In this document: one piece after another, positions 1 through 64,000 of the stretch
Layout: each line of letters starts with the position of its first letter
Numbering within the stretch: position 1 is the first letter of the stretch
From: Ruania suaedae
GTDB lineage: Bacteria; Actinomycetota; Actinomycetes; Actinomycetales; Beutenbergiaceae
Length of the DNA stretch: 64,000 nucleotides
Reading direction: 5' to 3'
Assembly (NCBI RefSeq): GCF_021049265.1
Contig: NZ_CP088018.1
Location: forward strand, 2,170,001-2,234,000
Program-made: the position numbers and the translations under genes
Notes under the pieces: model-generated
Database searches by the model: none
The model's input: only the letters and a program-made list of their open reading frames with translations
Told to the model about the DNA's origin: nothing

Positions 1-1182
1 TGCCGCGGTGATGGAGAGCAGCCACAGGCCAATCGCGTAGGAGTCGGTTTGGCCGTAGACGTAGCCCATCAGCAGTGGCGGTACGAAGCCGCCCAGACCG
101 CCTGCGGCGCCGACCAGTCCAGTCACGCCGCCGACCCGCGATGGGTCAGTCACTTGAGCAATGAGTGCGAACGTCGCCCCACTTCCGCTGCCCAGCGCCA
201 CGGCCATCGCAAGGAAGGCCACCGTGCCGACACCATCGAGCGGCGGCGTGCCCGCCGAGAGCGCGGCACAAGCGACCACCACGCCGTAGCCGGTCGCCAG
301 GACCGGGATGGAGCCGAACCGGTCCGAGAGCCAGCCGCCGACGGGACGCATGATGACGGCGACCACGACGAAGCCGGCCATCCGGTTCGCGGCGTCTGCC
401 GGTGTCAGCCCATGGGCGGTCATGAGGTAGGCGGGCAGATACACCGAGAACGCGACGTACCCGCCGAAGGCGACGGCGTACAACACGCAGGCCTGCCAGG
501 TGATGGGAAGCGTGGCGTTGGTCGCGAGCCGGCTGCCCAGCGAGGTGGTCGGGGTGGTCCGGCCAGGTGCGTCGCGTAGGAGCAGCCATGCGGCGATCGC
601 GTAAAGGGCCAAGACGCCCGCGGTGATCAAGAACGGCGCCTCGGAGCCCACGTTGGTGAAGAGCTTGACCGTCGTCAAAGCGCTGATCGCGGTGCCGCCC
701 ATGCCTGCGCCGAAGATCCCGATGGCCAGGCCCCGGCGTTCAGGGGGAAACCAGGAGTTCACGAAGGGCACTCCGACGGCGAACGCGGTACCGGCGATTC
801 CCAGGAAGAAGCCGCCCACCAGCAGCAGCACGTAGGAGTCGAGCGCGACGAAGGCGATGAACAGGATGGGAACGATCGTCACGCCCGAGATGATCGGGAA
901 CATCACCCGGCCGCCGAATCGGTCGGTCAATGCCCCGACCACGATTCGACCCAACGAGCCCACGATCACGGGCACCGCGACCAGCAGCGCCACGTCGGAC
1001 TCGCTGAGCGAGCCGAGGGTGCCGGTGTCCCGGAACAATGGTCCGAGCGGGCTGATCAGCGCCCAGGCCCAGAAGTTGACCCCAAACCCCAGGGTCGCCA
1101 TGGCCAGCATCAGCCACGGAGAACCGCCCAACTCGCGCGTGGGTCGATCGGCGCTGATCGACTCCGGTGGCGGTGCGGTCAT
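1..1182 (-). CDS. NarK-family nitrate/nitrite MFS transporter (partial)
   Basis: This is the first ~394 residues of a major facilitator protein; the 3' end lies beyond the left edge, so no stop is present. Translating the minus strand gives a chain of hydrophobic helices. An early segment reads NFWAWALISPLGP and a late one GGLGGFVPPLLMG, both typical of the NarK/NasA nitrate-nitrite porters. The loop sequence LTDRFGGR after helix 2 and the repeat WLSDRFG in the second half are the usual MFS signatures. The start at 1182 is preceded by AGAAGGG at good spacing; an in-frame ATG eight codons... upstream (MISEGTT) is a possible alternative a few codons earlier. It is probably an inner-membrane nitrate/nitrite carrier, but no nitrate or nitrite reductase gene is nearby, so the substrate is inferred from family motifs alone. 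Confidence 0.8.
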   Translation of the reverse strand, partial: MTAPPPESISADRPTRELGGSPWLMLAMATLGFGVNFWAWALISPLGPLFRDTGTLGSLSESDVALLVAVPVIVGSLGRIVVGALTDRFGGRVMFPIISGVTIVPILFIAFVALDSYVLLLVGGFFLGIAGTAFAVGVPFVNSWFPPERRGLAIGIFGAGMGGTAISALTTVKLFTNVGSEAPFLITAGVLALYAIAAWLLLRDAPGRTTPTTSLGSRLATNATLPITWQACVLYAVAFGGYVAFSVYLPAYLMTAHGLTPADAANRMAGFVVVAVIMRPVGGWLSDRFGSIPVLATGYGVVVACAALSAGTPPLDGVGTVAFLAMAVALGSGSGATFALIAQVTDPSRVGGVTGLVGAAGGLGGFVPPLLMGYVYGQTDSYAIGLWLLSITAA

Positions 1183-1385
1183 CGTCGTCCCTTCTGAGAT
1201 CATCGCGCTCTCCATCCTCACTGATGTTGCCCCTGTTGCCAACCCGCGCATGCTCATGGATCTGCGCGCACCAAGCTGAGGCGCCATGCAGGCGGGTGAC
1301 ATGACGAACCCGGCGGCCGCAGCGCAATCGAGCACTCACCTTGCAATCTGAGCGACTCGACGGCCTGCGGCGCCACCGGGCGCGC

Positions 1386-2390
1386 TCACCTCCCCCGCGT
1401 CGACTCCCGCACAATCAACCGGTGCGAGACCAGGTATTCCTGCACCGGTGAACCCGGATCCGCGATCCGCCCGATCAGCGCATTCACCGCCGTCTCGGCG
1501 ATCTCACTGTTGTCCGCCGCCACGGTGGTCAGCGGCGGGAACGAGTAGGACGCCTCGGTGATGTCGTCGAAGCCCACCAGCGCCATCTGGTCCGGCACAT
1601 CCACGTCGTGCTCGTGCAGGCGCCGCAGCGCACCCATCGCGAGCGCATCGGAAAAGCAGATCACCGCGTCCGGGCGCTCGGCCGACTCCACCAGGTTCGC
1701 CATCGCCTCGTACCCGTCCTCGGCGTCGTAGTGCTCCACGTACTGGTGATGCCCGGCGACCACACCGTCTGCCTCCGCCAACGCCGCCCGCACCCCCTCC
1801 TCGCGCAGGTGCGCCGTGCGGGCATAGCTCGCCCGCCGCAACCCGATGGCAGCAATACGCCGGTGCCCATCGGCGATCAACTTCTGGGTCGCCTCATACG
1901 CCGCCGCGCGATCGTCGATGTACACGTGGTCGAGGTGGTCGCCCGCGATCCGCTCCCCCACCAGCACCAGCGGGAACTCCGACTCCCGGTTCTCGATGTC
2001 CTCCGCGCGCAACGCCTCGGGGTGGAAGATCGCGCCGTCGAACATCGCACCGCGCGGCCCGAGCTGAATCAGCCTCCGCTCGCGTTCGATGTCGCCATGC
2101 GTCTGGTCCACGGCGACCGTGTACCCACGCGCGGTTGCCGCCTGCACGATCTCCGCGGCCAGCCGCGCGAAGTGGGACTGCGCCAGGTTCGGCACCACGA
2201 ACCCGAGCAGCCCGATCTTGCCGGTGCGCAGGCTCTTCGCCAGCTGGTTCGGCCGGTAGTCCAAGGCCGCGAGCGCCGCCTCCACCCGGGCCCGGGTCTC
2301 CCCGGCCACGTACGGCTGATCGTTGACCACGTTGCTCACCGTCCGCGGTGAGACCCCCGCGAGCTGTGCCACGTCCTTCAGAGTCGCCAT
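1386..2390 (-). CDS. LacI-family transcriptional repressor
   Basis: A 334-residue repressor of normal LacI length. Residues 3-25 hold the DNA-binding helix-turn-helix (TLKDVAQLAGVSPRTVSNVV), followed by the hinge helix and a periplasmic-binding-protein-like sugar-sensing domain ending near ITEASYSFPPLTTVA. The start at 2390 was chosen because homology begins there and AGGGGA lies just upstream. A much longer open frame reaching 3788 is only antisense of the neighbouring binding-protein gene. The gene is divergent from the ABC sugar operon starting at 2484, with under 100 bases between them containing two palindromic LacI-type half-site pairs. It very likely represses that operon and itself, releasing on binding a sugar derived from the imported glycoside. 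The inducer cannot be read from sequence. Confidence 0.93.
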   Translation of the reverse strand: MATLKDVAQLAGVSPRTVSNVVNDQPYVAGETRARVEAALAALDYRPNQLAKSLRTGKIGLLGFVVPNLAQSHFARLAAEIVQAATARGYTVAVDQTHGDIERERRLIQLGPRGAMFDGAIFHPEALRAEDIENRESEFPLVLVGERIAGDHLDHVYIDDRAAAYEATQKLIADGHRRIAAIGLRRASYARTAHLREEGVRAALAEADGVVAGHHQYVEHYDAEDGYEAMANLVESAERPDAVICFSDALAMGALRRLHEHDVDVPDQMALVGFDDITEASYSFPPLTTVAADNSEIAETAVNALIGRIADPGSPVQEYLVSHRLIVRESTRGR

Positions 2391-2407
2391 GGAATCCCCT
2401 TTCCTTC

Positions 2408-2421
2408 TTGCATCGTTGCAT
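2408..2421. promoter_or_regulatory. Imperfect LacI-type operator
   Basis: The 14-mer TTGCATCGTTGCAT is centred on CG like LacI-family sites, but only partly matches its own reverse complement. It sits 17 bases upstream of the repressor start and faces the better palindrome at 2454, so it may be the auxiliary site for autoregulation. Confidence 0.4.
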
Positions 2422-2453
2422 GAATCGAATTCGTTGGCTATCGTGACATCGTC

Positions 2454-2467
2454 TTTCAACGTTGCAA
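2454..2467. promoter_or_regulatory. LacI-type operator in divergent promoter
   Basis: TTTCAACGTTGCAA is a near-perfect 14-bp palindrome with a central CG, the usual form of LacI/GalR-family operators. It lies 16 bases before the start of the binding-protein gene (2484), where a bound repressor would block transcription or initiation. The neighbouring LacI protein is the obvious ligand. Confidence 0.65.
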
Positions 2468-2483
2468 GAGCACTGGAGGCATC

Positions 2484-3776
2484 ATGCGACCCACCCGACG
2501 CACCTGCATAGCCGCAGGTGCCGCCCTCGCCCTGACGGCCGGCCTGGCCGCCTGCAGCGACGGCGGTTCCACCGATGACGGCGGCCCCGTCACCTTGACC
2601 ATGTGGCACGGCCTCACCGGCCCCGACGGCCCTGCCTTCCAGGAGGTCGTCGACGCCTTCAACGACGGGCAGGACGAGGTCACCATCGAGGCCGAGGCCC
2701 TTCCCTGGGACTCCCTCTACCAGCAGTTCCTCACCGCGGCCACCTCCGACGACGGTCCCGACCTGGTCGCCATGAGCGCCTCGCGCCTGCCCCAGTACGC
2801 CGAGCGCGGCGTGCTCGCCCCCACCGATGACTTCTACGCCGACGACACCTACATGGACACCTCGGTCCTGGCCGAGGGCGCCGTGCAGGCCTCGGTCTAC
2901 GACGGCGTCAACTACGGCGTGCCCCTCAACCTCGGCCCCGTGCTCATGTACTGGAACAAGGCTGTCTTCGAGGAGGCCGGCCTGGACCCCGAGGCCCCGC
3001 CCACCACGTGGGAGGAGTTCGAGGAGATGATTCCCGACCTCACCGTGGACGAGGACGGTGACGGCACTCCCGATCAGTACCCCATCGCCATGGGCGATCA
3101 CTCCACCGTCCCGGTCTTCCCGAGCTTCCTGTGGAACGGGGGCGGCGGCGTGGTCTCCGACGACGGCACCACCGCCCTGCTGGGCGATGCGGCCACCGTG
3201 GAGACCGCCGAGCACTGGGTGAACCTGGTCCGCGAGGAGCAGATCACCCCGGTGGGCATGTCCGGCGCCGACTCCGACCAGCTCTTCCAGGCCGAGCTCG
3301 CCGCGATCACCATCAACGGCCCGTGGATGACCGCCGGCCTGACCGAGGCCGGCCTCGACTTCGACGTCACCGTGCCGATGGCCGGCCCGGAAGGTCAGTC
3401 GATCCTCGGCGACGTCGTCTCCATGACCGTCTCCCAGCGCCTCGACGAGAACGAGACCGACGCCGCGTATCAGTTCTTCGCCTACTGGGAGTCGGTGGAG
3501 AGCCAGGCCACCTGGGCCAACGGGTCGGGCTTCCCCGCCATCCGCACCGACATGCCGGAGGACGCGGTCACCAACGAATGGGCCGCCGTCTTCGGGGCAC
3601 CGGAGGTGCTGGAGAACGTGCGCCCCTACCTGACGGGCGTGCCGGGATCGGGTGAGATCAACGAGGACATCTTCACCCCGGCGCTGCAGTCGGCGCTGAA
3701 CGGCACCGGTGAGGTGGCCGACCTCTTCCCCGCCGCGGGCGAGGAGATCCAGGCCATTCTCGACGGCGGCTCCTGA
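2484..3776 (+). CDS. ABC sugar-binding lipoprotein
   Basis: A 430-residue extracellular solute-binding protein of family 1, the type that delivers oligosaccharides or glycosides to CUT1 importers. Residues 1-25 form a lipoprotein signal peptide: arginine-rich start, hydrophobic stretch and lipobox LAAC, with the cysteine to be lipidated followed by a Ser/Asp/Gly linker. The mature part starts with TLTMWHGLTGPDGPA, typical of this family, and contains the aromatic-rich sugar-cleft segments (for example SFLWNGGGG). GGAGG lies five bases before the ATG. It is first in an operon with two permeases and a GH1-like glycosidase, so the ligand is probably a beta-glycoside or short oligosaccharide. No ATPase gene is present; CUT1 systems commonly share a MsmK/MsiK-type ATPase encoded elsewhere. 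Confidence 0.93.
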   Translation: MRPTRRTCIAAGAALALTAGLAACSDGGSTDDGGPVTLTMWHGLTGPDGPAFQEVVDAFNDGQDEVTIEAEALPWDSLYQQFLTAATSDDGPDLVAMSASRLPQYAERGVLAPTDDFYADDTYMDTSVLAEGAVQASVYDGVNYGVPLNLGPVLMYWNKAVFEEAGLDPEAPPTTWEEFEEMIPDLTVDEDGDGTPDQYPIAMGDHSTVPVFPSFLWNGGGGVVSDDGTTALLGDAATVETAEHWVNLVREEQITPVGMSGADSDQLFQAELAAITINGPWMTAGLTEAGLDFDVTVPMAGPEGQSILGDVVSMTVSQRLDENETDAAYQFFAYWESVESQATWANGSGFPAIRTDMPEDAVTNEWAAVFGAPEVLENVRPYLTGVPGSGEINEDIFTPALQSALNGTGEVADLFPAAGEEIQAILDGGS

Positions 3777-3788
3777 CCTTCCGCTCAC

Positions 3789-3814
3789 GGGTGGGCCCTA
3801 CGTAGGGCCCACCC
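3789..3814 (+). promoter_or_regulatory. Perfect 26-bp palindrome between binding-protein and permease genes
   Basis: GGGTGGGCCCTAC is followed at once by its exact reverse complement, giving two 13-base arms. It begins 12 bases after the binding-protein stop and has no T-tract. In binding-protein-dependent transport operons such hairpins usually protect the upstream mRNA or reduce read-through, raising binding protein over permeases. That role is inferred here. Confidence 0.6.
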
Positions 3815-3840
3815 ACCGCGGGACCCGAGAGGGGAAACCT

Positions 3841-4731
3841 ATGAGATTCGGTCGCACGGTCGCGGGCAGGCAGGCGCGGGCGGCGTGGATGTTCCTCGCC
3901 CCCGGCCTGGCCCTGCTGACCCTGTTCACGGCCTGGCCGCTGCTGCGCACGGCCTACCTGTCCTTCACCGAGTACAGCCTGCTCACGCCCCCGGAGTGGG
4001 TGGGGCTGGCGAACTACCGCGAGCTCCTGGGCGATGACCAGGTGATGAACGCCCTGCAGAACACGGTGATCTACGCCGTCGTGGTGACCCCGGTGACCAT
4101 CGCCCTGGCGCTGGCCCTGGCCATGGCCCTGAACGCGAAGTTCTTCGGCCGCGGCATCGTCCGCACGGCGGTGTTCGTGCCCTTCGTGGTCTCCCTCGCC
4201 GTCGTCTCGATCGCGTTCCGGTTCCTGCTGGACCCCAACTACGGGCTGGTCACGCACTGGCTGGACATGGTGGGCCTGGCGCCCACGCAGGGAGCCCTGG
4301 CCCAGCCGGGCACGGCGATGGCCGCCGTCATGGCCGTGGGCGTGTGGAAGAACGTGGGCTTCTACATGGTGATGTTCCTGGCCGGGCTGCAGTCCATCCC
4401 CCGCGACCTCTACGAGGCCGCCCAGCTCGACGGCGCAGGCCGCCTGCAGAAGTTCCGTACCGTCACGCTCCCGCTGCTGAGCAATCAGACGATGCTGGTC
4501 AGCATCCTGGCCGCGATCGCCAGCTTCCAGGTGTTCGACCAGATCAAGGTGATGACCAATGGCGGGCCGGCGATGAGCACCGAGACGCTGGTGGTGATGG
4601 TCAACCGGGTGGGGATCAACAACCTCGAGTTCGGGTACGGCTCGGCGGTCTCGGTGCTGCTGTTGCTGCTGATCCTGCTGCTGTCGATGGCGCAGTACTT
4701 CTACTTCGGACGTAAGCAGGTGAGGTACTGA
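3841..4731 (+). CDS. ABC sugar permease (MalF/UgpA type)
   Basis: A 296-residue inner-membrane permease of the CUT1 family with about six transmembrane helices; the first, AAWMFLAPGLALLTLFTAW, follows a short basic N-terminus. The cytoplasmic coupling loop carries the EAA motif (LYEAAQLDGAGRLQKFRTVT), which docks onto the ATPase. The start at 3841 was chosen over an in-frame start inside the preceding gene because GAGGGG lies just upstream and the family normally begins here. It pairs with the permease at 4731, whose start codon overlaps this gene's stop by one base (TGATG), indicating translational coupling. Confidence 0.93.
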   Translation: MRFGRTVAGRQARAAWMFLAPGLALLTLFTAWPLLRTAYLSFTEYSLLTPPEWVGLANYRELLGDDQVMNALQNTVIYAVVVTPVTIALALALAMALNAKFFGRGIVRTAVFVPFVVSLAVVSIAFRFLLDPNYGLVTHWLDMVGLAPTQGALAQPGTAMAAVMAVGVWKNVGFYMVMFLAGLQSIPRDLYEAAQLDGAGRLQKFRTVTLPLLSNQTMLVSILAAIASFQVFDQIKVMTNGGPAMSTETLVVMVNRVGINNLEFGYGSAVSVLLLLLILLLSMAQYFYFGRKQVRY

Positions 4732-5567
4732 TGAGAACCACCTCCCCCGCCCTGCGCCGGGCCTGGACGGTGGCGCTGACGGTAGCCATGCTCGCGATCG
4801 GGCTGGCGATGATCTTCCCGATCGTGTGGTCGATCCTGACGGCGTTCAAGCCGAACGCCGAGGCGGCCTCGGCCTCCCCGACGTTGTTGCCGCAGACGTG
4901 GACGCTGGAGAACTTCGCCGCGATCTGGTCGGCGATCCCGTTCGCGCAGCTGTACGGGAACACGATCATCTTCGCCGGCTCGGTGATGGTGCTCTCCCTG
5001 GCCTTCGACACCATGGCCGGGTATGCGCTGGCGCGGTTCGAGTTCCGCGGCAAGACGGCGGCGTTCATCGCCATCATCGTGATGCTGATGATCCCGTATC
5101 AGGCGGTGATCATCCCGTTGTATGACCTGGTCCACTCCCTCGGGCTGGGCCAGACCGTGGCCGGGATGATCGTGCCGCGTTCGGCGAACGCGTTCGGGGT
5201 GTTCTTCATGCGCCAGTTCTTTCTCGCCCTGCCCAAGAACCTGGAGGAGGCGGCGCGGATCGATGGGGCGAGTGAGTGGCGGATCTTCACCCGGGTGATG
5301 CTGCCGCTGACCACGCCGGCGCTGCTGACCTTGGGGTTGTTCCACTTCCAGTTCAACTGGAACGACCTGCTGTGGCCGCTGGTGATGTCCAACAGCATCG
5401 ACGGCGCCACGTTGCCGGCCGGGCTGGCGCTGTTCGCCGGGCAGCACGTGGTCGAGTACGGGCTGCTCATGGCCGGCTCGGTGCTCGCGCTGATCCCGCT
5501 GATCCTGTTCTTCCTCCTCATCCAACGCACATTCGTCACCGGTATCGCGACCACCGGCATCAAGTAG
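4731..5567 (+). CDS. ABC sugar permease (MalG/UgpE type)
   Basis: A 278-residue permease, the second half of the importer heterodimer. About six transmembrane helices are seen, beginning with a helix around residues 11-33 (ALTVAMLAIGLAMIFPIVWS). The EAA loop reads LEEAARIDGASEWRIFTRVM and the protein ends in the short basic tail usual for MalG-like subunits. Its ATG overlaps the stop of the first permease. The glycosidase gene starts 21 bases downstream, so import and hydrolysis are likely made from one transcript. Confidence 0.93.
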   Translation: MRTTSPALRRAWTVALTVAMLAIGLAMIFPIVWSILTAFKPNAEAASASPTLLPQTWTLENFAAIWSAIPFAQLYGNTIIFAGSVMVLSLAFDTMAGYALARFEFRGKTAAFIAIIVMLMIPYQAVIIPLYDLVHSLGLGQTVAGMIVPRSANAFGVFFMRQFFLALPKNLEEAARIDGASEWRIFTRVMLPLTTPALLTLGLFHFQFNWNDLLWPLVMSNSIDGATLPAGLALFAGQHVVEYGLLMAGSVLALIPLILFFLLIQRTFVTGIATTGIK

Positions 5568-5587
5568 CAAAGGAATCCGAGCGACTC

Positions 5588-6808
5588 ATGACGCACTTCT
5601 TCTCCCCCGACCGCATCGCCATGGGCGTCGGCATCGAGGACACCTTCATCCCGCAGGAGCAGGTAGGCCACCGCAAGCTGGACGAGTACGAGCTCACCCA
5701 GCACTACCACTACTGGCGCGAGGACCTGAATCTGGCGCGGGAGGCCGGGGCGGAGTTCATCCGCTGGGGTATCCCGTGGTTCCAGGTGGAGCCACGGGAG
5801 GGGGAGTTCGACTTCTCCTGGATCGACGAGGTCGCGGCGCATATGCAGCAGATCGGGCTGCACTGCGTGGTGGACCTGCTGCACTACGGCACGCCGCTGT
5901 GGCTGGACAACGCGTTCGTGAACGCGCGCTATCCGGAGTACTTCGCCCGGTACGCCGGGGCCGTGGCCGAGCGCTACCGGGGGGTGTTCACCTCGTTCAC
6001 GCCGGCGAACGAGCCGCTGGTGAATGCGCAGTGGTGCGGCCGGGATGGGCGCTGGCCCCCGTACCTGACCGGCGAGGACGGCTACGTCAAGGTGGTGGTG
6101 GCCGTGGCCGAGGGGATGTCCCGGGCGCAGGAGGCAATTCATGCCGCGGCGCCGGAGGCTGAGATCGTCTTCGTCGACGCCGGGTTCCGGTATGCGGGCG
6201 ACCACTTCCCGGGGCACTCGCGTGAGCACCTGGAGGAGTGGCGCTTCATCGCGACGGACTTGGTGATGGGCCGTGTGGATCAGGGGCACTCGCTGTTCGG
6301 GCACCTGCGTGAGTACGGGGTGACGGAGGAAGAGCTGGCCTGGTTCCGGCAGAACGCCAAGACCCCCGACATCATCGGCGTGAACTACTACCCGGGCTTC
6401 AGCACCACCACCTTCGACGAGGCCGGCGCCGAGGTGCCCGGCGAGGGCGGGGTCGAGGGGCTCGTGGACCTGGTGCGGGCGAACCATGAGCGGTACGGAC
6501 TCCCGATGGCCATCACCGAGACCTCACGGAACGAGTCGCCCGAGGCGAAGATCCAGTGGCTGCAGGAGTCGCTGGCTGCGTTGGAGGACCTGCGGGCCGA
6601 CGGCGTCCCCATCACCGGGTACACGTGGTTCCCGTTCTTCTCGCTGATCGACTGGCTGTACCGGTACGAGACCGACAGCGCCGACAACCACTGGAACCAC
6701 CTGGGATTGTTGGAGCTCCGCAGGACGGCGGGGGGTGCGCTGGTGCGGGTGCCGAATGCGGCATTGGACAGCTTCACGCGAGTCGCCTCAGGCCGGCTGG
6801 AAGTGTGA
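5588..6808 (+). CDS. GH1-like (clan GH-A) intracellular glycosidase
   Basis: A 406-residue protein resembling the beta-glucosidase/beta-galactosidase group (GH1, COG2723) but somewhat shorter than the usual 440-480. The (beta/alpha)8 barrel shows the proposed acid/base Glu142 in TPANEP and the proposed nucleophile Glu311 in AITETSRNE; the typical GH1 form at the latter is ITENG, so this is a divergent member. No signal peptide is visible, so it acts in the cytoplasm on the imported glycoside. The start at 5588 has AAGGAAT upstream; longer frames only read through the permease gene. It closes the operon controlled by the divergent LacI. Its 3' end overlaps the convergent NERD gene by 21 bases, which marks the left edge of the defence island. 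Confidence 0.85.
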   Translation: MTHFFSPDRIAMGVGIEDTFIPQEQVGHRKLDEYELTQHYHYWREDLNLAREAGAEFIRWGIPWFQVEPREGEFDFSWIDEVAAHMQQIGLHCVVDLLHYGTPLWLDNAFVNARYPEYFARYAGAVAERYRGVFTSFTPANEPLVNAQWCGRDGRWPPYLTGEDGYVKVVVAVAEGMSRAQEAIHAAAPEAEIVFVDAGFRYAGDHFPGHSREHLEEWRFIATDLVMGRVDQGHSLFGHLREYGVTEEELAWFRQNAKTPDIIGVNYYPGFSTTTFDEAGAEVPGEGGVEGLVDLVRANHERYGLPMAITETSRNESPEAKIQWLQESLAALEDLRADGVPITGYTWFPFFSLIDWLYRYETDSADNHWNHLGLLELRRTAGGALVRVPNAALDSFTRVASGRLEV

Positions 6809-7645
6809 CGCCAACGCCTCGCGGACAGCGGGCACGTCGACCGCGCCGCCCTCGCCCGCGGCCAGCAGCTTCGTCAGCCGCCTCGGCCACAGGGTGTGGA
6901 CGCCTCGGGTCGTGAAGTCGCCACCGATCAAGGGCCAGTCGGCGTCGACGAAACACAGCACTCCCGTCACCGGAAGGTCCCCGACAACAGCACGGACCAG
7001 ATCGACCTGATTGATCACGCCGTCGACGAGCTGGGTGCAGTCACGTCGCCCGACGAGGAGCTTCTCGACCCTCGGCCGCAGGATGCCACCCTCCACACGG
7101 AGGAGGGGTCGCCCCTTGTACTTCTTCGCGTCGATGACCCAGATGCCGGCGGGCGTGATCGCCATGTGGTCGATGTTGGCCCGCGAGCCGGGGATGCGCC
7201 GGTCGTGCAGGACCGCGATCGACTCCGAGGCGAGTGCGTCGAGATGAGCTCCCAGGCGCTCCTCGCCGACTGCCCCGGTCGCCCACGCCTTGGTGCGCTG
7301 CTTGTCTTCCGAGAATGCGACAGCGACGCCACCGAGCTTGCCCCACTTCTGCCGGAGCCGCTGCTCGTTCCTGGCCTTACGGCGTTCGTACTCGCGGCGG
7401 GCCGACGACCCGGCAACTCCTGCGTCGTCGGGTGACACCACCGCGATCGATGCCGACTCAGCCTCGTCCACCGACTCGGCTACGGGCGTGCCAGCCGGGC
7501 AGGCTACGCAGCGCACCGTCTTGTTCGCGCGTTCGTAGATGGCGTCCGCCCGGGCAGGCAGCTCGCTGCCACAGAGACGGCATCGTCCAGCGTAGCGGAG
7601 CTTCATCCGCTCGCCGACGAATTTGGTCGGGGTGTCTTCGGTCAC
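6788..7645 (-). CDS. Zinc-ribbon NERD-domain (nuclease-related) protein
   Basis: A 285-residue protein. Residues ~20-50 hold two CxxC pairs (CRLC and CVAC), a likely zinc ribbon. From about residue 130 comes a NERD domain: GAVGEERLG, then NIDHMAI and WVIDAKKYKG, which match the acidic and lysine positions of the PD-(D/E)xK-like nuclease fold. NERD proteins are often tied to DNA processing or defence, but their substrates are rarely known. The GTG at 7645 is taken as start. The gene faces the glycosidase gene and their ends overlap. It is the first gene of the island on this side, and no clear operon partner is seen. Confidence 0.85.
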   Translation of the reverse strand: MTEDTPTKFVGERMKLRYAGRCRLCGSELPARADAIYERANKTVRCVACPAGTPVAESVDEAESASIAVVSPDDAGVAGSSARREYERRKARNEQRLRQKWGKLGGVAVAFSEDKQRTKAWATGAVGEERLGAHLDALASESIAVLHDRRIPGSRANIDHMAITPAGIWVIDAKKYKGRPLLRVEGGILRPRVEKLLVGRRDCTQLVDGVINQVDLVRAVVGDLPVTGVLCFVDADWPLIGGDFTTRGVHTLWPRRLTKLLAAGEGGAVDVPAVREALASHFQPA

Positions 7646-7844
7646 GCGGCCGCACCATCCTCATCGGGCAACACAGAGGAGACAAGTTGACCACCTCGTC
7701 CACAGTTGGCGCGAACACACCTTCGGCTCGGCCGGCACCGAGGGGTTGGACGCGAGGATCTCAAAGCCAACCGCATTTGAGACCCCCACAGACGACCGCG
7801 CTGCTAGCGTGTCTCGACTCGTGTCAATTCTCGGATCGGACAAG

Positions 7845-8470
7845 ATGATGGCGAATACCAGGATGGCGGCCACCGGATTCGCCGCTCTGCTCCTTGTGGG
7901 TGGCTGCGCAAGCGGATCGGACTCCGCTCAGGACACATCCCCCACGGAGCAGACCTCAGCGGCCGCTACCCCGGAGCCGACGACGGAACCGCCGTCGCCG
8001 ACACCCAGCCCGACTCCCACCCAAGAAGCAGTCCCAACTTTCGAGATCGGCGAGGAAATCTCTCGCCCCACCGCCGACCTCGTGGTGAACGTTCTTGAGG
8101 AGCGCGAGGTCATCGAAGTCGCCACGTACCACGACGAGGACTTCACACCCAACGACGGGGAGCGTCTGTGGTACGTGGACATCACCTGGACCAACAACCT
8201 GCCTGAGGCCGTGGCAAGGAGTGTCACGGACCGTACGCAATGGATCTCACGGCTTTCGATGTCGAGGGTCGAGAGATGCTCATGGTTGACCAGCCTGGCT
8301 ACATCGACGGTCAAGAGTGCTCGACCGGCCTTATGCAGGGGCAGACAGGTACCTGGCTTTCAGCATTTCGGGGCTTGGACGCCGAGCTCGGATGGCTGAT
8401 CTTCGATGACTACAACGGCGAAGCCGCCGTAGTCGTCATGGACCCTGAAACGGAGTTGTACTACAACTAG
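7845..8470 (+). pseudogene. Frameshifted lipoprotein gene
   Basis: The first part, from ATG 7845 (a second ATG follows at 7848), encodes a lipoprotein signal peptide with lipobox LVGGC, a Thr/Pro/Ser-rich linker and a beta-rich domain reaching LWYVDITWTNNLPEAVA. After about 8213 this frame loses sense. The -1 frame then continues naturally as ECHGPYAMDLTAFDVEG and runs to a stop at 8470 (DPETELYYN). Adding one base near 8214-8218 joins the two into a protein of about 208 residues with a conserved-looking Cys pair (ECHG and QECST). This looks like a DUF4352-like extracytoplasmic lipoprotein broken by one missing base. A sequencing error is equally possible. A small lipoprotein of similar build lies at 58597-59130. 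Confidence 0.7.
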
Positions 8471-8549
8471 GCGTCTCGCTTCCTGGTAGTGCAAGGTTCA
8501 GTCCAAAGGGGACGCCAGTGCCCCATGGACGCCAACCCAGGAGCCACCG

Positions 8550-9824
8550 ATGACTGACGAGATCGAGCTGATCAGCGACGGCGACGGCATCGCAGTCATC
8601 GGCGACGCCACCGTCGTCGACCGCTTCCTCACCTCCCAGGGCCTCCCCTCGAAGGACCTCCGCCTCTCCCAACTCGGATCCACCTTCAGCGCCGGCTCCG
8701 GCGCACTGCAGTCGGCCTCGACCATGTCGGCCAATTCCGGTCGCTGGGTCCAGCTGACCCAGGAGTCCGCCCAGGCATTGGGCCAGTCTCCCCTCATGAA
8801 GGGCTCACAACCAGGCGTCAGCCGCGCGATCCTCACGCAGCAGAACGGCCAGATCAAGGGGATCCTCGAGATCGTCCGCACACCAGGCTCCATGCTCGCC
8901 AACCCGGCGTTGCTCACCGGCGCCGCCGGGATCATGGCCCAGCTCGCCATGCAGCAGACGATGGAGGAGATCACCGACTACCTGGCCACGATCGATGCGA
9001 AGGTCGACGATGTCCTTCGCGCCCAGAAGGACGCAGTGCTCGCCGACATGATCGGGGTGGACTTCGTCCTCGAGGAGGCCATGACGGTGCGCGAGCACAC
9101 CGGCCGCGTTTCCGAGGTGACCTGGTCGAAGGTGCAGGCAACGGCCCTGTCGATCGGCCGCACTCAGGCCTACTCACTACGTCAGCTCGACGCCCTCGCG
9201 GAGAAGCTCGAGCGAGCGGCCAAGATGGGCGACCTCGCCAAGGCCGCCCAGGACGCCGAGGCCCGAGTCCAGGAGTGGCTCGCCGTCCTCGCCCGATGCT
9301 TCCAGCTGCAGGACGCCCTGGCAGTGCTCGAACTCGACCGCGTGCTCGACGCCTCCCCGCAAGAGCTGGATCAGCATCGCATCGCGCTGCGGGCCGCGCG
9401 GCAGAACCGATTGGATCTCATCGCGCAGTGCACCGCGCGGCTGCTGACCCGGATGGCTGCGGCGGCCGGCACCGCAAATGCGAAGGTGCTGCTGCACCCG
9501 TCCTCCTCGCGCACCGTCGTGGCTGCCGGCACCCGCGTCAGCGGTGAGGTCGCCGAGTTCCACACGCGCCTGGGGCTCGACCACGACGCGCAAGTGCTGG
9601 AAGCACGTCGATGGGTCGAGGCAGCCACGGACGTGCGCGACAAGGCGTTCGAGACCGGCGCCGACGGCTTCGACACCGCTCGCCGGCTCGGGGCGGAGTC
9701 CGTCGGCCGCGCCCGCTCGGTCACCGGGAAGTTCGCCAACGGGATCGCCCAGCGCGTCCCACGACGCCGCGGCAACAGCGAGAACGAACCCCCTGAGCTC
9801 GAAGCCCCCGACCTGAACAAGTAG
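8550..9824 (+). CDS. Unknown protein heading the DUF6361/PLD/helicase cassette
   Basis: A 424-residue protein with no domain I recognise. A hydrophobic, Ala-rich stretch lies around residues 110-135 (NPALLTGAAGIMAQLAMQQT), then a long, strongly helical Ala/Glu/Arg-rich region to about 300 that could form coiled coil, and a charged, Pro-rich tail. No signal peptide is visible. GGAG lies six bases before ATG 8550. The stop is 11 bases before the DUF6361-like gene, so the two are probably co-transcribed. It may be a sensor or regulatory component of the cassette, but that rests on position only. Confidence 0.75.
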   Translation: MTDEIELISDGDGIAVIGDATVVDRFLTSQGLPSKDLRLSQLGSTFSAGSGALQSASTMSANSGRWVQLTQESAQALGQSPLMKGSQPGVSRAILTQQNGQIKGILEIVRTPGSMLANPALLTGAAGIMAQLAMQQTMEEITDYLATIDAKVDDVLRAQKDAVLADMIGVDFVLEEAMTVREHTGRVSEVTWSKVQATALSIGRTQAYSLRQLDALAEKLERAAKMGDLAKAAQDAEARVQEWLAVLARCFQLQDALAVLELDRVLDASPQELDQHRIALRAARQNRLDLIAQCTARLLTRMAAAAGTANAKVLLHPSSSRTVVAAGTRVSGEVAEFHTRLGLDHDAQVLEARRWVEAATDVRDKAFETGADGFDTARRLGAESVGRARSVTGKFANGIAQRVPRRRGNSENEPPELEAPDLNK

Positions 9825-9835
9825 CAGAGGGCTCC

Positions 9836-11038
9836 GTGACCTCCACTCTCGCCTGGCTCGACTCCGACATCACCGAGCGCCGCCGCATGCTCGACGTCCT
9901 CGACGCCTTCCGGGACAAGGGCTCCACCGACGAACTCGGCATCGGCCAGATCCGCGACGGCTTCTCCGACGCCCTCTTCCCCGGCACCTCCACCCAGCAC
10001 ACCCGCGTGCGCTACGTCTTCCTCATCCCATGGCTGCTGGACGCCACCCTGGATCGCGCACGCCCACGCGATGACGCCACCACCCTGCAGGAGCGCTTCC
10101 GCCAGCACGAGATCCGCCTCATCAACTCGCTGGTAACCGGCTCCCCACCCGGCACCACCGGCATCATCGGCTCCTCCGCCCGACGAGCTCTGCAGCTCAT
10201 GCCCTCCTCGATCTACTGGAGCGCGATCCACTCCTGGAACCTCTCCCCCGTGCACGCCACCCCCTCGGCCTCCCTGCGTGCGGGACTCACCGCCCGCCGC
10301 CGCTACCGCGAGATCGAGCACGCCGACGACGACGGCTCCCGCACCCTCCCACCCGCACGCTTCGCCGTCGCGAACCTTCCTGCCCCCGAGGGCCTGCTCG
10401 AGGCCACCACGCTGGACCTGAGCGCGACCGAAGCGGAGGTCCTCACCGAACGGATCACGACGGCGCCCCGCACCTCCGCCTCTCTGCTCGCCTGGCTCCT
10501 GCGTCACCCCGAGGTCGACATCGACGTCGACCGCCCGTGGCACCTGCCCGCACCCGCCCTGCCGGAGCAGATCCGGCACGTCCTGGACCACGCCGGCCGC
10601 TTCGCCGTCGCCACCCACGGCGCCCGCCTGCGCTACCACCAGCTGGTCAGCCGCGCCGCCGACCACGACACCAGCGACATCGACGCCACCTTCTCCGCCT
10701 GGGCCGACGATCCGACCACCCACGCCGCGTTGCGCACCTGGTCTCTCCCGGACTTCTGGGCGACGATCGATCACCTCGCGCCCCGCGTCGGCACACCGAC
10801 CCGTGCCTTCCTCACCCGCTGGATCGAACTCGCCCGCACGGGCCGGGCCACCTCCGACGAGGCGGACCGCCTCCTCACCGACCGCGAGCGCACCCTCAAG
10901 GGCGCCCGCGCCCGGATCAGCAACCCCGCCGCACGCCTCGACTGGTCCGCCGCCGCAGGATCGGCGCCGACCTTCCGATGGGCCACCGCACACTCGCTCC
11001 TGACCGACGTCCGCACCGCCCTGGCGGCTGCGGCATGA
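9836..11038 (+). CDS. DUF6361-like protein
   Basis: A 400-residue protein whose beginning (LAWLDSDITERRRMLDVLDAF, then DELGIGQIRDGFSDALFPGTS and RVRYVFLIPW) matches the conserved start of the DUF6361 family. The biochemical activity of this family is not established as far as I know. The rest is helical and Arg-rich, ending in a basic segment (LLTDRERTLKGARARISNPAARL). The start is GTG with AGAGGG upstream. Its stop overlaps the next gene's start by four bases (ATGA), so it is coupled to the phospholipase D-like protein. It could be the target-recognition or adaptor subunit of a three-protein machine; this is inference. Confidence 0.85.
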   Translation: MTSTLAWLDSDITERRRMLDVLDAFRDKGSTDELGIGQIRDGFSDALFPGTSTQHTRVRYVFLIPWLLDATLDRARPRDDATTLQERFRQHEIRLINSLVTGSPPGTTGIIGSSARRALQLMPSSIYWSAIHSWNLSPVHATPSASLRAGLTARRRYREIEHADDDGSRTLPPARFAVANLPAPEGLLEATTLDLSATEAEVLTERITTAPRTSASLLAWLLRHPEVDIDVDRPWHLPAPALPEQIRHVLDHAGRFAVATHGARLRYHQLVSRAADHDTSDIDATFSAWADDPTTHAALRTWSLPDFWATIDHLAPRVGTPTRAFLTRWIELARTGRATSDEADRLLTDRERTLKGARARISNPAARLDWSAAAGSAPTFRWATAHSLLTDVRTALAAAA

Positions 11039-12885
11039 GCCTGCAACCCCAGTCCCGCACGCTGCTCACCGACGCGCTGCGCCCACCGGACGGCTTCGAC
11101 CTCGACTGCGCCGTGGCGACCACCTACACGCTCTCGCTCACTGCCGCGCTGATGTTGCCGCTGGCGTTCACCGACCGATCCGCCGACGGCCCGCCGGACC
11201 CGGTGGCCATCCTGGACGCCGTCCAACGCTACGGCGACCGGGTCACCGTCTTCTGCCAGTCCGGCGCGATCGGCGTACCCCGCTACCGCAGCCTGCTCGC
11301 GCTGCTGGAGGAGAGCGTGCACGCTGTGACCGCCCCGACGCCGGGGCGGATCTTCCACCCCAAGGTGTGGGCGCTCCGCTTCACCTCCCCCGCCGGCGAG
11401 CAGCGTCACCGCGTGGTGGTCCTCAGCCGCAACCTCACCCTGGACACCTCCTGGGACACCGCCCTCGTCCTGGACGAGCAGGAGACGCCCGCCCCGGTCG
11501 ACACCGCCCCGATCACCGCGTTCCTGGACGCCCTGCCGGACCTGGCCATCCGCCCGCTCCCCCACGCCCGACGGCGCCTGCTCGCCGACCTGTCGCGCAC
11601 CCTGGCGGGCGCCCACCTCGCTCCGCCTGCCCCGTACACCGGCGCCGCCGTCCTCCCGCTCGGACTGCCCGGGCAGCGTGCGAGCTGGCCGATCCCCGAA
11701 CGCGCGCGACGCGTGCTCGCGATCAGCCCGTTCCTGGACCGCACCCAGCTCGCCCGCCTCCCCCGCGCCACCGACCGCACCCTGCTGGCTCGCCCGGAGG
11801 CACTCGACCGCGTCGGTGGCCGCGCCCTCGAGAACTGGCACACATTCACCCTCGCCACGACGGCGGAACCCGATCCGGAGACAGACCTCTCACCGGAGGC
11901 ACCCGAGTTCCACCCACCCGAGCCGGACTCCCCCACCCAGGAGACCGACCCGGTGCGCTCGGGCCTGCACGCCAAGGTGCTCATCGCCGACCTCGACGCC
12001 CGCACCTCCCGCACGATCGTCGGGTCGGCGAACCTGACCAGCGCCGCCTGGGGCAACGCCCACCCGGGCGGGGCGGCAGGGAACGTGGAGGTCGCCGTCG
12101 TGCTGGACGGCCCGGCCCCGACCACCGGGGTGCGCGCCGTGTTCGAAGGCGAGCAGGGCCTGAGCAGGGTGCTGGCCACGTATCGACCCGAGCTGTCCGA
12201 GCCCGTCGAGGATCCGCTCGAGCCGGCGTCGATGGCCCTCGAGGAGTTCCACCGCCACCTGGCATCCCGGCCCTGGCAGGCCCGCATGACCGACTCGGCC
12301 GACACCTTCGAGGTGACGATCACCGCCCCCGACGACCTGGCCGAACCGCCCGCCACCCGCACCCGCGTGTGGCTGGCGAGCCTGCCCGCCGGCCGCGCCA
12401 CTCGGCTCACGCCGGGCGTCGAGTTGCGGTGGACGCAGCTGCCGGCCACGCACGTCACCCCGTTCCTGGCCATCGAGTCCACCACGAGCGTCGCCGAGCT
12501 GACCTGCACCCGCCGGTGCGTCGTCCAGGTGCATCTCGACGGCGACGATGCGTTGCGCCGTCGGGCGGCGGTACGCGACGTGCTCGCCGAGACCGAGGAC
12601 GTGACCCGCTACCTGCTCTTCCTCCTCGACGGCACGCCCGGGGCGGCGGGCCCTGCCGAGAGCCTCCTCACGGTGGCCGCGACCGGCAGCACCTCCGACG
12701 ACGCCGGCCCGGCCGCCAGTGCGGTGCTGTATGAGCCGCTGGTGCGGGCCGCCGTCGCCCAGGACGGTCGCTTCGAGCGGATCCAGCACGTGGTCGAGGA
12801 CCTCCTTGCCGCAGACGACGGCGCGAACCTCCTCCCCCCGGGCTTCCTTCCGCTCTGGCAGGCAGTCCAGGAGGCGCGCGCATGA
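11035..12885 (+). CDS. HKD/phospholipase D-like nuclease-family protein
   Basis: A 616-residue protein with two HKD half-sites. The first is IFHPKVWAL with SRNLT about 30 residues later (residues ~104-135). The second is GLHAKVLIAD with GSANLT (residues ~307-335). Such paired HxK...N sites form one active centre in PLD-family nucleases and phosphodiesterases, including those in restriction and defence systems. The C-terminal ~250 residues are unassigned and may bind the partner helicase. It overlaps the flanking genes by 4 bases at each end (ATGA), indicating fixed stoichiometry with the DUF6361-like protein and the helicase. DNA cleavage is the likely role, but lipid or RNA substrates are not excluded. 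Confidence 0.87.
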   Translation: MSLQPQSRTLLTDALRPPDGFDLDCAVATTYTLSLTAALMLPLAFTDRSADGPPDPVAILDAVQRYGDRVTVFCQSGAIGVPRYRSLLALLEESVHAVTAPTPGRIFHPKVWALRFTSPAGEQRHRVVVLSRNLTLDTSWDTALVLDEQETPAPVDTAPITAFLDALPDLAIRPLPHARRRLLADLSRTLAGAHLAPPAPYTGAAVLPLGLPGQRASWPIPERARRVLAISPFLDRTQLARLPRATDRTLLARPEALDRVGGRALENWHTFTLATTAEPDPETDLSPEAPEFHPPEPDSPTQETDPVRSGLHAKVLIADLDARTSRTIVGSANLTSAAWGNAHPGGAAGNVEVAVVLDGPAPTTGVRAVFEGEQGLSRVLATYRPELSEPVEDPLEPASMALEEFHRHLASRPWQARMTDSADTFEVTITAPDDLAEPPATRTRVWLASLPAGRATRLTPGVELRWTQLPATHVTPFLAIESTTSVAELTCTRRCVVQVHLDGDDALRRRAAVRDVLAETEDVTRYLLFLLDGTPGAAGPAESLLTVAATGSTSDDAGPAASAVLYEPLVRAAVAQDGRFERIQHVVEDLLAADDGANLLPPGFLPLWQAVQEARA

Positions 12886-15800
12886 CCGACCGGCCCGACA
12901 CGGCGGCGGCGCTGGCCCCACTGAAGGACTTCCAGCGCGCCACGGTGGAGCACGCCCACGACCGGCTGTGGGCGCCGGGGGCGTCCAAGCGTTTCCTGGT
13001 GGCCGATGAGGTGGGCCTGGGCAAGACGATGGTGGCTCGCGGCGTCATCGCCCGGTCGATCGAGGAGCTGTGGGAGACGGTCGAGCGCATCGACGTGGTC
13101 TACGTGTGCTCCAACCAGCAGATCGCCCGGCAGAACCTGGCGCGGCTCACCCCGCCGGGCGCGCATCAGATCCAGGTGGACCGGCTCACGCTGCTGCCGC
13201 GCGTCACCCACCGGCTGCACGAGCGGCTGAACGTCATCGCGCTCACTCCCGGCACCTCGCTGACGCACGAGGGCAGCGGCCGGCGCGATGAGCGTGCCCT
13301 GATGCTGGTGCTGCTGGAGGTGGCACTGGGCCGGTCGGCGGTCCGGGCGCGCCGGTGGCGGCGCTTCTTCCAGGGTGGCTGCCGGGAGGAGAACTTCCAG
13401 TGGGTGCTGAACCAGACGCGAGACCAGGATGCCCGTTCGCTGGATCCGGACCTGGCCGACGACTTCGTCCACCGGCTCCAGCAGGACGGCGAGGGCGGGC
13501 CGCTGTGGGACGAGCTCGCCGAGTGCGTCGCCGATTTCGACTACAAGCGCAGCATCCCGAAGGAGCTCAACACCCGGCGCCGGGAGATCCTTGCCCGGAT
13601 GCGCCGCGTGCTTGCCGAGTCCTGCGTGGCCGAGCTCGAGCCGGATCTGGTGATCCTGGACGAGTTCCAGCGCTTCGCGCACCTGCTCGATGACCAGAGC
13701 CCCGAGGCCGAGCTCTCCCGGCAGCTGATCGACCACGTGGACGAGGCCGGTAACGCCGCGCGTACCCTGCTGCTCTCGGCCACGCCGTACAAGATGTACA
13801 CGGTGCCGGGCGAGGCCGGCGAGGAGGACCACTACCGCGACTTCGCCCGCACGCTGCGGTTCCTCGGCGGTGACGCCGACCCGCGGCTGCCCACGGACGT
13901 CCAGGTGGGCCTGCGACAGATGCGTGCCGGGATGCTGCCCGGAGCCGGTGTGGCGGCCGTGTCCGCGGCGAAGGCGGCCCGCGAGCAGGTGCAGCAACGA
14001 CTCCGTCAGGTGATGTGCCGCACCGAACGGCTCGCAGCCGATCCCCAGCGCAATGGCATGCTGGCCGAACGCATGGTCGAGGCTCCCCTGACCGCGCAGG
14101 ACGTGCGCGCCTACGCACACCTGCGCCAGGTGGTCTCGATGATCGACGGCACGAGCGGTCGCCGCGTGCGCGACCCGTTCGAGTTCTGGCACTCCAGCCC
14201 CTACCCGCTGCACCTGATGGACACCGGCAGCTACGTCCTCAAGCAGGCGCTGGACGCCGCGGTCGGCAACCACGAAGCGCTCGTGCCCGCGCTGCGGTCC
14301 GGCCCCGGGGTGCTCCTGGGCGCCGAACTCGAGCGCTACGCCCGACTGGATCCGGGCAACGCGAAGATGCGCGCCCTCCTGGCCGAGACCGAAGGCATGC
14401 ACGAGCTGCTGTGGCTGCCGCCGTCGCTGCCCTACTACCGCCCGGGCGGGGCGTTCGCGCTGGCACCGAGCGTGACCAAGCTGCTGGTGTTCTCGGCGTG
14501 GAACGTGGTGCCGAAGGCCATCAGCGCGGTGCTCAGTTACGAGGCGGAGCGGCGGTTGCGGCCCGAGCGCTGGGAGGGGCGGCGGCAGTCCTATGGCGCC
14601 CGCCAACCCAGCCCGCTGCTGCAGTACCGGCTGGACGCCGAACGCGATCGCGAGGCCGGGATGCCCGCGCTGGCGCTGTCCTACCCGTGCCTGACCCTGG
14701 CCGAGTTGGGCGATCCGCTCGCCATCGCCCGCGAGCAGCCGGCCTCCGACGACGGCGTCCCCTCCTCCGAGGATGTCCTTGCCGTGGTCCGGGAACGGGT
14801 GGCTGCGGCGTTGGCGGACCTTCCGATGGGCCCGAGCGACGGTCCGGTGGATGAGGAGTGGTACTGGGCTGCGCCGTTCCTCCTGGATGCGCTGCACCTG
14901 GGCGGCGACGCCGTGGCCGCGGTGCTGCGCTCGACGGCGGCGACCGCCGAGGAGGACGAGACCCCGGATGCCTATCGCCGGCACGTGCGGCGCGCCGTGG
15001 CGGTTCGTGCCGAGGACCTGGGCCGCCGACCCGCGGATCTGGTGGAGGCGCTGGCCCGGCTCGCGGTGGCCGGGCCCGGGGTGTGCGCGCTGCGAGCGCT
15101 GACCCGTGGGGCGTCGGCGGACAACATGCTGGACGTCGCTGTGCGCACCGAGGCGTTCGGGGTGGCCGAAGCGCTGCGGGCCCGGTTCAATCGCCCCGAG
15201 GCGCAGGGTGCCGTGCGGACCTGGCACCCGGAGGTGGCCTATTGGCGGGCGGTGCTGCGATATGGGGTGGATGGCGGGATCCAGACGGTGCTCGACGAGT
15301 GGGCGGCGGTGCTGCGGGGAGCATTCGGGGCCGGCGTGGCGACAGTGGCCGAGCAGATGCGCGCGGCACTGGGGCTGCGTACCTCGGTGGCGCGAGTGAC
15401 CACCTATGACGACGCCGAGGACCTCGAGGTGCAGCGCACCCACGGGGTGCGCACCCACTTCGCGGTGCGCTTCGGCCGGCAGGAATCCGAGGAGCAGGGC
15501 CAGCAGGACCGTGAGGACGTGGTGCGGCGGGCGTTCAACTCCCCGTTCTGGCCGTTCGTGCTGGCGAGCACGTCGGTGGGACAGGAGGGCTTGGACTTCC
15601 ACCCGTACTGTCACGCGATCGTGCACTGGAACCTGCCCGGCAACCCGGTGGACCTGGAGCAGCGGGAGGGGCGGGTGCACCGTTACCAGGGGCATGCCGT
15701 ACGCAAGAACGTCGCGGCCGCACACGGCGCGGGGGTCTTGCGGGACTCGGCGGCATCGGATCCCTGGGAGGCGATGTTCGATGCCGCGACGGCGCAGCGA

Positions 15801-16046
15801 CCGGCAGATGTCGGCGAAGTCTGGCCGAGCTGGGTGTACCCGGGTCCGGCGCAGATCGAGCGGATCGTGCCGCGTCAGCCGCTCTCGCGAGAGGACGCCC
15901 AGTACAGCCGGTTGCGCTCCGAGGTGGCGGCGTACCGGCTGGCGTTCGGGCAGCCGCGGCAGGAGGATCTGGTGCGGCTGGTGGGTGGCGAGGCGACGGC
16001 GCTGGAGTGGGCGCGGATCGACCTGGCGCCGCCTGCGTGCAGCTGA
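12882..16046 (+). CDS. SF2 (SNF2-like) helicase of the PLD cassette
   Basis: A 1054-residue ATP-dependent helicase or translocase. Motif I is ADEVGLGKT near residues 41-49, motif II LDEFQRF near 258-264 and motif III SATPYKMY near 297-304. The C-terminal RecA domain carries GQEGLDFHPYCHAIVHWNLP and QREGRVHRYQGH near residues 905-945. DEFQ in place of DEAH, the long insert between the RecA lobes and the VGLGKT form fit bacterial SNF2/HepA-like translocases found in defence loci. The start overlaps the PLD gene's stop by 4 bases. The DUF6308-like gene follows after 39 bases. It most likely moves along DNA and delivers or activates the PLD nuclease. Confidence 0.9.
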   Translation: MTDRPDTAAALAPLKDFQRATVEHAHDRLWAPGASKRFLVADEVGLGKTMVARGVIARSIEELWETVERIDVVYVCSNQQIARQNLARLTPPGAHQIQVDRLTLLPRVTHRLHERLNVIALTPGTSLTHEGSGRRDERALMLVLLEVALGRSAVRARRWRRFFQGGCREENFQWVLNQTRDQDARSLDPDLADDFVHRLQQDGEGGPLWDELAECVADFDYKRSIPKELNTRRREILARMRRVLAESCVAELEPDLVILDEFQRFAHLLDDQSPEAELSRQLIDHVDEAGNAARTLLLSATPYKMYTVPGEAGEEDHYRDFARTLRFLGGDADPRLPTDVQVGLRQMRAGMLPGAGVAAVSAAKAAREQVQQRLRQVMCRTERLAADPQRNGMLAERMVEAPLTAQDVRAYAHLRQVVSMIDGTSGRRVRDPFEFWHSSPYPLHLMDTGSYVLKQALDAAVGNHEALVPALRSGPGVLLGAELERYARLDPGNAKMRALLAETEGMHELLWLPPSLPYYRPGGAFALAPSVTKLLVFSAWNVVPKAISAVLSYEAERRLRPERWEGRRQSYGARQPSPLLQYRLDAERDREAGMPALALSYPCLTLAELGDPLAIAREQPASDDGVPSSEDVLAVVRERVAAALADLPMGPSDGPVDEEWYWAAPFLLDALHLGGDAVAAVLRSTAATAEEDETPDAYRRHVRRAVAVRAEDLGRRPADLVEALARLAVAGPGVCALRALTRGASADNMLDVAVRTEAFGVAEALRARFNRPEAQGAVRTWHPEVAYWRAVLRYGVDGGIQTVLDEWAAVLRGAFGAGVATVAEQMRAALGLRTSVARVTTYDDAEDLEVQRTHGVRTHFAVRFGRQESEEQGQQDREDVVRRAFNSPFWPFVLASTSVGQEGLDFHPYCHAIVHWNLPGNPVDLEQREGRVHRYQGHAVRKNVAAAHGAGVLRDSAASDPWEAMFDAATAQRPADVGEVWPSWVYPGPAQIERIVPRQPLSREDAQYSRLRSEVAAYRLAFGQPRQEDLVRLVGGEATALEWARIDLAPPACS

Positions 16047-16085
16047 CCGAACACAGCGGTGAGAGATGGCTTGTAGCCTCGCGAG

Positions 16086-16763
16086 ATGACGACGGGCCTC
16101 CCCACCGACTGGTCGCCCATCCCCGACGCGACGTTGCGAGCCACCCGCGAGATCGCACTCGCGAAACTCCGCGACCCACGGACCCCTGAAAAGGTGGCCC
16201 GCTACTACGACGTGGCCCGCACGTACGCCGGGGCGTCGTTCACCGCTGGCTACGCCGAGGCGCCCAGCGACATCACGGCTGCGGACCTGCACGCGACCAG
16301 CCTGCTCGCCGTGAAGATCCGCCCCCTGCCCACGCGAAGGTTCCTGGACGATGGCCCGCTCAGGACTGCCGTGCTCGACGGGTTGGCGCTGCTACCCGTC
16401 GACGCCGCGCTCTCCAGCGCGGACGGTGAGCTCCTCACGAAGATGTTCGCGTTCCATGACGCTGTCCGCGAAGCCATCGGGCCGTACGCCTGGGTCACGA
16501 CGTCCAAGGTGACGGCCCGCAAGCGACCGAATCTTTTCCCGGTGCGGGACCGAGTGGTTGTGAACGTCTTGCGTCTCGGTGGACCCGACCGGCGCAAGGA
16601 CTGGCAGGTGTTCCGAGCGCTGATGCAGAACGACGATGTACTGGGCGAACTCGCACGCGTCCGAATCGATGCGGCGAACTACGCTGCGGACAGCGGTATC
16701 GACTGCAAGTTCGACGAACCGGAGTTGCGACTGCTCGACGTCGTGCTCTGGATGAACGGGTAG
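16086..16763 (+). CDS. DUF6308-like protein
   Basis: A 225-residue protein resembling the DUF6308 family: the segment DITAADLHATSLLAVKIRPL and the C-terminal helical part (DWQVFRALMQND) are the clues. No catalytic motif is seen and there is no signal peptide or membrane segment. It lies 39 bases after the helicase in the same direction and is the last gene before a palindromic intergenic element and the convergent DUF4011 gene. The ribosome-binding site is weak. The function is unknown; it could be an accessory part of the cassette or an unrelated passenger. Confidence 0.75.
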   Translation: MTTGLPTDWSPIPDATLRATREIALAKLRDPRTPEKVARYYDVARTYAGASFTAGYAEAPSDITAADLHATSLLAVKIRPLPTRRFLDDGPLRTAVLDGLALLPVDAALSSADGELLTKMFAFHDAVREAIGPYAWVTTSKVTARKRPNLFPVRDRVVVNVLRLGGPDRRKDWQVFRALMQNDDVLGELARVRIDAANYAADSGIDCKFDEPELRLLDVVLWMNG

Positions 16764-16803
16764 AAGCAGCCCGCCTTCTGTAAGAATTTCGGCGTCATGG
16801 CGT

Positions 16804-16833
16804 TCGAGCGGCGACTCGCGAGTGGCCGCTCGA
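16804..16833. terminator. Palindrome between convergent genes
   Basis: Two 15-base arms (TCGAGCGGCGACTCG and its near-complement) abut with one mismatch. It lies in the 134-base gap between the stops of the DUF6308 gene (16763) and the DUF4011 gene (16898). There is no T-run, so it could be a G+C-rich bidirectional terminator or another structured element. Confidence 0.5.
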
Positions 16834-16897
16834 GCGCACCGAACTCGCCATCACTCAGTTTGCCGGTCCACACGTGTGCACCAGGTCAAATCCCGCG

Positions 16898-19800
16898 TCA
16901 TGCTTGTTCGTGTTCTCTAAGCACTCGCGCACCCAAGATCACTGCCTCAGCAGCCGCCCTGAGACGCGCGGCCTGCTGGTGCTCGACCTCATTGTGGTCA
17001 ACCCTTTCGAGACTGAACCAACAGTTTCGCAATCCCTCGGACGGCTCAGGTCGGCGCCAACCAACGGATCTCAAGCGTTCTGCCAGCACCGAGTCGAACG
17101 GCTGCTCGTAGGGCTTGCCGTCGCCGACCTCAACGAACAGGCCCTGGCCCGACACACCCTGCCACTGGATGTAGCCATTCCCGGCTTCGAAACCACCCAT
17201 GCTGCCTGCCTGAATATCGTTTCGCAAAATCGCAGCGAGTCGCTCGACTTCAACGGTCAGATCGTTCGTATCAGTGGCGTCGGACATTTCCGTTGCGGGC
17301 GCCGGATCAACTGGGACTTGCTCGCCCACCAGTGGCTCAGCGATGAGGTCGCGCACAGCTTCGAGCCGCGATCGCACCTGGGCGCCGAGACGCGCAATAC
17401 CGAACACTGCGGCGGTGCGGCGAAGCAATTCGTCGCCCCGATCGTCGTGAGGCTGCACGGCGGCGCGCATCGCGTTCGCGATCTCTTCGGGAGCGATCTC
17501 GTCCAACGTCCGGATACCCGTCGGATCGTAGCGGTAGCCTCGCCACGTGCCTGGGTCGAGGTCCTGCGGCCAGGCAAACGTGCCCAGGGAAGCACCCCTT
17601 CGAACCAGTCCAGCCGGGATCAGCCGGATAATGTCGTCCATCCTTGCCGCTCTCACCTTCGCTAGCCCGAATCGACGCGCAACGGTGCGCGCGAGGCGGC
17701 CGACCTCGATCGGACCCTCCGACTCGACGACGGCCACAACTTCATCCCGCACCTGTGCCACGGCGCGCCGCTCGGACAGCCTGTCCAAGACCTCGCGCGG
17801 GCCCACAGCATCGGTCGACGCCGGAACGAAACTCGTGCCGTCTGAGACTTGCGCGACTTCGCTGACCGGAGCCGGCGCCTCAGCATCCACAACACGGTGA
17901 GTCATGGCGGAATACCCGTTCGACCCAGCGTCGGCAGGTGGCTCGACCGGCGCCGTCCGCGCAGGGAGGTGTTCGGGAGCCTCAGGTTCCACCGTGTCCG
18001 AGGGGGCTGGTTCACGTGGTTCCACGGCCGCTGCCCGCTCATCGAGTATCTGCTCGGCGCGCTCCATCTCCGACAGAATGCTGGCGACGACCTCATCGCG
18101 GTTCTGGAGCCACATGGGCCACCAAATTCTGGCGATAGAGGGCCAACCCATCAGGTCTTCGAGCACGATGACGGGGAGCACGTCGCGATCGGAGACCGTC
18201 CAGCGCTGCTTCCAACTCTCACCGTCCAACAACACCGGCAGGAGCGGACGCGTCGGGTTGTCGGGGCGGGCGAGGACGAGGTCGAGCCGGAAGTTGGACA
18301 GGCCGACATCTGCCATCACGTGCAGACCCGCATCTCGCAGAGCGTCTGCGATCTCGTCGCGGTGCCGATCTCGGATCGCAGCCCGGTGTTCTGACACGGC
18401 TGGCTCTCCGCGCGAGTTCGCTGCCTGCGCGTCGATCAAGAACTCCTTGAGGTCCTTCGGCCCTTGGAAACTGGACCCAGAGACGTCGAGGTCGTTCGAT
18501 GCGGGATTGAAACTGCAGAACACCACATTCTTGCGGCGTGCTCGAGTCACAGCGACGTTGAGGCGGCGCTCGCCGCCGGCGTTGGACAGCGGGCCAAAGT
18601 TCGTCGGGACCTTGCCGTTCGACTGCTTGGAGAACGCGATCGAGAAGATCACGACATCCCGTTCATCGCCCTGCACTTGTTCCAGGGCCTTCACGAACAG
18701 GGCTTCTCCTCGTCCCATGACCGACTCGTCGAGGGCTTCGAGCACGCGCGCGTCCCCGGTGTCCTCGAGGAGGTCCTGAATGAGTTGACGCTGCTGCTCG
18801 TTGAACGTGACGATCCCGATCGAGGGAAGTGCCGACGAGCTGTTCACCAACTCCCGGACGTAGTCGACAATCTCGACGGCCTCGTAGGGGTTGGTGTTAA
18901 TTGTTGCCGTGATCGTGTCGGTCAGCCTGACCTTCTCGGCTCGGGCACGCAGGTACAAGCCCGACTCGAGCCCGCCGGGCCCACGGACGCGTCGGAACTC
19001 CAATCCGGTCTCGGCCGACAACAACGAGGGGGTCGGAAAGCTGCTGAGGTCGCCGCCGTAGTAGTGCCGATTGCTGAAGGCGATCAGTGCCTCGTCCTGG
19101 CTGCGGTAGTGCCAACTGAGTGTCAGGGTCGGTACCCGAGCGAGTTCGCACTCGCTCAGGATCGACTCCTGATCCTCCACGATCTCGTCCGCGTCGGGAT
19201 CGCCGACCTCCTCGTCGTCCACGGACGCTCCACCGACACGTCGGGAGGGTGGCATCTGCTTGCTGTCGCCAACCACGATGGCGGCACGCGCACGTCCAAG
19301 GGCTCCCACTGCTTCCGGCACGGTGATCTGAGACGCCTCGTCGAAGATTACGACGTCGAAGTCCATGACGCGAGGGCGGATGAGGTCGACGACTGAGGAC
19401 GGGCTGCCTAACACCAGAGGCGTGAGTTCCTGGACCGCTTCGCCGTGCTTGCTCAGGAGCGCACGAGTGCCGAGCTTGCGGTTGGTCTTCTCGAGTTCCC
19501 GCGCCAATGCTCCAGTCCGGGAGCCACGTCCATCTCCGCCACGACGAGACAGAAGTCGGGCGGGTCCGTCGGTCGTCCACTGCGTGCGGAGTTGGTCTTG
19601 GGCCGCGGCGTAGGAGTTGACGCGCCGATCGTGAGCAAGCGCGTCGAAGCGGTCGAGCCCCTTCGAGGACATCCGCTCGTGCAAGGAGGCCTGTGCCACG
19701 CCACGCGCCAGTGCCTCTTCAGCGCTGTCCGCAGGCAGCGCCCCCTCCAGAAGGCGCGCCCGTTCAGCGTGCAGGTCCGCGGCGCGCATCGGTTCCACTT

Positions 19801-22800
19801 TGCGCACGAGCGAGCACCAACGCTGCAGTGGCACAAGGCGTTCGAAGTCAACTGCCTGCCGCCATGCGTCAGCCGATCGGGCGGTTGCCTCGATGAGCGA
19901 AAGGTCACCGCGCCAGGCCGTCAGGTCATCGTCCTCGACGGCGAGGTGTGCGCACACGCTCCGCCACGCCCGCGAGAAGGCGGCAAGGGCTTCTGTTTGC
20001 CCGGCCAGGTGCCCGTCTAGAGCGAGCCCTACTACCCGTCGTGTCCACTCGTCACCGGATCGCAGGGCTCGGGTCGCGCCCATCAATTGTTCGAACCTCC
20101 CGCGTGCTGGACTCAGCGCCCCGGGAACGAACGGGTTGGCTGGGACTACACCTGCACCTGCGAGCCCTGGCACGTATGCGATGGTCGAACGCACTTCCTC
20201 GCTTACTCGCTGGACAGCAAGGAGATCGTGCAGGACAGCGCTGGCGTTGCTGGGGTCTAGCGGTGCCGTCGGCGGGGCCCATGGCGCAACCGAAGCGATG
20301 GCTGCCACCTGGCGCCGCTTGCGGCCGATCAGTCCCGAAGAAGTCGCTGTTTCGAACTGGGCCGCGATGCCGGCCAGGTCCTGTTGGAGGACTTCCGGAG
20401 GGAAGCCACGCAATCGCGGCGCCCACTCCTGGACCGTCCTCTCACACCCACTCACGCTCAATGCGGCTCGTTCCGGCCAGTCGGCTGCCAGGACCGCCTT
20501 CAGTTCCTCACCCACCGGCAGGGATGGTGCAGCGGCGGAGGCAAGGGCATCGAGCTGCCTCGGGTGGGTAGCAGCCGCGAGCGCATCGCTGAGCGGCCCG
20601 CTGAGAGCGCGCGCTCGTTCGTTGCTGTCGAGAATTGACCGCAGGTCCTCGCTCACAGCCTCGACGTCGAACGGGTCTCCGCGCCCAACTCCCGCGAACC
20701 GCCATGGATGGTCCGGACGCACCCCCGCCGGCACGGTCCAGCGCTGCAGGTCTTCGATCGCTTCCCGTAGCGCGTCGATGCGCTCTGGCTCGTGGGCGAC
20801 GGTCGAGGGCCGCAAGGGCAGGCGAGGCCCGTCCCCGAGGACGAGCAGTTCATCGTGTGCGCCGTACGCCGAGAGACCGGCCGCGTTCTTCTCGTGGAGC
20901 TGTTGCGGGTATTGCATCAACTCGAAGCGCGCGTTCTTAAGTTGCCGCTGGGCGCTCTGCATAGCGAGCGCGTCTGGGTTGACAGCTGCGGTGAGTGCCG
21001 CCTTCAACTGCGATCGGACTGCGTTCGCGTTGGAGCCCTCGTGGTGCAGGTTGAGGGAGAAGGGGGCAAGGCCGATGGACTCCAGCCGACGTTGCACCAC
21101 GGAGAGCGCTGTGGCCTTCTCGGCGACGAACAACACCCGTAGCCCCGACAGCAGGCACTCCGCCACCATGTTCGTGATCGTTTGTGACTTACCGGTACCC
21201 GGTGGCCCCTGCAGGACGAACGTCCGACCCTCTCGCGCCCAGGCCACGGCGCGCTTCTGAGTAGAGTCCGCCGGAATCGGCGTCTCGAGCTTCTCAAGCT
21301 CCTCTTCGATCGTATTCTGCGGGGCTGAAGTCTCGGACGGGGCGGCTGGATCCTCGAACGCTTCCGTGGGGGTGTGCACCAGATGCTGCACGAGGGGTCG
21401 TTCGAAGTAGTGCTCGGCGTTCGCGTTGAGGTCCTGCCACATCCGGAACGCAGCCAGGTCGAGCGTGGCGAGCTTGGCTTCGCCGACTACCTCGAGATCG
21501 AGGCCACGTTCGGCGATAGCCGTGCGCACCTCCGCCAGTACTCCGTCGACGTCGACGCCGGCGCGGTCGGCCTGCGGTTCTGCGAGTCCTTGGATGACCA
21601 AGCCGTGTTCGCGACGCAACCACTCGATGAGAGCGGCGTTGGGCGTCGTCTGCTGCGTGGCGTCGAGCGAGAGAACAATCTCCTGGCGTCCGCGCGCCAC
21701 GGCGATGTTGACCGGAACGAGAATCATGGGCGCTTCGGCATAGGCGTCAGGCTTGTGCCGCCATCGCAGGAGCCCGAGGCAGAGGAAGAGCGGATTCATG
21801 CCGCGCTCCTCACGTGCTGTCTTCGCCCGGTGGGCCATCGAGCGAATCTCGCGGACAAAACTGGCATGGCTCGCGGGGTCGATCCTTCCCTTCACTGTTT
21901 TCGATCGTTGAACGTAGAGTTGCCGGTCCTTCATCCGGTCAAGCAGATCCTCGGAACTCTCGGAGCCGTGGGCCCGCAGGAGTTCGAGCGCGTTGCGGAC
22001 ATCTCTGGCGTGCCAGAGCTCCGGAACGTCCCACCCGCTACGAAGGGAGAACGCCACGTCTTGATGGAGCCGATCCTCCAGCGTGCCGAGGCCTTCCTCG
22101 GGAATGACGATCGGTTGGACGCGAGCGCTCGTGCCCAAGTTGAGCAGAGCGTTGGTGGCGTTCAGGCTGAAGAGCGAGGACTTCCATGTGCGATACCTCG
22201 CGGGGTGGCTGTCGATGCGCCGTTCGCCTGACAGCTGCTGATCCGATTCGGTCTCGACTCGGAGGACGCCGTCGGCCTCGCCCGGCCGATATTCGATGAT
22301 CTCGGTGACACCGTCGGAGCGATGCGTAACCGCTGGCAGTGGCGAAACGCCGTCCTTTCTCGCGGCAACGACGTCGATCAAGGAAACGAACGTGTCGGGA
22401 AGAGCCTCGGCGAGATTGTTGCGAGCAACCACGCCCGCACGTTCCGCTGAAATATCAGTTCCCACAGTCAAGGCGGTCGTCTCGATGACCCCGAGCCAGC
22501 CGCCATCAATGAGTCGGCCGACCTGGCTCGAGTCTTCGATCACCGGAGTGTTCGGGTACCACTCTGCGACCGGGCCAGCGGACGCGAAGGGATCGCGCCG
22601 CCAATAGCCGATGAAGATGTGCCCGTGCACGAGCACAAGGACCGGGTGAAGTCCCACTTGCTCGATCACAGCGGCCATGAGGACAGTGGTGTCCATACAC
22701 GTACCAAGACCACCCCTGGCGACGTCGCCATGGTCCCTGATGCGTTGGCCAGACGACCGATAGTCCCACTCGGGAGGGGGCTCAGAGTAGGCGATCTGCC

Positions 22801-23824
22801 GCTCCGCGAGAGTGCGGTAGATCGCGTACACCGTCGCATCGACACGCGCCTGCGCCTTACCGGGGTCAGGACTCTGGAAGGCGTGGAAGCCCGGATCGCC
22901 CGTCTCCTTACCGAGTCGAACCGCCACCTCGCGCGCGACGACGGCAACCTCCGGATGATTGGGGCGCACAAAAGATGCGAGCAATGCCCTCGCTAGCGTG
23001 TCGGACGATCTACCGGGCCGCGGATCGCCGTCCCAGAACCACAGGTCGCGTGGTTGCACGTCAATGGCAGTGTGATGCCGTGCCAACACCCGCCCACTGG
23101 CCGCATCCTCGAGGACGAAGTGACACTCTGCAGTGGCTCGCTCCCCAATCTGCGACATGACTCGGGGCGACAACGGAATATGAACGCTCGACCACGCCTC
23201 GCGGCCACTATCCAGCGGCCCATCGAAGAGGGTCCGATCACCGAAGACCACGTCGGCGTCTCGGACGCTAATGGTCAAGCGGGCGTGATCGAGCGGCTCC
23301 GACACATCGGCAGTGATCTCACTGATCTGCGATATCTTGGCGGCCGAAGAAGCCCACGACCACGAATCACTCACCACCGCGCTGAGATGCGCTGCGATCG
23401 TCGTAGCGTCTAGTGGTTCCAGCCCTTCGTCGGGCGCGCTCGATGCTTGTGGTTGCCCTTCCCAGTACTCAAGGGCACCTCGCATGAGCTCGAGGGTCTG
23501 GGCACGATCGGCGTCCGTGGAAAGCGACGCGACATCCACAACAATCTCCGCCTCGCCTTCCACCCAGGAAGCACGAACGTCGCGCACAAAGGGAAGGTCC
23601 CTGGTCACCGCGTCACCCACGAACGGCACGATGCGCAACTCAGTTCCCTCTGCAACGGCGAAGCCAGTCGTTCGCTCCGCCACCTTGACTGCCACCTTGG
23701 CCCCAGGCTCCTCAGGAGCAATCTCCGCCCTAGCACCGACCGCTGCCTCGAATGCCTCAAGGACTTGCTGACCAGCCGGGTGGAGGCCCAACGCCAAGTC
23801 GTCGGGGCCAAGATCGTCGTTCAT
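16898..23824 (-). CDS. DUF4011-helicase-Vsr-like-DUF3320 giant protein (Hhe-like)
   Basis: A 2308-residue protein. A transglutaminase-like segment lies near residues 370-410 (GTCMDTTVLMAAVIEQVG then GHIFIGYW, with candidate Cys and His). The DUF4011 signature follows at ~541-565 (RTWKSSLFSLNATNALLNLG). The SF1 helicase has motif I QGPPGTGKSQT at ~867, motif II FDEASQITVPEA at ~1490, motif III-like WHYRSQDEALIAFS, and late motifs VQGDERDVVIFS (~1715) and NVAVTRARR. A Vsr/MTES-type endonuclease-like domain lies at ~1815-1900 and DUF3320 at ~2010-2100. This matches the single-protein defence type made of helicase, DUF4011 and Vsr-like nuclease (Hhe). ATG 23824 has GAGGAGA upstream. The UvrD-like gene lies 84 bases upstream in the same direction. 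Confidence 0.88.
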   Translation of the reverse strand: MNDDLGPDDLALGLHPAGQQVLEAFEAAVGARAEIAPEEPGAKVAVKVAERTTGFAVAEGTELRIVPFVGDAVTRDLPFVRDVRASWVEGEAEIVVDVASLSTDADRAQTLELMRGALEYWEGQPQASSAPDEGLEPLDATTIAAHLSAVVSDSWSWASSAAKISQISEITADVSEPLDHARLTISVRDADVVFGDRTLFDGPLDSGREAWSSVHIPLSPRVMSQIGERATAECHFVLEDAASGRVLARHHTAIDVQPRDLWFWDGDPRPGRSSDTLARALLASFVRPNHPEVAVVAREVAVRLGKETGDPGFHAFQSPDPGKAQARVDATVYAIYRTLAERQIAYSEPPPEWDYRSSGQRIRDHGDVARGGLGTCMDTTVLMAAVIEQVGLHPVLVLVHGHIFIGYWRRDPFASAGPVAEWYPNTPVIEDSSQVGRLIDGGWLGVIETTALTVGTDISAERAGVVARNNLAEALPDTFVSLIDVVAARKDGVSPLPAVTHRSDGVTEIIEYRPGEADGVLRVETESDQQLSGERRIDSHPARYRTWKSSLFSLNATNALLNLGTSARVQPIVIPEEGLGTLEDRLHQDVAFSLRSGWDVPELWHARDVRNALELLRAHGSESSEDLLDRMKDRQLYVQRSKTVKGRIDPASHASFVREIRSMAHRAKTAREERGMNPLFLCLGLLRWRHKPDAYAEAPMILVPVNIAVARGRQEIVLSLDATQQTTPNAALIEWLRREHGLVIQGLAEPQADRAGVDVDGVLAEVRTAIAERGLDLEVVGEAKLATLDLAAFRMWQDLNANAEHYFERPLVQHLVHTPTEAFEDPAAPSETSAPQNTIEEELEKLETPIPADSTQKRAVAWAREGRTFVLQGPPGTGKSQTITNMVAECLLSGLRVLFVAEKATALSVVQRRLESIGLAPFSLNLHHEGSNANAVRSQLKAALTAAVNPDALAMQSAQRQLKNARFELMQYPQQLHEKNAAGLSAYGAHDELLVLGDGPRLPLRPSTVAHEPERIDALREAIEDLQRWTVPAGVRPDHPWRFAGVGRGDPFDVEAVSEDLRSILDSNERARALSGPLSDALAAATHPRQLDALASAAAPSLPVGEELKAVLAADWPERAALSVSGCERTVQEWAPRLRGFPPEVLQQDLAGIAAQFETATSSGLIGRKRRQVAAIASVAPWAPPTAPLDPSNASAVLHDLLAVQRVSEEVRSTIAYVPGLAGAGVVPANPFVPGALSPARGRFEQLMGATRALRSGDEWTRRVVGLALDGHLAGQTEALAAFSRAWRSVCAHLAVEDDDLTAWRGDLSLIEATARSADAWRQAVDFERLVPLQRWCSLVRKVEPMRAADLHAERARLLEGALPADSAEEALARGVAQASLHERMSSKGLDRFDALAHDRRVNSYAAAQDQLRTQWTTDGPARLLSRRGGDGRGSRTGALARELEKTNRKLGTRALLSKHGEAVQELTPLVLGSPSSVVDLIRPRVMDFDVVIFDEASQITVPEAVGALGRARAAIVVGDSKQMPPSRRVGGASVDDEEVGDPDADEIVEDQESILSECELARVPTLTLSWHYRSQDEALIAFSNRHYYGGDLSSFPTPSLLSAETGLEFRRVRGPGGLESGLYLRARAEKVRLTDTITATINTNPYEAVEIVDYVRELVNSSSALPSIGIVTFNEQQRQLIQDLLEDTGDARVLEALDESVMGRGEALFVKALEQVQGDERDVVIFSIAFSKQSNGKVPTNFGPLSNAGGERRLNVAVTRARRKNVVFCSFNPASNDLDVSGSSFQGPKDLKEFLIDAQAANSRGEPAVSEHRAAIRDRHRDEIADALRDAGLHVMADVGLSNFRLDLVLARPDNPTRPLLPVLLDGESWKQRWTVSDRDVLPVIVLEDLMGWPSIARIWWPMWLQNRDEVVASILSEMERAEQILDERAAAVEPREPAPSDTVEPEAPEHLPARTAPVEPPADAGSNGYSAMTHRVVDAEAPAPVSEVAQVSDGTSFVPASTDAVGPREVLDRLSERRAVAQVRDEVVAVVESEGPIEVGRLARTVARRFGLAKVRAARMDDIIRLIPAGLVRRGASLGTFAWPQDLDPGTWRGYRYDPTGIRTLDEIAPEEIANAMRAAVQPHDDRGDELLRRTAAVFGIARLGAQVRSRLEAVRDLIAEPLVGEQVPVDPAPATEMSDATDTNDLTVEVERLAAILRNDIQAGSMGGFEAGNGYIQWQGVSGQGLFVEVGDGKPYEQPFDSVLAERLRSVGWRRPEPSEGLRNCWFSLERVDHNEVEHQQAARLRAAAEAVILGARVLREHEQA

Positions 23825-23908
23825 TGATGTCTCCTCGTCAGGACGGCGAGCCAGATCACCACTGCGGCCGCGTCCCGCCCATGATGACAGTCGCCTCCGA
23901 CACGTCCG

Positions 23909-26125
23909 TCACCCGGCGGGTAGCAGGTCGCTGCGCTCGCCTCGCCACATCACCACCAACTCGTCACGCGCTCTAGTCGCGGCCACGTAGAGCAGCGACC
24001 GGTCCCGAAGGAGTGCGTCCGCGCGATCCTGCTCAGGCAGTCCTTCGGAGTACGTTGCCGATGGCTCCGAACCAGCCTCAATACCGAACAGCACCGCACG
24101 AGAGAACTCCATCCCCTTCGAGCGATGCATGGTCATCACCGAGACCTTCCCCGGCGCGAGGTCCGCGTTCGAAGCGATAAACCGCGCTTCGATCCCACGC
24201 TCGGCCAAGGCCCGCTGCACCGACTCCCCCACTCCCTTGCCGTACACCAGTACACCGATGGTCTCCGGGGAATCCACCACCTCTAGCCACTCTGCCAACA
24301 CCTGAGCGAGCCGCTCGTACTCCTCGACGAGCCCCTCCGTCGCAACGAGCTCAGGCTCCGGGCCGCGTCGGGCTGCCCGGTATCCGGCCGCTCCCGCCGG
24401 TTCCGCATCGAGGTCCATGAACGCCGAGTCATCCCCGAGCACCTGCACCGCGAACTGCAGATTCTGGTGCGTCGTCCGGTAGTTCAACGTCAAGCGGCGC
24501 GACCGTCCCCGGATATTGATTCCGTACTTCGACAGCACAATCTTTTGACCGTAGATCCGCTGGTGGGAGTCCTCCGCCAAGAAGAGGTCATTCGGCCCGG
24601 CCTCAGCCAGCGCTCGCATCAACAGCAGTCGCGACGGTGTCAGGTCCTGCGCCTCGTCCACAAGGACGTGGTCGGCCACCCGCTGCGCCCCGCCTTGGTT
24701 GAGGTAGGACACGGCGATCATCGCCTTTTCGTCAAAGTCGGCGCTGCCGACCGCCGCTGACGAGGCACGGTAAGCCTCGAACACCGACCACACGGCGTTG
24801 CGCCGTGCCCGATCCAGCGGGACCTTCCGCCCCGGGCGGCGCACTCGCAGGTACTCGCCACGTTCGCGGATACGGTTCGGCAGCACGACCGTGTTGTACT
24901 CGGCCTCCAGGAAAGTGACACTGCGCAACTCGGTCGGCAGGGCCTCCCCCATGCCGGAGACAGCCTCGTGCCATCGCGTCGAGGGCGTCACCTCCTGCAC
25001 CTTGACCGTCCTGGGCCCGAGCACGGAGGCAACGGCACCCTCGGACCCCTCCCTCCCGCCCAGGGCGTCACCGGCCTCACGAACCAACTGGTATGCGATC
25101 TGATCGACCCCGGCAACGAAGATGCCCGGCTGTCCGAGTCGATCCGCCATCGGGAGCGAAGCATCCAGCAACTGCAGTTGGGAACGCAGCGCCTCAGCCA
25201 AGGTCCGGTTGTAGGTCGTCAGCACGATCCGGGCGTTCGGGTTCTGCCGAGCGAGGTGCCGCGCACGATGCAGCAGGACGACGGTCTTGCCGGTCCCGGC
25301 CCCTCCGGAGAGTCGGAAGGATCCATTTCGTGACTTCTCGGCGTACTGGCGTTGCTCCGGGTGGAGAAACACCCGCCAGGCCGCGAAGTCATCGCTTTCG
25401 ATCACCTCGCGGAGTTCTTCCTGGTCACCGATGAACGCGAACTCTGCCCGGGCTGCCGGGTGCTGGAGCGCTTCGATGAGCGCCTCACCGGTGTCGTCCT
25501 CGGAGATGTCACGCCGCGTGGTACTGATCTGCAGCGACTCCCGCACGCCGTCGATCCCCTTGCCGAACGCCAGGTCCAGCAACGCCAGGCCCTGCCAATT
25601 CGGGATCGTCTGCACGAACTCCTCGAGCGTGTCCTCGTCCGCGATCGTCACCACTTGCTCCGCGACCTGGGCGTCGATGCCGAGCTCACGTAGGTCCTCG
25701 ACGGAGATCCCTTGGGTCTCGAGCAGCGGGTAGGCGGTCGTGTCGATGTCATCCGGCCTCGGCCTCGGCGCCGCTACGGGTGCCACGGGAGCGACCGGCG
25801 GGGTCGCAGTGAGCTCAGGAATCCCGTTCAGGGGGTTGATGCGGATGGCGACCGTCTTCGCCACCTCGATCGCCTCATCGTGAGGGTGCACCCCAAGGTA
25901 GATGTAACTGTTCGCCGCGTCTCCCACCTTGATCAGCACGGCACGCCAGAAGTCGGAGACACGGCCGGTGCGCGCCCGCGGGTCGACGCTGCCGTTGATG
26001 GGCTCCACATGGAGACCGGGCAGCGTGTCGTCGTCCTGCAACTTCTCGAGGAAGTCATAGGCTGCCCGCCTCACCGAACCGTCAAGCCTGATCCTCTGCC
26101 TCGGCCCATGAATGATCTGCGGCAT
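23909..26125 (-). CDS. UvrD/Rep-like SF1 helicase with toxin-like N-terminal domain
   Basis: A 738-residue protein. The first ~100 residues (FLEKLQDDDTLPGLHVEPIN, then DFWRAVLIKVGDAANSYIYLG) resemble a RelE/ParE-like fold, as found in front of some UvrD-family defence helicases. Helicase motifs: SGGAGTGKTVV near residues 272-282, VDEAQDLTPSR near 486-496, LNYRTTHQN, MTMHRSKGMEFS, and AATRARDELVVMW near the C-terminus. The ATG overlaps the stop of the giant DUF1998 helicase by one base (TGATG), so the two are coupled. It probably unwinds DNA ends or intermediates made by its partners. The RelE-like call comes from pattern only. Confidence 0.88.
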   Translation of the reverse strand: MPQIIHGPRQRIRLDGSVRRAAYDFLEKLQDDDTLPGLHVEPINGSVDPRARTGRVSDFWRAVLIKVGDAANSYIYLGVHPHDEAIEVAKTVAIRINPLNGIPELTATPPVAPVAPVAAPRPRPDDIDTTAYPLLETQGISVEDLRELGIDAQVAEQVVTIADEDTLEEFVQTIPNWQGLALLDLAFGKGIDGVRESLQISTTRRDISEDDTGEALIEALQHPAARAEFAFIGDQEELREVIESDDFAAWRVFLHPEQRQYAEKSRNGSFRLSGGAGTGKTVVLLHRARHLARQNPNARIVLTTYNRTLAEALRSQLQLLDASLPMADRLGQPGIFVAGVDQIAYQLVREAGDALGGREGSEGAVASVLGPRTVKVQEVTPSTRWHEAVSGMGEALPTELRSVTFLEAEYNTVVLPNRIRERGEYLRVRRPGRKVPLDRARRNAVWSVFEAYRASSAAVGSADFDEKAMIAVSYLNQGGAQRVADHVLVDEAQDLTPSRLLLMRALAEAGPNDLFLAEDSHQRIYGQKIVLSKYGINIRGRSRRLTLNYRTTHQNLQFAVQVLGDDSAFMDLDAEPAGAAGYRAARRGPEPELVATEGLVEEYERLAQVLAEWLEVVDSPETIGVLVYGKGVGESVQRALAERGIEARFIASNADLAPGKVSVMTMHRSKGMEFSRAVLFGIEAGSEPSATYSEGLPEQDRADALLRDRSLLYVAATRARDELVVMWRGERSDLLPAG

Positions 26126-29100
26126 CAGCGCCCCCCTCCGTCGGTCAGTACGTCACGCACCCTATCGACGTCCAGTGACACCACCTGCCAGCCCATGCGT
26201 TCCAGATCAGCATGCACCGCCGAATCGCCCACGATCGCCACTCGCCTTCCCGGCCAGGAGAGATCGAGTGGAATCAGTTCGTCGCCGGTGTCGACCTCTT
26301 CGCCCAGTACCGGTGCCGGGAGACCGCCGGCGTCCAGCGGTGCCAAAGTTCGCAGCAGATCGCGCTCGGCGTCGTCCGCCGCGGCGGAGAAGACAACCTC
26401 CCATGCCGGCGACCACCGCAGGTCACCCTGCGGTGCACGCACCGGCACTGCGACCTGCTTGCCGAGGGCGGAGCGCGTTGTGACCACGGACGGTTCCGTT
26501 CGGTGGTTGAGCAGGTTGGCGAGATGTAGCCACGTCCGCCATGCCTGGCGGTGATCCGGGCCCAGCACGTCGGCCGCGTCGTCGAGAACGAGCGCGGTCT
26601 CGAACGCCATCGCGTTCCCAGGCAGCAGTCGCATTCCGAAAGCCACGGCCCCGCGCCGCCACACGAAGGTCGAGGCACCACCACCCCCGACCGACCCACC
26701 ATCGAGCGCCTCGAGCGCCACCCGAGCGAGCGGCGTGCTCGCATCACTCGTGCCGCTCTCAGCACGCGGCAGGGTGAACAGCGGGAGCCAGCGAGCGAGT
26801 TGCTCTCGGGCCACCACATCCGGGCTCTGCACCCACTGCACCAATTGGTCGAGTGGCCCTCGGCGCGCCAGGTCCACACTCGCGGTCCGCAACCCGTCGC
26901 CCGCAGTCTGCAGCACCATGGGGACCGCATCCGGCTCGAACCAAGCCGGTATCTCGCTCGGCCGCTCTGTCTCTGCACCCTCGACGTCCTCCCAGGTGAG
27001 GGCGAGCACCTGATACCCGGCCTGCCGAAGGACGTCCCGCTTATGCGCGTCGTCGGCGAGGCGGTTGCGATCTGGGGCTGCGTGGAAACCCCAGCCGTCG
27101 GTGAAGATGGCCACGCCGGGGATGTTGGGCCGGTCCGAACTGAGCACGAAGTCGGGCCGTGCGCCGTGCAGGAACTGCTGGGGCTCCAACCGCCACCGCG
27201 CTCCCCCGCCGAAGGTGATCTGCCAGGCGTTGCCCACGTCGGTGGGCTGCTCCACCACCGTCGCTCCCAGGGCGTCGAGCCGGGTGCGCAGCACCTGCCG
27301 GAACTTCTGCTCGAGCTGGCTCTCCTTGTCCGGTGCCGCCGGTTCCTCCTCGGTGACCGTCCACGACATGGCTTCCGGAACGGCATCGTCGGTCGCCTTC
27401 CCGGAGAGCAGGATGGTGCGCAGGTGACGCTCGGCTGCCGCGCGGGAGACGTAGCGGACCTCGTGTACCCCGGCGAACGGCAGCAAGCACCGGTCGCAGG
27501 CGAGTTTGTCGTCCTCCTGGCACGTACAGTCCCGCAGGAGGCGCCACGCCGTGTGCAGCATGCCCCAGACGGTTGCCGGGTCAGCGAGCTCGGCGAGATA
27601 GCCGGTGCCGCCGGGGACGATATCGTGCAGGAGCAGTGCTTCCAGGGGTGTGCCGTCGGCTGCGGGGTCGACGACGGTCTCCACGGCCAGGTGATCCGGT
27701 GCGCCTCCGAGGTGCTCACGCAGCGCGAGCATCAGCGCCGCCCGCAGGCTGGGGACGGCGAACTGGTCGCCGAGAGTGGCGGTGCGCGGCAGCCGCAGCA
27801 GCAGCCCTTCGGTGCGCAAGGTGCGCCCGAGCGCGAGTGAGCGGGTGTGCTCACCCTGCTCACGCCGTCGCGGGCACCAGGGCCGGTGCTCGTGCGGACT
27901 GTTGCGTCCCGTGGCCGAGTCCTTCTTCCCGCAACTGTCGCAGAGTCGAAACTTGGGTGCGTTCACCTCGCGACCGGCGAAGGTGAAGGCGCTGCCCCGG
28001 CTGCTGCGCGGGCCGAGGTTGAGCCAGCGCAGGGTCATGTCGCGGACGTAGTTGGCGCCGAAGTCGTAGTCCTGCACGTACCAGCGCCTGCGCACGTGGT
28101 CGGCGGTGTGCTGGGTGGCGAGCACCACCTGGTAGGAGGTGCGGTCGCGTTCGTCGCGGTTGTCGTTGATGGTGGCTTCCTCGCGGCGGATGGCCGAGGA
28201 GACTTCCCGTAGTTCCACCACGTCAACGCGTTGACGCAGGTCGGCGATGCCGGGGCTTCCGCAGCGCGCGCAGGCGGTCGCGGTACGGTGTCCGCCGTCG
28301 GGGCCGAGGTCGATGCTGTATCCGCAGGCGGGGCAGACGGCCCAGGTGCGCACATCTTCGCCGTCGCGTCCGAGCTCGACGGCGTCGATGTCGATGGCGA
28401 GGCCCCGGGCGTAGAAGGTACTGCCAGGGGCGAAGTCGCGCAGGGCCTGGGCTGATGCACGCTCGATGGAGACGGCGTCGCGTTGGTGCTGCTGGGTGTC
28501 GGGATCGATCCAGGAGATGGCGACATCGAGCTTCACCGAGTCGTCGAGCAGCGTGTAGTTCGGGAACAGGCCTGCTTCCTCGAGAGCAGAGATCCAGTAC
28601 TCACCGCGCAGGTCGGCGAGCTGGTGGTTGGTCAGGCGCAGGGCGGCCTCGGCGGTTCGCAACTCGCGCTGGTCGGTCTCGGTGGCGGCCGGGAGGTCAG
28701 CCTTCTGCCGAAGCTCGGGCAGGCTGCGTTCGATCTCCTGACGGCGGAACTGCAGGGTCTCGAGGCGGTGTTGCCATTCGCGCGCGGCGGCGTGGCAGCG
28801 GGCGGCGATCGCGCTTGTTCCGGGCCCTCCGGTCGGGGTGGCCCACTCCCGCAACGAGGCGACGGCGTCCGTACCGAGGGTAGCGAACGCGCCGAGGAAT
28901 CGGGCCAGATGGGCCTCGGCATGGGTCTCGGCCTCGTCGATGATCTCACCGAGGTAGGTGCCCGGGTCGCTGCTGCTGAGTGCATGGTCCACGCGGGCGG
29001 GGTGGGGGGCATCGGGGCGGCGGGCGAGGACGTCGGCGATGCAGGCGAGGTACTGGCGCCGCAAGATCTCCTCGGCTCCCAGGTAGGTCGCCGGGGGCCG

Positions 29101-32100
29101 CACTTCTCCGTTGATGGTGCCGAGCGGGTCGGTAAACCGGGGCAGCTGGTCGCCGCGTGCGGTGACGAAGGCGAGGGCGAGGGAGTTGCCGGTGAGGCGG
29201 CCGGCCCGGCCCACGCGTTGCACGTAACTGGCCACGGTGCGGGGCAGGGAGGCGAGCACGACGGCGGAGAGGTCACCGATGTCGATGCCCATCTCCAAGG
29301 TCGGGGTGGCCACGAGCACGTTGGGCGCGTCCGGTGCGGGCGTGGGGGCCTTGAACTGCTGTTCGTAGGCGAGGCGGGTCTTGTCTGGCAGCAGGCTGGT
29401 GTGCTCGCGCGCGATGATGCGCCGGATGTCATGCCCGGCGTACATCTGCCGGTAGAAGTTCTCTCCGTCTCGGTGGCGCACCAGGCGGCCGGTGCAGCGT
29501 TGGACGAGGCAGGGGGCGCCGTCCAACTGGTCGACGGTCTCGGGGGCGCCCGGAGTGATGTCGTGGCAGGTGTCGCAGGCTAGGGCGAGACATCCGCTCG
29601 TGAGTTCGTCCAACTGTGCGGCGCGCACGACGATGCTTTCGGGCCGCAGGTGATAGGTGGTGGCCTGGCTGTCTGATGCCTCGACCCCGAGGATGCCGCG
29701 CTGGTCGAGTCGGGTGAACAGATGGCGCACGAGGGTGGCACCGTCGTGGTTGTCGACGTTGAGGACGGCGCCGGTCCAGGTGGCGTACCAGCCACGTGGG
29801 CTACCGAGCGGGTCCATGTCCGAATCCTTGGCCGCGGGCGCTCCCCCGATGCGGGGGTAACCCGGCGCACTGGCGCCAGCGGGAAAGGCCGGCATGCCCT
29901 CGTGACGGGGCCGGCCGCCCCAAATGGCCCATCGGTTTCCGTCGGCGCGGCGGAACTTGGTGAACCAGTCATGCTCGATCGCGCCTCGGGTGCGCATCCG
30001 TTCGAGCACACCGCGCACCCAGGCGAGTAGGTCCTTCTCCGTGGGAGCGAACGTGTCCAGGGTGCCCGTACCACCGGCCGCATCGATGGCTTCGCGGGCC
30101 ACCTGAGCAAGGAGTTGGGGTGCCACATCGACATTCGCGACTGCGGTGCCGGTGCGTTCGAGGGTGCGGCCGACGCCGGAACGCAGACCTACCTCGAGCA
30201 TCACGTCGAGGGTGAGCCGCTTCTCGACGCGGCGTCGCGCGCTCGCACGGGCCGTAGAGGAGGCATGCGGCCTCCAGTACTCGGCGAACTTGTCCCGGTC
30301 GGCGAGGTCAGGCGGCAGGATCCGGTACCGGTGGTGAGGGTTGTCACTAGCACCCTCGAGCACGGCGCGGACGAGCTCGGGGATGGTGACTGGCTCGTCG
30401 TCGGGTAGGGCGTGTCGGAGAACGGAGCGCAGCGTGAGGCTGTGGGATCGGGCCTGGATGAACCCGGCACGGTGGGCGGCGTCCTGAACCGAGTCAGTGA
30501 AGACGAGCGCCTTCTTCTCGCGTTCGTCGAGTCCGTCGGTGCCGAACAGGGCGGAGAGGTTCACCGAGAGCATGGTGGCGATGGCCGAGCCGAGGAACCG
30601 GATGCCGTCCTTCTGCAGGCAGGACGGGCACACGTCCTCCTTGGAGTCCTTGCCGGCGTCCTCACCGCGGTGAGTCAGCACGGGTAGCGCCCCACCGGCG
30701 TCGAGGATGCTCTTGTCGGGGCGGGCGACGACGAGACGCCGTTCCTCGACGAGGAACCAGGCAAGGTTCGAGACCGTGGCCTCCTCGTCGCGTGCTCGTT
30801 GGTCTTCCTCGGGTGCGTGCAGCAGCGAGCGGAAGCGTTCCTCGCCGGCGAGATGGCGCCGTCGGATGTCGGTGTCGTCGGTATCGAGGTCGCTGCCGGT
30901 GGGAGCGAGGATCACGCCCCAGCCGGAGCGGTGGCAGTGGCGGCAGTAGATCGCAGGAAGCATGACGCCCGTTCCGGAGCCGGATGCGGCACCGGTGAGG
31001 ACGCCATCGTCGCTCCAGGCGAACGTGGGGCTGCCGGCGGCCATTCGGTCGAGTCGGGTGAGCTCGCGGGTCCAGAGGTGGGTGTCGACCGAGAGCGCGG
31101 CACGCCCGCAGGTAGCCCGCACGTGGCTGAGCGCGGCGAGGTATCGGCTCAGTGCGGCCACCGGGTCGACCTGTGCCTGTTTGCGGTTCTCAGCTTGGCC
31201 GCGGGGCACAAGGGCGTGGGCGAGGTCGTGCAGGTCTGCTGCGCTGCGGGTGGCGTCGACGAGGCGTTCAGTGAAGGGATGCGCCTTGACGAGGTCGAGA
31301 AGGACCGTAGGTTCGGCATCGGTGAGGTCGACGGTGTTCCCGTCCGGCGTTCGGTACATCGCGGCAAGGACGAGACGCGCCATCTCCTCCGGTGGAACGT
31401 CTCGCTTCTCATCCCGATCGGGGTCAAATGCGGTGAGGGTGGTGAACTCCATGGGCGCCCAGCCGCGCTCACCGATGCGGGCGGCGGCATCGCCTGACCA
31501 TTCCGTGACGCTCAGTCGCGACTCGGTGATGACCGCCTCGGGCGGGAATGCTTCACCGAAGACGGTCTCAGCAAAGTCGCGCATAGTGGAACTGTCACCG
31601 TCGCCGAGGGTGGCGGAGGTGGCGACCGGAGTGACGCGTCCAAGGGGCCGTCGGTGGTCCTCCTCGGTGAGGGCAGGACCGTCGTCGGTCCAGTAGGACT
31701 TGAGCGTGAGGCCAAGACGGCGCAGCAGCATCGAGACATCGGTGCCCTGGGCGCCGTCGTAGGTGTGGAACTCATCGAGCACCAGGTACTGCAGGCTGGT
31801 GGCACTCTGCTGCCAGATCCGGGCGTCGCGGTCCCGGAGCAGGAGTTGGTCGAGCATCTTGTAGTTGGTGAGCAGGATGTCCGGTGCCTGGTCTCGGATC
31901 ACTTCGCGGGAGGTGATGAGGCCCGCCGCCGAAACTTTGCTGCGCTCGGGGCCTTCCTGGCCGGTGTAGAGCGCTGCGGTGATATCGGCGAGCTCGGCGT
32001 GTTCGGCGATCAGGGCGGCCAACCGGCCTGCTTGGTCGTCCGCGAGGGCGTTCATCGGGTAGAGGATGATCGCCTTGGTGCCGCGGATTCCTTGCCTGCG

Positions 32101-32487
32101 GGCGCGGCGGACGTGGTCGAGGATCGGGTAGAGGAAGGCTTCGGTCTTGCCTGAACCAGTGCCGGTCGTGACCAGTGTCGGTTGTGGGCGCGGTTGGTCC
32201 GGAGTGAGACCGAGACTGCTCAGGCGGGCGAACGCGCGGGCTTGGTGACCGTAGGGCGGGAATCCCTCGTACCACTCAAGCGAGTCACGCCACCCATCCT
32301 CAGCGGGACGGAACGGCAACCGGAGGCGCACATACGGACCGCGGAACATGCCGTGCTCGCGATCAGTAAGGAAGTCCTCGAGCGCAGCGCGGGTCTCAGG
32401 GTCGGCGAGCGAGAATGTCGTACCCAGGTACTCGGACAGCGCTCTGCGCAGTCGCGTCGCCTGGGTGACGGGGATCAGCTCACTCAT
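26125..32487 (-). CDS. Giant DUF1998/MZB helicase with C-terminal nuclease-like domain (DISARM DrmA/DrmB-like)
   Basis: A ~2120-residue SF2 helicase. Motif I is TGTGSGKTEAF (~106-116) and motif II LDEFHTYDG (~234-242). The second RecA lobe has TPTLEMGIDIGDLSAVV and YVQRVGRAGR (~1060-1100). Cys clusters follow: CPACGYSIDLG (~1382), CARCG, CDSCGKKD, and CTCQEDDKLACDRC (~1652), the last resembling the MZB/DUF1998 site of MrfA-type helicases. Around 1776-1830, PDFVLSS and FTDGWGFH...DDAHKRDVLRQAGY resemble a Vsr/DUF559-like nuclease. In DISARM, helicase (DrmA) and DUF1998 (DrmB) are separate proteins; here both lie in one chain. The start at 32487 is supported by the diverged copy at 33882-34023, whose homology begins at the same codon. 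It is followed directly by the UvrD-like gene. Confidence 0.88.
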   Translation of the reverse strand: MSELIPVTQATRLRRALSEYLGTTFSLADPETRAALEDFLTDREHGMFRGPYVRLRLPFRPAEDGWRDSLEWYEGFPPYGHQARAFARLSSLGLTPDQPRPQPTLVTTGTGSGKTEAFLYPILDHVRRARRQGIRGTKAIILYPMNALADDQAGRLAALIAEHAELADITAALYTGQEGPERSKVSAAGLITSREVIRDQAPDILLTNYKMLDQLLLRDRDARIWQQSATSLQYLVLDEFHTYDGAQGTDVSMLLRRLGLTLKSYWTDDGPALTEEDHRRPLGRVTPVATSATLGDGDSSTMRDFAETVFGEAFPPEAVITESRLSVTEWSGDAAARIGERGWAPMEFTTLTAFDPDRDEKRDVPPEEMARLVLAAMYRTPDGNTVDLTDAEPTVLLDLVKAHPFTERLVDATRSAADLHDLAHALVPRGQAENRKQAQVDPVAALSRYLAALSHVRATCGRAALSVDTHLWTRELTRLDRMAAGSPTFAWSDDGVLTGAASGSGTGVMLPAIYCRHCHRSGWGVILAPTGSDLDTDDTDIRRRHLAGEERFRSLLHAPEEDQRARDEEATVSNLAWFLVEERRLVVARPDKSILDAGGALPVLTHRGEDAGKDSKEDVCPSCLQKDGIRFLGSAIATMLSVNLSALFGTDGLDEREKKALVFTDSVQDAAHRAGFIQARSHSLTLRSVLRHALPDDEPVTIPELVRAVLEGASDNPHHRYRILPPDLADRDKFAEYWRPHASSTARASARRRVEKRLTLDVMLEVGLRSGVGRTLERTGTAVANVDVAPQLLAQVAREAIDAAGGTGTLDTFAPTEKDLLAWVRGVLERMRTRGAIEHDWFTKFRRADGNRWAIWGGRPRHEGMPAFPAGASAPGYPRIGGAPAAKDSDMDPLGSPRGWYATWTGAVLNVDNHDGATLVRHLFTRLDQRGILGVEASDSQATTYHLRPESIVVRAAQLDELTSGCLALACDTCHDITPGAPETVDQLDGAPCLVQRCTGRLVRHRDGENFYRQMYAGHDIRRIIAREHTSLLPDKTRLAYEQQFKAPTPAPDAPNVLVATPTLEMGIDIGDLSAVVLASLPRTVASYVQRVGRAGRLTGNSLALAFVTARGDQLPRFTDPLGTINGEVRPPATYLGAEEILRRQYLACIADVLARRPDAPHPARVDHALSSSDPGTYLGEIIDEAETHAEAHLARFLGAFATLGTDAVASLREWATPTGGPGTSAIAARCHAAAREWQHRLETLQFRRQEIERSLPELRQKADLPAATETDQRELRTAEAALRLTNHQLADLRGEYWISALEEAGLFPNYTLLDDSVKLDVAISWIDPDTQQHQRDAVSIERASAQALRDFAPGSTFYARGLAIDIDAVELGRDGEDVRTWAVCPACGYSIDLGPDGGHRTATACARCGSPGIADLRQRVDVVELREVSSAIRREEATINDNRDERDRTSYQVVLATQHTADHVRRRWYVQDYDFGANYVRDMTLRWLNLGPRSSRGSAFTFAGREVNAPKFRLCDSCGKKDSATGRNSPHEHRPWCPRRREQGEHTRSLALGRTLRTEGLLLRLPRTATLGDQFAVPSLRAALMLALREHLGGAPDHLAVETVVDPAADGTPLEALLLHDIVPGGTGYLAELADPATVWGMLHTAWRLLRDCTCQEDDKLACDRCLLPFAGVHEVRYVSRAAAERHLRTILLSGKATDDAVPEAMSWTVTEEEPAAPDKESQLEQKFRQVLRTRLDALGATVVEQPTDVGNAWQITFGGGARWRLEPQQFLHGARPDFVLSSDRPNIPGVAIFTDGWGFHAAPDRNRLADDAHKRDVLRQAGYQVLALTWEDVEGAETERPSEIPAWFEPDAVPMVLQTAGDGLRTASVDLARRGPLDQLVQWVQSPDVVAREQLARWLPLFTLPRAESGTSDASTPLARVALEALDGGSVGGGGASTFVWRRGAVAFGMRLLPGNAMAFETALVLDDAADVLGPDHRQAWRTWLHLANLLNHRTEPSVVTTRSALGKQVAVPVRAPQGDLRWSPAWEVVFSAAADDAERDLLRTLAPLDAGGLPAPVLGEEVDTGDELIPLDLSWPGRRVAIVGDSAVHADLERMGWQVVSLDVDRVRDVLTDGGGR

Positions 32488-32552
32488 GGATCCGATCCTG
32501 TCAGAGGGCACAGACACTCGTCTGGCCATCTCGGCCCACGGCACCCACAGCG

Positions 32553-33146
32553 CTACTCGCAATCATTGCCGGGCACAATGACGCCGCGAAGTCGCTCTGC
32601 CGTCTCGCTCATCCGGTAGCGCTCCACGATGAGGTCGAGAAATCTCTCCGGGCTGACCGGTGGATTCGTATACCGTGCCAGCATTCTCGTGACGGCCTCC
32701 CCGGCGCGTTGCGGGTTCACCGAGACGGTGTGCGCCGCGAAGTCGGCTGGCGTCTGGATCTCGATATGGCGCGGAACCTGTGCGCGAGGAAAGTGCTTCA
32801 GGTTCTCGGTGACGATCACGTCGGCCTTGCCGGTGACGGCGGCAGCAAGCACGTGCTCGTCATTGCTGTCCGGCAGGTCGAACGTGCCGTCGAGGGGCTC
32901 CCAGTCGCGCACGCAGGCATCGTCGAATGCGGAGGCCATGGTGACGACGAGATGTTCGGCAGCGACCCGAGCCTTCTCCGGGTCGGTGCCTCGTTCTTCA
33001 CGCTTGATGCGCTCAGCGCGTTCAAGTTCGGTGAGGATTGCTGAGCTCCAGAGCGGCCGGTAGAGATCCTCGACGCTCAGTGAGAGGAGTAGGTCCCGAC
33101 GCAGACTCGGCCACAGGGTGCACGTGTCGAGCAGCGCCGCAAACAT
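32553..33146 (-). CDS. PIN-domain ribonuclease toxin
   Basis: A 197-residue PIN protein. The first acidic residue lies in ALLDTCTLWPS (residues 4-14), the second region in SSAILTELERAERI, and the third in PDSNDEHVLAAA, followed by VIVTENLKHFP. Together these form the metal site of PIN ribonucleases. The length and the C-terminal helical extension match the COG1569-like toxins paired with HTH antitoxins. The antitoxin gene lies 25 bases upstream in the same direction. The toxin likely cleaves RNA when freed from its antitoxin. The pair sits between the FRG gene and the giant helicase and could stabilise the island. Confidence 0.87.
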   Translation of the reverse strand: MFAALLDTCTLWPSLRRDLLLSLSVEDLYRPLWSSAILTELERAERIKREERGTDPEKARVAAEHLVVTMASAFDDACVRDWEPLDGTFDLPDSNDEHVLAAAVTGKADVIVTENLKHFPRAQVPRHIEIQTPADFAAHTVSVNPQRAGEAVTRMLARYTNPPVSPERFLDLIVERYRMSETAERLRGVIVPGNDCE

Positions 33147-33171
33147 GTCCCGAGTGTGGCATGACCGGTGA

Positions 33172-33702
33172 TCACGTCAGGTCAGTACCCGCGGCACCTT
33201 CCCGTGGCGACAAGTTCGAGCGAACCGCTCTCAACCGCGCCAATTCAGACTCCAGATCATCTTCGTCGTCGATCTGGACCGCTAGTTCGTCGAGTGCTGC
33301 GTACTGGGCGGCTCGCCTTCGGTTGCGATAAGCCAGGACGTCCTCGAGCTTCAAGCGGCGACGGTTACCCACTCGATCGGCAGGCAACTCTCCCGAATCG
33401 ATGACGCGCACGACTGTGGGACGGCTTACGCCCAGTAGGTCTGCCGCCTGCTGGGTGGTCAGCGTCATCGACTGTGGAGCCACCGTGACCGCTCGGCCAC
33501 GCTGCATAGCGTCGACGATCTGTACCAACGCCCTGTGGATCGGTTCGGTCAGCTCGACCTGCTCTCCCTCATCTGCGCCGACCAGCAGGTAGCGCGGCTT
33601 GACCGTCCCTCCTCGCGCCGCGTGAGCATCGAGGAAGCTGTGGATCTTCGCCAGGCTTGGCGTGTCGCTCGGCAGATACGTCTGCTCCATCGTGTCGCCC
33701 AT
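33172..33702 (-). CDS. Excisionase-type HTH antitoxin
   Basis: A 176-residue protein with an excisionase/MerR-like DNA-binding segment at about residues 82-130 (LTTQQAADLLGVSRPTVVRV, then LPADRVGNRRRLKLEDVLAY). A helical C-terminal tail follows that probably wraps the toxin. The start at 33702 has AAGGGAG seven bases upstream. A longer in-frame reading to 34014 is not part of this gene: its first ~45 codons are a remnant of a different gene, the DUF1998 helicase 5' end. The gene precedes the PIN toxin and likely represses its own promoter through the palindrome at 33744-33764. Confidence 0.85.
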   Translation of the reverse strand: MGDTMEQTYLPSDTPSLAKIHSFLDAHAARGGTVKPRYLLVGADEGEQVELTEPIHRALVQIVDAMQRGRAVTVAPQSMTLTTQQAADLLGVSRPTVVRVIDSGELPADRVGNRRRLKLEDVLAYRNRRRAAQYAALDELAVQIDDEDDLESELARLRAVRSNLSPREGAAGTDLT

Positions 33703-33743
33703 GACGATCTCCCTTCCAGTTGCAATGCGCACAGATCGTAACA

Positions 33744-33764
33744 CTATTCGTAACGTTCGAATAG
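33744..33764. promoter_or_regulatory. Probable antitoxin operator
   Basis: CTATTCG and CGAATAG are perfect 7-base arms around TAACGTT, itself containing the palindrome AACGTT. The element lies 42-62 bases upstream of the antitoxin start, where autoregulatory sites of toxin-antitoxin operons usually are. Confidence 0.5.
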
Positions 33765-33881
33765 ATCGGACGCCAGCACATTGCGCACGATCGCTGATGG
33801 TCCGATCGGTTGGGCGCCACCGCTGCCTGCTGGAGTACCCACGGTGTATGCACCACGGGGAGCATGACGACGATCGGCGGC

Positions 33882-34023
33882 CCATGCCGTACTCACGGTC
33901 TGTGAGGAGGCCCTCCGGCACAGTGCAGGTCTCCGGGTCGGCGAGCGAGAACGTCGTGCCCAGGTATTCGGACAGCACCCTGCGCAGTCGTGTCGCCTGA
34001 GTGACGGGAATCAACTCAGCGAC
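33882..34023 (-). pseudogene. Truncated, diverged copy of the DUF1998 helicase 5' end
   Basis: The minus strand here reads IPVTQATRLRRVLSEYLGTT and on through a DREYGMG segment. It matches the N-terminus of the giant helicase (start at 32487) at 35 of 44 aligned residues, with similar DNA identity by eye. The copy's start codon position is GTC instead of ATG, and homology stops after ~45 codons, so it cannot make the protein. It lies just downstream of the FRG gene in operon order, where the helicase would be expected if the PIN pair were absent. It marks an old recombination or replacement junction. Confidence 0.85.
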
Positions 34024-34123
34024 GGAACGTTCCTGTCGTTGTCTGTGAGCATAGGCGGATGAGCGCCGCTCCCACAGGATGAAGAATAGCCGAATCTTCG
34101 GTTACACGAATCATTTGGCGCCT

Positions 34124-34927
34124 CTACTCTCCAAACTTTTTCGGGAAGAGCCCGTCGCGACCATCATACAGGTCGCGATCCGTTCGCGAGAATGGATGAG
34201 TTGGGCCATTGGATTGCGCAAAGCCCGCGAAATCCGGGTAGACCCCAATCCCGTCTAAACCGCAATTCTTGGCAAGATATTCTCTCAGCGATGACTTTAG
34301 ATCCGAATCGATTTCGATCTTATCTATGTGGAAGTACTGGTCACTCCACTCGAAGGGATTATTCGATGCAAGATTCTCGCGAATCCTTCCTACAAGAAAT
34401 CCTGCCCGTTGTGCCTTCACTCGCTCGCTTCTTGTCGCTGGAACATAGGCGCGTGGCCCCTGCTCCTCAGTACTATCAAGGACCTCATCCAGAGAGTCCA
34501 CTTCAAAGTAATTTACAACTCGGTCCAATGGCAAGGAAAAGTGGAGCACTGCGCCGACCTTGCCGGGATGGGAGTGACCTGATGCAAACCATAGCGCAAC
34601 CAGGGGATCGCGACTCACGTCCAGGAACCTGGTGGCGCCCCCGTTGTGCTGCGCCTCAATGAGGGTTTCAATAACATTACCAAGATAGAAGCCTCGACCA
34701 TTCGCTTCACACAAGAGGTCCGTTTCGTATCGCTCTACGAGTTCTTCCGTAATCTCGTCGATGTCAAAGCGAAGGCGGAGTCGGCGATAGAGCGTTGGGT
34801 AGGTGGGCCAATCAACATCCTCCTGCCCGCGCCAGAAGTGAACTCGCGTCGCATCCGCTGCGTAAGAATAGATTTCTTCCAGAACATACCCCACACTCTC
34901 AAGTGCGGAAGAACTTGCTCTATTCAA
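34124..34927 (-). CDS. FRG-domain protein
   Basis: A 267-residue protein with the FRG motif set: FWRGQEDVDWPTYPTLYRRL near residues 31-50, and EAQHNGGATRFLDVSRDPLV near 90-110, followed by ALWFAS. FRG proteins are named for the (F/Y)RG motif; some act as toxins or sensors in defence loci, but the activity is not settled. The start is TTG at 34927, overlapping the methyltransferase stop by four bases (TTGA). A near-perfect AAAGGAGGA lies ten bases upstream, inside the methyltransferase gene. Base composition is lower in G+C than the methyltransferase, suggesting a separate origin despite the tight coupling. Confidence 0.83.
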   Translation of the reverse strand: MNRASSSALESVGYVLEEIYSYAADATRVHFWRGQEDVDWPTYPTLYRRLRLRFDIDEITEELVERYETDLLCEANGRGFYLGNVIETLIEAQHNGGATRFLDVSRDPLVALWFASGHSHPGKVGAVLHFSLPLDRVVNYFEVDSLDEVLDSTEEQGPRAYVPATRSERVKAQRAGFLVGRIRENLASNNPFEWSDQYFHIDKIEIDSDLKSSLREYLAKNCGLDGIGVYPDFAGFAQSNGPTHPFSRTDRDLYDGRDGLFPKKFGE

Positions 34928-37900
34928 GATCGAGAATCCTCCTTTGAGCCTACAACAACTCTTTCAAACTGAGCGTAAGCTCGACGCATGTGGGCCTCAC
35001 GGTCGAGGGTTTCGAAGGGGAGCTCGTAGAGGTAGTCGACGCCGCTGCCGGGGTGGGTGGCGGTGAGGTCGTCGTCGGTGTAGCGGCCCTCGTTCTGGCC
35101 CTTCTTGCGCCAGACGGACAGGACCTCGTTGGGGACGAGGCGGCCGTTGGCGTCGTAATGGTCGCGGTTGCGGTCGTAGCCGTACAGCACCGGGAACTGG
35201 GTGCGGTAGATGGTGCACAGTTCGTCGGCGGTCAGACCGAGCGACAAAGCGACCAGGGCATCGATCTCCAGCATGGCCTGGCGGCGGTCCTCAGCCCGGC
35301 GCAGCGGAGTCTCCGGAGTCCAGTCCGGGCCGACGTCGCCCAGGTCGACCCAGCCCGTCCGCTCCGGTAGCCCGGTCCATCGGTCCTCGCGGAACACTGG
35401 GGCGTAGCACTCAGCCCAGAGGTCGGCGTAGGCGCGACTGACACAACTTAGTCGCAGCGTTCGCAATCGGATCCCTTCGGCGTATGGGCTCTCTGCGACC
35501 ATCGGCAGCCGACTGAACGAACCGGCCCTGATGTCTCCCTTGGGTACCGCACGCGTGACGAAGTCGAGAACGAGAGAACCTGCAAACCCTGCCAGAGTCA
35601 CCAAGTCAAGCGATGACTGCGCAACAGCACTGAAGACGCCATCAACATGTGCGGCCCCGGGCGGGATAAGCGCGGGTATCAGCGTTCGTTCACCGGTGTT
35701 GGCGGCCATGCGGCGCCATGCCAGGCGGTAGAAGCCGCGGGCGGAGATGGTTTCGGTGCGGGCGGTGGTGCCGTCGCCGCGGGTTGCGGTCTCGACGTGG
35801 CGGACGTAGCGGGGGTCGACCGTGGGAACTGGGTCGACGGGTTGGCCGTCGGGGCCGAGGACGACGTCGCGGGTCCAGTGGGTGTAGGCACGGTCGTACT
35901 CGGCCCTGTCGCCGCGCGGCTTGTACGACGTGGCAGGGATTGCGTCAGGCTCGAGCGCCTCCAGGTCGACCGCAGACCAATCCTGATTGTGCTTCATCGT
36001 GCGGTTCGGTGTCTTGAATGCTGGAATCGCTACATGCAGATGGGGCCCTTGCAGGATTGCCTCGCGCCAGGACGTAGGCTCCCCCCACTCCGAGTCGAAG
36101 AATCCTTTACGACGATCGATCGACTCATCCCATCCGCGCGAAAAGGTGAGGTCCAGTTCGACAATGCGCGGTGCCTCGGCGATTTTGTCTAGCACTGTGG
36201 CTGTCGAGCCGTTCACGGCGTACACCATTCGCGTCATGAGGAGCGGTACGTCGTCGCTCTCGAGCAACTCGTGCCACGTCTGGAGGACTTCACGGTCGAC
36301 CCGGACGATCCGAAAGCTGTGGGGGCTCGCATCCCATCGACCTTCCGAGTCTTTGATACCTGGCTCGGGGCCGGATCCATCATGTTCCAGTGACCGCTCC
36401 ACGGTCGACGGGTGGTATATCGATGCGGCCTGAAGAAACTTAGGCTCGCGATTCTTTCCGTACACATGGACGCCGTAGCGCTTGTGATCTTCGATCTCGA
36501 AGAGCAGATACTCGTTGATGAACTGCCAGTGGCGTCGCAGCCGCTCGTAGGTCGCCGCACGGAGCTGGCCGCCCTTCTCGTCCGTGAAGTGCGACTCCAG
36601 GTGAATGAGTGCCGAGATGCCGTGCGTGGACTGATGTTGCCACACCTGCGCCATAAAGCAGCGATAGAGATCCGGCTGCAACCCCACCAAGTGGGGGTAG
36701 TTCGCTCCGTCGCCGACATACGCTGCGGTGACAGCAACGTCGGCGGTTCCATCGATGACGAGCGATTCGAGACCAGAGAGCGACAAGGTCTGTGCGCGTC
36801 GCATTTTGACCTCCGACTGCGTCGCTTTACCCTTCAGTTGCCACCACGGATCCCCCTCGGCCAGCAGGGCCTCGACATCCGAACGCGGGCGCACCCACGG
36901 CGGGTTACCGACCTGGAGGTCGAACCCGCCGCGCTCGGCGAACACCGGCGCGAAGTCGAGCTCCCAGTGGAAGAAGCCTTGGCGTTCGGCTATCTGCTGG
37001 CAGACGCGCAGCCACGGATGGTCGGCGAGGAAACGATCCGGCGAGACTGCGTTCGCGAAGCCGAGGTCGAGGCGTTCGACGTCGCCGAGCTCGTCCCATG
37101 TGACGCCTGCGGCGAGGGTCTGGTCTCCCCCGCGCCAGCGTCGGCCGCTTCCGGTCGCGCCTGCTTCCACGTGCGTTCCCAGCACGGCGCGCAGTCCGGC
37201 GATCCACTGATCCAGGGTCGGCGGCTGGATCCGTTCGATCTCGCCGTCCACCGTCGTGGTGGTCAGTTCGTCGGTGAGCGGCCAGAACCACAGAGCACAC
37301 CAGGCATCCATGACGAGGCGGAGCCGGCGGTAGGCGCCGTTCGCGTCCGCGAGCGCTGACTCGATCTGCCCTCGCGTCACGGCACCGCCCACCGGAAGGT
37401 CGTCCGCGCCCCAGATGTCGATAGAGCGGCGGATCTCCTGCTCGGCGATCTGCAGCCGGCGGTGGGCAAGATCCCACAGTGCCTCGACCCGATGACCGAG
37501 GTTGACCAGGGCCTTCTCCTGCGTCCCATTGGGCTTCGCCATGACTGACCGGCGCCAGTCCTTCAATCGATGCAGCGCCTCGGGCGCCAACTCCTTGGCT
37601 TCCTTCGCCTCCACCGCGCTCCCCCACCCGGCGGCCGGGAGGAGGAAGTGGTGGATACGGCCGTCGACCCCGCCGGAGGTGAGGCCGAGTCCGGAACTCA
37701 AGGGGGCGTCGTCGGGAACTGACTTGAGCCAGGCTCGCTTGGCGAGCTGATGGCGGGCGTACACGGCGCGCCGGGCGCCGATGAGGCTGTTGCCGCGGCG
37801 CAGGTGCAGGCCGAACCAGGGAGCGGCGAGGCCTTCGCCCATGGTGTCGAGCCAGAGGGAGATCTCGGCGAGTTCGACGGCGGTGGCGTTCAGGTCGACT

Positions 37901-39756
37901 CCGTAGACTTGGTGCAGGGCGAGGTAGGCCTTGACCTTCTGGAGTTCGCGGGGGTAGTCATCGGGGTCGATCCGCTCGCCGGTTTCCTCCTGGCGGCGGG
38001 TCAGATACTCAGCGGCGAGCTGGCGGACGGCCTCGATGGCGAATGCTCCGGAGCCGAGGGCCGGTTCGCAGACGGTGAGGTCGAGGATCTCCCGGGCGGT
38101 GGTGCGGCGTTCGTTCCCGTCTGCGTCCGGTTGGTCGAGGAGTTCGGCCAGGGCCTGGGAGACAGTGAAGCGGGTGAGCACCTCCGGGGTGTAGTAGGAG
38201 GCGGACTGCTGGCGTTCGCGGCCGGCCAGGCGGAAGACGAACGTGCCACGCTCGTGGAGGACGGGGGTCTGCTCCCCCGTGACAGGATCAGTCGTGTAAA
38301 GAAAGTCCTTCCGTGAGATGCCGTCGGCACGGTCGACGGGGACCACCCAGGAGCCCTTCTCGCCGTTGCCGTCCTTGGCGACCTCGTAGAGGTCCTCGGA
38401 GGCGAAGAAGCCGGTGTAGCTCATCAGCCCCTCATAGACGGCTCCAAGCTGGTTGATGCCGAGTTCGGCGTAGGAGATGAAGCCGCGGTCTCGGCCCTTG
38501 CGCTCCTTGGACAGCAGTAGGTGCTGCAGGACCTGCTGGAGTGCCCGGTTGCCGAGGCCGGTCTCGTCGATGAGGGCGGTGGCGGCGTTCTCGAACAGGT
38601 CGGCCTTGAGGGGGCGGAAGACGAGGGCCGTGGCGGTCCCGTCTTCGGTGTCTGGTTCCGGTTCGCGGGGTTGGGGGCTGCCCTGGTCGACCATGCGGAA
38701 CAGGAGGGCCAGCGAGTCGTAGAGGTGGGTGCCGGCGGCGTCGCGGTCGTCGACAATCTCGACAAGGGTGAGCTCGCGGAGCCGGTCGAGGCTGTAGCCG
38801 CGCTCGTACACGGGATCGCCCGTGGGGAGCACGCCGAGTTCTGGGGAGGCCTCAGCGTAGAGGAGGAAGAGGATGCGGTAGAGGAATCGCAGGGACTGTT
38901 TGGCCAAGGGCTGTGCCTGCTCGTCCGGCAGCGGTGGAAGCGCTTGGGCGGCGCGGCGGCGGACGACCTCGTTGGCGATGATCTCAATGGAGAGGCGGAC
39001 GCCTTCGCGCAGGTCCTGGGAGACGCCGACGGTGTGTTTGACGGATTCTTCGAGCACCTCGTGCCACCAGATGCTGCCCTCGGTGCCCGGGGCGAGGGAG
39101 CGCGCGTCCAGGCAGGTGAGGGCGCGGTCGGTCTCACTGCCGCGCGCGTCGTCGCCGCGTTCGGCGACCACCTGCAGGTCGATGGCGAGGTAGCGGCCCT
39201 CGGCCCAGCGGACCTTCTCGGCGACGAGTGCCAGGCCACCGGCGAGGACGAGGGCGAACTCGGGTGCGTCGTCGGAGACGAACAGGTGCGAGAGGAGGCG
39301 TGCGACGGAGGTGATCTCCTCGCCGTCCTCCAGCGCGTAGGGAGTGAGGAGGGTGGGTTCGTCCTTGGCGAGCAGTTCGGTAACGTCATGAGCGGCGGTG
39401 GCTTCGATGATGACTAGTGGGGCGCCGTCGGTCAGGCCCGGGGAACTGATGGCGAGGACCGGGCCGGTGCGCTCGGTGGCCAGGCCCAGGGCGTCGTAGC
39501 CGAGGACGGTGCGCAGGTTCTCGTAGAGGCCGGTAAGAGGGCCGGGGCCGCTCTCGTCGAGTCCGGCGAAGGTGCGCAGGAGGTCCTGGCGGGTGGCGAG
39601 GAACCGCGATCTGGTGGTGTCGTGGCCGTCTTTGGCGGCGGCGTCCCATTCCTTGCGGCGGTCGGTCACGCGTGCCTTGAAGGTGCCCTTGGCGTCGGAG
39701 GAGAGATAGTGCTCACTGATCCAGTCCTCTCCGACGACGATCGCGTCGCTGGCCAT
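34924..39756 (-). CDS. Eco57I/PglX-like adenine DNA methyltransferase (DISARM DrmMI-like)
   Basis: A ~1610-residue protein with an N6-adenine methyltransferase core. The SAM-binding motif CEPALGSGAFAIEAV lies near residue 562 and the catalytic motif VGNPPWVRP near residue 950. QQSASYYTPEVLTRFTVSQA just before motif I is usual in Eco57I/PglX-like enzymes. The N-terminal ~500 residues are unassigned and may bind DNA or hold a nuclease-like part. I see no clear PD-(D/E)xK site. Two ATGs (39759, 39756) overlap the SNF2 gene's stop; GGGAGG fits the second by spacing. It lies between the SNF2 ATPase and the FRG gene. It probably marks host DNA so the system spares it. Confidence 0.88.
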   Translation of the reverse strand: MASDAIVVGEDWISEHYLSSDAKGTFKARVTDRRKEWDAAAKDGHDTTRSRFLATRQDLLRTFAGLDESGPGPLTGLYENLRTVLGYDALGLATERTGPVLAISSPGLTDGAPLVIIEATAAHDVTELLAKDEPTLLTPYALEDGEEITSVARLLSHLFVSDDAPEFALVLAGGLALVAEKVRWAEGRYLAIDLQVVAERGDDARGSETDRALTCLDARSLAPGTEGSIWWHEVLEESVKHTVGVSQDLREGVRLSIEIIANEVVRRRAAQALPPLPDEQAQPLAKQSLRFLYRILFLLYAEASPELGVLPTGDPVYERGYSLDRLRELTLVEIVDDRDAAGTHLYDSLALLFRMVDQGSPQPREPEPDTEDGTATALVFRPLKADLFENAATALIDETGLGNRALQQVLQHLLLSKERKGRDRGFISYAELGINQLGAVYEGLMSYTGFFASEDLYEVAKDGNGEKGSWVVPVDRADGISRKDFLYTTDPVTGEQTPVLHERGTFVFRLAGRERQQSASYYTPEVLTRFTVSQALAELLDQPDADGNERRTTAREILDLTVCEPALGSGAFAIEAVRQLAAEYLTRRQEETGERIDPDDYPRELQKVKAYLALHQVYGVDLNATAVELAEISLWLDTMGEGLAAPWFGLHLRRGNSLIGARRAVYARHQLAKRAWLKSVPDDAPLSSGLGLTSGGVDGRIHHFLLPAAGWGSAVEAKEAKELAPEALHRLKDWRRSVMAKPNGTQEKALVNLGHRVEALWDLAHRRLQIAEQEIRRSIDIWGADDLPVGGAVTRGQIESALADANGAYRRLRLVMDAWCALWFWPLTDELTTTTVDGEIERIQPPTLDQWIAGLRAVLGTHVEAGATGSGRRWRGGDQTLAAGVTWDELGDVERLDLGFANAVSPDRFLADHPWLRVCQQIAERQGFFHWELDFAPVFAERGGFDLQVGNPPWVRPRSDVEALLAEGDPWWQLKGKATQSEVKMRRAQTLSLSGLESLVIDGTADVAVTAAYVGDGANYPHLVGLQPDLYRCFMAQVWQHQSTHGISALIHLESHFTDEKGGQLRAATYERLRRHWQFINEYLLFEIEDHKRYGVHVYGKNREPKFLQAASIYHPSTVERSLEHDGSGPEPGIKDSEGRWDASPHSFRIVRVDREVLQTWHELLESDDVPLLMTRMVYAVNGSTATVLDKIAEAPRIVELDLTFSRGWDESIDRRKGFFDSEWGEPTSWREAILQGPHLHVAIPAFKTPNRTMKHNQDWSAVDLEALEPDAIPATSYKPRGDRAEYDRAYTHWTRDVVLGPDGQPVDPVPTVDPRYVRHVETATRGDGTTARTETISARGFYRLAWRRMAANTGERTLIPALIPPGAAHVDGVFSAVAQSSLDLVTLAGFAGSLVLDFVTRAVPKGDIRAGSFSRLPMVAESPYAEGIRLRTLRLSCVSRAYADLWAECYAPVFREDRWTGLPERTGWVDLGDVGPDWTPETPLRRAEDRRQAMLEIDALVALSLGLTADELCTIYRTQFPVLYGYDRNRDHYDANGRLVPNEVLSVWRKKGQNEGRYTDDDLTATHPGSGVDYLYELPFETLDREAHMRRAYAQFERVVVGSKEDSRS
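34938..34946 (-). promoter_or_regulatory. Strong Shine-Dalgarno that sets the TTG start of the FRG gene
   Basis: The minus strand reads AAAGGAGGA, almost the full anti-16S complement, ten bases before TTG 34927 and inside the end of the methyltransferase gene. No ATG or GTG lies at usable spacing, so this site supports the TTG start. Confidence 0.6.
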
Positions 39757-42734
39757 CATTCGCCTCCCTGGGATGCCGGAAGCAGATGGTCGATGTCGCC
39801 GTTCGGGACGACGACGAGGAGCGGGCGCACCAGGGTGCGTTCGGGGTTCATCTGCTGGGCGAGCTCTTCTTCTTCGGCGACAAGTCGGGTGCGCGACTTC
39901 AACTCGCTGCGTTGGACGAGGGCGTGGGAGTCGGCGAGCCATCGTTCAGACCGGTCGCGCCAGCGTTGGATGCGATCGCGGGTTGCGTCGGCGATGGCGT
40001 CGATCTGGAGTGCGGTGGCTTGGGTGGCGGCGTCCACGGCTGCGGCGATGAACGGTTGCAGACGTGCGGCGCCAGGAACTGCCCCGGTGTTGACGTCGGC
40101 GAGAGCGAGGTCGTTGATGGCGGCCTGTGCGCTGGGGAACGGTTGGGGGTAGGCCTGGGCCGTGCTCGGTGCGGCGGGGAAGGCGACGTGCGTGTAGGAG
40201 GTGGCAATCACCTGGCCGCGGGCGTTGGTGAGGGTGGCTTGCAGCAGCACGGTGGGGTCCTCGACATCGCCGCGTACGGCGAACACCTGGTCCCGGCCCA
40301 GGGCCGCGAGTGACCGGTCGGCTGCCCACTCCAGAACGGGGTGTAGAGGTGCGAGGTAGTGCGCCTCGGGCCAGGTGGAGGTCGACTCGTCCTGCCGAGC
40401 CTGGATGAGGGCGTTCGTGCCGGCGGCGGGCGTGGTGGCGAGGCGGAAGGTCTCGGTCACACGGCGCTGGCGCAGGTAGGACTGGGGCAGGACCTCGAGG
40501 CGCTGGCGCAGGTCGCGGGTGTGCTTGCCGGACAGGTCCATGCTGGCGATGCCATGCCGCGGGTGCATCTGCCAGGCGACGCCGTTGGGCGGTGGGGCGC
40601 CCGGGGTGAGCACGAACTCCTCGAGAGCGTCCTCGAGGAAGGTGCGTGCGTCGTCGTACATGGCGGCTGTGGTGGCAGCCGTGGTGACCTGGCCGGTGGA
40701 GGTGGGCTTCGCCGTCGTGGGCTGCTCGCTCGAACCGACCGCCATCAGGCGGGCGAGGAAACCCTCCACATCGTCGGCCTGGCGGACCTCCTCGACGGTA
40801 CGGACGACGTCGTCCAACTCCTTGGTGCCGGCGAGCACCTCGCGGATGGCGTCTTCTTCCCGCTTGACGTCGTAGTTGCCCATGAGGGAGGCGGAGTCGC
40901 CGAGGGCCGTGTGGGCCTCGTGCTCGCGCTCGACGAGGCGGGTGAGGACGCGAATGTCGCCGCCGAAGCGTTCGGTGGAGGGGCTGAGGAGGAGGGTGGT
41001 GATCTGCGGGCGGTGCTTCTGGCCGTACCGGTCGATGCGGCCGTTGCGCTGCTCGATGCGGATCAGCGACCAGGGGATGTCGAAGTGGACGAGGTGGTGG
41101 CACTGGGTGTGCAGGTTGACGCCCTCGGAGGCGACGTCGCCGGTGACGAGGACACGGATCGGGGAGGACCCGAGCTTGAAGGACTCGACGAGGTCCTGTT
41201 GCTCCTCGTCGGTGAGGCCGCCGTGCATGATCTGGACCTGGTCGGCGGCGAGTCGGAGGTCGCGGGTGAGGCGCTGCTGGAGCCAGTGGAGGGTGGCGAT
41301 GCGTTCGGCGAAGACGACCACGCGGGTGGGGGCGGTGCGGGCGATGCCGATCTGGGTGAGGTGGTCGACGAGGGCGTCGTACTTGGCGCTGGTGCCGTTC
41401 TCGGCGCGTTCGGCGAGGTCTGCCAGGTTGCTCAGTGCGGTGAGTTCGCGCTGCTGGTCGACGGTGGGGTTCGTGCCGAGGCGGCGGATGCGCTCAGTGA
41501 CGGTCTGGGCGAGGGCGGCGGGGCTGGAGAGGAAGGCCTTGGCGAGGGTCCACGGGAAGAGGGACTTGTTGGTGCCGGAGTAGGGGCTGGCGCCCGTGGC
41601 GGGCCAGAGCCAGGTGTGCTCGAGTTCGGCGGCGATCTCGTTCTCGATATCGGAGGCGGGGACGAGCCGGTTGTTCGGGGGTTGGCGCTCGGCCCAGTCC
41701 GCGCCAACCACGCCGGCGACGTCGGGGTGGTGGCGGTGGCGGCGGATGATGAGGCGCTCGACCTGCTCCGGAACGAGGTCTCCCTCGGGGGTGACGGCGC
41801 TGGGTTCGAGCATGCGGATGAGTTCGTTGAAGGATTCCTTGCGGCCGTTGTGCGGGGTGGCGCTGGCGAGGATCAGCGCGTCGGTGCGCTGGGAGAGCAG
41901 GCTGGCGAGGCGGTTGTTCTGGCTGGCGGTGTTGGTGACGTTGTGAGACTCGTCGATGACGACCGCGTCCCAGCGGTGCCGGCGCAGGTGGTTGATGTAC
42001 TTGTCGGACTTGAGCGTGTCGATGGAGATAATGACGCGCTTGAAGAAGGTGAACGGGTTGCGGCCGGCCGGGAGCTTCTGGCGGATGCGCTGGATGCCGG
42101 TGGAGTCCAGACGGACGAACGGTAGGGCGAAGCGGGTCCAGAGCTCGAACTGCATCTGTTCGAGGACGTGCTTGGGGGTGACGACGAGGATGCGGTCGCC
42201 GCGGCCGCGGCGGACGAGCTCGGCGAGGATCATGCCGATCTCAAGGGTCTTGCCGAGGCCGACGGCGTCGGCGAGGAGGATGCGGGGGCGGAGGTTCTCC
42301 GGGTCGAGGGCCTTGCGGACGGCGGCGTACTGGTACTCGAGCGGGTCGGCGAGGGCCTGGTGCGCGGTGGTGAGGCCCGGTTCGGCGATCGGGACCGGCG
42401 TCTTGCGGAGGATGGCTTCGAGCCAGAGGCGGCTGCGGCGATGGCCGGGTGAGTCGTCTCCAACGACCTGGGTGGCGCGCGGGTCGGAAAGGGTGATGGG
42501 GTCGATCTGGGTCCAGAAGACGGCCTCGGTGTCCTTGGTGATGCCGGTCAGGCCGATGCCGTGGACGAAATAGGTGGGCTCGTTCGTGGCGGGGTCCGGG
42601 GCGGCGGGCTCGACGGCGGTGACGAGCCACTCTTCGTCGCGGGCGACCATCACGGAGCCGGGGGCCCCGGTGAAGGGCCGTGGGCCTGAGTCGGGGCGTG
42701 CAGGGGCGGTGGGCGGGTTGGTGCTAGTGCTCAC
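39756..42734 (-). CDS. SNF2-type ATPase (DISARM DrmD-like)
   Basis: A 992-residue SNF2-family translocase. An N-terminal beta-rich segment (GSVMVARDEEWLVTAVEP) precedes the helicase, as in DrmD-like proteins. Motif I is LADAVGLGKTLE near residue 152-163 and motif II VIDESHNVTN near 257-266. SATPHNGRKES follows, and the second lobe has TGDVASEGVNLHTQCHHLVH and RIEQRNGRIDRYGQ near residues 525-565. The start is GTG 42734 with AGGA at spacing 8. It is the first gene of the SNF2-methyltransferase-FRG operon and overlaps the methyltransferase start. In class 1 DISARM, DrmD pairs with the methylase DrmMI, which is the arrangement here. Confidence 0.9.
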   Translation of the reverse strand: MSTSTNPPTAPARPDSGPRPFTGAPGSVMVARDEEWLVTAVEPAAPDPATNEPTYFVHGIGLTGITKDTEAVFWTQIDPITLSDPRATQVVGDDSPGHRRSRLWLEAILRKTPVPIAEPGLTTAHQALADPLEYQYAAVRKALDPENLRPRILLADAVGLGKTLEIGMILAELVRRGRGDRILVVTPKHVLEQMQFELWTRFALPFVRLDSTGIQRIRQKLPAGRNPFTFFKRVIISIDTLKSDKYINHLRRHRWDAVVIDESHNVTNTASQNNRLASLLSQRTDALILASATPHNGRKESFNELIRMLEPSAVTPEGDLVPEQVERLIIRRHRHHPDVAGVVGADWAERQPPNNRLVPASDIENEIAAELEHTWLWPATGASPYSGTNKSLFPWTLAKAFLSSPAALAQTVTERIRRLGTNPTVDQQRELTALSNLADLAERAENGTSAKYDALVDHLTQIGIARTAPTRVVVFAERIATLHWLQQRLTRDLRLAADQVQIMHGGLTDEEQQDLVESFKLGSSPIRVLVTGDVASEGVNLHTQCHHLVHFDIPWSLIRIEQRNGRIDRYGQKHRPQITTLLLSPSTERFGGDIRVLTRLVEREHEAHTALGDSASLMGNYDVKREEDAIREVLAGTKELDDVVRTVEEVRQADDVEGFLARLMAVGSSEQPTTAKPTSTGQVTTAATTAAMYDDARTFLEDALEEFVLTPGAPPPNGVAWQMHPRHGIASMDLSGKHTRDLRQRLEVLPQSYLRQRRVTETFRLATTPAAGTNALIQARQDESTSTWPEAHYLAPLHPVLEWAADRSLAALGRDQVFAVRGDVEDPTVLLQATLTNARGQVIATSYTHVAFPAAPSTAQAYPQPFPSAQAAINDLALADVNTGAVPGAARLQPFIAAAVDAATQATALQIDAIADATRDRIQRWRDRSERWLADSHALVQRSELKSRTRLVAEEEELAQQMNPERTLVRPLLVVVPNGDIDHLLPASQGGE

Positions 42735-43150
42735 GTGGTGGGTCCTGCCGGCTTGGGTGGTCTTTGGGTGAACCTATCGTGGATGAGGTGGTCGGGACGG
42801 CCGTTCAACGCAACTCCGAGGCAAGGCGTCACGCGCCATCGTTGCAACCCAGCTCCATCGGAGCTGGTTGCATATCGGAATGGAGCATCGCCCCGGCGCC
42901 AAGATCATTATCGCCGACCGCAGTATCGTCGCTACGATCGAGAATAACGCAGACGTACACTATGGCCCTGTTCCCAGATTGAGACACTCTATCGAGTTGA
43001 ACAATCTCGCGAACTATCCGGTACTTTCGCCTCATCGATCGATAGACTGCAGGGCAGGGGGTGAGCTTCTAGAGATCTTCGCAGGACGCTCGCCGAACGC
43101 GACTCCATCGCGGGACATCTGGAGCGAGCAAACCCTGGCGGAAGTGCCAT
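42735..43150. other. Noncoding gap downstream of the reverse transcriptase gene
   Basis: These 416 bases lie between the reverse transcriptase stop and the SNF2 gene start. They hold no convincing gene. They contain the hairpin at 42843-42872 and presumably the SNF2 operon promoter. G+C changes here from high (SNF2 side) to about half (RT side). The gap could carry an RNA linked to the reverse transcriptase, but no known RNA family is recognised. Confidence 0.6.
42843..42872 (-). ncRNA. Stem-loop, possible terminator or RT-linked RNA element
   Basis: TGCAACC(C)AGCTCC and GGAGCTGGTTGCA pair over 13 bases with one bulged C and a three-base loop. There is no T-tract on either strand. It lies ~280 bases past the reverse transcriptase stop in that operon's direction. 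It may end that transcript or be part of a structured RNA; the sequence does not decide. Confidence 0.35.
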
Positions 43151-44527
43151 TTAGTATACTGACTCAAGATCTCGCTCGAAGTCCGCCGAACGCTTTTCGA
43201 TGAGTCGCCGAAGTGCGGCGAGGGCAGCGCGGTCGTCCAGCTCACGCACTTCAGCCGATCCCCACCCAAGGTGCTGTGTGAGAATGTCTCTCGCCTCCGC
43301 TGGAAAAACACGGTCGCAATTGAATGCAAAGCTTGCAAATCTGGAGTTGCTTCGACTTGCCCAGTACGAATTTATAAACCGCTTGGGCGCAACGCCATGG
43401 AGGCCATGTCGATGCAAGACCTTCTTCACGAGCGCATCAAGGTGTCCCAACTGCGCGAGATCGTTTAGTCGGTTAAAGTAACGAATCCATCCACGGGCCT
43501 CCCCGTTTATAACACAACCGCCGATCGCGATGTTCAGATCCCATTTCAAGCGATTTATCGACGACTCGGATCGGTCGACCGACTTGGCGTACTTGGCAAC
43601 AATCTGCGCGATTCTCGACTCTATCTTGAGCACACCTCGTCGAGCCACCCGAACCCGGCTCCCACTGATTTCGTAACCGAGGTACTCGAACGGCTCGTCA
43701 GCACTTCCGGAAAGTGTCTTCCCGAGAGTCGGCAGCTCGTGAACTTCGAGTCCGAGTCGCTCGAGCCGAAACCGCAGGTCTTGATACTTTCGTTCCGAGT
43801 CTTCGCACAAGACGAGTATGTCGTCAACGTAGCGGAAGTATCGACAACCTAAACTCGCCATCCTATCGAAATCCTCAAGATACACCTCCGCAAGCGTTGA
43901 TGAGATGGAGATCCCCAAAGGAATGCCGTCTGGCGAAGACGAAAGTCCGCCACTCCTTGTGCCGTACGGCACCGTTCTGTTGCGGATGGCGCGATCAATC
44001 AGCGATAGCAGTTTCTTTGACCGAATCTTCTTCGACAGCCCCGCATAGAGCATTTCGTGCCTCACGGAACCGAAGTAATCGACAATATCGATCTTCAGAA
44101 ACCGGCCATACTCCTCTGTCATCACATCATCAATTACTCGTCGCATCTTGTGCTGCGAGGGTTCGGGACCGGAAACCCCATACACGTCCTTCAGTACCGA
44201 TTGTAAACAGAAGAGAGCGAGCCTGTCTTTGATCGTCGGAATAGAGAATACTCGAGGCGCGCGCTCAATTCCTCGCGACATCATCCCTTGACGGTAGTTT
44301 GTAAACCTGTAGGACCCGTCTCGAATTTGCCCCGAGACCTCACGCACCAAATCTAAGCGCCGCGACGCGGTCCATTCATCCACTGCACTCGGATGCACAC
44401 CGTCAAGACCGACACCATGACCTTGTGGTACGTAGAACGCAAGCGCCGCTCTCAAACGCGACAGAGACGAGTGGTATCGGAGCGATTCGCTCGCACTTCT
44501 CGGCGGCGCGAGAATTGAACTACTCAT
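43151..44527 (-). CDS. Reverse transcriptase (defence-type, partner of SLATT protein)
   Basis: A 458-residue RNA-directed DNA polymerase. The palm has the first catalytic Asp in LKIDIVDYFGSVRHE, motif B in GIPLGISISSTLAEVYLEDF, and YVDD at residues 233-236 (RYFRYVDDILVLCED). A thumb-like FEYLGYEISGSRVRV follows, then ~150 unassigned C-terminal residues. It lacks maturase and HNH domains, so it is not a typical group II intron protein. The start at 44527 overlaps the SLATT stop by four bases (ATGA); the longer frame only reads into the SLATT gene. G+C is clearly lower than in flanking genes. Coupling to a SLATT membrane protein suggests abortive-infection-type phage defence in which DNA synthesis triggers the membrane effector. 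Confidence 0.88.
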   Translation of the reverse strand: MSSSILAPPRSASESLRYHSSLSRLRAALAFYVPQGHGVGLDGVHPSAVDEWTASRRLDLVREVSGQIRDGSYRFTNYRQGMMSRGIERAPRVFSIPTIKDRLALFCLQSVLKDVYGVSGPEPSQHKMRRVIDDVMTEEYGRFLKIDIVDYFGSVRHEMLYAGLSKKIRSKKLLSLIDRAIRNRTVPYGTRSGGLSSSPDGIPLGISISSTLAEVYLEDFDRMASLGCRYFRYVDDILVLCEDSERKYQDLRFRLERLGLEVHELPTLGKTLSGSADEPFEYLGYEISGSRVRVARRGVLKIESRIAQIVAKYAKSVDRSESSINRLKWDLNIAIGGCVINGEARGWIRYFNRLNDLAQLGHLDALVKKVLHRHGLHGVAPKRFINSYWASRSNSRFASFAFNCDRVFPAEARDILTQHLGWGSAEVRELDDRAALAALRRLIEKRSADFERDLESVY

Positions 44528-45261
44528 CCGGCACCCTGCACTAGTACGAAGCCCAGCAACACCAAAGAGAAGACCGCAAACAACAATGGAAGGGAACTCA
44601 GCGCGTTCTGCCCCAGGCGCGCCCGGCGAACTCGAGACTTGTCTCGCCTCACATCCCAATGGTCCTGAGATTCTGGCCTCCTGCGGCGCGAACGGACGTA
44701 ATCCCATTCGGAATGGTTCTCCGACAGATCCAGTGCCAGCTGGTAGTCCCGTTGGAGTTCCTTAAGTCTTACCATGTCGCTAGGGCCACAATTGTTAACA
44801 GTCTCAATATCCGCTGAAATCTTCTGGATTGCTCGATAGCAGTAGAACAGGTCTTTGGACCGTGCCTGGTATCTCAGGGCGGCAACAATCAGCGAGAGCA
44901 CCAATGTCATCAATGAAAGGATCGTCGCGGCGAAGTCGATTCCAATACCCGAGGATGGCCGAGATGCATCGCCTTGCTGCAGCGCGAGAATCGACGCCGA
45001 TAGAGCGCTGGCGGAGGACACGGAAAGCGCAATCATCCACAGCGTACCCCGCATTTCAAGCTTTCCGGAGGCCCAAGCTCGACTCAAGTATGTCGTATCA
45101 GTTCGCTCTTCGAGTCGCTCTGCCCAGCGACGACCGGCGGCTGGCTCATTCCGATCGCGTGGCGTGCTCTCTTCTAGAGAATGGTCCGGCAGTCCCGGAG
45201 CGCCGAGCTTCTCGCTGGCGTCCTCGGCCAAGGCTGGCTCTCGCTGCGCTGATTCACTCAC
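44524..45261 (-). CDS. SLATT-like membrane effector
   Basis: A 245-residue membrane protein. A charged N-terminal region of ~70 residues precedes two transmembrane helices (LWMIALSVSSASALSASILA and FAATILSLMTLVLSLIVAAL, residues ~75-130). A helical cytoplasmic part follows, and then a last hydrophobic helix ends the chain (LPLLFAVFSLVLLGFVLVQ). This layout fits SLATT-domain proteins, predicted pore-forming or membrane-damaging effectors; one SLATT subfamily is known to sit beside reverse transcriptases. The GTG start at 45261 has AGG upstream. It is co-translated with the reverse transcriptase. A 294-base gap on the upstream side presumably holds the promoter. Confidence 0.8.
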   Translation of the reverse strand: MSESAQREPALAEDASEKLGAPGLPDHSLEESTPRDRNEPAAGRRWAERLEERTDTTYLSRAWASGKLEMRGTLWMIALSVSSASALSASILALQQGDASRPSSGIGIDFAATILSLMTLVLSLIVAALRYQARSKDLFYCYRAIQKISADIETVNNCGPSDMVRLKELQRDYQLALDLSENHSEWDYVRSRRRRPESQDHWDVRRDKSRVRRARLGQNALSSLPLLFAVFSLVLLGFVLVQGAG

Positions 45262-45555
45262 GATGACCTGCAGGAGTCCAACTCAATGGTCGTGACGGTG
45301 CGCGACGCATACGCGTGATCAGCCGAACTGAATAGGTCAGGTCCATGCCCAGCATGGTAGACCATCAGAGCACAGCGTTAAGGTTCATTCGAACAACTAC
45401 ACCGAAGCGATGCCCCAATGGGTCGCTCCGCGCACCAAGTTGCATGTTATAGCGTTCACAACAGGTGGTCAACCGTCCCGTCGTCGAGCGGTCCGCTCGG
45501 TCACGCGTTGTCGTCTGAAGGCCGCTTCGGGTGGAGCCGCTGATACCTAGCACCG
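45262..45555. other. Intergenic gap at the right edge of the island
   Basis: These 294 bases separate the SLATT gene start from the CitE-like stop. They contain a short hairpin (CCATGC-CCA-GCATGG, 45343-45357) and the palindrome GAGCGGTCCGCTC (45486-45498). No tRNA, attachment-site repeat or gene is recognised. Low G+C on the left gives way to high G+C near 45480, placing the island's edge here. Confidence 0.5.
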
Positions 45556-46362
45556 TTAGCGCAGAGTTCGCGTCGCCGCCCGAACCATCGCAGCGTCAAG
45601 AAAGGACCCATCTTGAAGAACCACCGTTCCTGATCCGTCGGTCTCGGCGGATCTGACGCGGTCGATGATCTCCTGCGCTCGTGCAATTTCGGCCTCGGTC
45701 GGCCGGAAGGCCTCTCGAATCACCGGCAGCTGCGCGGGATGAATCGCGGAGCGGCCCGCGAAGCCCAACGTCTTGCCCGCTGCGCAACTGCGCGCCAGGC
45801 CATCCATGTCTTTGACGTCGGCCCAGACGCTCATGTGTGGGGCCGGGAGTCCGGCCGCTGCGGCGGCAACGATCAACCGGGGGCGCACCCAGGCCAGTCC
45901 CGGCTCCCCCGCCTCGCCGGCGGCCAGGCCAAGTTCGGCACGCAGGTCGGCCTCGCCGAGGGTCACCGACGCGACACCCGCGCTGGCGATCTCGAAGGCT
46001 CGCTCGACGCCGATGGCTGTCTCGATGAGGGCGTGCACGGCACGACCGGGCAGTGCCTCCTGGATGGCGGCGATGTCGTCGGCGCTGTTGACCTTCGGTA
46101 GGCGGACGCCGATGGCTGGATCGAGATCCCGCACGGCGGCGAGGTCGTCCTCGTGCCAGGCCGAGCCTCGGGCGTTCACGCGCACCTGCACCGGCATGGG
46201 CAACTCGCCATCGAGCGCCCCGCTGAGCGACTCTCGCGCCAGTGCCTTGTGTGAGGGGGCGACGGCGTCTTCGAGGTCGACGATCACGCAGTCCGCGCGG
46301 GATGCGAGTGCCTTGGCGACTCGGTCCGGCCGGTCGCCGGGGACGTAGAGCGAGGTCAGCAT
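45556..46362 (-). CDS. HpcH/HpaI-CitE-type CoA-ester lyase
   Basis: A 268-residue (beta/alpha)8-barrel protein of the citrate lyase beta-subunit family. VDLEDAVAPSHK, VRVNARGSAWHEDDL, LIETAIGV, GEADLRAELG and GFAGRSAIHPAQ hold the CoA-binding Arg and the metal-binding Glu/Asp expected in CitE/malyl-CoA-lyase-like enzymes. It probably cleaves a 3-hydroxyacyl-CoA to acetyl-CoA or a related acyl-CoA plus an oxoacid. Its start overlaps the CoA-transferase gene by seven bases, so it likely acts on that enzyme's product. It is the last gene of the long LacI-headed operon; without citrate lyase alpha and gamma genes it is not classical citrate lyase. Confidence 0.88.
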   Translation of the reverse strand: MLTSLYVPGDRPDRVAKALASRADCVIVDLEDAVAPSHKALARESLSGALDGELPMPVQVRVNARGSAWHEDDLAAVRDLDPAIGVRLPKVNSADDIAAIQEALPGRAVHALIETAIGVERAFEIASAGVASVTLGEADLRAELGLAAGEAGEPGLAWVRPRLIVAAAAAGLPAPHMSVWADVKDMDGLARSCAAGKTLGFAGRSAIHPAQLPVIREAFRPTEAEIARAQEIIDRVRSAETDGSGTVVLQDGSFLDAAMVRAATRTLR

Positions 46363-47540
46363 GCGCCCGCCTCCCGCATATCTGAGATCTCCGGCTCCGA
46401 GAAGCCCAGTTCCTCCAGCAGCGCCTCTGTGTCAGCGCCCGGCGCGCGCCCGGTCCAGGCGATGCGCGAGTCCGCCCCCGACATCCGAAACAATGGCCCT
46501 TGCATCTTCATCTGGCCCAGTACCGGGTCTTCGATGCCGTGGATGGTCCCGAGCTCCTGGAAGTGCGGGTCGGCGATGATGTCGCCGGCGTCGTAGATCG
46601 GCGCGACCGCGGCGTGCACCCGCTCGAACTCGGCCACCACCTCATCGCGGGAGCGTTCGGCGATCCACGCCCCGACGGCCTCGTCCAGCTCGTCGGCGTG
46701 CTGGGCGCGACCGGCGCCGGTGGCGAACCAGTCTTCCCGCGTCACTTCGGGCCGGCCGACCAGCTCCATCACCCGTTCGGCGATCGACTGCGCACTCGTG
46801 CTCACCGCCACCCACTTGGCATCCGCGGTCAAGTAGGCGTTCCGAGGTGCGTTATTGGCCGATCGGTTGCCGGTCCGCGGCTGCACCGTGCCGAGCTGGT
46901 CCCAGCGGGTGATCTGCGGGCCCAGCATCGCCAGGATCGGCTCGATGATCGCGATGTCGAGCTCCTGCCCCGTACCGACACGGGCTCGATGGTGCAGCGC
47001 CGTCATCACCGCATAGGCAGTTGTCAGCGAGGCGATCCCGTCCGCCAGGCCGAACGGCGGCAGCGTGGGCGGCCCGTCGGGCTCGCCGGTCATCGCCGCG
47101 AAGCCACTCATTGCCTCCGCGAGCGTCCCGAAACCTGGACGAGACCTGTATGGCCCCTTCTGCCCGAACCCGGTCACTCGCGCGAGCACCAGGCCTGGGT
47201 TCTTTGCAGAGAGCTGGTCATACCCCAGCCCCCACTTCTCCAGGGTGCCGGGGCGGAAGTTCTCGATCACCACATCCGCCCGCTCGGCCAGGCGCAGGAA
47301 CGCCTCCACCCCTCCGGCAGTGTGCAGATCGAGCGTCACCGTCTCCTTGTTGCGGCCCAGGGTCTTCCACCACAGGTTCTCCCCGTCCTTGGCCGGGCCG
47401 TGCCCGCGCGAGGGGTCCGGGCGCTGCGGGTGCTCGACCTTGATGACGCGGGCGCCCATGTCGCCGAGGTGCATCGCTGCCATCGGGCCGGCGAACAGTG
47501 TGGAGGCGTCCACCACCAGCAGGTCATCCAGCGGACTCAT
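46356..47540 (-). CDS. CaiB/BaiF family (class III) CoA-transferase
   Basis: A 394-residue class III CoA-transferase. The start DLLVVDASTLFAGPMAAMHL, the KVEHPQRPDPSRG loop, VIENFRPGTLEKWGL and RVTGFGQKGPY are typical. The expected catalytic aspartate is Asp167 in GLADGIASL, close to Asp169 of formyl-CoA transferase. The start at 47540 has GAGGAT upstream; an in-frame start at 47558 would overlap the previous gene. It moves CoA between carboxylic acids, and the adjoining CitE-like lyase could split the resulting CoA ester. Their presence at the end of a sugar/ADP-ribosylglycohydrolase operon suggests that the imported compound carries an acid part. Confidence 0.9.
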   Translation of the reverse strand: MSPLDDLLVVDASTLFAGPMAAMHLGDMGARVIKVEHPQRPDPSRGHGPAKDGENLWWKTLGRNKETVTLDLHTAGGVEAFLRLAERADVVIENFRPGTLEKWGLGYDQLSAKNPGLVLARVTGFGQKGPYRSRPGFGTLAEAMSGFAAMTGEPDGPPTLPPFGLADGIASLTTAYAVMTALHHRARVGTGQELDIAIIEPILAMLGPQITRWDQLGTVQPRTGNRSANNAPRNAYLTADAKWVAVSTSAQSIAERVMELVGRPEVTREDWFATGAGRAQHADELDEAVGAWIAERSRDEVVAEFERVHAAVAPIYDAGDIIADPHFQELGTIHGIEDPVLGQMKMQGPLFRMSGADSRIAWTGRAPGADTEALLEELGFSEPEISDMREAGAC

Positions 47541-47545
47541 AATCC

Positions 47546-49507
47546 TCAGTTCTCCCAATAGACGCGGAAGCCAATCGAGGGGGAAGCGTCCACGCCCATG
47601 CCGGGCAGCAGGAACTTCAGCGCGAACTCCGGGGACTGCACTCCCCCGTCGACGTACCAGTCCGAGCCCTCACTCTTATGGTCGGCGCCGCCCTTGAGCA
47701 TCACGAACCGGGTGCGACCATCCGAGTGCTCCGACTCGGTCCAATTCCACACCGCAGGGGTGCGGCGCTCGAACCCGTACCGGGTCGCGGCCAGCTGCCA
47801 CTCGTCTTCGGTGGGCAACCGTCCACCGGCCCAGGCCGCGAACTGGCGAGCACGGGCGAAGGTGACGCCCGTCGCCGGGCGGTCAGCATCAGCCGCATCG
47901 ACGTGAGCATCCGATGCCTCGCCAATGGCCGCTAGGAACTGGGCGTACTCGGCCGCCGAGACCTCTCGGGAGGCGACCCGGACGCCGTCGGCAATCGTGA
48001 CGGCGCGCTCGAGGGTGCGCTGGTCGTGCAGGCGCGGCGGGAGTGGCTTCCACTCCTCCACGTAAGGGGCGCCGTCGTACATGCCGGTCTCACGCTGGCG
48101 ATACCGCACGGTCAGCACCCGCTCCCCCGCGGGCACCGGCACCGCCCCGGACCGCCACGCCGAGACCAGCTCAGCCCCCGCCGTCGGGCCGGACCACTCG
48201 GGCGCGGCCAGGCGCACCGCACGACGGTGTGGGAAGGAGGAGTCGCGCACGGGCGGCTCCAGCTCCAGGTCGGCCACGCCGAGGGGCAGGGCTGCGCCGT
48301 CGGCAATGTGCACCATGGCGGCCACGCCCTGGGCGGGCACGATCACCTCGGCCTCGCCGTGCTGGAGCGGGCCGTCGAAGGTGACCCACGTGCCCGGGCC
48401 GGCGGTGTAGGTGACGTCTTCGCTGCTGGTGTTGACCAGCGCATACAGCGTCACGCCGTCGAGCTCGAAGGTCGAGGCGAACACCGGCGGCTCGCACACC
48501 GCCAGCGGCGTCCACTCGCCCTCGGTGAGCCAACGGTGCATCGCGCGCTGCACCGGCAGCATCCGGCGCAACATGGCCGCATCGCGCGCGTTCCACCCCA
48601 CCCAGACGCCGAAGACGACCTCCCAGACCATCACGCCGACGCCGTTCAGCCACGCCGACCGCAGCTCGGCGGCATGGTCGCGATTCCAGCGGCGGATGTG
48701 GTGCTGCATGTGCCGGCGCTCGAACCAGCGCGCCCGCAGCACCCCGGGGATCTCGGAGTCGGCGAACCACTGCGCCCAGGAGAGGGCGTGGTCGGCGACC
48801 CGCTCGGTCACCAGCTTCGACTCCCCCTCCAGGCCGATGCCCGGGCGCGCCGCCTCCATCGCGGCCACGAACTCCGGATCGGCCTTCTTCAGGGTGTCGA
48901 GGAAGACACCGTCGGCGTTCAGGTGGCGGACCACCGTGGCCAGATCCTCGGCGTCGGTGTTGCCGGCGCGGCGGGTGCCGGTGTCCCACGGGTTGTAGTC
49001 GACGAACACCGCGACGCCATGCTCATGCAGGGTGGCGGCGGCCTCGGCCAGGCCGGGGACGTCGTAGAAGTCCCACTGGTTGCGCTCGTCGATGCCGATG
49101 ATCGGGTAGGCGTGCCAGAGCACCACGCCGTCGAGGCCGCCGAAGCGCTGCTGGGCGTCGGCGAGGAACCTCTCCGGGGTGAAGGCCTGGGCGTCGAAGT
49201 CGAAGAACAGCTCATCCCACAGCCAGGTCTGGGCCACGGTGAAGCAACGGTTGGCCCACTGGGCCTCCGGGGCGTCGTAGCGGGTAGGCGTGCCGTACCG
49301 GGCGAGAGCATCCTCGCGCCAGGCGTGGAGCTGGCTGCGCCACTGCTCGAGCGTGGCCTGGTCGGGTGGGTTCGCCTGGGTGCCGGGGGCGGCGAGGATC
49401 TTCGCCTCGTCGAGAGCCTCGGCGTGGCCGGTGGCGTCCTCCTCGAGCGGGACCTCGGTGGGCAGGTCGAGGGGGCGGGGAACCAGCGGGTCGAATCCGC
49501 CACTCAT
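47546..49507 (-). CDS. Glycosidase-like protein fused to a sulfatase-modifying-factor-like domain
   Basis: A 653-residue two-part protein. Residues ~70-400 look like a (beta/alpha)8 glycosidase-type barrel: LDGVVLWHAYPIIG, VAVFVDYNPWDTGT, HLNADGVFLDTL and GLEGESKL carry acidic residues at strand ends, though I cannot name the GH family. Residues ~510-653 match the formylglycine-generating-enzyme fold (REVSAAEYAQFLAAIGE, FAAWAGGRLPTEDEWQLAAT, NWTESEH, SIGFRV). The cysteines that form the active site of true FGEs are absent, so this part is more likely a binding or structural module. It overlaps the PfkB gene by four bases. Probable role: intracellular processing of the imported glycoside. Confidence 0.8.
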   Translation of the reverse strand: MSGGFDPLVPRPLDLPTEVPLEEDATGHAEALDEAKILAAPGTQANPPDQATLEQWRSQLHAWREDALARYGTPTRYDAPEAQWANRCFTVAQTWLWDELFFDFDAQAFTPERFLADAQQRFGGLDGVVLWHAYPIIGIDERNQWDFYDVPGLAEAAATLHEHGVAVFVDYNPWDTGTRRAGNTDAEDLATVVRHLNADGVFLDTLKKADPEFVAAMEAARPGIGLEGESKLVTERVADHALSWAQWFADSEIPGVLRARWFERRHMQHHIRRWNRDHAAELRSAWLNGVGVMVWEVVFGVWVGWNARDAAMLRRMLPVQRAMHRWLTEGEWTPLAVCEPPVFASTFELDGVTLYALVNTSSEDVTYTAGPGTWVTFDGPLQHGEAEVIVPAQGVAAMVHIADGAALPLGVADLELEPPVRDSSFPHRRAVRLAAPEWSGPTAGAELVSAWRSGAVPVPAGERVLTVRYRQRETGMYDGAPYVEEWKPLPPRLHDQRTLERAVTIADGVRVASREVSAAEYAQFLAAIGEASDAHVDAADADRPATGVTFARARQFAAWAGGRLPTEDEWQLAATRYGFERRTPAVWNWTESEHSDGRTRFVMLKGGADHKSEGSDWYVDGGVQSPEFALKFLLPGMGVDASPSIGFRVYWEN

Positions 49508-50427
49508 ACGGTCTCCTTCTCGGCGGCGAGCAGGGCCGCCACCTCGTCGGTGGTGGGCACGGCGTCCATCGCGCCCGCTCGGGTCACCGCGAGCGCCGCC
49601 GCGGCGGCCGCAGTGCGGGCCGCGCGGGCAAGGGCGTCGGCGGTCAGGTCGCTCAGGTGGGCGGCGAGCACGCCGCAGAAGGTGTCGCCGGCGCCGGTGG
49701 TGTCCACCGCCGTCACCGGGAAGGCCGGCACCTGCCGGCGATCCTCCCCGACGGCGACCAGCACCCCCTGGCCACCGAGCGTCACCACCACTGCGGGCAC
49801 CTGGGCGGTGAGGCGGGTGATCGCCTCTTCGGTCTGCTCGGTGCCGGCGATGTCGGCCAGCTCGTGCTCGTTGACCACCAGCACGTCGGTGACGGCGAGG
49901 ACCGCGCGGGCGGTCTCGGGGTCGGCGAGTGGGGCGGATGGGGCGGCGTTGAGGACCAGGATCGCTTCCGGGCTGCGGCTGGCGGCGACGTCCAGCACCA
50001 GGGGCACCGGCACCTCCAGCTGGGCGACGACGACGCGGGCGGCGGCCACGGCCTCGCGCTGGGTGTCGGTGAGACTCTCGCGGGCGCCGTTGGCGCCGGG
50101 GGCCACGACGATGGCGTTCTCGCCGGCCTCGTCCACGGTGATCAGGGCGGTGCCGGAGGGGCCGGGCACGGTGATCAGGGCGTGGGTGTCGACGCCGTCG
50201 GCCTCCAGGCGGGTGCGCAGCACGCCGCCCTCGGGGTCCTCGCCCACGGCTCCGACGAAGGTGACCTCGGCGCCGCCGGCGCGCGCGGCGGCCACGGCCT
50301 GGTTGGCGCCCTTGCCGCCGCCGCCGCGGACCAGGTCGGTGCCCAGCACGGTCTCGCCCGGGCGCGGGATCCGGGGCACGCGGGCCACGACGTCGGTGTT
50401 GACGCTGCCCACCACGGCGATGGTCAT
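49504..50427 (-). CDS. PfkB-family sugar kinase (ribokinase-like)
   Basis: A 307-residue kinase of ribokinase size. The first signature is GGGGKGANQAVAAARAGG (residues ~38-56), binding the sugar; the second is VDTTGAGDTFCGVLA (residues ~245-260), with the catalytic Asp and anion hole. The start MTIAVVGSVNTDVVA is typical of RbsK. ATG 50427 overlaps the stop of the ADP-ribosylglycohydrolase gene by four bases. If the paired hydrolases release ribose or a related pentose, this enzyme would phosphorylate it. The substrate is inferred from context. Confidence 0.9.
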   Translation of the reverse strand: MTIAVVGSVNTDVVARVPRIPRPGETVLGTDLVRGGGGKGANQAVAAARAGGAEVTFVGAVGEDPEGGVLRTRLEADGVDTHALITVPGPSGTALITVDEAGENAIVVAPGANGARESLTDTQREAVAAARVVVAQLEVPVPLVLDVAASRSPEAILVLNAAPSAPLADPETARAVLAVTDVLVVNEHELADIAGTEQTEEAITRLTAQVPAVVVTLGGQGVLVAVGEDRRQVPAFPVTAVDTTGAGDTFCGVLAAHLSDLTADALARAARTAAAAAALAVTRAGAMDAVPTTDEVAALLAAEKETV

Positions 50428-51803
50428 CGCTGCACCTGCAGGGTGCGGGTGGCGAGGTGGTCGAGGTCGTGGGTCTGCGGGCCGGGCAGGGAGGTGTGCA
50501 GGCGCCCGTGCAGCGGGTCGGTCCAGGCCGGGTCGAGACCGGACTTGCCGGTCAGGGCTCCGAGCACGGAGCCGACGGTGGCGCCGGCGGAGTCGGTGTC
50601 CCAGCCGGCGGTGACGGCGAGGGCGATACCGCGGGCGTGGTCGCCGTTCGAGGCGGCCACGGCCATCGCGATCAGGGCGGCGTTGTTGAGCGTGTGCACC
50701 CAGTGCAGGTGGCCGTACTGGGCGTGCAGGGCGTCGATCGCCTCGTCGTCCTCGAGGCGCCCCTCGCGCAGGTCTTCGCCGGCGGTGCGGCCGGAGCGGA
50801 CGGCCTCGAGCAGCCGGGAGGCCGGGGGAAGCACCGACTCGGCGGCATCGAGCACCTCGTCCACGGACTCGGCCACCAGCGAGGCCGAGCATAGGGCGGC
50901 GGCCCACATGGCGCCGTAGATGCCGTTGCGGGTGTGGCTCAGGCGCGCGTCCACCCAGGCGAGCTTGGCGGCGGCGAGCACGTCACCGGGGCGGGCCCAG
51001 CCGTAGACGTCAGCCCGGATGAGCGCACCGATCCACTCCCGGAACGGGTTCAGATGCGTCGCGGTCTCGCACGCCCCGGTCTCGGTGATCGCCCGGGCGT
51101 CGAGCAAGTTGCGGTAGGCGGCCCGCTCGGCGGTGAACACGCGCCCACCGGGCAGGTTCGCCAGCCACGCCTGGGCGACGTCCGAGGTGGTCAGCGCGTC
51201 CCCGTGGGTCTCGAAGAGGTCCAGGGCGAGGAGCGGGAAGTTGAGGTCGTCGTCCTCGGGCATGCCGTTGATGTTCTCCACCAGGGAGGTGGGCGCCGAG
51301 CGGCGGTTCCACGGCCACCGGGCGGCCACGTCCTCCGGCAATCCCTGCGCGGTGAAGTAGTTGCGGATGGGCCAGTTGCCGGTGGCCCGAGCGATCTTCT
51401 CGATCCCCTCGCGGGGGATCTTCTCCACCGGCTTGCCGAGCAGGCAGCCGACCGAGCGGCCCCACCAGGCGCCGGCGACCCGGTCCAGGTCGGCCGCCAC
51501 CGACTGGCCCGGCGCGGCGGGGGTGGCGGGGATCTGGGCGGTGATGTCAGCCCAGTCATTCGGTTCGGCCGGGTCGGTGGTGTCCACCTCGGCGAGCTGG
51601 GCGAGCACCTGGCGAGCGACCAGCCGCAGCTGCGGGTCCGCCGCCTGCGCGCTCGCCCCGGAGCGCTCCGGCTGCAGCGATCCCCCGGCGGCCTGCCACT
51701 GGCGAGCCACCGATTCAAGGGTCAATTCTTCGGCCCCTTGTTCGGCCAGTGCCACCAGCTCATGGGCCACGAGGTCCTCGGGCTGGGCCCAGGTCAGTCT
51801 CAC
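50424..51803 (-). CDS. ADP-ribosylglycohydrolase-family protein (larger copy)
   Basis: A 459-residue member of the DraG/ARH fold. GAWWGRSVGCLLGKPVEKI opens the domain near residue ~105, PEDDDLNFPLLALDLFE gives one metal-binding acidic cluster, and AGWDTDSAGATVGSVLG near residue ~400 the second. It has an unassigned ~100-residue N-terminal extension. The GTG start at 51803 overlaps the stop of the shorter paralogue (GTGA). Family members cleave N- or O-glycosidic bonds of ADP-ribose, but in sugar operons they probably split ribosyl-type small molecules instead. No signal peptide is visible; it acts in the cytoplasm. Confidence 0.88.
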   Translation of the reverse strand: MRLTWAQPEDLVAHELVALAEQGAEELTLESVARQWQAAGGSLQPERSGASAQAADPQLRLVARQVLAQLAEVDTTDPAEPNDWADITAQIPATPAAPGQSVAADLDRVAGAWWGRSVGCLLGKPVEKIPREGIEKIARATGNWPIRNYFTAQGLPEDVAARWPWNRRSAPTSLVENINGMPEDDDLNFPLLALDLFETHGDALTTSDVAQAWLANLPGGRVFTAERAAYRNLLDARAITETGACETATHLNPFREWIGALIRADVYGWARPGDVLAAAKLAWVDARLSHTRNGIYGAMWAAALCSASLVAESVDEVLDAAESVLPPASRLLEAVRSGRTAGEDLREGRLEDDEAIDALHAQYGHLHWVHTLNNAALIAMAVAASNGDHARGIALAVTAGWDTDSAGATVGSVLGALTGKSGLDPAWTDPLHGRLHTSLPGPQTHDLDHLATRTLQVQR

Positions 51804-52963
51804 GCCGATTCCTCCAGCATCGCGCTCAGGGCCTCGGTGCGCTGCCGGGCCCGGCGGGCGTCGTCGGCGGCGATGGCGCGCACGCTGGCGGCCATCGAGG
51901 CGATCACGGTGTCCAGATCCAGTCTGCTCGCCGTGGTCACCTCCCGCACCCACTCGGCCGGGATCTGCGAGCCCAGCGCCCCGCAGATGGCGCCGGCCAT
52001 GGTGGCGATCGAGTCGGCGTCGCGGCCGTAGTTCACCGCATCCAGGATCGACCCGCGCGCGTCGCCGTCGTGGGCGACCACCAGCCCGAGCGCCACCGGC
52101 AGCTCCTCGATCGACTTCGTGCGCGAGGGCAGCCGGGCATCCATCGCCGGCTGGCGGTAGGTCTCCCCCACCGTGTCGAAGGGGGCGACGGCGGCCCGCA
52201 GCACCCGGTTCAGCTCACGTGCGTCATGACTCGCCAGCCCACCGGCGGCCTGGAACGCCGCCACGGCCTCGAGCACCGCGTCGATCGCCGCCCGGGTGCC
52301 GTCATGGGCCAGGTCACGGGCCTCGGCAACCGCACGCTCCGCCGTCGTGCCGGGAACGAGGGCAGCCGCGACCGCGGCGGCGAAGACGCCGGCGGCCTCC
52401 CGGCCGTAGGAGACCTGGTGAGCCCCGGCCAGGTCGATCGCCTCCGCATAGGCACCTGCGGCGTCGCCGGCGTTCACCAGGCCGACAGGCGCCATGTACA
52501 TGGTGGCGCCGCAGTTGACGATGTTGCCCACGCCGGCCTCGCGCGGATCGGCGTGGCCGTAGTGGAGCTTGGCCACCAGGTGCTTCTCGGCGAGGAAGAC
52601 CCGCTGCAGGATGAGCGCCTCGTCCTCCAGCTCGGGCACCCACCGGCGCTCGCCCAGCATCAGCGGCACCAGATCGGAGGCCATGTGATAGGCGTCCAGG
52701 TGGGTGTGGTGAGTGGCGTAGACCTCGATGAGGGCGTGCGTCATCAAGGTGTCATCGGTGACGTGCCCATCGCCCTTGTGATACGGCGCGATCGGCCTGG
52801 CGGTGCGCCAGTCCGGCAGGAACGGGCCGACGATGCCGGTGACCCGACCGCCGTGGCGCTCCTCGATCTGCTCGGGGGTCCAGCCCTCGGTGGCTCCGCC
52901 GAGCGCATCACCGACAGCGGCTCCGGCGAGTACGCCTGCCACTCGGTCTTCCAGCCAGCTCAC
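51800..52963 (-). CDS. ADP-ribosylglycohydrolase-family protein (shorter copy)
   Basis: A 387-residue DraG-like enzyme. It opens with DRVAGVLAGAAVGDALGGAT, has the metal-binding TDDTLMTHALIE around residue 66, and NYGRDADSIATMAGAICGAL near residue 310, the typical pair of acidic metal sites. The start is GTG 52963 with GGAG at good spacing; the longer frame to 53041 has no fitting start. It follows the binding-protein gene after a strong hairpin and is coupled to the larger paralogue. Two different ADP-ribosylglycohydrolase-like enzymes in one operon suggest stepwise cleavage or two related substrates. Confidence 0.88.
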   Translation of the reverse strand: MSWLEDRVAGVLAGAAVGDALGGATEGWTPEQIEERHGGRVTGIVGPFLPDWRTARPIAPYHKGDGHVTDDTLMTHALIEVYATHHTHLDAYHMASDLVPLMLGERRWVPELEDEALILQRVFLAEKHLVAKLHYGHADPREAGVGNIVNCGATMYMAPVGLVNAGDAAGAYAEAIDLAGAHQVSYGREAAGVFAAAVAAALVPGTTAERAVAEARDLAHDGTRAAIDAVLEAVAAFQAAGGLASHDARELNRVLRAAVAPFDTVGETYRQPAMDARLPSRTKSIEELPVALGLVVAHDGDARGSILDAVNYGRDADSIATMAGAICGALGSQIPAEWVREVTTASRLDLDTVIASMAASVRAIAADDARRARQRTEALSAMLEESA

Positions 52964-53095
52964 GTGGGTTCTCCATTCGATGGTTCTCGGGTTGCCCCGA
53001 TCTGTCACCTCGTTCGGGTCGCAGGCGACAGATTGCGGCAACGCGGCGTGCGGGGCGGGCCTGCGGGTGGGGCAGGCCGCGGGTGCATCGGTGGT

Positions 53096-53129
53096 GCCGC
53101 GGCGCCCGGGAACCCCCGAGCGCCGCGGC
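53096..53129 (-). promoter_or_regulatory. G+C-rich hairpin after the binding-protein gene
   Basis: GCCGCGGCGC and GCGCCGCGGC are perfect 10-base arms around a 14-base loop. It begins five bases past the binding-protein stop in transcript direction and precedes the ADP-ribosylglycohydrolase genes. As in the operon at 2484-6808, it probably raises binding-protein mRNA over downstream genes. No T-tract follows. Confidence 0.55.
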
Positions 53130-53134
53130 GCGGC

Positions 53135-54427
53135 TCACTCCCAGCCGTCGGTCAGCTGCGTGGCCAGCTCCTCGGAGCTGATCTGGTCGCCCAGGTACTG
53201 CTGCAGCGCCGGGTTGAGCACGGTGTCCTTCCACTCCGCGTACCCGCCGGCCTGCAGGAACGGGGCGCCGGTGAAGCCGTCGGCGGTGGCCAGGATCTGC
53301 TCCCAGCCGTTCTCGCCGCCGGTCTCGGTGGCGACGATCTCGCGGGCCTGGTCCGAGGCGGGGATGAGGGCATCGGCCTGGGCGATCGCGGCCATCGTCT
53401 CCGGGGAGGCGAAGTAGTCGAGGAACGCGGTGGCCTCCTCCACGTTCGCGGAGTCGACGTTGACCGAGTAGGTCTGCGGGTTCGCGGCCTGCATCGCGCC
53501 CTCGGTGCCGGCCAGCGGGGGCAGCGCCACCCAGTTCATGTCCTCCGGGGCGTCGTTGGCCATGTTGGCGGCCTGGAACGAGCCCTGCACGGTCATCGCG
53601 ATGGTGCCGCCGTAGAAGGAGGAGAGCACGTCCGACCCGGACTGGGTCAGGCTCACCGGGTCCAGCGATTCGTCCTCGTAGGCCATGGCGTGGATGCGCT
53701 CGGGCACGGCCAGCTCGCCCTCACCGACCTCGATGGTGGTGTCCTCACCGCTGCCGGAGAAGAAGTCGCCGCCGAAGCCCGGCGCGAGCGTCATCACGGT
53801 GGCGGCCGGTGATCCCAGCCCCCAGCCGAGGCCGTAGGTGTCCTCGGTGGTGGTGGCCTCGGCGATCTCGGCGAGCTCGTCCCAGCTCATCGAGTCCCCG
53901 GTGGGGACCTCCACGCCGGCCTCGTCCAGCATGTCGGCATTGGCGAAGACCACGTAGGACTGCATCGTGGAGGGGTAGGCGATGATCTCGCCGTCCACGG
54001 TGACCGACTCCCAGATGCCCTCGGAGATGTCGGAGGTGCGCTCCTCGCTCAGGCCGTCACCGATGGGGGCGAGGTAGCCGTCCTGGGCGAAGGGCACGAT
54101 GGACGCGGCGTCGAAGTGGATGATGTCCGGTGCGGTGCCGCCGGTGAACTGGGTGATCAGCTTGTCGTAGGCGCCGTCCCAGCCGGCCTGGATGATCTCC
54201 ACCTGCACGTCGGGGTTGTCGGAGTTCCAGGACTCGACCGCCGCGTTGACGGCTTCCTGGGTGGCGGGCTGGTCGGACAGCGACTGGAACTGCAGCGTGG
54301 TGGTGCCGTCCTCGTCAGTACCACCACCGCCGGAGGCGCTGCCCTGCTGGCAGGCGGCCAGAGCCAGGGAACCGGCCGCGAGGAGGGCAACAGCGCTGAT
54401 GCCCCGGATGTGTCGAACGTGTCTCAT
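53135..54427 (-). CDS. ABC sugar-binding lipoprotein
   Basis: A 430-residue family 1 extracellular solute-binding protein. The signal peptide ends in lipobox LAAC, followed by a Gly/Ser/Asp linker; the mature part begins TTLQFQSLSDQPATQEAVNA, with the characteristic FTGGTAPDIIHFDAA further on. Two ATGs lie close together: 54433 and 54427; AAAGG sits seven bases from the second and only one from the first, so 54427 was taken. It follows the two permease genes after 24 bases. Its ligand is probably a ribosyl- or glycosyl-compound, judged from the hydrolases and kinase downstream. Confidence 0.92.
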   Translation of the reverse strand: MRHVRHIRGISAVALLAAGSLALAACQQGSASGGGGTDEDGTTTLQFQSLSDQPATQEAVNAAVESWNSDNPDVQVEIIQAGWDGAYDKLITQFTGGTAPDIIHFDAASIVPFAQDGYLAPIGDGLSEERTSDISEGIWESVTVDGEIIAYPSTMQSYVVFANADMLDEAGVEVPTGDSMSWDELAEIAEATTTEDTYGLGWGLGSPAATVMTLAPGFGGDFFSGSGEDTTIEVGEGELAVPERIHAMAYEDESLDPVSLTQSGSDVLSSFYGGTIAMTVQGSFQAANMANDAPEDMNWVALPPLAGTEGAMQAANPQTYSVNVDSANVEEATAFLDYFASPETMAAIAQADALIPASDQAREIVATETGGENGWEQILATADGFTGAPFLQAGGYAEWKDTVLNPALQQYLGDQISSEELATQLTDGWE

Positions 54428-54451
54428 GGTCATGCCTTTCCGGGCTGGGTC

Positions 54452-55297
54452 TCAGCCCTTGACGGCACCGGCGAGCATGCCGCCGGTGAGCCTCTTCTGC
54501 AGGAAGGAGAAGATGATCAGGGAGGGGATGGTGGCGAGCACGGCGCCGGCGGCGAGCGGACCCAGCTGGGTCTGCCCCTCGGCACCGAGGAAGGCGCGCA
54601 GCGTGATCGGGAGCGTGAACAGCTCCGGACTCTGCAGCAGCACCAGCGCGAGGAAGAACTCGTTCCACGCGGAGACGAAGGTGAACATCGCGGTGGCCAT
54701 CAGGCCCGGCCGCAGCAACGGGAAGACGATGTGGACCAGCACCCGGAACCGGCTCGCGCCGTCCATCGCGCCGGCGTCCTCGAGCTCGCGCGGCACCGCG
54801 GCCACGTACCCCTGCATCATCCACAGCGTGAACGGCAGGGTGAAGGTGACGTAGACGAGGATCAGGCCGAGCAGGGTGTCGTTGAGGAACAGGGTCCGCA
54901 GCACCAGGAACAGCGGGATGATGATGAGGATCTGCGGGAACACCTGGGTGGACAGGATCCACACGGTGCCGGCGGCGCGTGCCTTCCCGCGCAGGCGGGC
55001 CAGCACGTAGGCCATCGGCAGGGTGATGATCACCGCGATGACCATCGTGGACACCGCCACCAGCAGTGAGTTGCCGGCCGAGCTGAGCAGGTTCTGCCGC
55101 TCCAGGGCGGTGGTGAAGTTGGTGAACACCCACTCGTTCGGGATGAGGTTGGCGGAGAGGGAGTTCAGCTCGGCGGAGGACTTGAACGAGGCCGAGATGA
55201 TCCACAGCACCGGGAAGCCCAGGAAGAGCAGGAACCCGGCGAGCAGCACGTACTGCACGATGGTGACGCCGGTGGGCGTCTTCATGTTCGTGTTCAT
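54452..55297 (-). CDS. ABC sugar permease (MalG type)
   Basis: A 281-residue CUT1 permease with about six membrane helices, the first being VLLAGFLLFLGFPVLWIIS. The EAA loop reads LEDAGAMDGASRFRVLVHIV, with Asp in place of the usual Glu and Gly-Ala in place of Ala-Ala, a mild variation. It starts one base after the stop of the partner permease and precedes the binding-protein gene. Confidence 0.92.
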   Translation of the reverse strand: MNTNMKTPTGVTIVQYVLLAGFLLFLGFPVLWIISASFKSSAELNSLSANLIPNEWVFTNFTTALERQNLLSSAGNSLLVAVSTMVIAVIITLPMAYVLARLRGKARAAGTVWILSTQVFPQILIIIPLFLVLRTLFLNDTLLGLILVYVTFTLPFTLWMMQGYVAAVPRELEDAGAMDGASRFRVLVHIVFPLLRPGLMATAMFTFVSAWNEFFLALVLLQSPELFTLPITLRAFLGAEGQTQLGPLAAGAVLATIPSLIIFSFLQKRLTGGMLAGAVKG

Positions 55298-55298
55298 G

Positions 55299-56246
55299 TC
55301 ACCGCCCGATCTTGTTCTGACGGAACTGGTTGACGATGTAGACGCTGAGGATCAGCAGGATCGCCAGCACGAGCACGTCCCCCATGGCCGAGGCGTAGCC
55401 GATCTCGCGGTTGCGGAACGCCTCCAGGTAGGTGAACAGCGGCGGGATCAGGGTGCGCCCGCCGGGCCCGCCCTCGGTGAGGACGTAGACGATGCCGAAG
55501 TCGTTGAAGTTCCAGATGAAGTCGATGCTGGTGATCGCGATGAGCACCGGCGCCAGGCTCGGCAGGGTGATGTGGAAGAACCTGCGGGGCCCGTTGGCCC
55601 CGTCCATCGCGGCCGCCTCGTGCAACTCGCCCGGGATGGACTGCATGCCGGCCAGCAGCAGCACCGTGGTCTGCGGCATCCCGGACCAGATCCCGACGAC
55701 GATCACCGCCGGCAGCGCGGTGGAGAAGTCGCCGAGCCAGTTGACCCGGTCGATCCCGAACCATCCGAGCGCCGCGTTCAGCGGCCCGGAGTTGACGTCG
55801 TAGATCATCCGCCACAGGATCCCGGTGACCACCGGCGGCATCGCCCACGGGATGAGCACGATGATGCGGGTGAGGTTCTTGAAGCGCAGGTTGGAGTTGA
55901 GCAGCGTGGCCAGGGCGAGGGAGGACACGCCGGTCAGGGCCGCCACGGACCCGGCCCAGATGAGCCCGATGCCGAAGGAGTCCCAGAACTGCTGGTCACC
56001 GGCGAGCTCGATGAAGTTCTCCAGCCCGGTGAACTCGATCTCGGCGTTGCGGGCCAGGGTGGCGTTGGTGAAGCCGAGGTAGACCCCGGCCAGCAGCGGG
56101 ATCACCGAGAACACCAGGATCGGCAGCAGCGCCGGGATCACCAGTGCGATGGCTTCGCGGCGTTCGGCCCGCTGGCGCGGTCCGGTGGTCCTGCGTCGTC
56201 CGGGGGCGCCCGACGGCGGAGTCAGGGCCGGCGCGGGTGCGGTCAC
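55299..56246 (-). CDS. ABC sugar permease (MalF type)
   Basis: A 315-residue CUT1 permease. A basic, proline-rich N-terminal tail of ~35 residues precedes the first helix (LVIPALLPILVFSVIPLLAG). The coupling loop reads LHEAAAMDGANGPRRFFHIT, the EAA motif that contacts the ATPase. The GTG start at 56246 overlaps the LacI stop by four bases (GTGA). It forms the importer with the next permease; no ATPase gene is in the window. Confidence 0.92.
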   Translation of the reverse strand: MTAPAPALTPPSGAPGRRRTTGPRQRAERREAIALVIPALLPILVFSVIPLLAGVYLGFTNATLARNAEIEFTGLENFIELAGDQQFWDSFGIGLIWAGSVAALTGVSSLALATLLNSNLRFKNLTRIIVLIPWAMPPVVTGILWRMIYDVNSGPLNAALGWFGIDRVNWLGDFSTALPAVIVVGIWSGMPQTTVLLLAGMQSIPGELHEAAAMDGANGPRRFFHITLPSLAPVLIAITSIDFIWNFNDFGIVYVLTEGGPGGRTLIPPLFTYLEAFRNREIGYASAMGDVLVLAILLILSVYIVNQFRQNKIGR

Positions 56247-57280
56247 CGTGCCCTCCCCTCGCCTCGGGCGGGCCGGCGGGCGGAGGCAGGCTGCGCCGTC
56301 GTGGATCCGCGCACCTGCAGCGAGGGCGGTACGCGCACCGCGCGGGGGGCGAGCTCGGGGTCCTCCATCCGGGCCAGCAGGAGCTGGGCGGCCTTGCGGC
56401 CACGGCGGGCGGAGCCGAGGTCCACGCTGGTCAGGCCGGGGTTGCTGACCTCGGTGAGGGAGGTGTTGTCGATGCCGACCACGGCCAGGTCGCCGGGGAC
56501 GGTGAGGCCGCGCTCGGCGGCGGCGTGCATGATGCCGATGCCGACGAGGTCGTTGACGGCGATCACGGCGTCCCACTGCTGGTCGGCCAGCATGGCGGTG
56601 GCGGCGGTGTAACCGGCGTCGATAGTGAAGTCCTCGGCAGAATATTCGGCACTGACGAGGTCCTCTCGGTCGGCCACGGCCCCCAGGAACCCGGCATGGC
56701 GGAACTTTCCCGGGGTGGTGTCGGCGGGGCCGTTGAGGAAGGCGATGCGGCGGGCGCCGCCCTCGACCAGGTGCTCCACGGCGAGGGCCACTCCCCCTTC
56801 GGAGTCGGCCATCACGGTGTCCACGCCGGCGCCGTCGGGCAGGCGGCCGATGACCACGGCCGGCACGGTGGAGGCCTCGAGGGCGGTCACCAGGGCGTCG
56901 GTCACGCGCAGCGGGGAGAGGATGAGGCCGTCGACGTAACCGCGGTTGAGGTCGCGGACCAGGTCGAGGGTGGCGTCGGCGTCGCCGGTGCGCGAGACCA
57001 CCAGGCGGTAGTCCTGATCAGCGACCACGGACTCGATCTCGCGCATCATCTCCACGTAGACCGGGTTGCCGATGTCGGCCACGGCGAAGGCGAGCTGGCC
57101 GGTGCGGCGGGTGCGCAGGCTGCGGGCGGCGGTGTCGGGGATGTAGCCGAGCTCGGTGGCCGCGGCGCGGACCTTCTCGACCGTGGCGGCGCTGGCCACC
57201 TGGCCGTTGAGGGCGCGCGAGGTGGAGGCGAGCGAGACGCCCGCCCGCTTGGCCACATCGGCGATGGTGACTCGACCCAT
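56243..57280 (-). CDS. LacI-family repressor heading the ADP-ribosylglycohydrolase operon
   Basis: A 345-residue LacI/GalR protein. Residues 5-25 form the helix-turn-helix (TIADVAKRAGVSLASTSRAL); the sensor domain follows, with the typical AVNDLVGIGIMHAAAERG and VVGIDNTSLTEVSNPGLTSV. GGAGG lies six bases before ATG 57280. Being the first gene of the ten-gene operon, with two tandem operators just upstream, it most likely represses its own operon until the imported compound or a breakdown product binds. The C-terminal tail is unusually Arg-rich. Confidence 0.93.
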   Translation of the reverse strand: MGRVTIADVAKRAGVSLASTSRALNGQVASAATVEKVRAAATELGYIPDTAARSLRTRRTGQLAFAVADIGNPVYVEMMREIESVVADQDYRLVVSRTGDADATLDLVRDLNRGYVDGLILSPLRVTDALVTALEASTVPAVVIGRLPDGAGVDTVMADSEGGVALAVEHLVEGGARRIAFLNGPADTTPGKFRHAGFLGAVADREDLVSAEYSAEDFTIDAGYTAATAMLADQQWDAVIAVNDLVGIGIMHAAAERGLTVPGDLAVVGIDNTSLTEVSNPGLTSVDLGSARRGRKAAQLLLARMEDPELAPRAVRVPPSLQVRGSTTAQPASARRPARGEGRAR

Positions 57281-57308
57281 CTGGTGCCTCCGGCTTCATC
57301 CACGACAT

Positions 57309-57337
57309 TGGAAACGATTCCATTGGCAACGATTCCA
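57309..57337. promoter_or_regulatory. Tandem LacI operators
   Basis: TGGAAACGATTCCA (57309-57322) and TGGCAACGATTCCA (57324-57337) are two 14-base CG-centred near-palindromes, one base apart, so their centres are 15 bases apart. They lie 29-57 bases upstream of the LacI start. Their form matches LacI/GalR operators and suggests autoregulation by two adjacent dimers. Confidence 0.75.
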
Positions 57338-57412
57338 GGACGGTAGCACGGAGATTTGGGAGTGGGCAAGGCGGGCGGGGGTGGCACTCCCGGGTCGCGT
57401 TCGCGGGCTGCG

Positions 57413-57488
57413 TGACCGGAGAGACACGGATCCGTCGGTCTGCGGCAACAGAACGCGGCAGAGCTGCGCATCCGTGTCTCGCCGGTCA
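57413..57488. repeat. Long inverted repeat (19-base arms)
   Basis: The left arm TGACCGGAGAGACACGGAT (57413-57431) and the right arm at 57470-57488 are complementary at 18 of 19 bases, with a 38-base loop. It lies upstream of both divergent genes and is not explained by the LacI sites. It could be a mobile palindromic repeat, a structured RNA or a bidirectional terminator. No second copy was noticed in the window. Confidence 0.6.
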
Positions 57489-57715
57489 GCCACTCCTGCT
57501 GCCGGTGCCCGCGACAGCGTCACCCACGGCGTCCCCCACGGCGTCCCTCGCGACGCACCACCCACTACGACCGAGGTTCCAGGCACGGACCGGCCCCGCA
57601 ACCCACCTCGGCGCCCGGAACTTGGGTCGGCGGGCGCCTGGCCCCTCTGAGCACGCGGCCCATGCCGCAGCCCGCGTATCCTGGGGAGGTAGTGTCCCGT
57701 ACCCGAAAGGACCGG

Positions 57716-58552
57716 ATGGATCGCAGACTCGTGATCACCGCGGACGACCTCGGCGTCGATCCGGACACGAACGCGACCATCGTCGAGCTCCTGCGCGAGA
57801 AGCTGGTCTCGGCCACCACGCTCATCCCGGTGGCCTCCGCGGCTGAGGACGCTGTCCGCCGCCTGAGCGCGGCAGGCCTGACCCAACCACGACTGCACGT
57901 GACGTTCTCCTCCGCGCGCGGGTTGCCGGCCTGGCGCCCGCTCGCGCCGGACGTCGCCACCCTCACCGACGACCGCGGGATGTTCGCCCTCGATCCGGCC
58001 CACGCCGAGCGGCGCGCCACGGCAGCCGATGTCACCCGCGAGCTGCTGGCCCAGCTGGACTGGATGCGCCGGCTCGGGATGCAGCCAGCCGGCCTGGACT
58101 CCCACTCCGGCACCCTCTACGGACTGTACGGACGCTCGATGGCCGGCCAAGCCGTCGACTTCTGCGCCGCGCACGGCCTGGACTTCCGGATGCCCCGCCG
58201 GCTGAGCCGGACCCTGGGCCTGGCGGTCCGCGGGCTCCGGCGCGCTCACCGCGGCGCCGTGCAGCGGGCCGACGCGCTACGGGTGCGGCTTCCGGAGGTC
58301 CTGGTCAGCTCCTGGCTTCCGGGCTCGATGGTGCTCAGCTACGGGCAGCTACGGACCGAGGTGCTGGCTCAGCTGCGACGGCTGCCCGCCGGGACCTCCG
58401 AACTGATCACCCACCCCTCCCCTCCTTCCGCCGCGGGCTGGTTGCCCCAAGCGGAAGCGCGCAAGCGGCTCTGGGAGCTGCGCCTGCTCCGAGACGAGAC
58501 GTTCCACCGGGCGCTGCGGCGCGCCGGGATCGAGATCGTTCCCGCCTGGTAG
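57716..58552 (+). CDS. YdjC/ChbG-family carbohydrate deacetylase
   Basis: A 278-residue member of the YdjC/ChbG family, metal-dependent deacetylases of chitobiose-type and other acetylated sugars. The N-terminal RRLVITADDLG contains the metal-binding Asp10/Asp11; His130 in LDSHSG and the C-terminal LITHPS supply further expected ligands. ATG 57716 has AAAGGA five to six bases upstream; longer frames have no fitting site. No signal peptide is visible. It stands alone on the plus strand, divergent from the LacI operon and convergent with the small lipoprotein gene, so its substrate cannot be told from context. Confidence 0.88.
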   Translation: MDRRLVITADDLGVDPDTNATIVELLREKLVSATTLIPVASAAEDAVRRLSAAGLTQPRLHVTFSSARGLPAWRPLAPDVATLTDDRGMFALDPAHAERRATAADVTRELLAQLDWMRRLGMQPAGLDSHSGTLYGLYGRSMAGQAVDFCAAHGLDFRMPRRLSRTLGLAVRGLRRAHRGAVQRADALRVRLPEVLVSSWLPGSMVLSYGQLRTEVLAQLRRLPAGTSELITHPSPPSAAGWLPQAEARKRLWELRLLRDETFHRALRRAGIEIVPAW

Positions 58553-58596
58553 GGCTGGAGGACCTCACGGGGCGAGGAGAAGAACCCGCGTACCGG

Positions 58597-59130
58597 TCAG
58601 TCCTCGACCACCCAGGTCCCCACGTCGCTCACCGTGACCGACTCGATGCTCTGCCCCTCCGGCACCACGAACACCTGGCAGCCGTACATCAGCACCGGGT
58701 CCACGGCCGCGGTGCCCTGCTCGAGGCAGGGGATCTCGGCCGCCGCGGATCCACCGGGGCCGGCGCCCTGCAGCTCGGTGCTCCCGGTGTCGGCCACCCA
58801 GGCGGAATTGGACAGGTCGCTGATCGCATCCCAGGAGAAGTCCTCCCGCGAGCCCTCGGTCAGGTCGATCCGGTAGCCCACCAGCCAGGGCACACCATTG
58901 AGCTCGGTGCCGAGAATCCCCGTCAGTCCGCTCTCCTCGACGCTCGACTCAACCACCGACAACACGGCCAGCTCGGCCGCGAGCGGCTCCTCGGCCTCCA
59001 GTGGTACGGCGGTACCGAGCTCCAGCGGTTCGCCACCACCCGAGCAGGAGGTCAGCGCGAGCGCCAGGCCCACGGCCGCAGTGACGGTGGGCACGCATCG
59101 GGATCGAGCGGAGGTGGCCACACCATGCAC
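58597..59130 (-). CDS. Small lipoprotein of unknown function
   Basis: A ~174-177-residue protein with a lipoprotein signal peptide (TVTAAVGLALALTSC, lipobox LTSC) and a beta-rich mature domain with two cysteines (IPCLEQG and YGCQVFVV). No enzyme motif is seen. The start may be GTG 59130 or GTG 59121; neither has a good ribosome-binding site. It recalls the build of the frameshifted lipoprotein at 7845-8470: short linker, beta domain and Cys pair. It lies directly after the glycerate kinase gene in the same direction and converges with the deacetylase gene. Confidence 0.75.
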   Translation of the reverse strand: MHGVATSARSRCVPTVTAAVGLALALTSCSGGGEPLELGTAVPLEAEEPLAAELAVLSVVESSVEESGLTGILGTELNGVPWLVGYRIDLTEGSREDFSWDAISDLSNSAWVADTGSTELQGAGPGGSAAAEIPCLEQGTAAVDPVLMYGCQVFVVPEGQSIESVTVSDVGTWVVED

Positions 59131-59131
59131 T

Positions 59132-60280
59132 CTAGCGACAGCGCAGCAGCAGGAGGCGAGCCGCCTCGCTCACCCAGTGCGCGGCGCCCGCTCCCTGGGC
59201 CAGCTCGCTGCTCCCTGCGGCCTCGGTGGCTGAGGCCGCCGCCTCGATCCCCGCCTCGGACAGCGCCTGGCGATCCACCCCTACCCGCCCCGCCACGGCC
59301 AGCACCGGTACACCCACCGCCCGCGCGCGGCCCGCGACGGCGACCGGGGCCTTGCCCTGCAGCGACTGCTCGTCCAGGCTTCCCTCCCCCACGATCACCA
59401 GATCCGCCCAGCGCAGCTGGTCGGCCAGGTCGGTCAGCCGCGCGACCACCTCCAGCCCCGCCTCGAACCGGGCCCCGACGGCAGCGTGCAGCCCCGCGGC
59501 CGTCCCACCCGCGGCACCGCCCCAGTCGAGTGCGGCCGGGTCGCGGCCGGTGGCCTCGTGCAGGCGCCGCGCCCAGACGCTCAGCGCCCGCTCCAGCAGG
59601 TCCACCTCGGCGGGCCCGGCTCCCTTCTGCGGGCCGAAGACGGCGGCCGCCCCAGAAGCACCGAGCAGCGGGCTGCGCACATCAGCGGCCAGGGTCAGCG
59701 TGACCTGGGCCAGTCGAGCATCCAACCCCGCCAGATCCACCGTGGCCAGGTCCGTCAGCCCGCCGCCGCCATCGGGGATCGATACCCCCTCCGCATCGGT
59801 CAACCGCGCACCGAGTGCCGCGAGCAGCCCGGCGCCGCCGTCGGTGCAGGCCGACCCGCCCAACCCGAGCACGATCGAGTCCGCGCCGGCGTCGAGCGCA
59901 GCGAGGATCAGCTCACCGGTGCCGCGGCTCGTCGCCGCCAGCGCCGACGCCGGCCCGGGGTCCACTAGCTGCAGCCCGCTGGCGGCCGCGAGCTCGATCA
60001 CGGCCGTACGCCCCGCCAGCGCCCAGCGAGCAGAGACCGGGTCCCCGAGCGGTCCGGTGGCGGTGGCCATGCGCGGCTCACCCCCCGCGCTCAGCGCGGC
60101 CTCCACAGTGCCCTCCCCGCCGTCGGCGACCACGAGCTCGCGCACCTGCGCCTGCGGGAGGGCGGCGCGGACGCCGTCGGCGATGGCCCGGGCCGCCTGC
60201 GGCCCGGTCAGGGTGCCCTTGAACTTGTCCGGGGCCACCAGCACGCGCAGACCATCGGAGCGCGCGCGGTCAGTACCCAC
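59132..60280 (-). CDS. Glycerate kinase (GlxK/GarK type)
   Basis: A 382-residue type II glycerate kinase, the usual length for the family. LRVLVAPDKFKGTLTG opens the core, GGSACTDGGAGLLAALG is the main conserved glycine-rich loop, and IVGEGSLDEQSLQGKAP the C-terminal signature. It phosphorylates D-glycerate, normally to 2-phosphoglycerate, feeding lower glycolysis. The GTG start at 60280 overlaps the dehydrogenase gene by 11 bases; a GTG just before LVAPDK is an alternative. Together with the dehydrogenase it forms a hydroxypyruvate or tartronate-semialdehyde to phosphoglycerate route. Confidence 0.9.
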   Translation of the reverse strand: MGTDRARSDGLRVLVAPDKFKGTLTGPQAARAIADGVRAALPQAQVRELVVADGGEGTVEAALSAGGEPRMATATGPLGDPVSARWALAGRTAVIELAAASGLQLVDPGPASALAATSRGTGELILAALDAGADSIVLGLGGSACTDGGAGLLAALGARLTDAEGVSIPDGGGGLTDLATVDLAGLDARLAQVTLTLAADVRSPLLGASGAAAVFGPQKGAGPAEVDLLERALSVWARRLHEATGRDPAALDWGGAAGGTAAGLHAAVGARFEAGLEVVARLTDLADQLRWADLVIVGEGSLDEQSLQGKAPVAVAGRARAVGVPVLAVAGRVGVDRQALSEAGIEAAASATEAAGSSELAQGAGAAHWVSEAARLLLLRCR

Positions 60281-61226
60281 GCGCCCGGTCCACCACGTTG
60301 CGCAGTTCCTCCCCGCGCACCCAGCGCGCGACGTTGTCGAGCATGATCTCGGTGCCACGGTCCGCCGTCGCGCGGGTGGTGGCGCCGTTGTGCGGGGTGA
60401 CGATGACGTTCTCCAGGTCCCACAGCGGGCTCGAGGCCGGCAGTGGTTCGGTGGCGTGGGCATCCAGGCCCGCCCCGGCGATCGCGCCGGTGCGCAACGC
60501 CTCGATCAGCGGCGCCTCGCTGACGATCCCACCGCGAGAGATCACGATCAGGAACGCCGTCGGCTTCATCAGCGCCAGCTCGGCGGCGCCGATCAAGTCC
60601 TGGGTCTGCGGCGTCCACGGCGCGGTCACCACCACGTGATCGCTGGTGGCGAGCAGCTGCTCGAGCCCGCCGCGGCCGGTCCGCACCTCCACACCGCCCG
60701 GCCCCTCGTCCCGGCCGCTCGCGCGCCGCAGCGCCTGCACGTTCATGTGGCACGCCTGCGCCTTGGCGGCGAGGTCCTGACCGCTGTTGCCGTAGCCGAT
60801 GATGCCGAGGGTCGATCCGGCGAGCTCTCCGTGGGTGAAGCGGTCCCACACGTGGCGCTGCTGGGCGGCGAACCACCGCGGCGCCTCCCGGCTGAGCATG
60901 AGCATCAGCATCAGCGCGTGCTCAGCGAGCGGGATCGCCCCGTTCCCGACGGCGGAGGTCAGCACCACGCCGTCCGGCAGTTTCCCCGGGGCCAGCCAGC
61001 CGTCCACGCCCGCGGCGCCGCTGTGTACCCAGGCCAGCGCCGTCAGGGCGGAGAGGTCGTCACGGGGTGAGGCGCGGAGCACGGCGCCCACCTCGCCGGG
61101 CTCCACCCCGGCAGCCAGCACGGCCTCCCGGTCGAAGCCCCGCACCGGATGCACGGGCCGCTCGCCGGCGGCCTCGCGCACCCGGTCCACGTCCAGCCCG
61201 GCCTTGACCAGCAGCGCCCGGCTCAC
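60270..61226 (-). CDS. D-2-hydroxyacid dehydrogenase
   Basis: A 318-residue NAD(P)-dependent D-2-hydroxyacid dehydrogenase. The Rossmann motif is GIIGYGNSGQDLA; the catalytic Arg lies in VISRGGIVSE, the Glu in DAHATEPLPA and the His in TPHNGATT. It likely interconverts hydroxypyruvate or glyoxylate with D-glycerate or glycolate, matching the glycerate kinase downstream. The GTG start at 61226 overlaps the permease stop by four bases. ATG-rich LAEHALMLMLMLSR is the usual dimerisation helix. Phosphoglycerate dehydrogenase is less likely because the protein lacks an ACT domain. Confidence 0.9.
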   Translation of the reverse strand: MSRALLVKAGLDVDRVREAAGERPVHPVRGFDREAVLAAGVEPGEVGAVLRASPRDDLSALTALAWVHSGAAGVDGWLAPGKLPDGVVLTSAVGNGAIPLAEHALMLMLMLSREAPRWFAAQQRHVWDRFTHGELAGSTLGIIGYGNSGQDLAAKAQACHMNVQALRRASGRDEGPGGVEVRTGRGGLEQLLATSDHVVVTAPWTPQTQDLIGAAELALMKPTAFLIVISRGGIVSEAPLIEALRTGAIAGAGLDAHATEPLPASSPLWDLENVIVTPHNGATTRATADRGTEIMLDNVARWVRGEELRNVVDRARGY

Positions 61227-62137
61227 TTCAGGCCCGTGGTCGCGATCCCGCGGATCAGGTACTTCTGGGCGAAGGCGAAGAAGCACAGGATCGGCACCAG
61301 TGAGAGCAAGGACATCGCCATCAACGTGCCCACACCCTGGTTGGACTGGGAGTCCACCAGTGCGTTCAGCGCGATCGGCACCGTGTGCACCGAGGTGTCG
61401 GTGAGGTAGATCAGCTGGCCGAAGAAGTCGTTCCAGGTCCAGATGAAGGTGAAGATCGTCGTGGTGATCAGGGCGGGCTTCATCAGCGGCAGGATGATGT
61501 ACCAGAAGGTGCGGAATGGCCCGGCGCCGTCCACGAACGCGGCCTGGTCGAGCTCGCGCGGGATGCCGCGGATGAACTGCACCATCAGGAAGATGAAGAA
61601 CGCATCGGTGGCCAGGAACTTGGGCAGCACCAGCGGGATGAAGGTGTTCACCAGGTCCAGCTCGGAGAAGATGATGTACTGCGGGATCATCGTGGCGTGC
61701 ATCGGCAGCATCACCGAGGCCAGCACGATCCCGAAGTAGACCTTGCGCGCCCGGAAGTTCAGCCTCGCCAGCGCGTAGGCGGTCAGCGAGCACGAGACCA
61801 GGTTGCCGATGATGGCGCCGGCGGCCACCACGAACGAGTTGCCGAAGAACACCACGAACGAGAGGTTCCCGACGTACCAGCCGTTGCGGAAGTTCTCCAG
61901 CGTGAGCTCGGTGGGGATCAGGCTCGGGTCGGTCAGCACGAGGTACCCGGGCTTGAAGGCACTGACCGCCATCCAGGCCAGCGGGTAGAGCATGAACAGG
62001 CCGAACAGGATGAGCCCGCCGTGCCGCAGGATGCTGTTACGCCGCCGGACCCGGCGCACGGACGGCAGCACCGTCCGCTCCGGCGTATCGCCCGGCGTGC
62101 TCGAGGATCGGCGGGAGTCGAGTGTGGGAGCAGTCAT
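61223..62137 (-). CDS. ABC sugar permease (MalG type)
   Basis: A 304-residue CUT1 permease with a ~30-residue polar N-terminus, first helix GLILFGLFMLYPLAWMAVSA, and the coupling loop LDQAAFVDGAGPFRTFWYII. The loop carries QAA instead of EAA, a variation seen in some permeases. It ends in GIATTGLK, like the MalG at 4731, and is coupled to the dehydrogenase gene. Confidence 0.92.
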   Translation of the reverse strand: MTAPTLDSRRSSSTPGDTPERTVLPSVRRVRRRNSILRHGGLILFGLFMLYPLAWMAVSAFKPGYLVLTDPSLIPTELTLENFRNGWYVGNLSFVVFFGNSFVVAAGAIIGNLVSCSLTAYALARLNFRARKVYFGIVLASVMLPMHATMIPQYIIFSELDLVNTFIPLVLPKFLATDAFFIFLMVQFIRGIPRELDQAAFVDGAGPFRTFWYIILPLMKPALITTTIFTFIWTWNDFFGQLIYLTDTSVHTVPIALNALVDSQSNQGVGTLMAMSLLSLVPILCFFAFAQKYLIRGIATTGLK

Positions 62138-62138
62138 G

Positions 62139-63071
62139 TCAGTCTCCGTAGAAGACCCAGCGCTTCGAGAGGGTGAAGTGCACGGCCGTGATGATCGCGA
62201 TGACCACCATCAGCACCCACGCCAGGGCGGCGGCATATCCCATGTCGAAGTTCACGAAGGCCTGCTGGTAGATGTAGAGCGTGTAGAAGAGCGTGGAATC
62301 GACGGGACCGCCGGTGCCACCACTGATCACGTGCGCCTGCGTGAACGCCTGGAACGACCCGATCGTCTGCAGGATGAGGTTGAAGAAGATGATCGGCGTC
62401 AGCAGCGGGATCGTGATGCTAGCGAACTGACGCAGGATCGAGGCGCCGTCCACGCGGGAGGCCTCGTACAGCTCCTCCGGGATCTGACGCAGCCCGGCCA
62501 GGAAGATCACCATCGGGGAGCCGAAGGTCCACGCGTTCAGCACGATCAAGGTGCCGAGCGCCGTATCCGGGTTCTGCAGCCAGTTCTGCCCCTCGATCCC
62601 GATCAGGGCCAGCGCCTGGTTGACGAGGCCGTCGAAGCCGAAGATCTGCTTCCACAGCACCGCCACCGCCACGCTGGTTCCCAGCAGGGACGGCAGGTAG
62701 TAGGCGCTGCGATAGATCGCCAGCCCGCGCAGGCCCTTGTCCAGGATCAGCGCGAGCGCCAGGGCGAACGCGAGCTGGAGCGGTACCGAGACCAGCACGT
62801 AGGTCAGCGTGACCCAGGACGCGCTCCAGAACCGGTCATCGCCGATGAGCCGCTCGAAGTTCTCCGTGCCCACCCAGGTGGGGCTGGAGAGGATGTTGTA
62901 GTCGGTGAAGGCCAGGTACAGCGAGGCGAGCATCGGCAGCGCGGTCACCGCCACCAGCCCGATCAGCCACGGCGCCATGAACAGGTGCGCGGCACCGTCC
63001 TGCCGGGTCAGCCTGCCCGCCTTCGGCCGCCGGGTGCCCGGCGGCCGCGCGGGGGTGAGAGTGTCTGCCAT
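62139..63071 (-). CDS. ABC sugar permease (MalF type)
   Basis: A 310-residue CUT1 permease. The N-terminus is basic, then LFMAPWLIGLVAVTALPMLA is the first helix; the coupling loop reads LYEASRVDGASILRQFASIT (EAA-type). It starts four bases after the binding-protein stop and pairs with the permease at 61223. Confidence 0.92.
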   Translation of the reverse strand: MADTLTPARPPGTRRPKAGRLTRQDGAAHLFMAPWLIGLVAVTALPMLASLYLAFTDYNILSSPTWVGTENFERLIGDDRFWSASWVTLTYVLVSVPLQLAFALALALILDKGLRGLAIYRSAYYLPSLLGTSVAVAVLWKQIFGFDGLVNQALALIGIEGQNWLQNPDTALGTLIVLNAWTFGSPMVIFLAGLRQIPEELYEASRVDGASILRQFASITIPLLTPIIFFNLILQTIGSFQAFTQAHVISGGTGGPVDSTLFYTLYIYQQAFVNFDMGYAAALAWVLMVVIAIITAVHFTLSKRWVFYGD

Positions 63072-63075
63072 CGGC

Positions 63076-64000
63076 TCAGTCCGCCGCTCGCTCGATGCCG
63101 CGGTTGATCTCGGCGATCAGGTCGGCCGCACCCTCGGAGACGCTGGCGTCACCCAGCGTGACCCGCTCGAGCATGCGCGTCATCTCGGTGCGCCAGGTGT
63201 TGGTGCCCGGAGGCGCCTCGTAGCGCGGGGTGCGCTCGATCTCGCGGTCCTCGGTGACCACATCGAGCATCTGCAGCTCGTAGTCGCTGGCGAACTCGCG
63301 GACCTCCTCGGCCACGCGGGGGTTGACCGGGGCGCCCATCGTCAGGCCGACGTGCTCGTGGATCTGCGAGTTCGAGGTGCAGAACGTGACGACCTCGCCG
63401 GCGAGCTCGGCCTGCTCGTCGCTGACGCCTTGGTAGATCGCCATCCGCGGGAAGTACAGGAACTGGTGCCCGGCCGGGGCATCGGCCGCCTCGGGCATGT
63501 GGTGGAGCATGAACTCCTGCTCCGGGAAGGTGGTGGCGTCGTCGACGATGTGGTTGGAGTTGCCCGTCCACATCAGCGTGCGGTCACCCACGTCCTCCCA
63601 GCTGGGCTCGACGCCGTCCTGCTCGCCGAGCTCGGGGGTCACGCCGTCCGCGCGCAGCTGCTCCCACCAGTCGACCCAGCTCGCCAGGCCGTCCTCACTG
63701 AAGCCGACCTGCCCGTCCTCGGTCCACAGCTGTTCGCCGTGCTGGCGCAGCCAGGCCTCGAAGGTGAGGTCGTGGGAGGCGTTGTAGGGCAGGGCGAACC
63801 GGCCCTCGGCGCTGTTGGCGGTGTAGTCGCGGGCGAACTCGGCCAGCTCGTCCCAGGTCCAGCTGTCCGGGATGGTGACGCCGTCCTCCTCGGCCAGGGT
63901 GAGGTTGCTGCGCAGCACCGGCACGAAGATCCCGTGCGGCATCGTGTTCAGCTCGCCGGCGAGCTCGAAGTCACGCAGGTCCTGCTCACTGAAGTCAGAC
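63076..64000 (-). CDS. ABC sugar-binding protein (C-terminal part)
   Basis: This is the C-terminal ~307 residues of a family 1 solute-binding protein; the 5' end lies past the right edge. The open frame continues to the last base (DFSEQDLRDFELAGELNTMP before PHGIFVPV). Typical family features are WTWDELAEFARDY, MWTGNSNHI, and the late DASVSEGAADLIAEINRGIE. It is the first visible gene of the operon with two permeases, the dehydrogenase and the glycerate kinase, suggesting a sugar acid or glyceryl compound as ligand. Confidence 0.9.
   Translation of the reverse strand, partial: SDFSEQDLRDFELAGELNTMPHGIFVPVLRSNLTLAEEDGVTIPDSWTWDELAEFARDYTANSAEGRFALPYNASHDLTFEAWLRQHGEQLWTEDGQVGFSEDGLASWVDWWEQLRADGVTPELGEQDGVEPSWEDVGDRTLMWTGNSNHIVDDATTFPEQEFMLHHMPEAADAPAGHQFLYFPRMAIYQGVSDEQAELAGEVVTFCTSNSQIHEHVGLTMGAPVNPRVAEEVREFASDYELQMLDVVTEDREIERTPRYEAPPGTNTWRTEMTRMLERVTLGDASVSEGAADLIAEINRGIERAAD

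Follow-up and report, generated by a model that had tools for sequence, protein, structure and literature searches.

Five open reading frames follow one another on the + strand in the analysed window, a 64,000-nucleotide stretch of the Ruania suaedae genome (Table 1). Their positions confirm the arrangement described in the original prediction: five co-directional genes, with 4-base ATGA overlaps at the junctions zacA/zacB (11035-11038) and zacB/zacC (12882-12885), and with gaps of 11 bases (9825-9835) before zacA and 39 bases (16047-16085) after zacC. The family assignments proposed for three of the products are also upheld by Pfam matches above cut-off, to DUF6361 (PF19888, E 7.6e-45) for the second gene, to DUF6308 (PF19827, E 1.5e-30) for the fifth, and to both DEAD and Helicase_C for the helicase/translocase encoded by the fourth. 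Scanning positions 8000-17200 for sigma-70 promoters and terminators returned none, a scan that is uninformative for a high-GC genome, and no tRNA was found in the window or the preceding 10 kb.

Table 1. Genes and active-site features of the zac locus (positions in the window)
Feature	Position	Strand	Basis
Helical protein, actinobacterial family; zac neighbour, outside the unit	8550-9824	+	zac-locus survey
zacA, DUF6361 protein, 400 aa, GTG start, predicted all-helical	9836-11038	+	PF19888, PADLOC ZacA, AlphaFold2
zacB, putative double PLD-type phosphodiesterase, 616 aa	11035-12885	+	PADLOC ZacB, PLDc_2 below cut-off, PDB profile matches
zacB first half-site HPK, residues 108-110, partner N133	11356-11364	+	alignment invariance
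zacB second half-site HAK, residues 312-314; then GSAN 330-333, E352	11968-11976	+	alignment invariance
zacC, SF2 helicase/translocase, 1054 aa	12882-16046	+	PADLOC ZacC, DEAD + Helicase_C
zacC Walker A core GLGKT, residues 45-49	13014-13028	+	row counts in alignment
DUF6308 protein, 225 aa; zac neighbour, outside the unit	16086-16763	+	PF19827, zac-locus survey

The locus matches the ZAC operon of PADLOC-DB

The original prediction could name no system made up of these genes. However, PADLOC-DB lists genes 2-4 as ZacA/ZacB/ZacC. The zacA product matches the ZacA model with 358.7 bits (E 1.5e-107; residues 2-396, model positions 2-394 of 396), the zacB product matches the ZacB model with 525 bits (E 7.5e-158; model positions 2-581 of 586) and the zacC product matches the ZacC model with 1086.4 bits (model positions 5-1016 of 1019). 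Because genes 2-4 match these models nearly end to end, and the contiguous order A-B-C is present at 9836-16046, the locus is an instance of the catalogued system, and we assign this interval as a zacABC operon on the basis of the three protein models and the gene order. The window shares all three proteins with PADLOC-DB ZAC, and their order with the 84 of 97 surveyed loci that are complete; no difference is visible in the core, and the flanking pair in the window is a local addition. A match to a known system under another name was the prediction's own ground for refutation, and its claim to novelty therefore falls. ZAC is a mobile three-gene set, a candidate anti-phage operon already catalogued by PADLOC-DB.

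Literature searches on DUF6361, DUF6308 and PADLOC together with zac found no paper, and wider searches, in which the matches listed looked unrelated, found none testing or naming ZAC. No source for the name was found, and the term 'zac' does not occur in the accessible part of the text of the first PADLOC paper (PMC8565338). A guess from the letters that ZAC is a companion of Zorya was rejected, as no Zorya protein was among the PADLOC matches listed for 10 upstream neighbours scanned from three zac loci.

ZacA, ZacB and ZacC recur as a rigid unit

The search for co-occurrence of DUF6361, PLD and SF2 genes that had been proposed as a check found that they recur together: 84 of 97 loci (window included) carry all three genes, in the order A, B, C and with short junctions. 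The A-B junction is at most 60 bases in 81 of these 84 complete loci and the B-C junction in 83 of the 84. Incomplete loci mostly abut a contig end (12/13). One locus, L139, is complete by count but has zacA split into several open reading frames, and another, L080, lacks zacA and has zacC with just the end of zacB. Pairwise distances among the three proteins are strongly correlated (r 0.84-0.88; the highest value among 200 permutations was 0.26). Distances, tree and motif counts were computed from 83 of the 97 loci, leaving out L139 and those loci without all three genes.

A similar picture emerges when DUF6361 is taken as the starting point. ZacB adjoins it in nine of 11 genomes of the class, that of the window included, and in the other two (G204 and G527) a partial DUF6361 was found with neither ZacB nor ZacC in the stretch examined. 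ZacA matches occur in 43 plasmid records, of which 12 were examined. In the divergent plasmid DUF6361 loci examined, profiles detect ZacB and ZacC in 8/8, and annotation names both proteins in 6/8. DUF6361 is thus almost always accompanied by one PLD protein and one helicase.

ZacABC is constant in its gene set, order and coupling, its proteins co-evolve, and its active-site motifs are conserved. The idea of a single five-gene cassette does not survive this survey, as only the middle three genes recur and the outer two are not partners in the available stretches of the 96 other zac loci. What was supposed to be a new five-gene system becomes a precise three-gene unit.

Conserved features of the three proteins

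ZacB residues H108, K110, N133, H312, K314 and N333 are invariant in an alignment of 68 rows (the window and those 67 of the 76 sequences from L022-L101 that are near full length), and within the second half the H, K, G, S, N and E are all invariant. Counted over ungapped rows, H and K are kept in 82/82 at the first half-site and in 81/81 at the second. The position at which a classical HKD motif has its D differs between the halves: of 82 ungapped rows (window included), 70 have R there in the first half and three have D or E, whereas in the second half 68 of 81 rows have D or E. The window protein follows this pattern, with R in the first half and D in the second. ZacB therefore lacks the classical HKD arrangement, with D after HxK in both halves, although it has two HxK...N half-sites in one chain, a feature of the PLD superfamily. 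The original label of a double-HKD protein is better replaced by double HxK...N.

Comparison of ZacB with Pfam gave 20.8 bits for PLDc_2, below the 27-bit cut-off, and a weak match to Tyr-DNA_phospho (E 0.03), also below cut-off. In the PDB, the ZacB profile matches PLD nuclease chains, one of them strongly and three weakly. Its profile matches include 7clg, a PLD-helicase fusion deposited as a 'putative helicase', at the second half-site (E 1.4e-06), and, without significance, the restriction endonuclease chains 2c1l (E 0.16) and 4rct (E 0.35). As a single sequence, ZacB retrieved nothing useful from the PDB. The predicted structure (pLDDT 89.7) has no Foldseek match in the PDB at E <= 0.001, and the 50 rows listed consist largely of Fn3/Ig-like or other beta-rich proteins, with no PLD chain among them. 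The PLD reading thus rests on sequence motifs and profiles.

The motor motifs of ZacC are essentially invariant, with the G, G and K of Walker A present in 83/83 rows and the T in 82/83. ZacA is modelled by AlphaFold2 as an all-helical protein with a mean pLDDT of 91.2, using 65 rows (the window and those 64 of the 68 sequences from L022-L101 that are near full length). Neither solved structures nor predicted viral structures gave a match to this model at E <= 0.001, and a sequence search of the PDB with ZacA gave nothing except P450 (E 0.34 and 0.87). These results draw attention to the fold and role of ZacA.

Distribution and genomic neighbourhood

zac occurs in archaea as well as in many phyla of bacteria, where a homologous operon is that of Paraburkholderia xenovorans LB400 (L093). 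In the ZacC tree the archaeal sequences branch among the bacterial ones. Within the phylum of the window, ZacB is present in seven of 396 genomes, two of these matches being weak. On viral contigs, none of the 45 candidate stretches checked contains a ZacC relative.

zac loci lie among defence genes, in line with the enrichment also suggested as a check. Of 19 recurrent clusters of zac neighbours, each scanned through one representative, 15 match PADLOC models and four have no PADLOC match. In total, 142 PADLOC models are matched for 90 zac neighbours compared with 9 for 90 length-matched host genes, a comparison that counts models rather than genes and takes one host genome as control.

Relationship to other known systems

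ZAC resembles DISARM in combining a PLD protein with an SF2 helicase of related type. However, the match to DrmC is weak (20.2 bits against a cut-off of 133), that to DrmD (59.1 against 610) is confined to the C-terminal helicase motifs, none of the five proteins matches DrmB, and the zac core has no methyltransferase. The Dpd system shares helicase C-terminal motifs between DpdE and ZacC, but this match scores 54 bits where the cut-off is 500, and no other dpd family was matched by the five proteins. ZacC also weakly matches the helicase part of PADLOC PLD_Helicase and NCBIfam NF042964, which we take to be families with PLD and helicase in a single chain. Unlike such one-chain fusions, ZAC has two chains together with ZacA.

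A candidate translocase-driven nuclease

We consider it probable that zacABC is a mobile ZAC operon whose three proteins act as one translocase-driven nuclease complex. ZacA, ZacB and ZacC would assemble together; ZacC would hydrolyse ATP and translocate on DNA, ZacB, with its two half-sites per chain, would be a phosphodiesterase cutting nucleic acid (DNA or RNA), and the all-helical ZacA may hold or license the other two as an adaptor or target sensor. Phage or plasmid DNA entering the cell would probably be destroyed as a result. Because the three-gene core contains no methyltransferase, self is probably spared not through a cognate methyl mark but through DNA structure or state, such as ends, replication intermediates or a lack of host protection. 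The earlier proposal, in which a translocase guides a PLD nuclease and DUF6361 serves as adaptor, is still the best inference from sequence, given a recurring unit, a defence-rich neighbourhood and conserved motifs. More tentatively, and with some doubt, ZAC could be a modification-independent immune machine common to bacteria and archaea, in which a ZacA adaptor with a fold absent from solved structures couples the translocase to a two-half-site HKN nuclease, and DNA state rather than a methyl mark sets the target. If ZAC does restrict DNA without a methyl mark, how the host is spared becomes a testable question.

An unlikely alternative is that ZAC acts by abortive infection, with sensing by ZacC/ZacA freeing ZacB to cut host nucleic acid. 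Damage-sensing helicase-nuclease pairs are known: in the accessible part of its description, Hachiman couples a nuclease, HamA, to a sensor helicase, HamB, and the pair senses damage and then acts. This logic resembles that of ZAC, and a core without a cognate methyltransferase would also suit abortive infection. No HamA or HamB match was found among the five proteins at E <= 0.1, so that the locus does not score as Hachiman. The data are neutral on host targeting, either way.

The same motifs could instead belong to a DNA repair or end-processing unit, a TDP1-like HKN phosphodiesterase with a translocase, that rides in islands without serving immunity. Tyrosyl-DNA phosphodiesterases have an HxK...N layout that lacks the D, which ZacB resembles; the weak Tyr-DNA_phospho match points the same way, and the five PDB sequences matched by the ZacC profile are all RapA, a housekeeping protein. 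The sparse presence of zac within the phylum, its scatter over phyla and its defence-rich neighbours nevertheless make this reading quite improbable, and we retain the translocase-driven nuclease as the preferred interpretation.

The flanking genes are separate neighbours

The genes at 8550-9824 and 16086-16763 lie outside zac. A profile built by iterated search from 26 open reading frames, taken from both strands, found DUF6308 in none of the 96 other zac loci within the available stretches, many of which are short (flanks of at least 5 kb on both sides in 46 of the 96), leaving the window alone among 97; DUF6308 occurs in 18 of the 396 genomes of the phylum. In the same stretches the first gene has a clear homologue in only one of the 96 other loci, where it is non-adjacent, and a weak one in a second. 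Its family is present on four plasmids with no zac in the stretches examined, and no partner is common to more than two of its 11 other contexts. Its product matches no family in Pfam, PADLOC or PHROG at E <= 0.1, has one NCBIfam match far below cut-off, and gave nothing useful by sequence against the PDB (two matches, E > 0.6), as did the DUF6308 protein.

A single system of five genes, in which the helical and DUF6308 proteins would be working parts, is very improbable against these counts, despite the shared direction and short gaps and despite the Gordonia plasmid pGKT1, on which a DUF6308 gene adjoins a homologue of the first gene. Both outer families also occur beside apparent type I restriction-modification genes (L019 and L149), and they may therefore be accessory genes of defence loci.

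Identity of the five genes

We compared the five genes, which lie in a single-contig genome of 3.56 Mb (window at 2170001-2234000), with protein family databases. The original description of their reading frames, strand, two ATGA overlaps and intergenic gaps (11 and 39 bases) holds throughout. Pfam matches above cut-off were obtained for gene 2 (DUF6361), gene 4 (DEAD and Helicase_C) and gene 5 (DUF6308); PLDc_2 in gene 3 fell below the cut-off, and gene 1 had no Pfam match. NCBIfam and PHROGs gave nothing beyond weak or partial matches for any of the five. In PADLOC-DB 2.0.0, genes 2, 3 and 4 match ZacA, ZacB and ZacC at 358.7, 525 and 1086.4 bits, respectively, over almost the entire models, and genes 1 and 5 have no match. 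The core genes are thus the already catalogued ZAC set, and the original claim of novelty, that no named system with this gene set was known, does not hold. A literature search for DUF6361, DUF6308 and PADLOC with zac, whose coverage excluded most subscription papers and bioRxiv, returned no paper and found neither a test of ZAC nor the origin of its letters, and broader queries brought up apparently unrelated papers; words beginning with 'zac' were absent from the portion of the first PADLOC paper (PMC8565338) consulted.

Coordinates of the features discussed (L-numbers are fetched loci, with positions in their own stretch)
Stretch	Position	Strand	Feature	Remarks
Window	8550-9824	+	Gene 1, helical protein	
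Window	9836-11038	+	Gene 2, zacA	
Window	11035-12885	+	Gene 3, zacB	
Window	12882-16046	+	Gene 4, zacC	
Window	16086-16763	+	Gene 5, DUF6308	
Window	6788-7645	-	NERD-domain protein	Homologue near zac operon in L078 (4226-5245)
Window	16898-23824	-	2308-aa protein	NCBIfam anti-phage ProA, 1394.7 bits (below curated 1500); PADLOC PDC-S37, 790 bits
Window	26125-32562	-	DruE3-like helicase	2145 aa, MZB domain
Window	34924-42734	-	Type IIG enzyme adjoining DrmD-like SNF2 protein	1447 and 298 bits
Window	43151-45261	-	UG17 reverse transcriptase and SLATT partner	349 and 140 bits
L023	14827-22322		Type IIG and DrmD-like SNF2 pair	Adjoins zac
L020 (Gordonia pGKT1)	7155-9206		DUF6308 gene immediately before gene 1 homologue	zacA and zacC absent from stretch
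L019	1328-9248		Two putative type I restriction-modification genes (by eye), then gene 1 homologue	
L149	1491-8882		Two putative type I restriction-modification genes (by eye), then DUF6308 gene	
L181	6093-6920		Reading frame with DUF6361 N-terminal part only	No ZacB or ZacC in fetched stretch
L182	9358-10446		Reading frame with DUF6361 N-terminal part only	No ZacB or ZacC in fetched stretch
L072	6779-13237	+	zac operon	
L072	16333-22693	-	zac operon	

Conservation of zacABC and its boundaries

We assembled 97 loci, comprising the best 80 of at least 505 relatives from a genome scan with ZacC, four from other genomes of the phylum, four plasmids, eight divergent plasmid loci and the window. 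Profile searches found zacABC complete in 84, zacB and zacC in 8, zacC alone in 4 and zacA and zacB in 1. Because the 80 scanned loci were picked on ZacC alone, the presence of ZacA and ZacB alongside counts as a result. The coupled DUF6361, PLD and SF2 unit recurs in other genomes. By their coordinates, 12 of the 13 incomplete loci abut a contig end, and L080 alone does not. The A-B junction spans at most 60 bases in 81 of the 84 loci and the B-C junction in 83. Pairwise distances for the three proteins correlate at 0.844, 0.880 and 0.859 (83 loci), against at most 0.264 after permutation (200 permutations each). When DUF6361 was taken as the starting point, it turned up in 11 of the 394 class genomes, and ZacB adjoins it in nine of these, counting the window's own; the class genomes G204 and G527 have a partial DUF6361, with ZacB and ZacC absent from the fetched stretch. 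The truncated reading frames in L181 and L182 are either remnants or another architecture.

The five-gene boundary originally drawn was wrong. Among the 97 loci the window is the sole match for DUF6308, on which the first profile and one rebuilt from both strands agree, and the family of gene 1 is matched only in the window, in L078 (460 bits, about 5.5 kb past zacC on the opposite strand) and weakly in L026 (40 bits); flanks of at least 5 kb on both sides were available in 46 of the other 96, and in the rest a copy lying further off could have escaped notice. The outer genes are thus not parts of zac. Among 396 phylum genomes, nine carry the gene 1 family (one is the window's own, and two matches are weak), and it also occurs on four actinobacterial plasmids whose fetched stretches lack zac. 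Across its 11 other contexts every partner is common to at most two, and DUF6308 lies beside it in one, pGKT1. The gene 1 homologue of L019 and the DUF6308 gene of L149 each come after two related genes that look by eye like type I restriction-modification genes. Both families may occupy common positions next to defence operons, and the outer genes may be accessory genes that settle there.

Conserved motifs and proposed mechanism

The Walker A residues G, G and K of ZacC are present in 83/83 alignment rows, DEFQ and SAT in 82/82 ungapped rows and QREGR..R in 80/80 ungapped rows. ZacB carries HPK...N followed by HAK...GSAN...E, with H108, K110, N133, H312, K314, G330, S331, N333 and E352 invariant in 68 rows. 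Where HKD has its D, 70 of the 82 ungapped rows show R in the first half, and 68 of the 81 for the second half show D or E. The site therefore belongs to the HxK...N type, like that of tyrosyl-DNA phosphodiesterase. Against PDB sequences the ZacB profile matched the second half-site of 7clg, a 'putative helicase' (E = 1.4e-06); second half-sites of 2c1l (restriction endonuclease, E = 0.16), 4rct (R.NgoVII, 0.35) and 6ehi (NucT, 0.9) were not significant. The predicted ZacB structure (pLDDT 89.7) is mixed helix-strand to about residue 380, beta-rich at about 415-500 and helical at its end. Foldseek gave no match at E <= 0.001. Most of the 50 matches listed are Fn3/Ig-like proteins or beta-rich proteins of other kinds, and the fold search thus leaves the PLD assignment unconfirmed. 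ZacA is predicted to be all helical (pLDDT 91.2, pTM 0.87), its best matches being at E = 0.23 in the PDB and 0.27 among viral structures.

The reading that best fits is a translocase-driven nuclease for which ZacA would serve as adaptor or sensor. It is favoured by the conservation of the motor and of the double half-site, by a third partner that is nearly obligate, and by the defence context. The mechanism originally put forward, a translocase-guided PLD nuclease with DUF6361 as adaptor, is plausible. The Zac proteins would form a complex; the nuclease's substrate and choice of target are likewise presumed. Action by abortive infection and a role in repair remain as alternatives, and the absence of a methyltransferase from the zac core argues against classical restriction-modification logic.

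Defence neighbourhood and spread

The window is a defence island, with a type IIG enzyme, a DrmD-like SNF2 protein, a DruE-like helicase, a ProA/PDC-S37-like protein and a UG17 reverse transcriptase with its SLATT partner. Nothing else of Druantia was found among the scanned window genes. Across 87 zac loci, 19 neighbour clusters each occur in at least three, among them the SNF2 cluster (9) and the IIG cluster (5). When a single member per cluster was scanned, 15 of the 19 had PADLOC matches at E <= 1e-5. Because some recurrent neighbours are general helicases, we drew 90 neighbours at random from 550 eligible, taking no more than two from any locus, and compared them with 90 genes of matching length from 20 randomly chosen regions of a single control genome, the host's; genes were predicted with a simple script. 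At E <= 1e-20 the neighbours matched 142 PADLOC models and the controls 9 (models counted, not genes).

ZacB occurs in 7 of 396 phylum genomes, two of them weakly (about 40 bits). In a ZacC tree built by a quick method (support below 80% at 24 of 80 inner branches), the window groups, with full support, in a set of 18 rows, the other 17 all Actinomycetota. Two Methanotrichaceae rows are nested among bacteria, and one tight clade mixes Gemmatimonadota, Acidobacteriota and Actinomycetota, many of these rows being metagenome bins, in which stray contigs are possible. The viral contigs searched held no ZacC relatives. Zac is also found on one haloarchaeal plasmid, and the L072 contig carries two operons about 3 kb apart.
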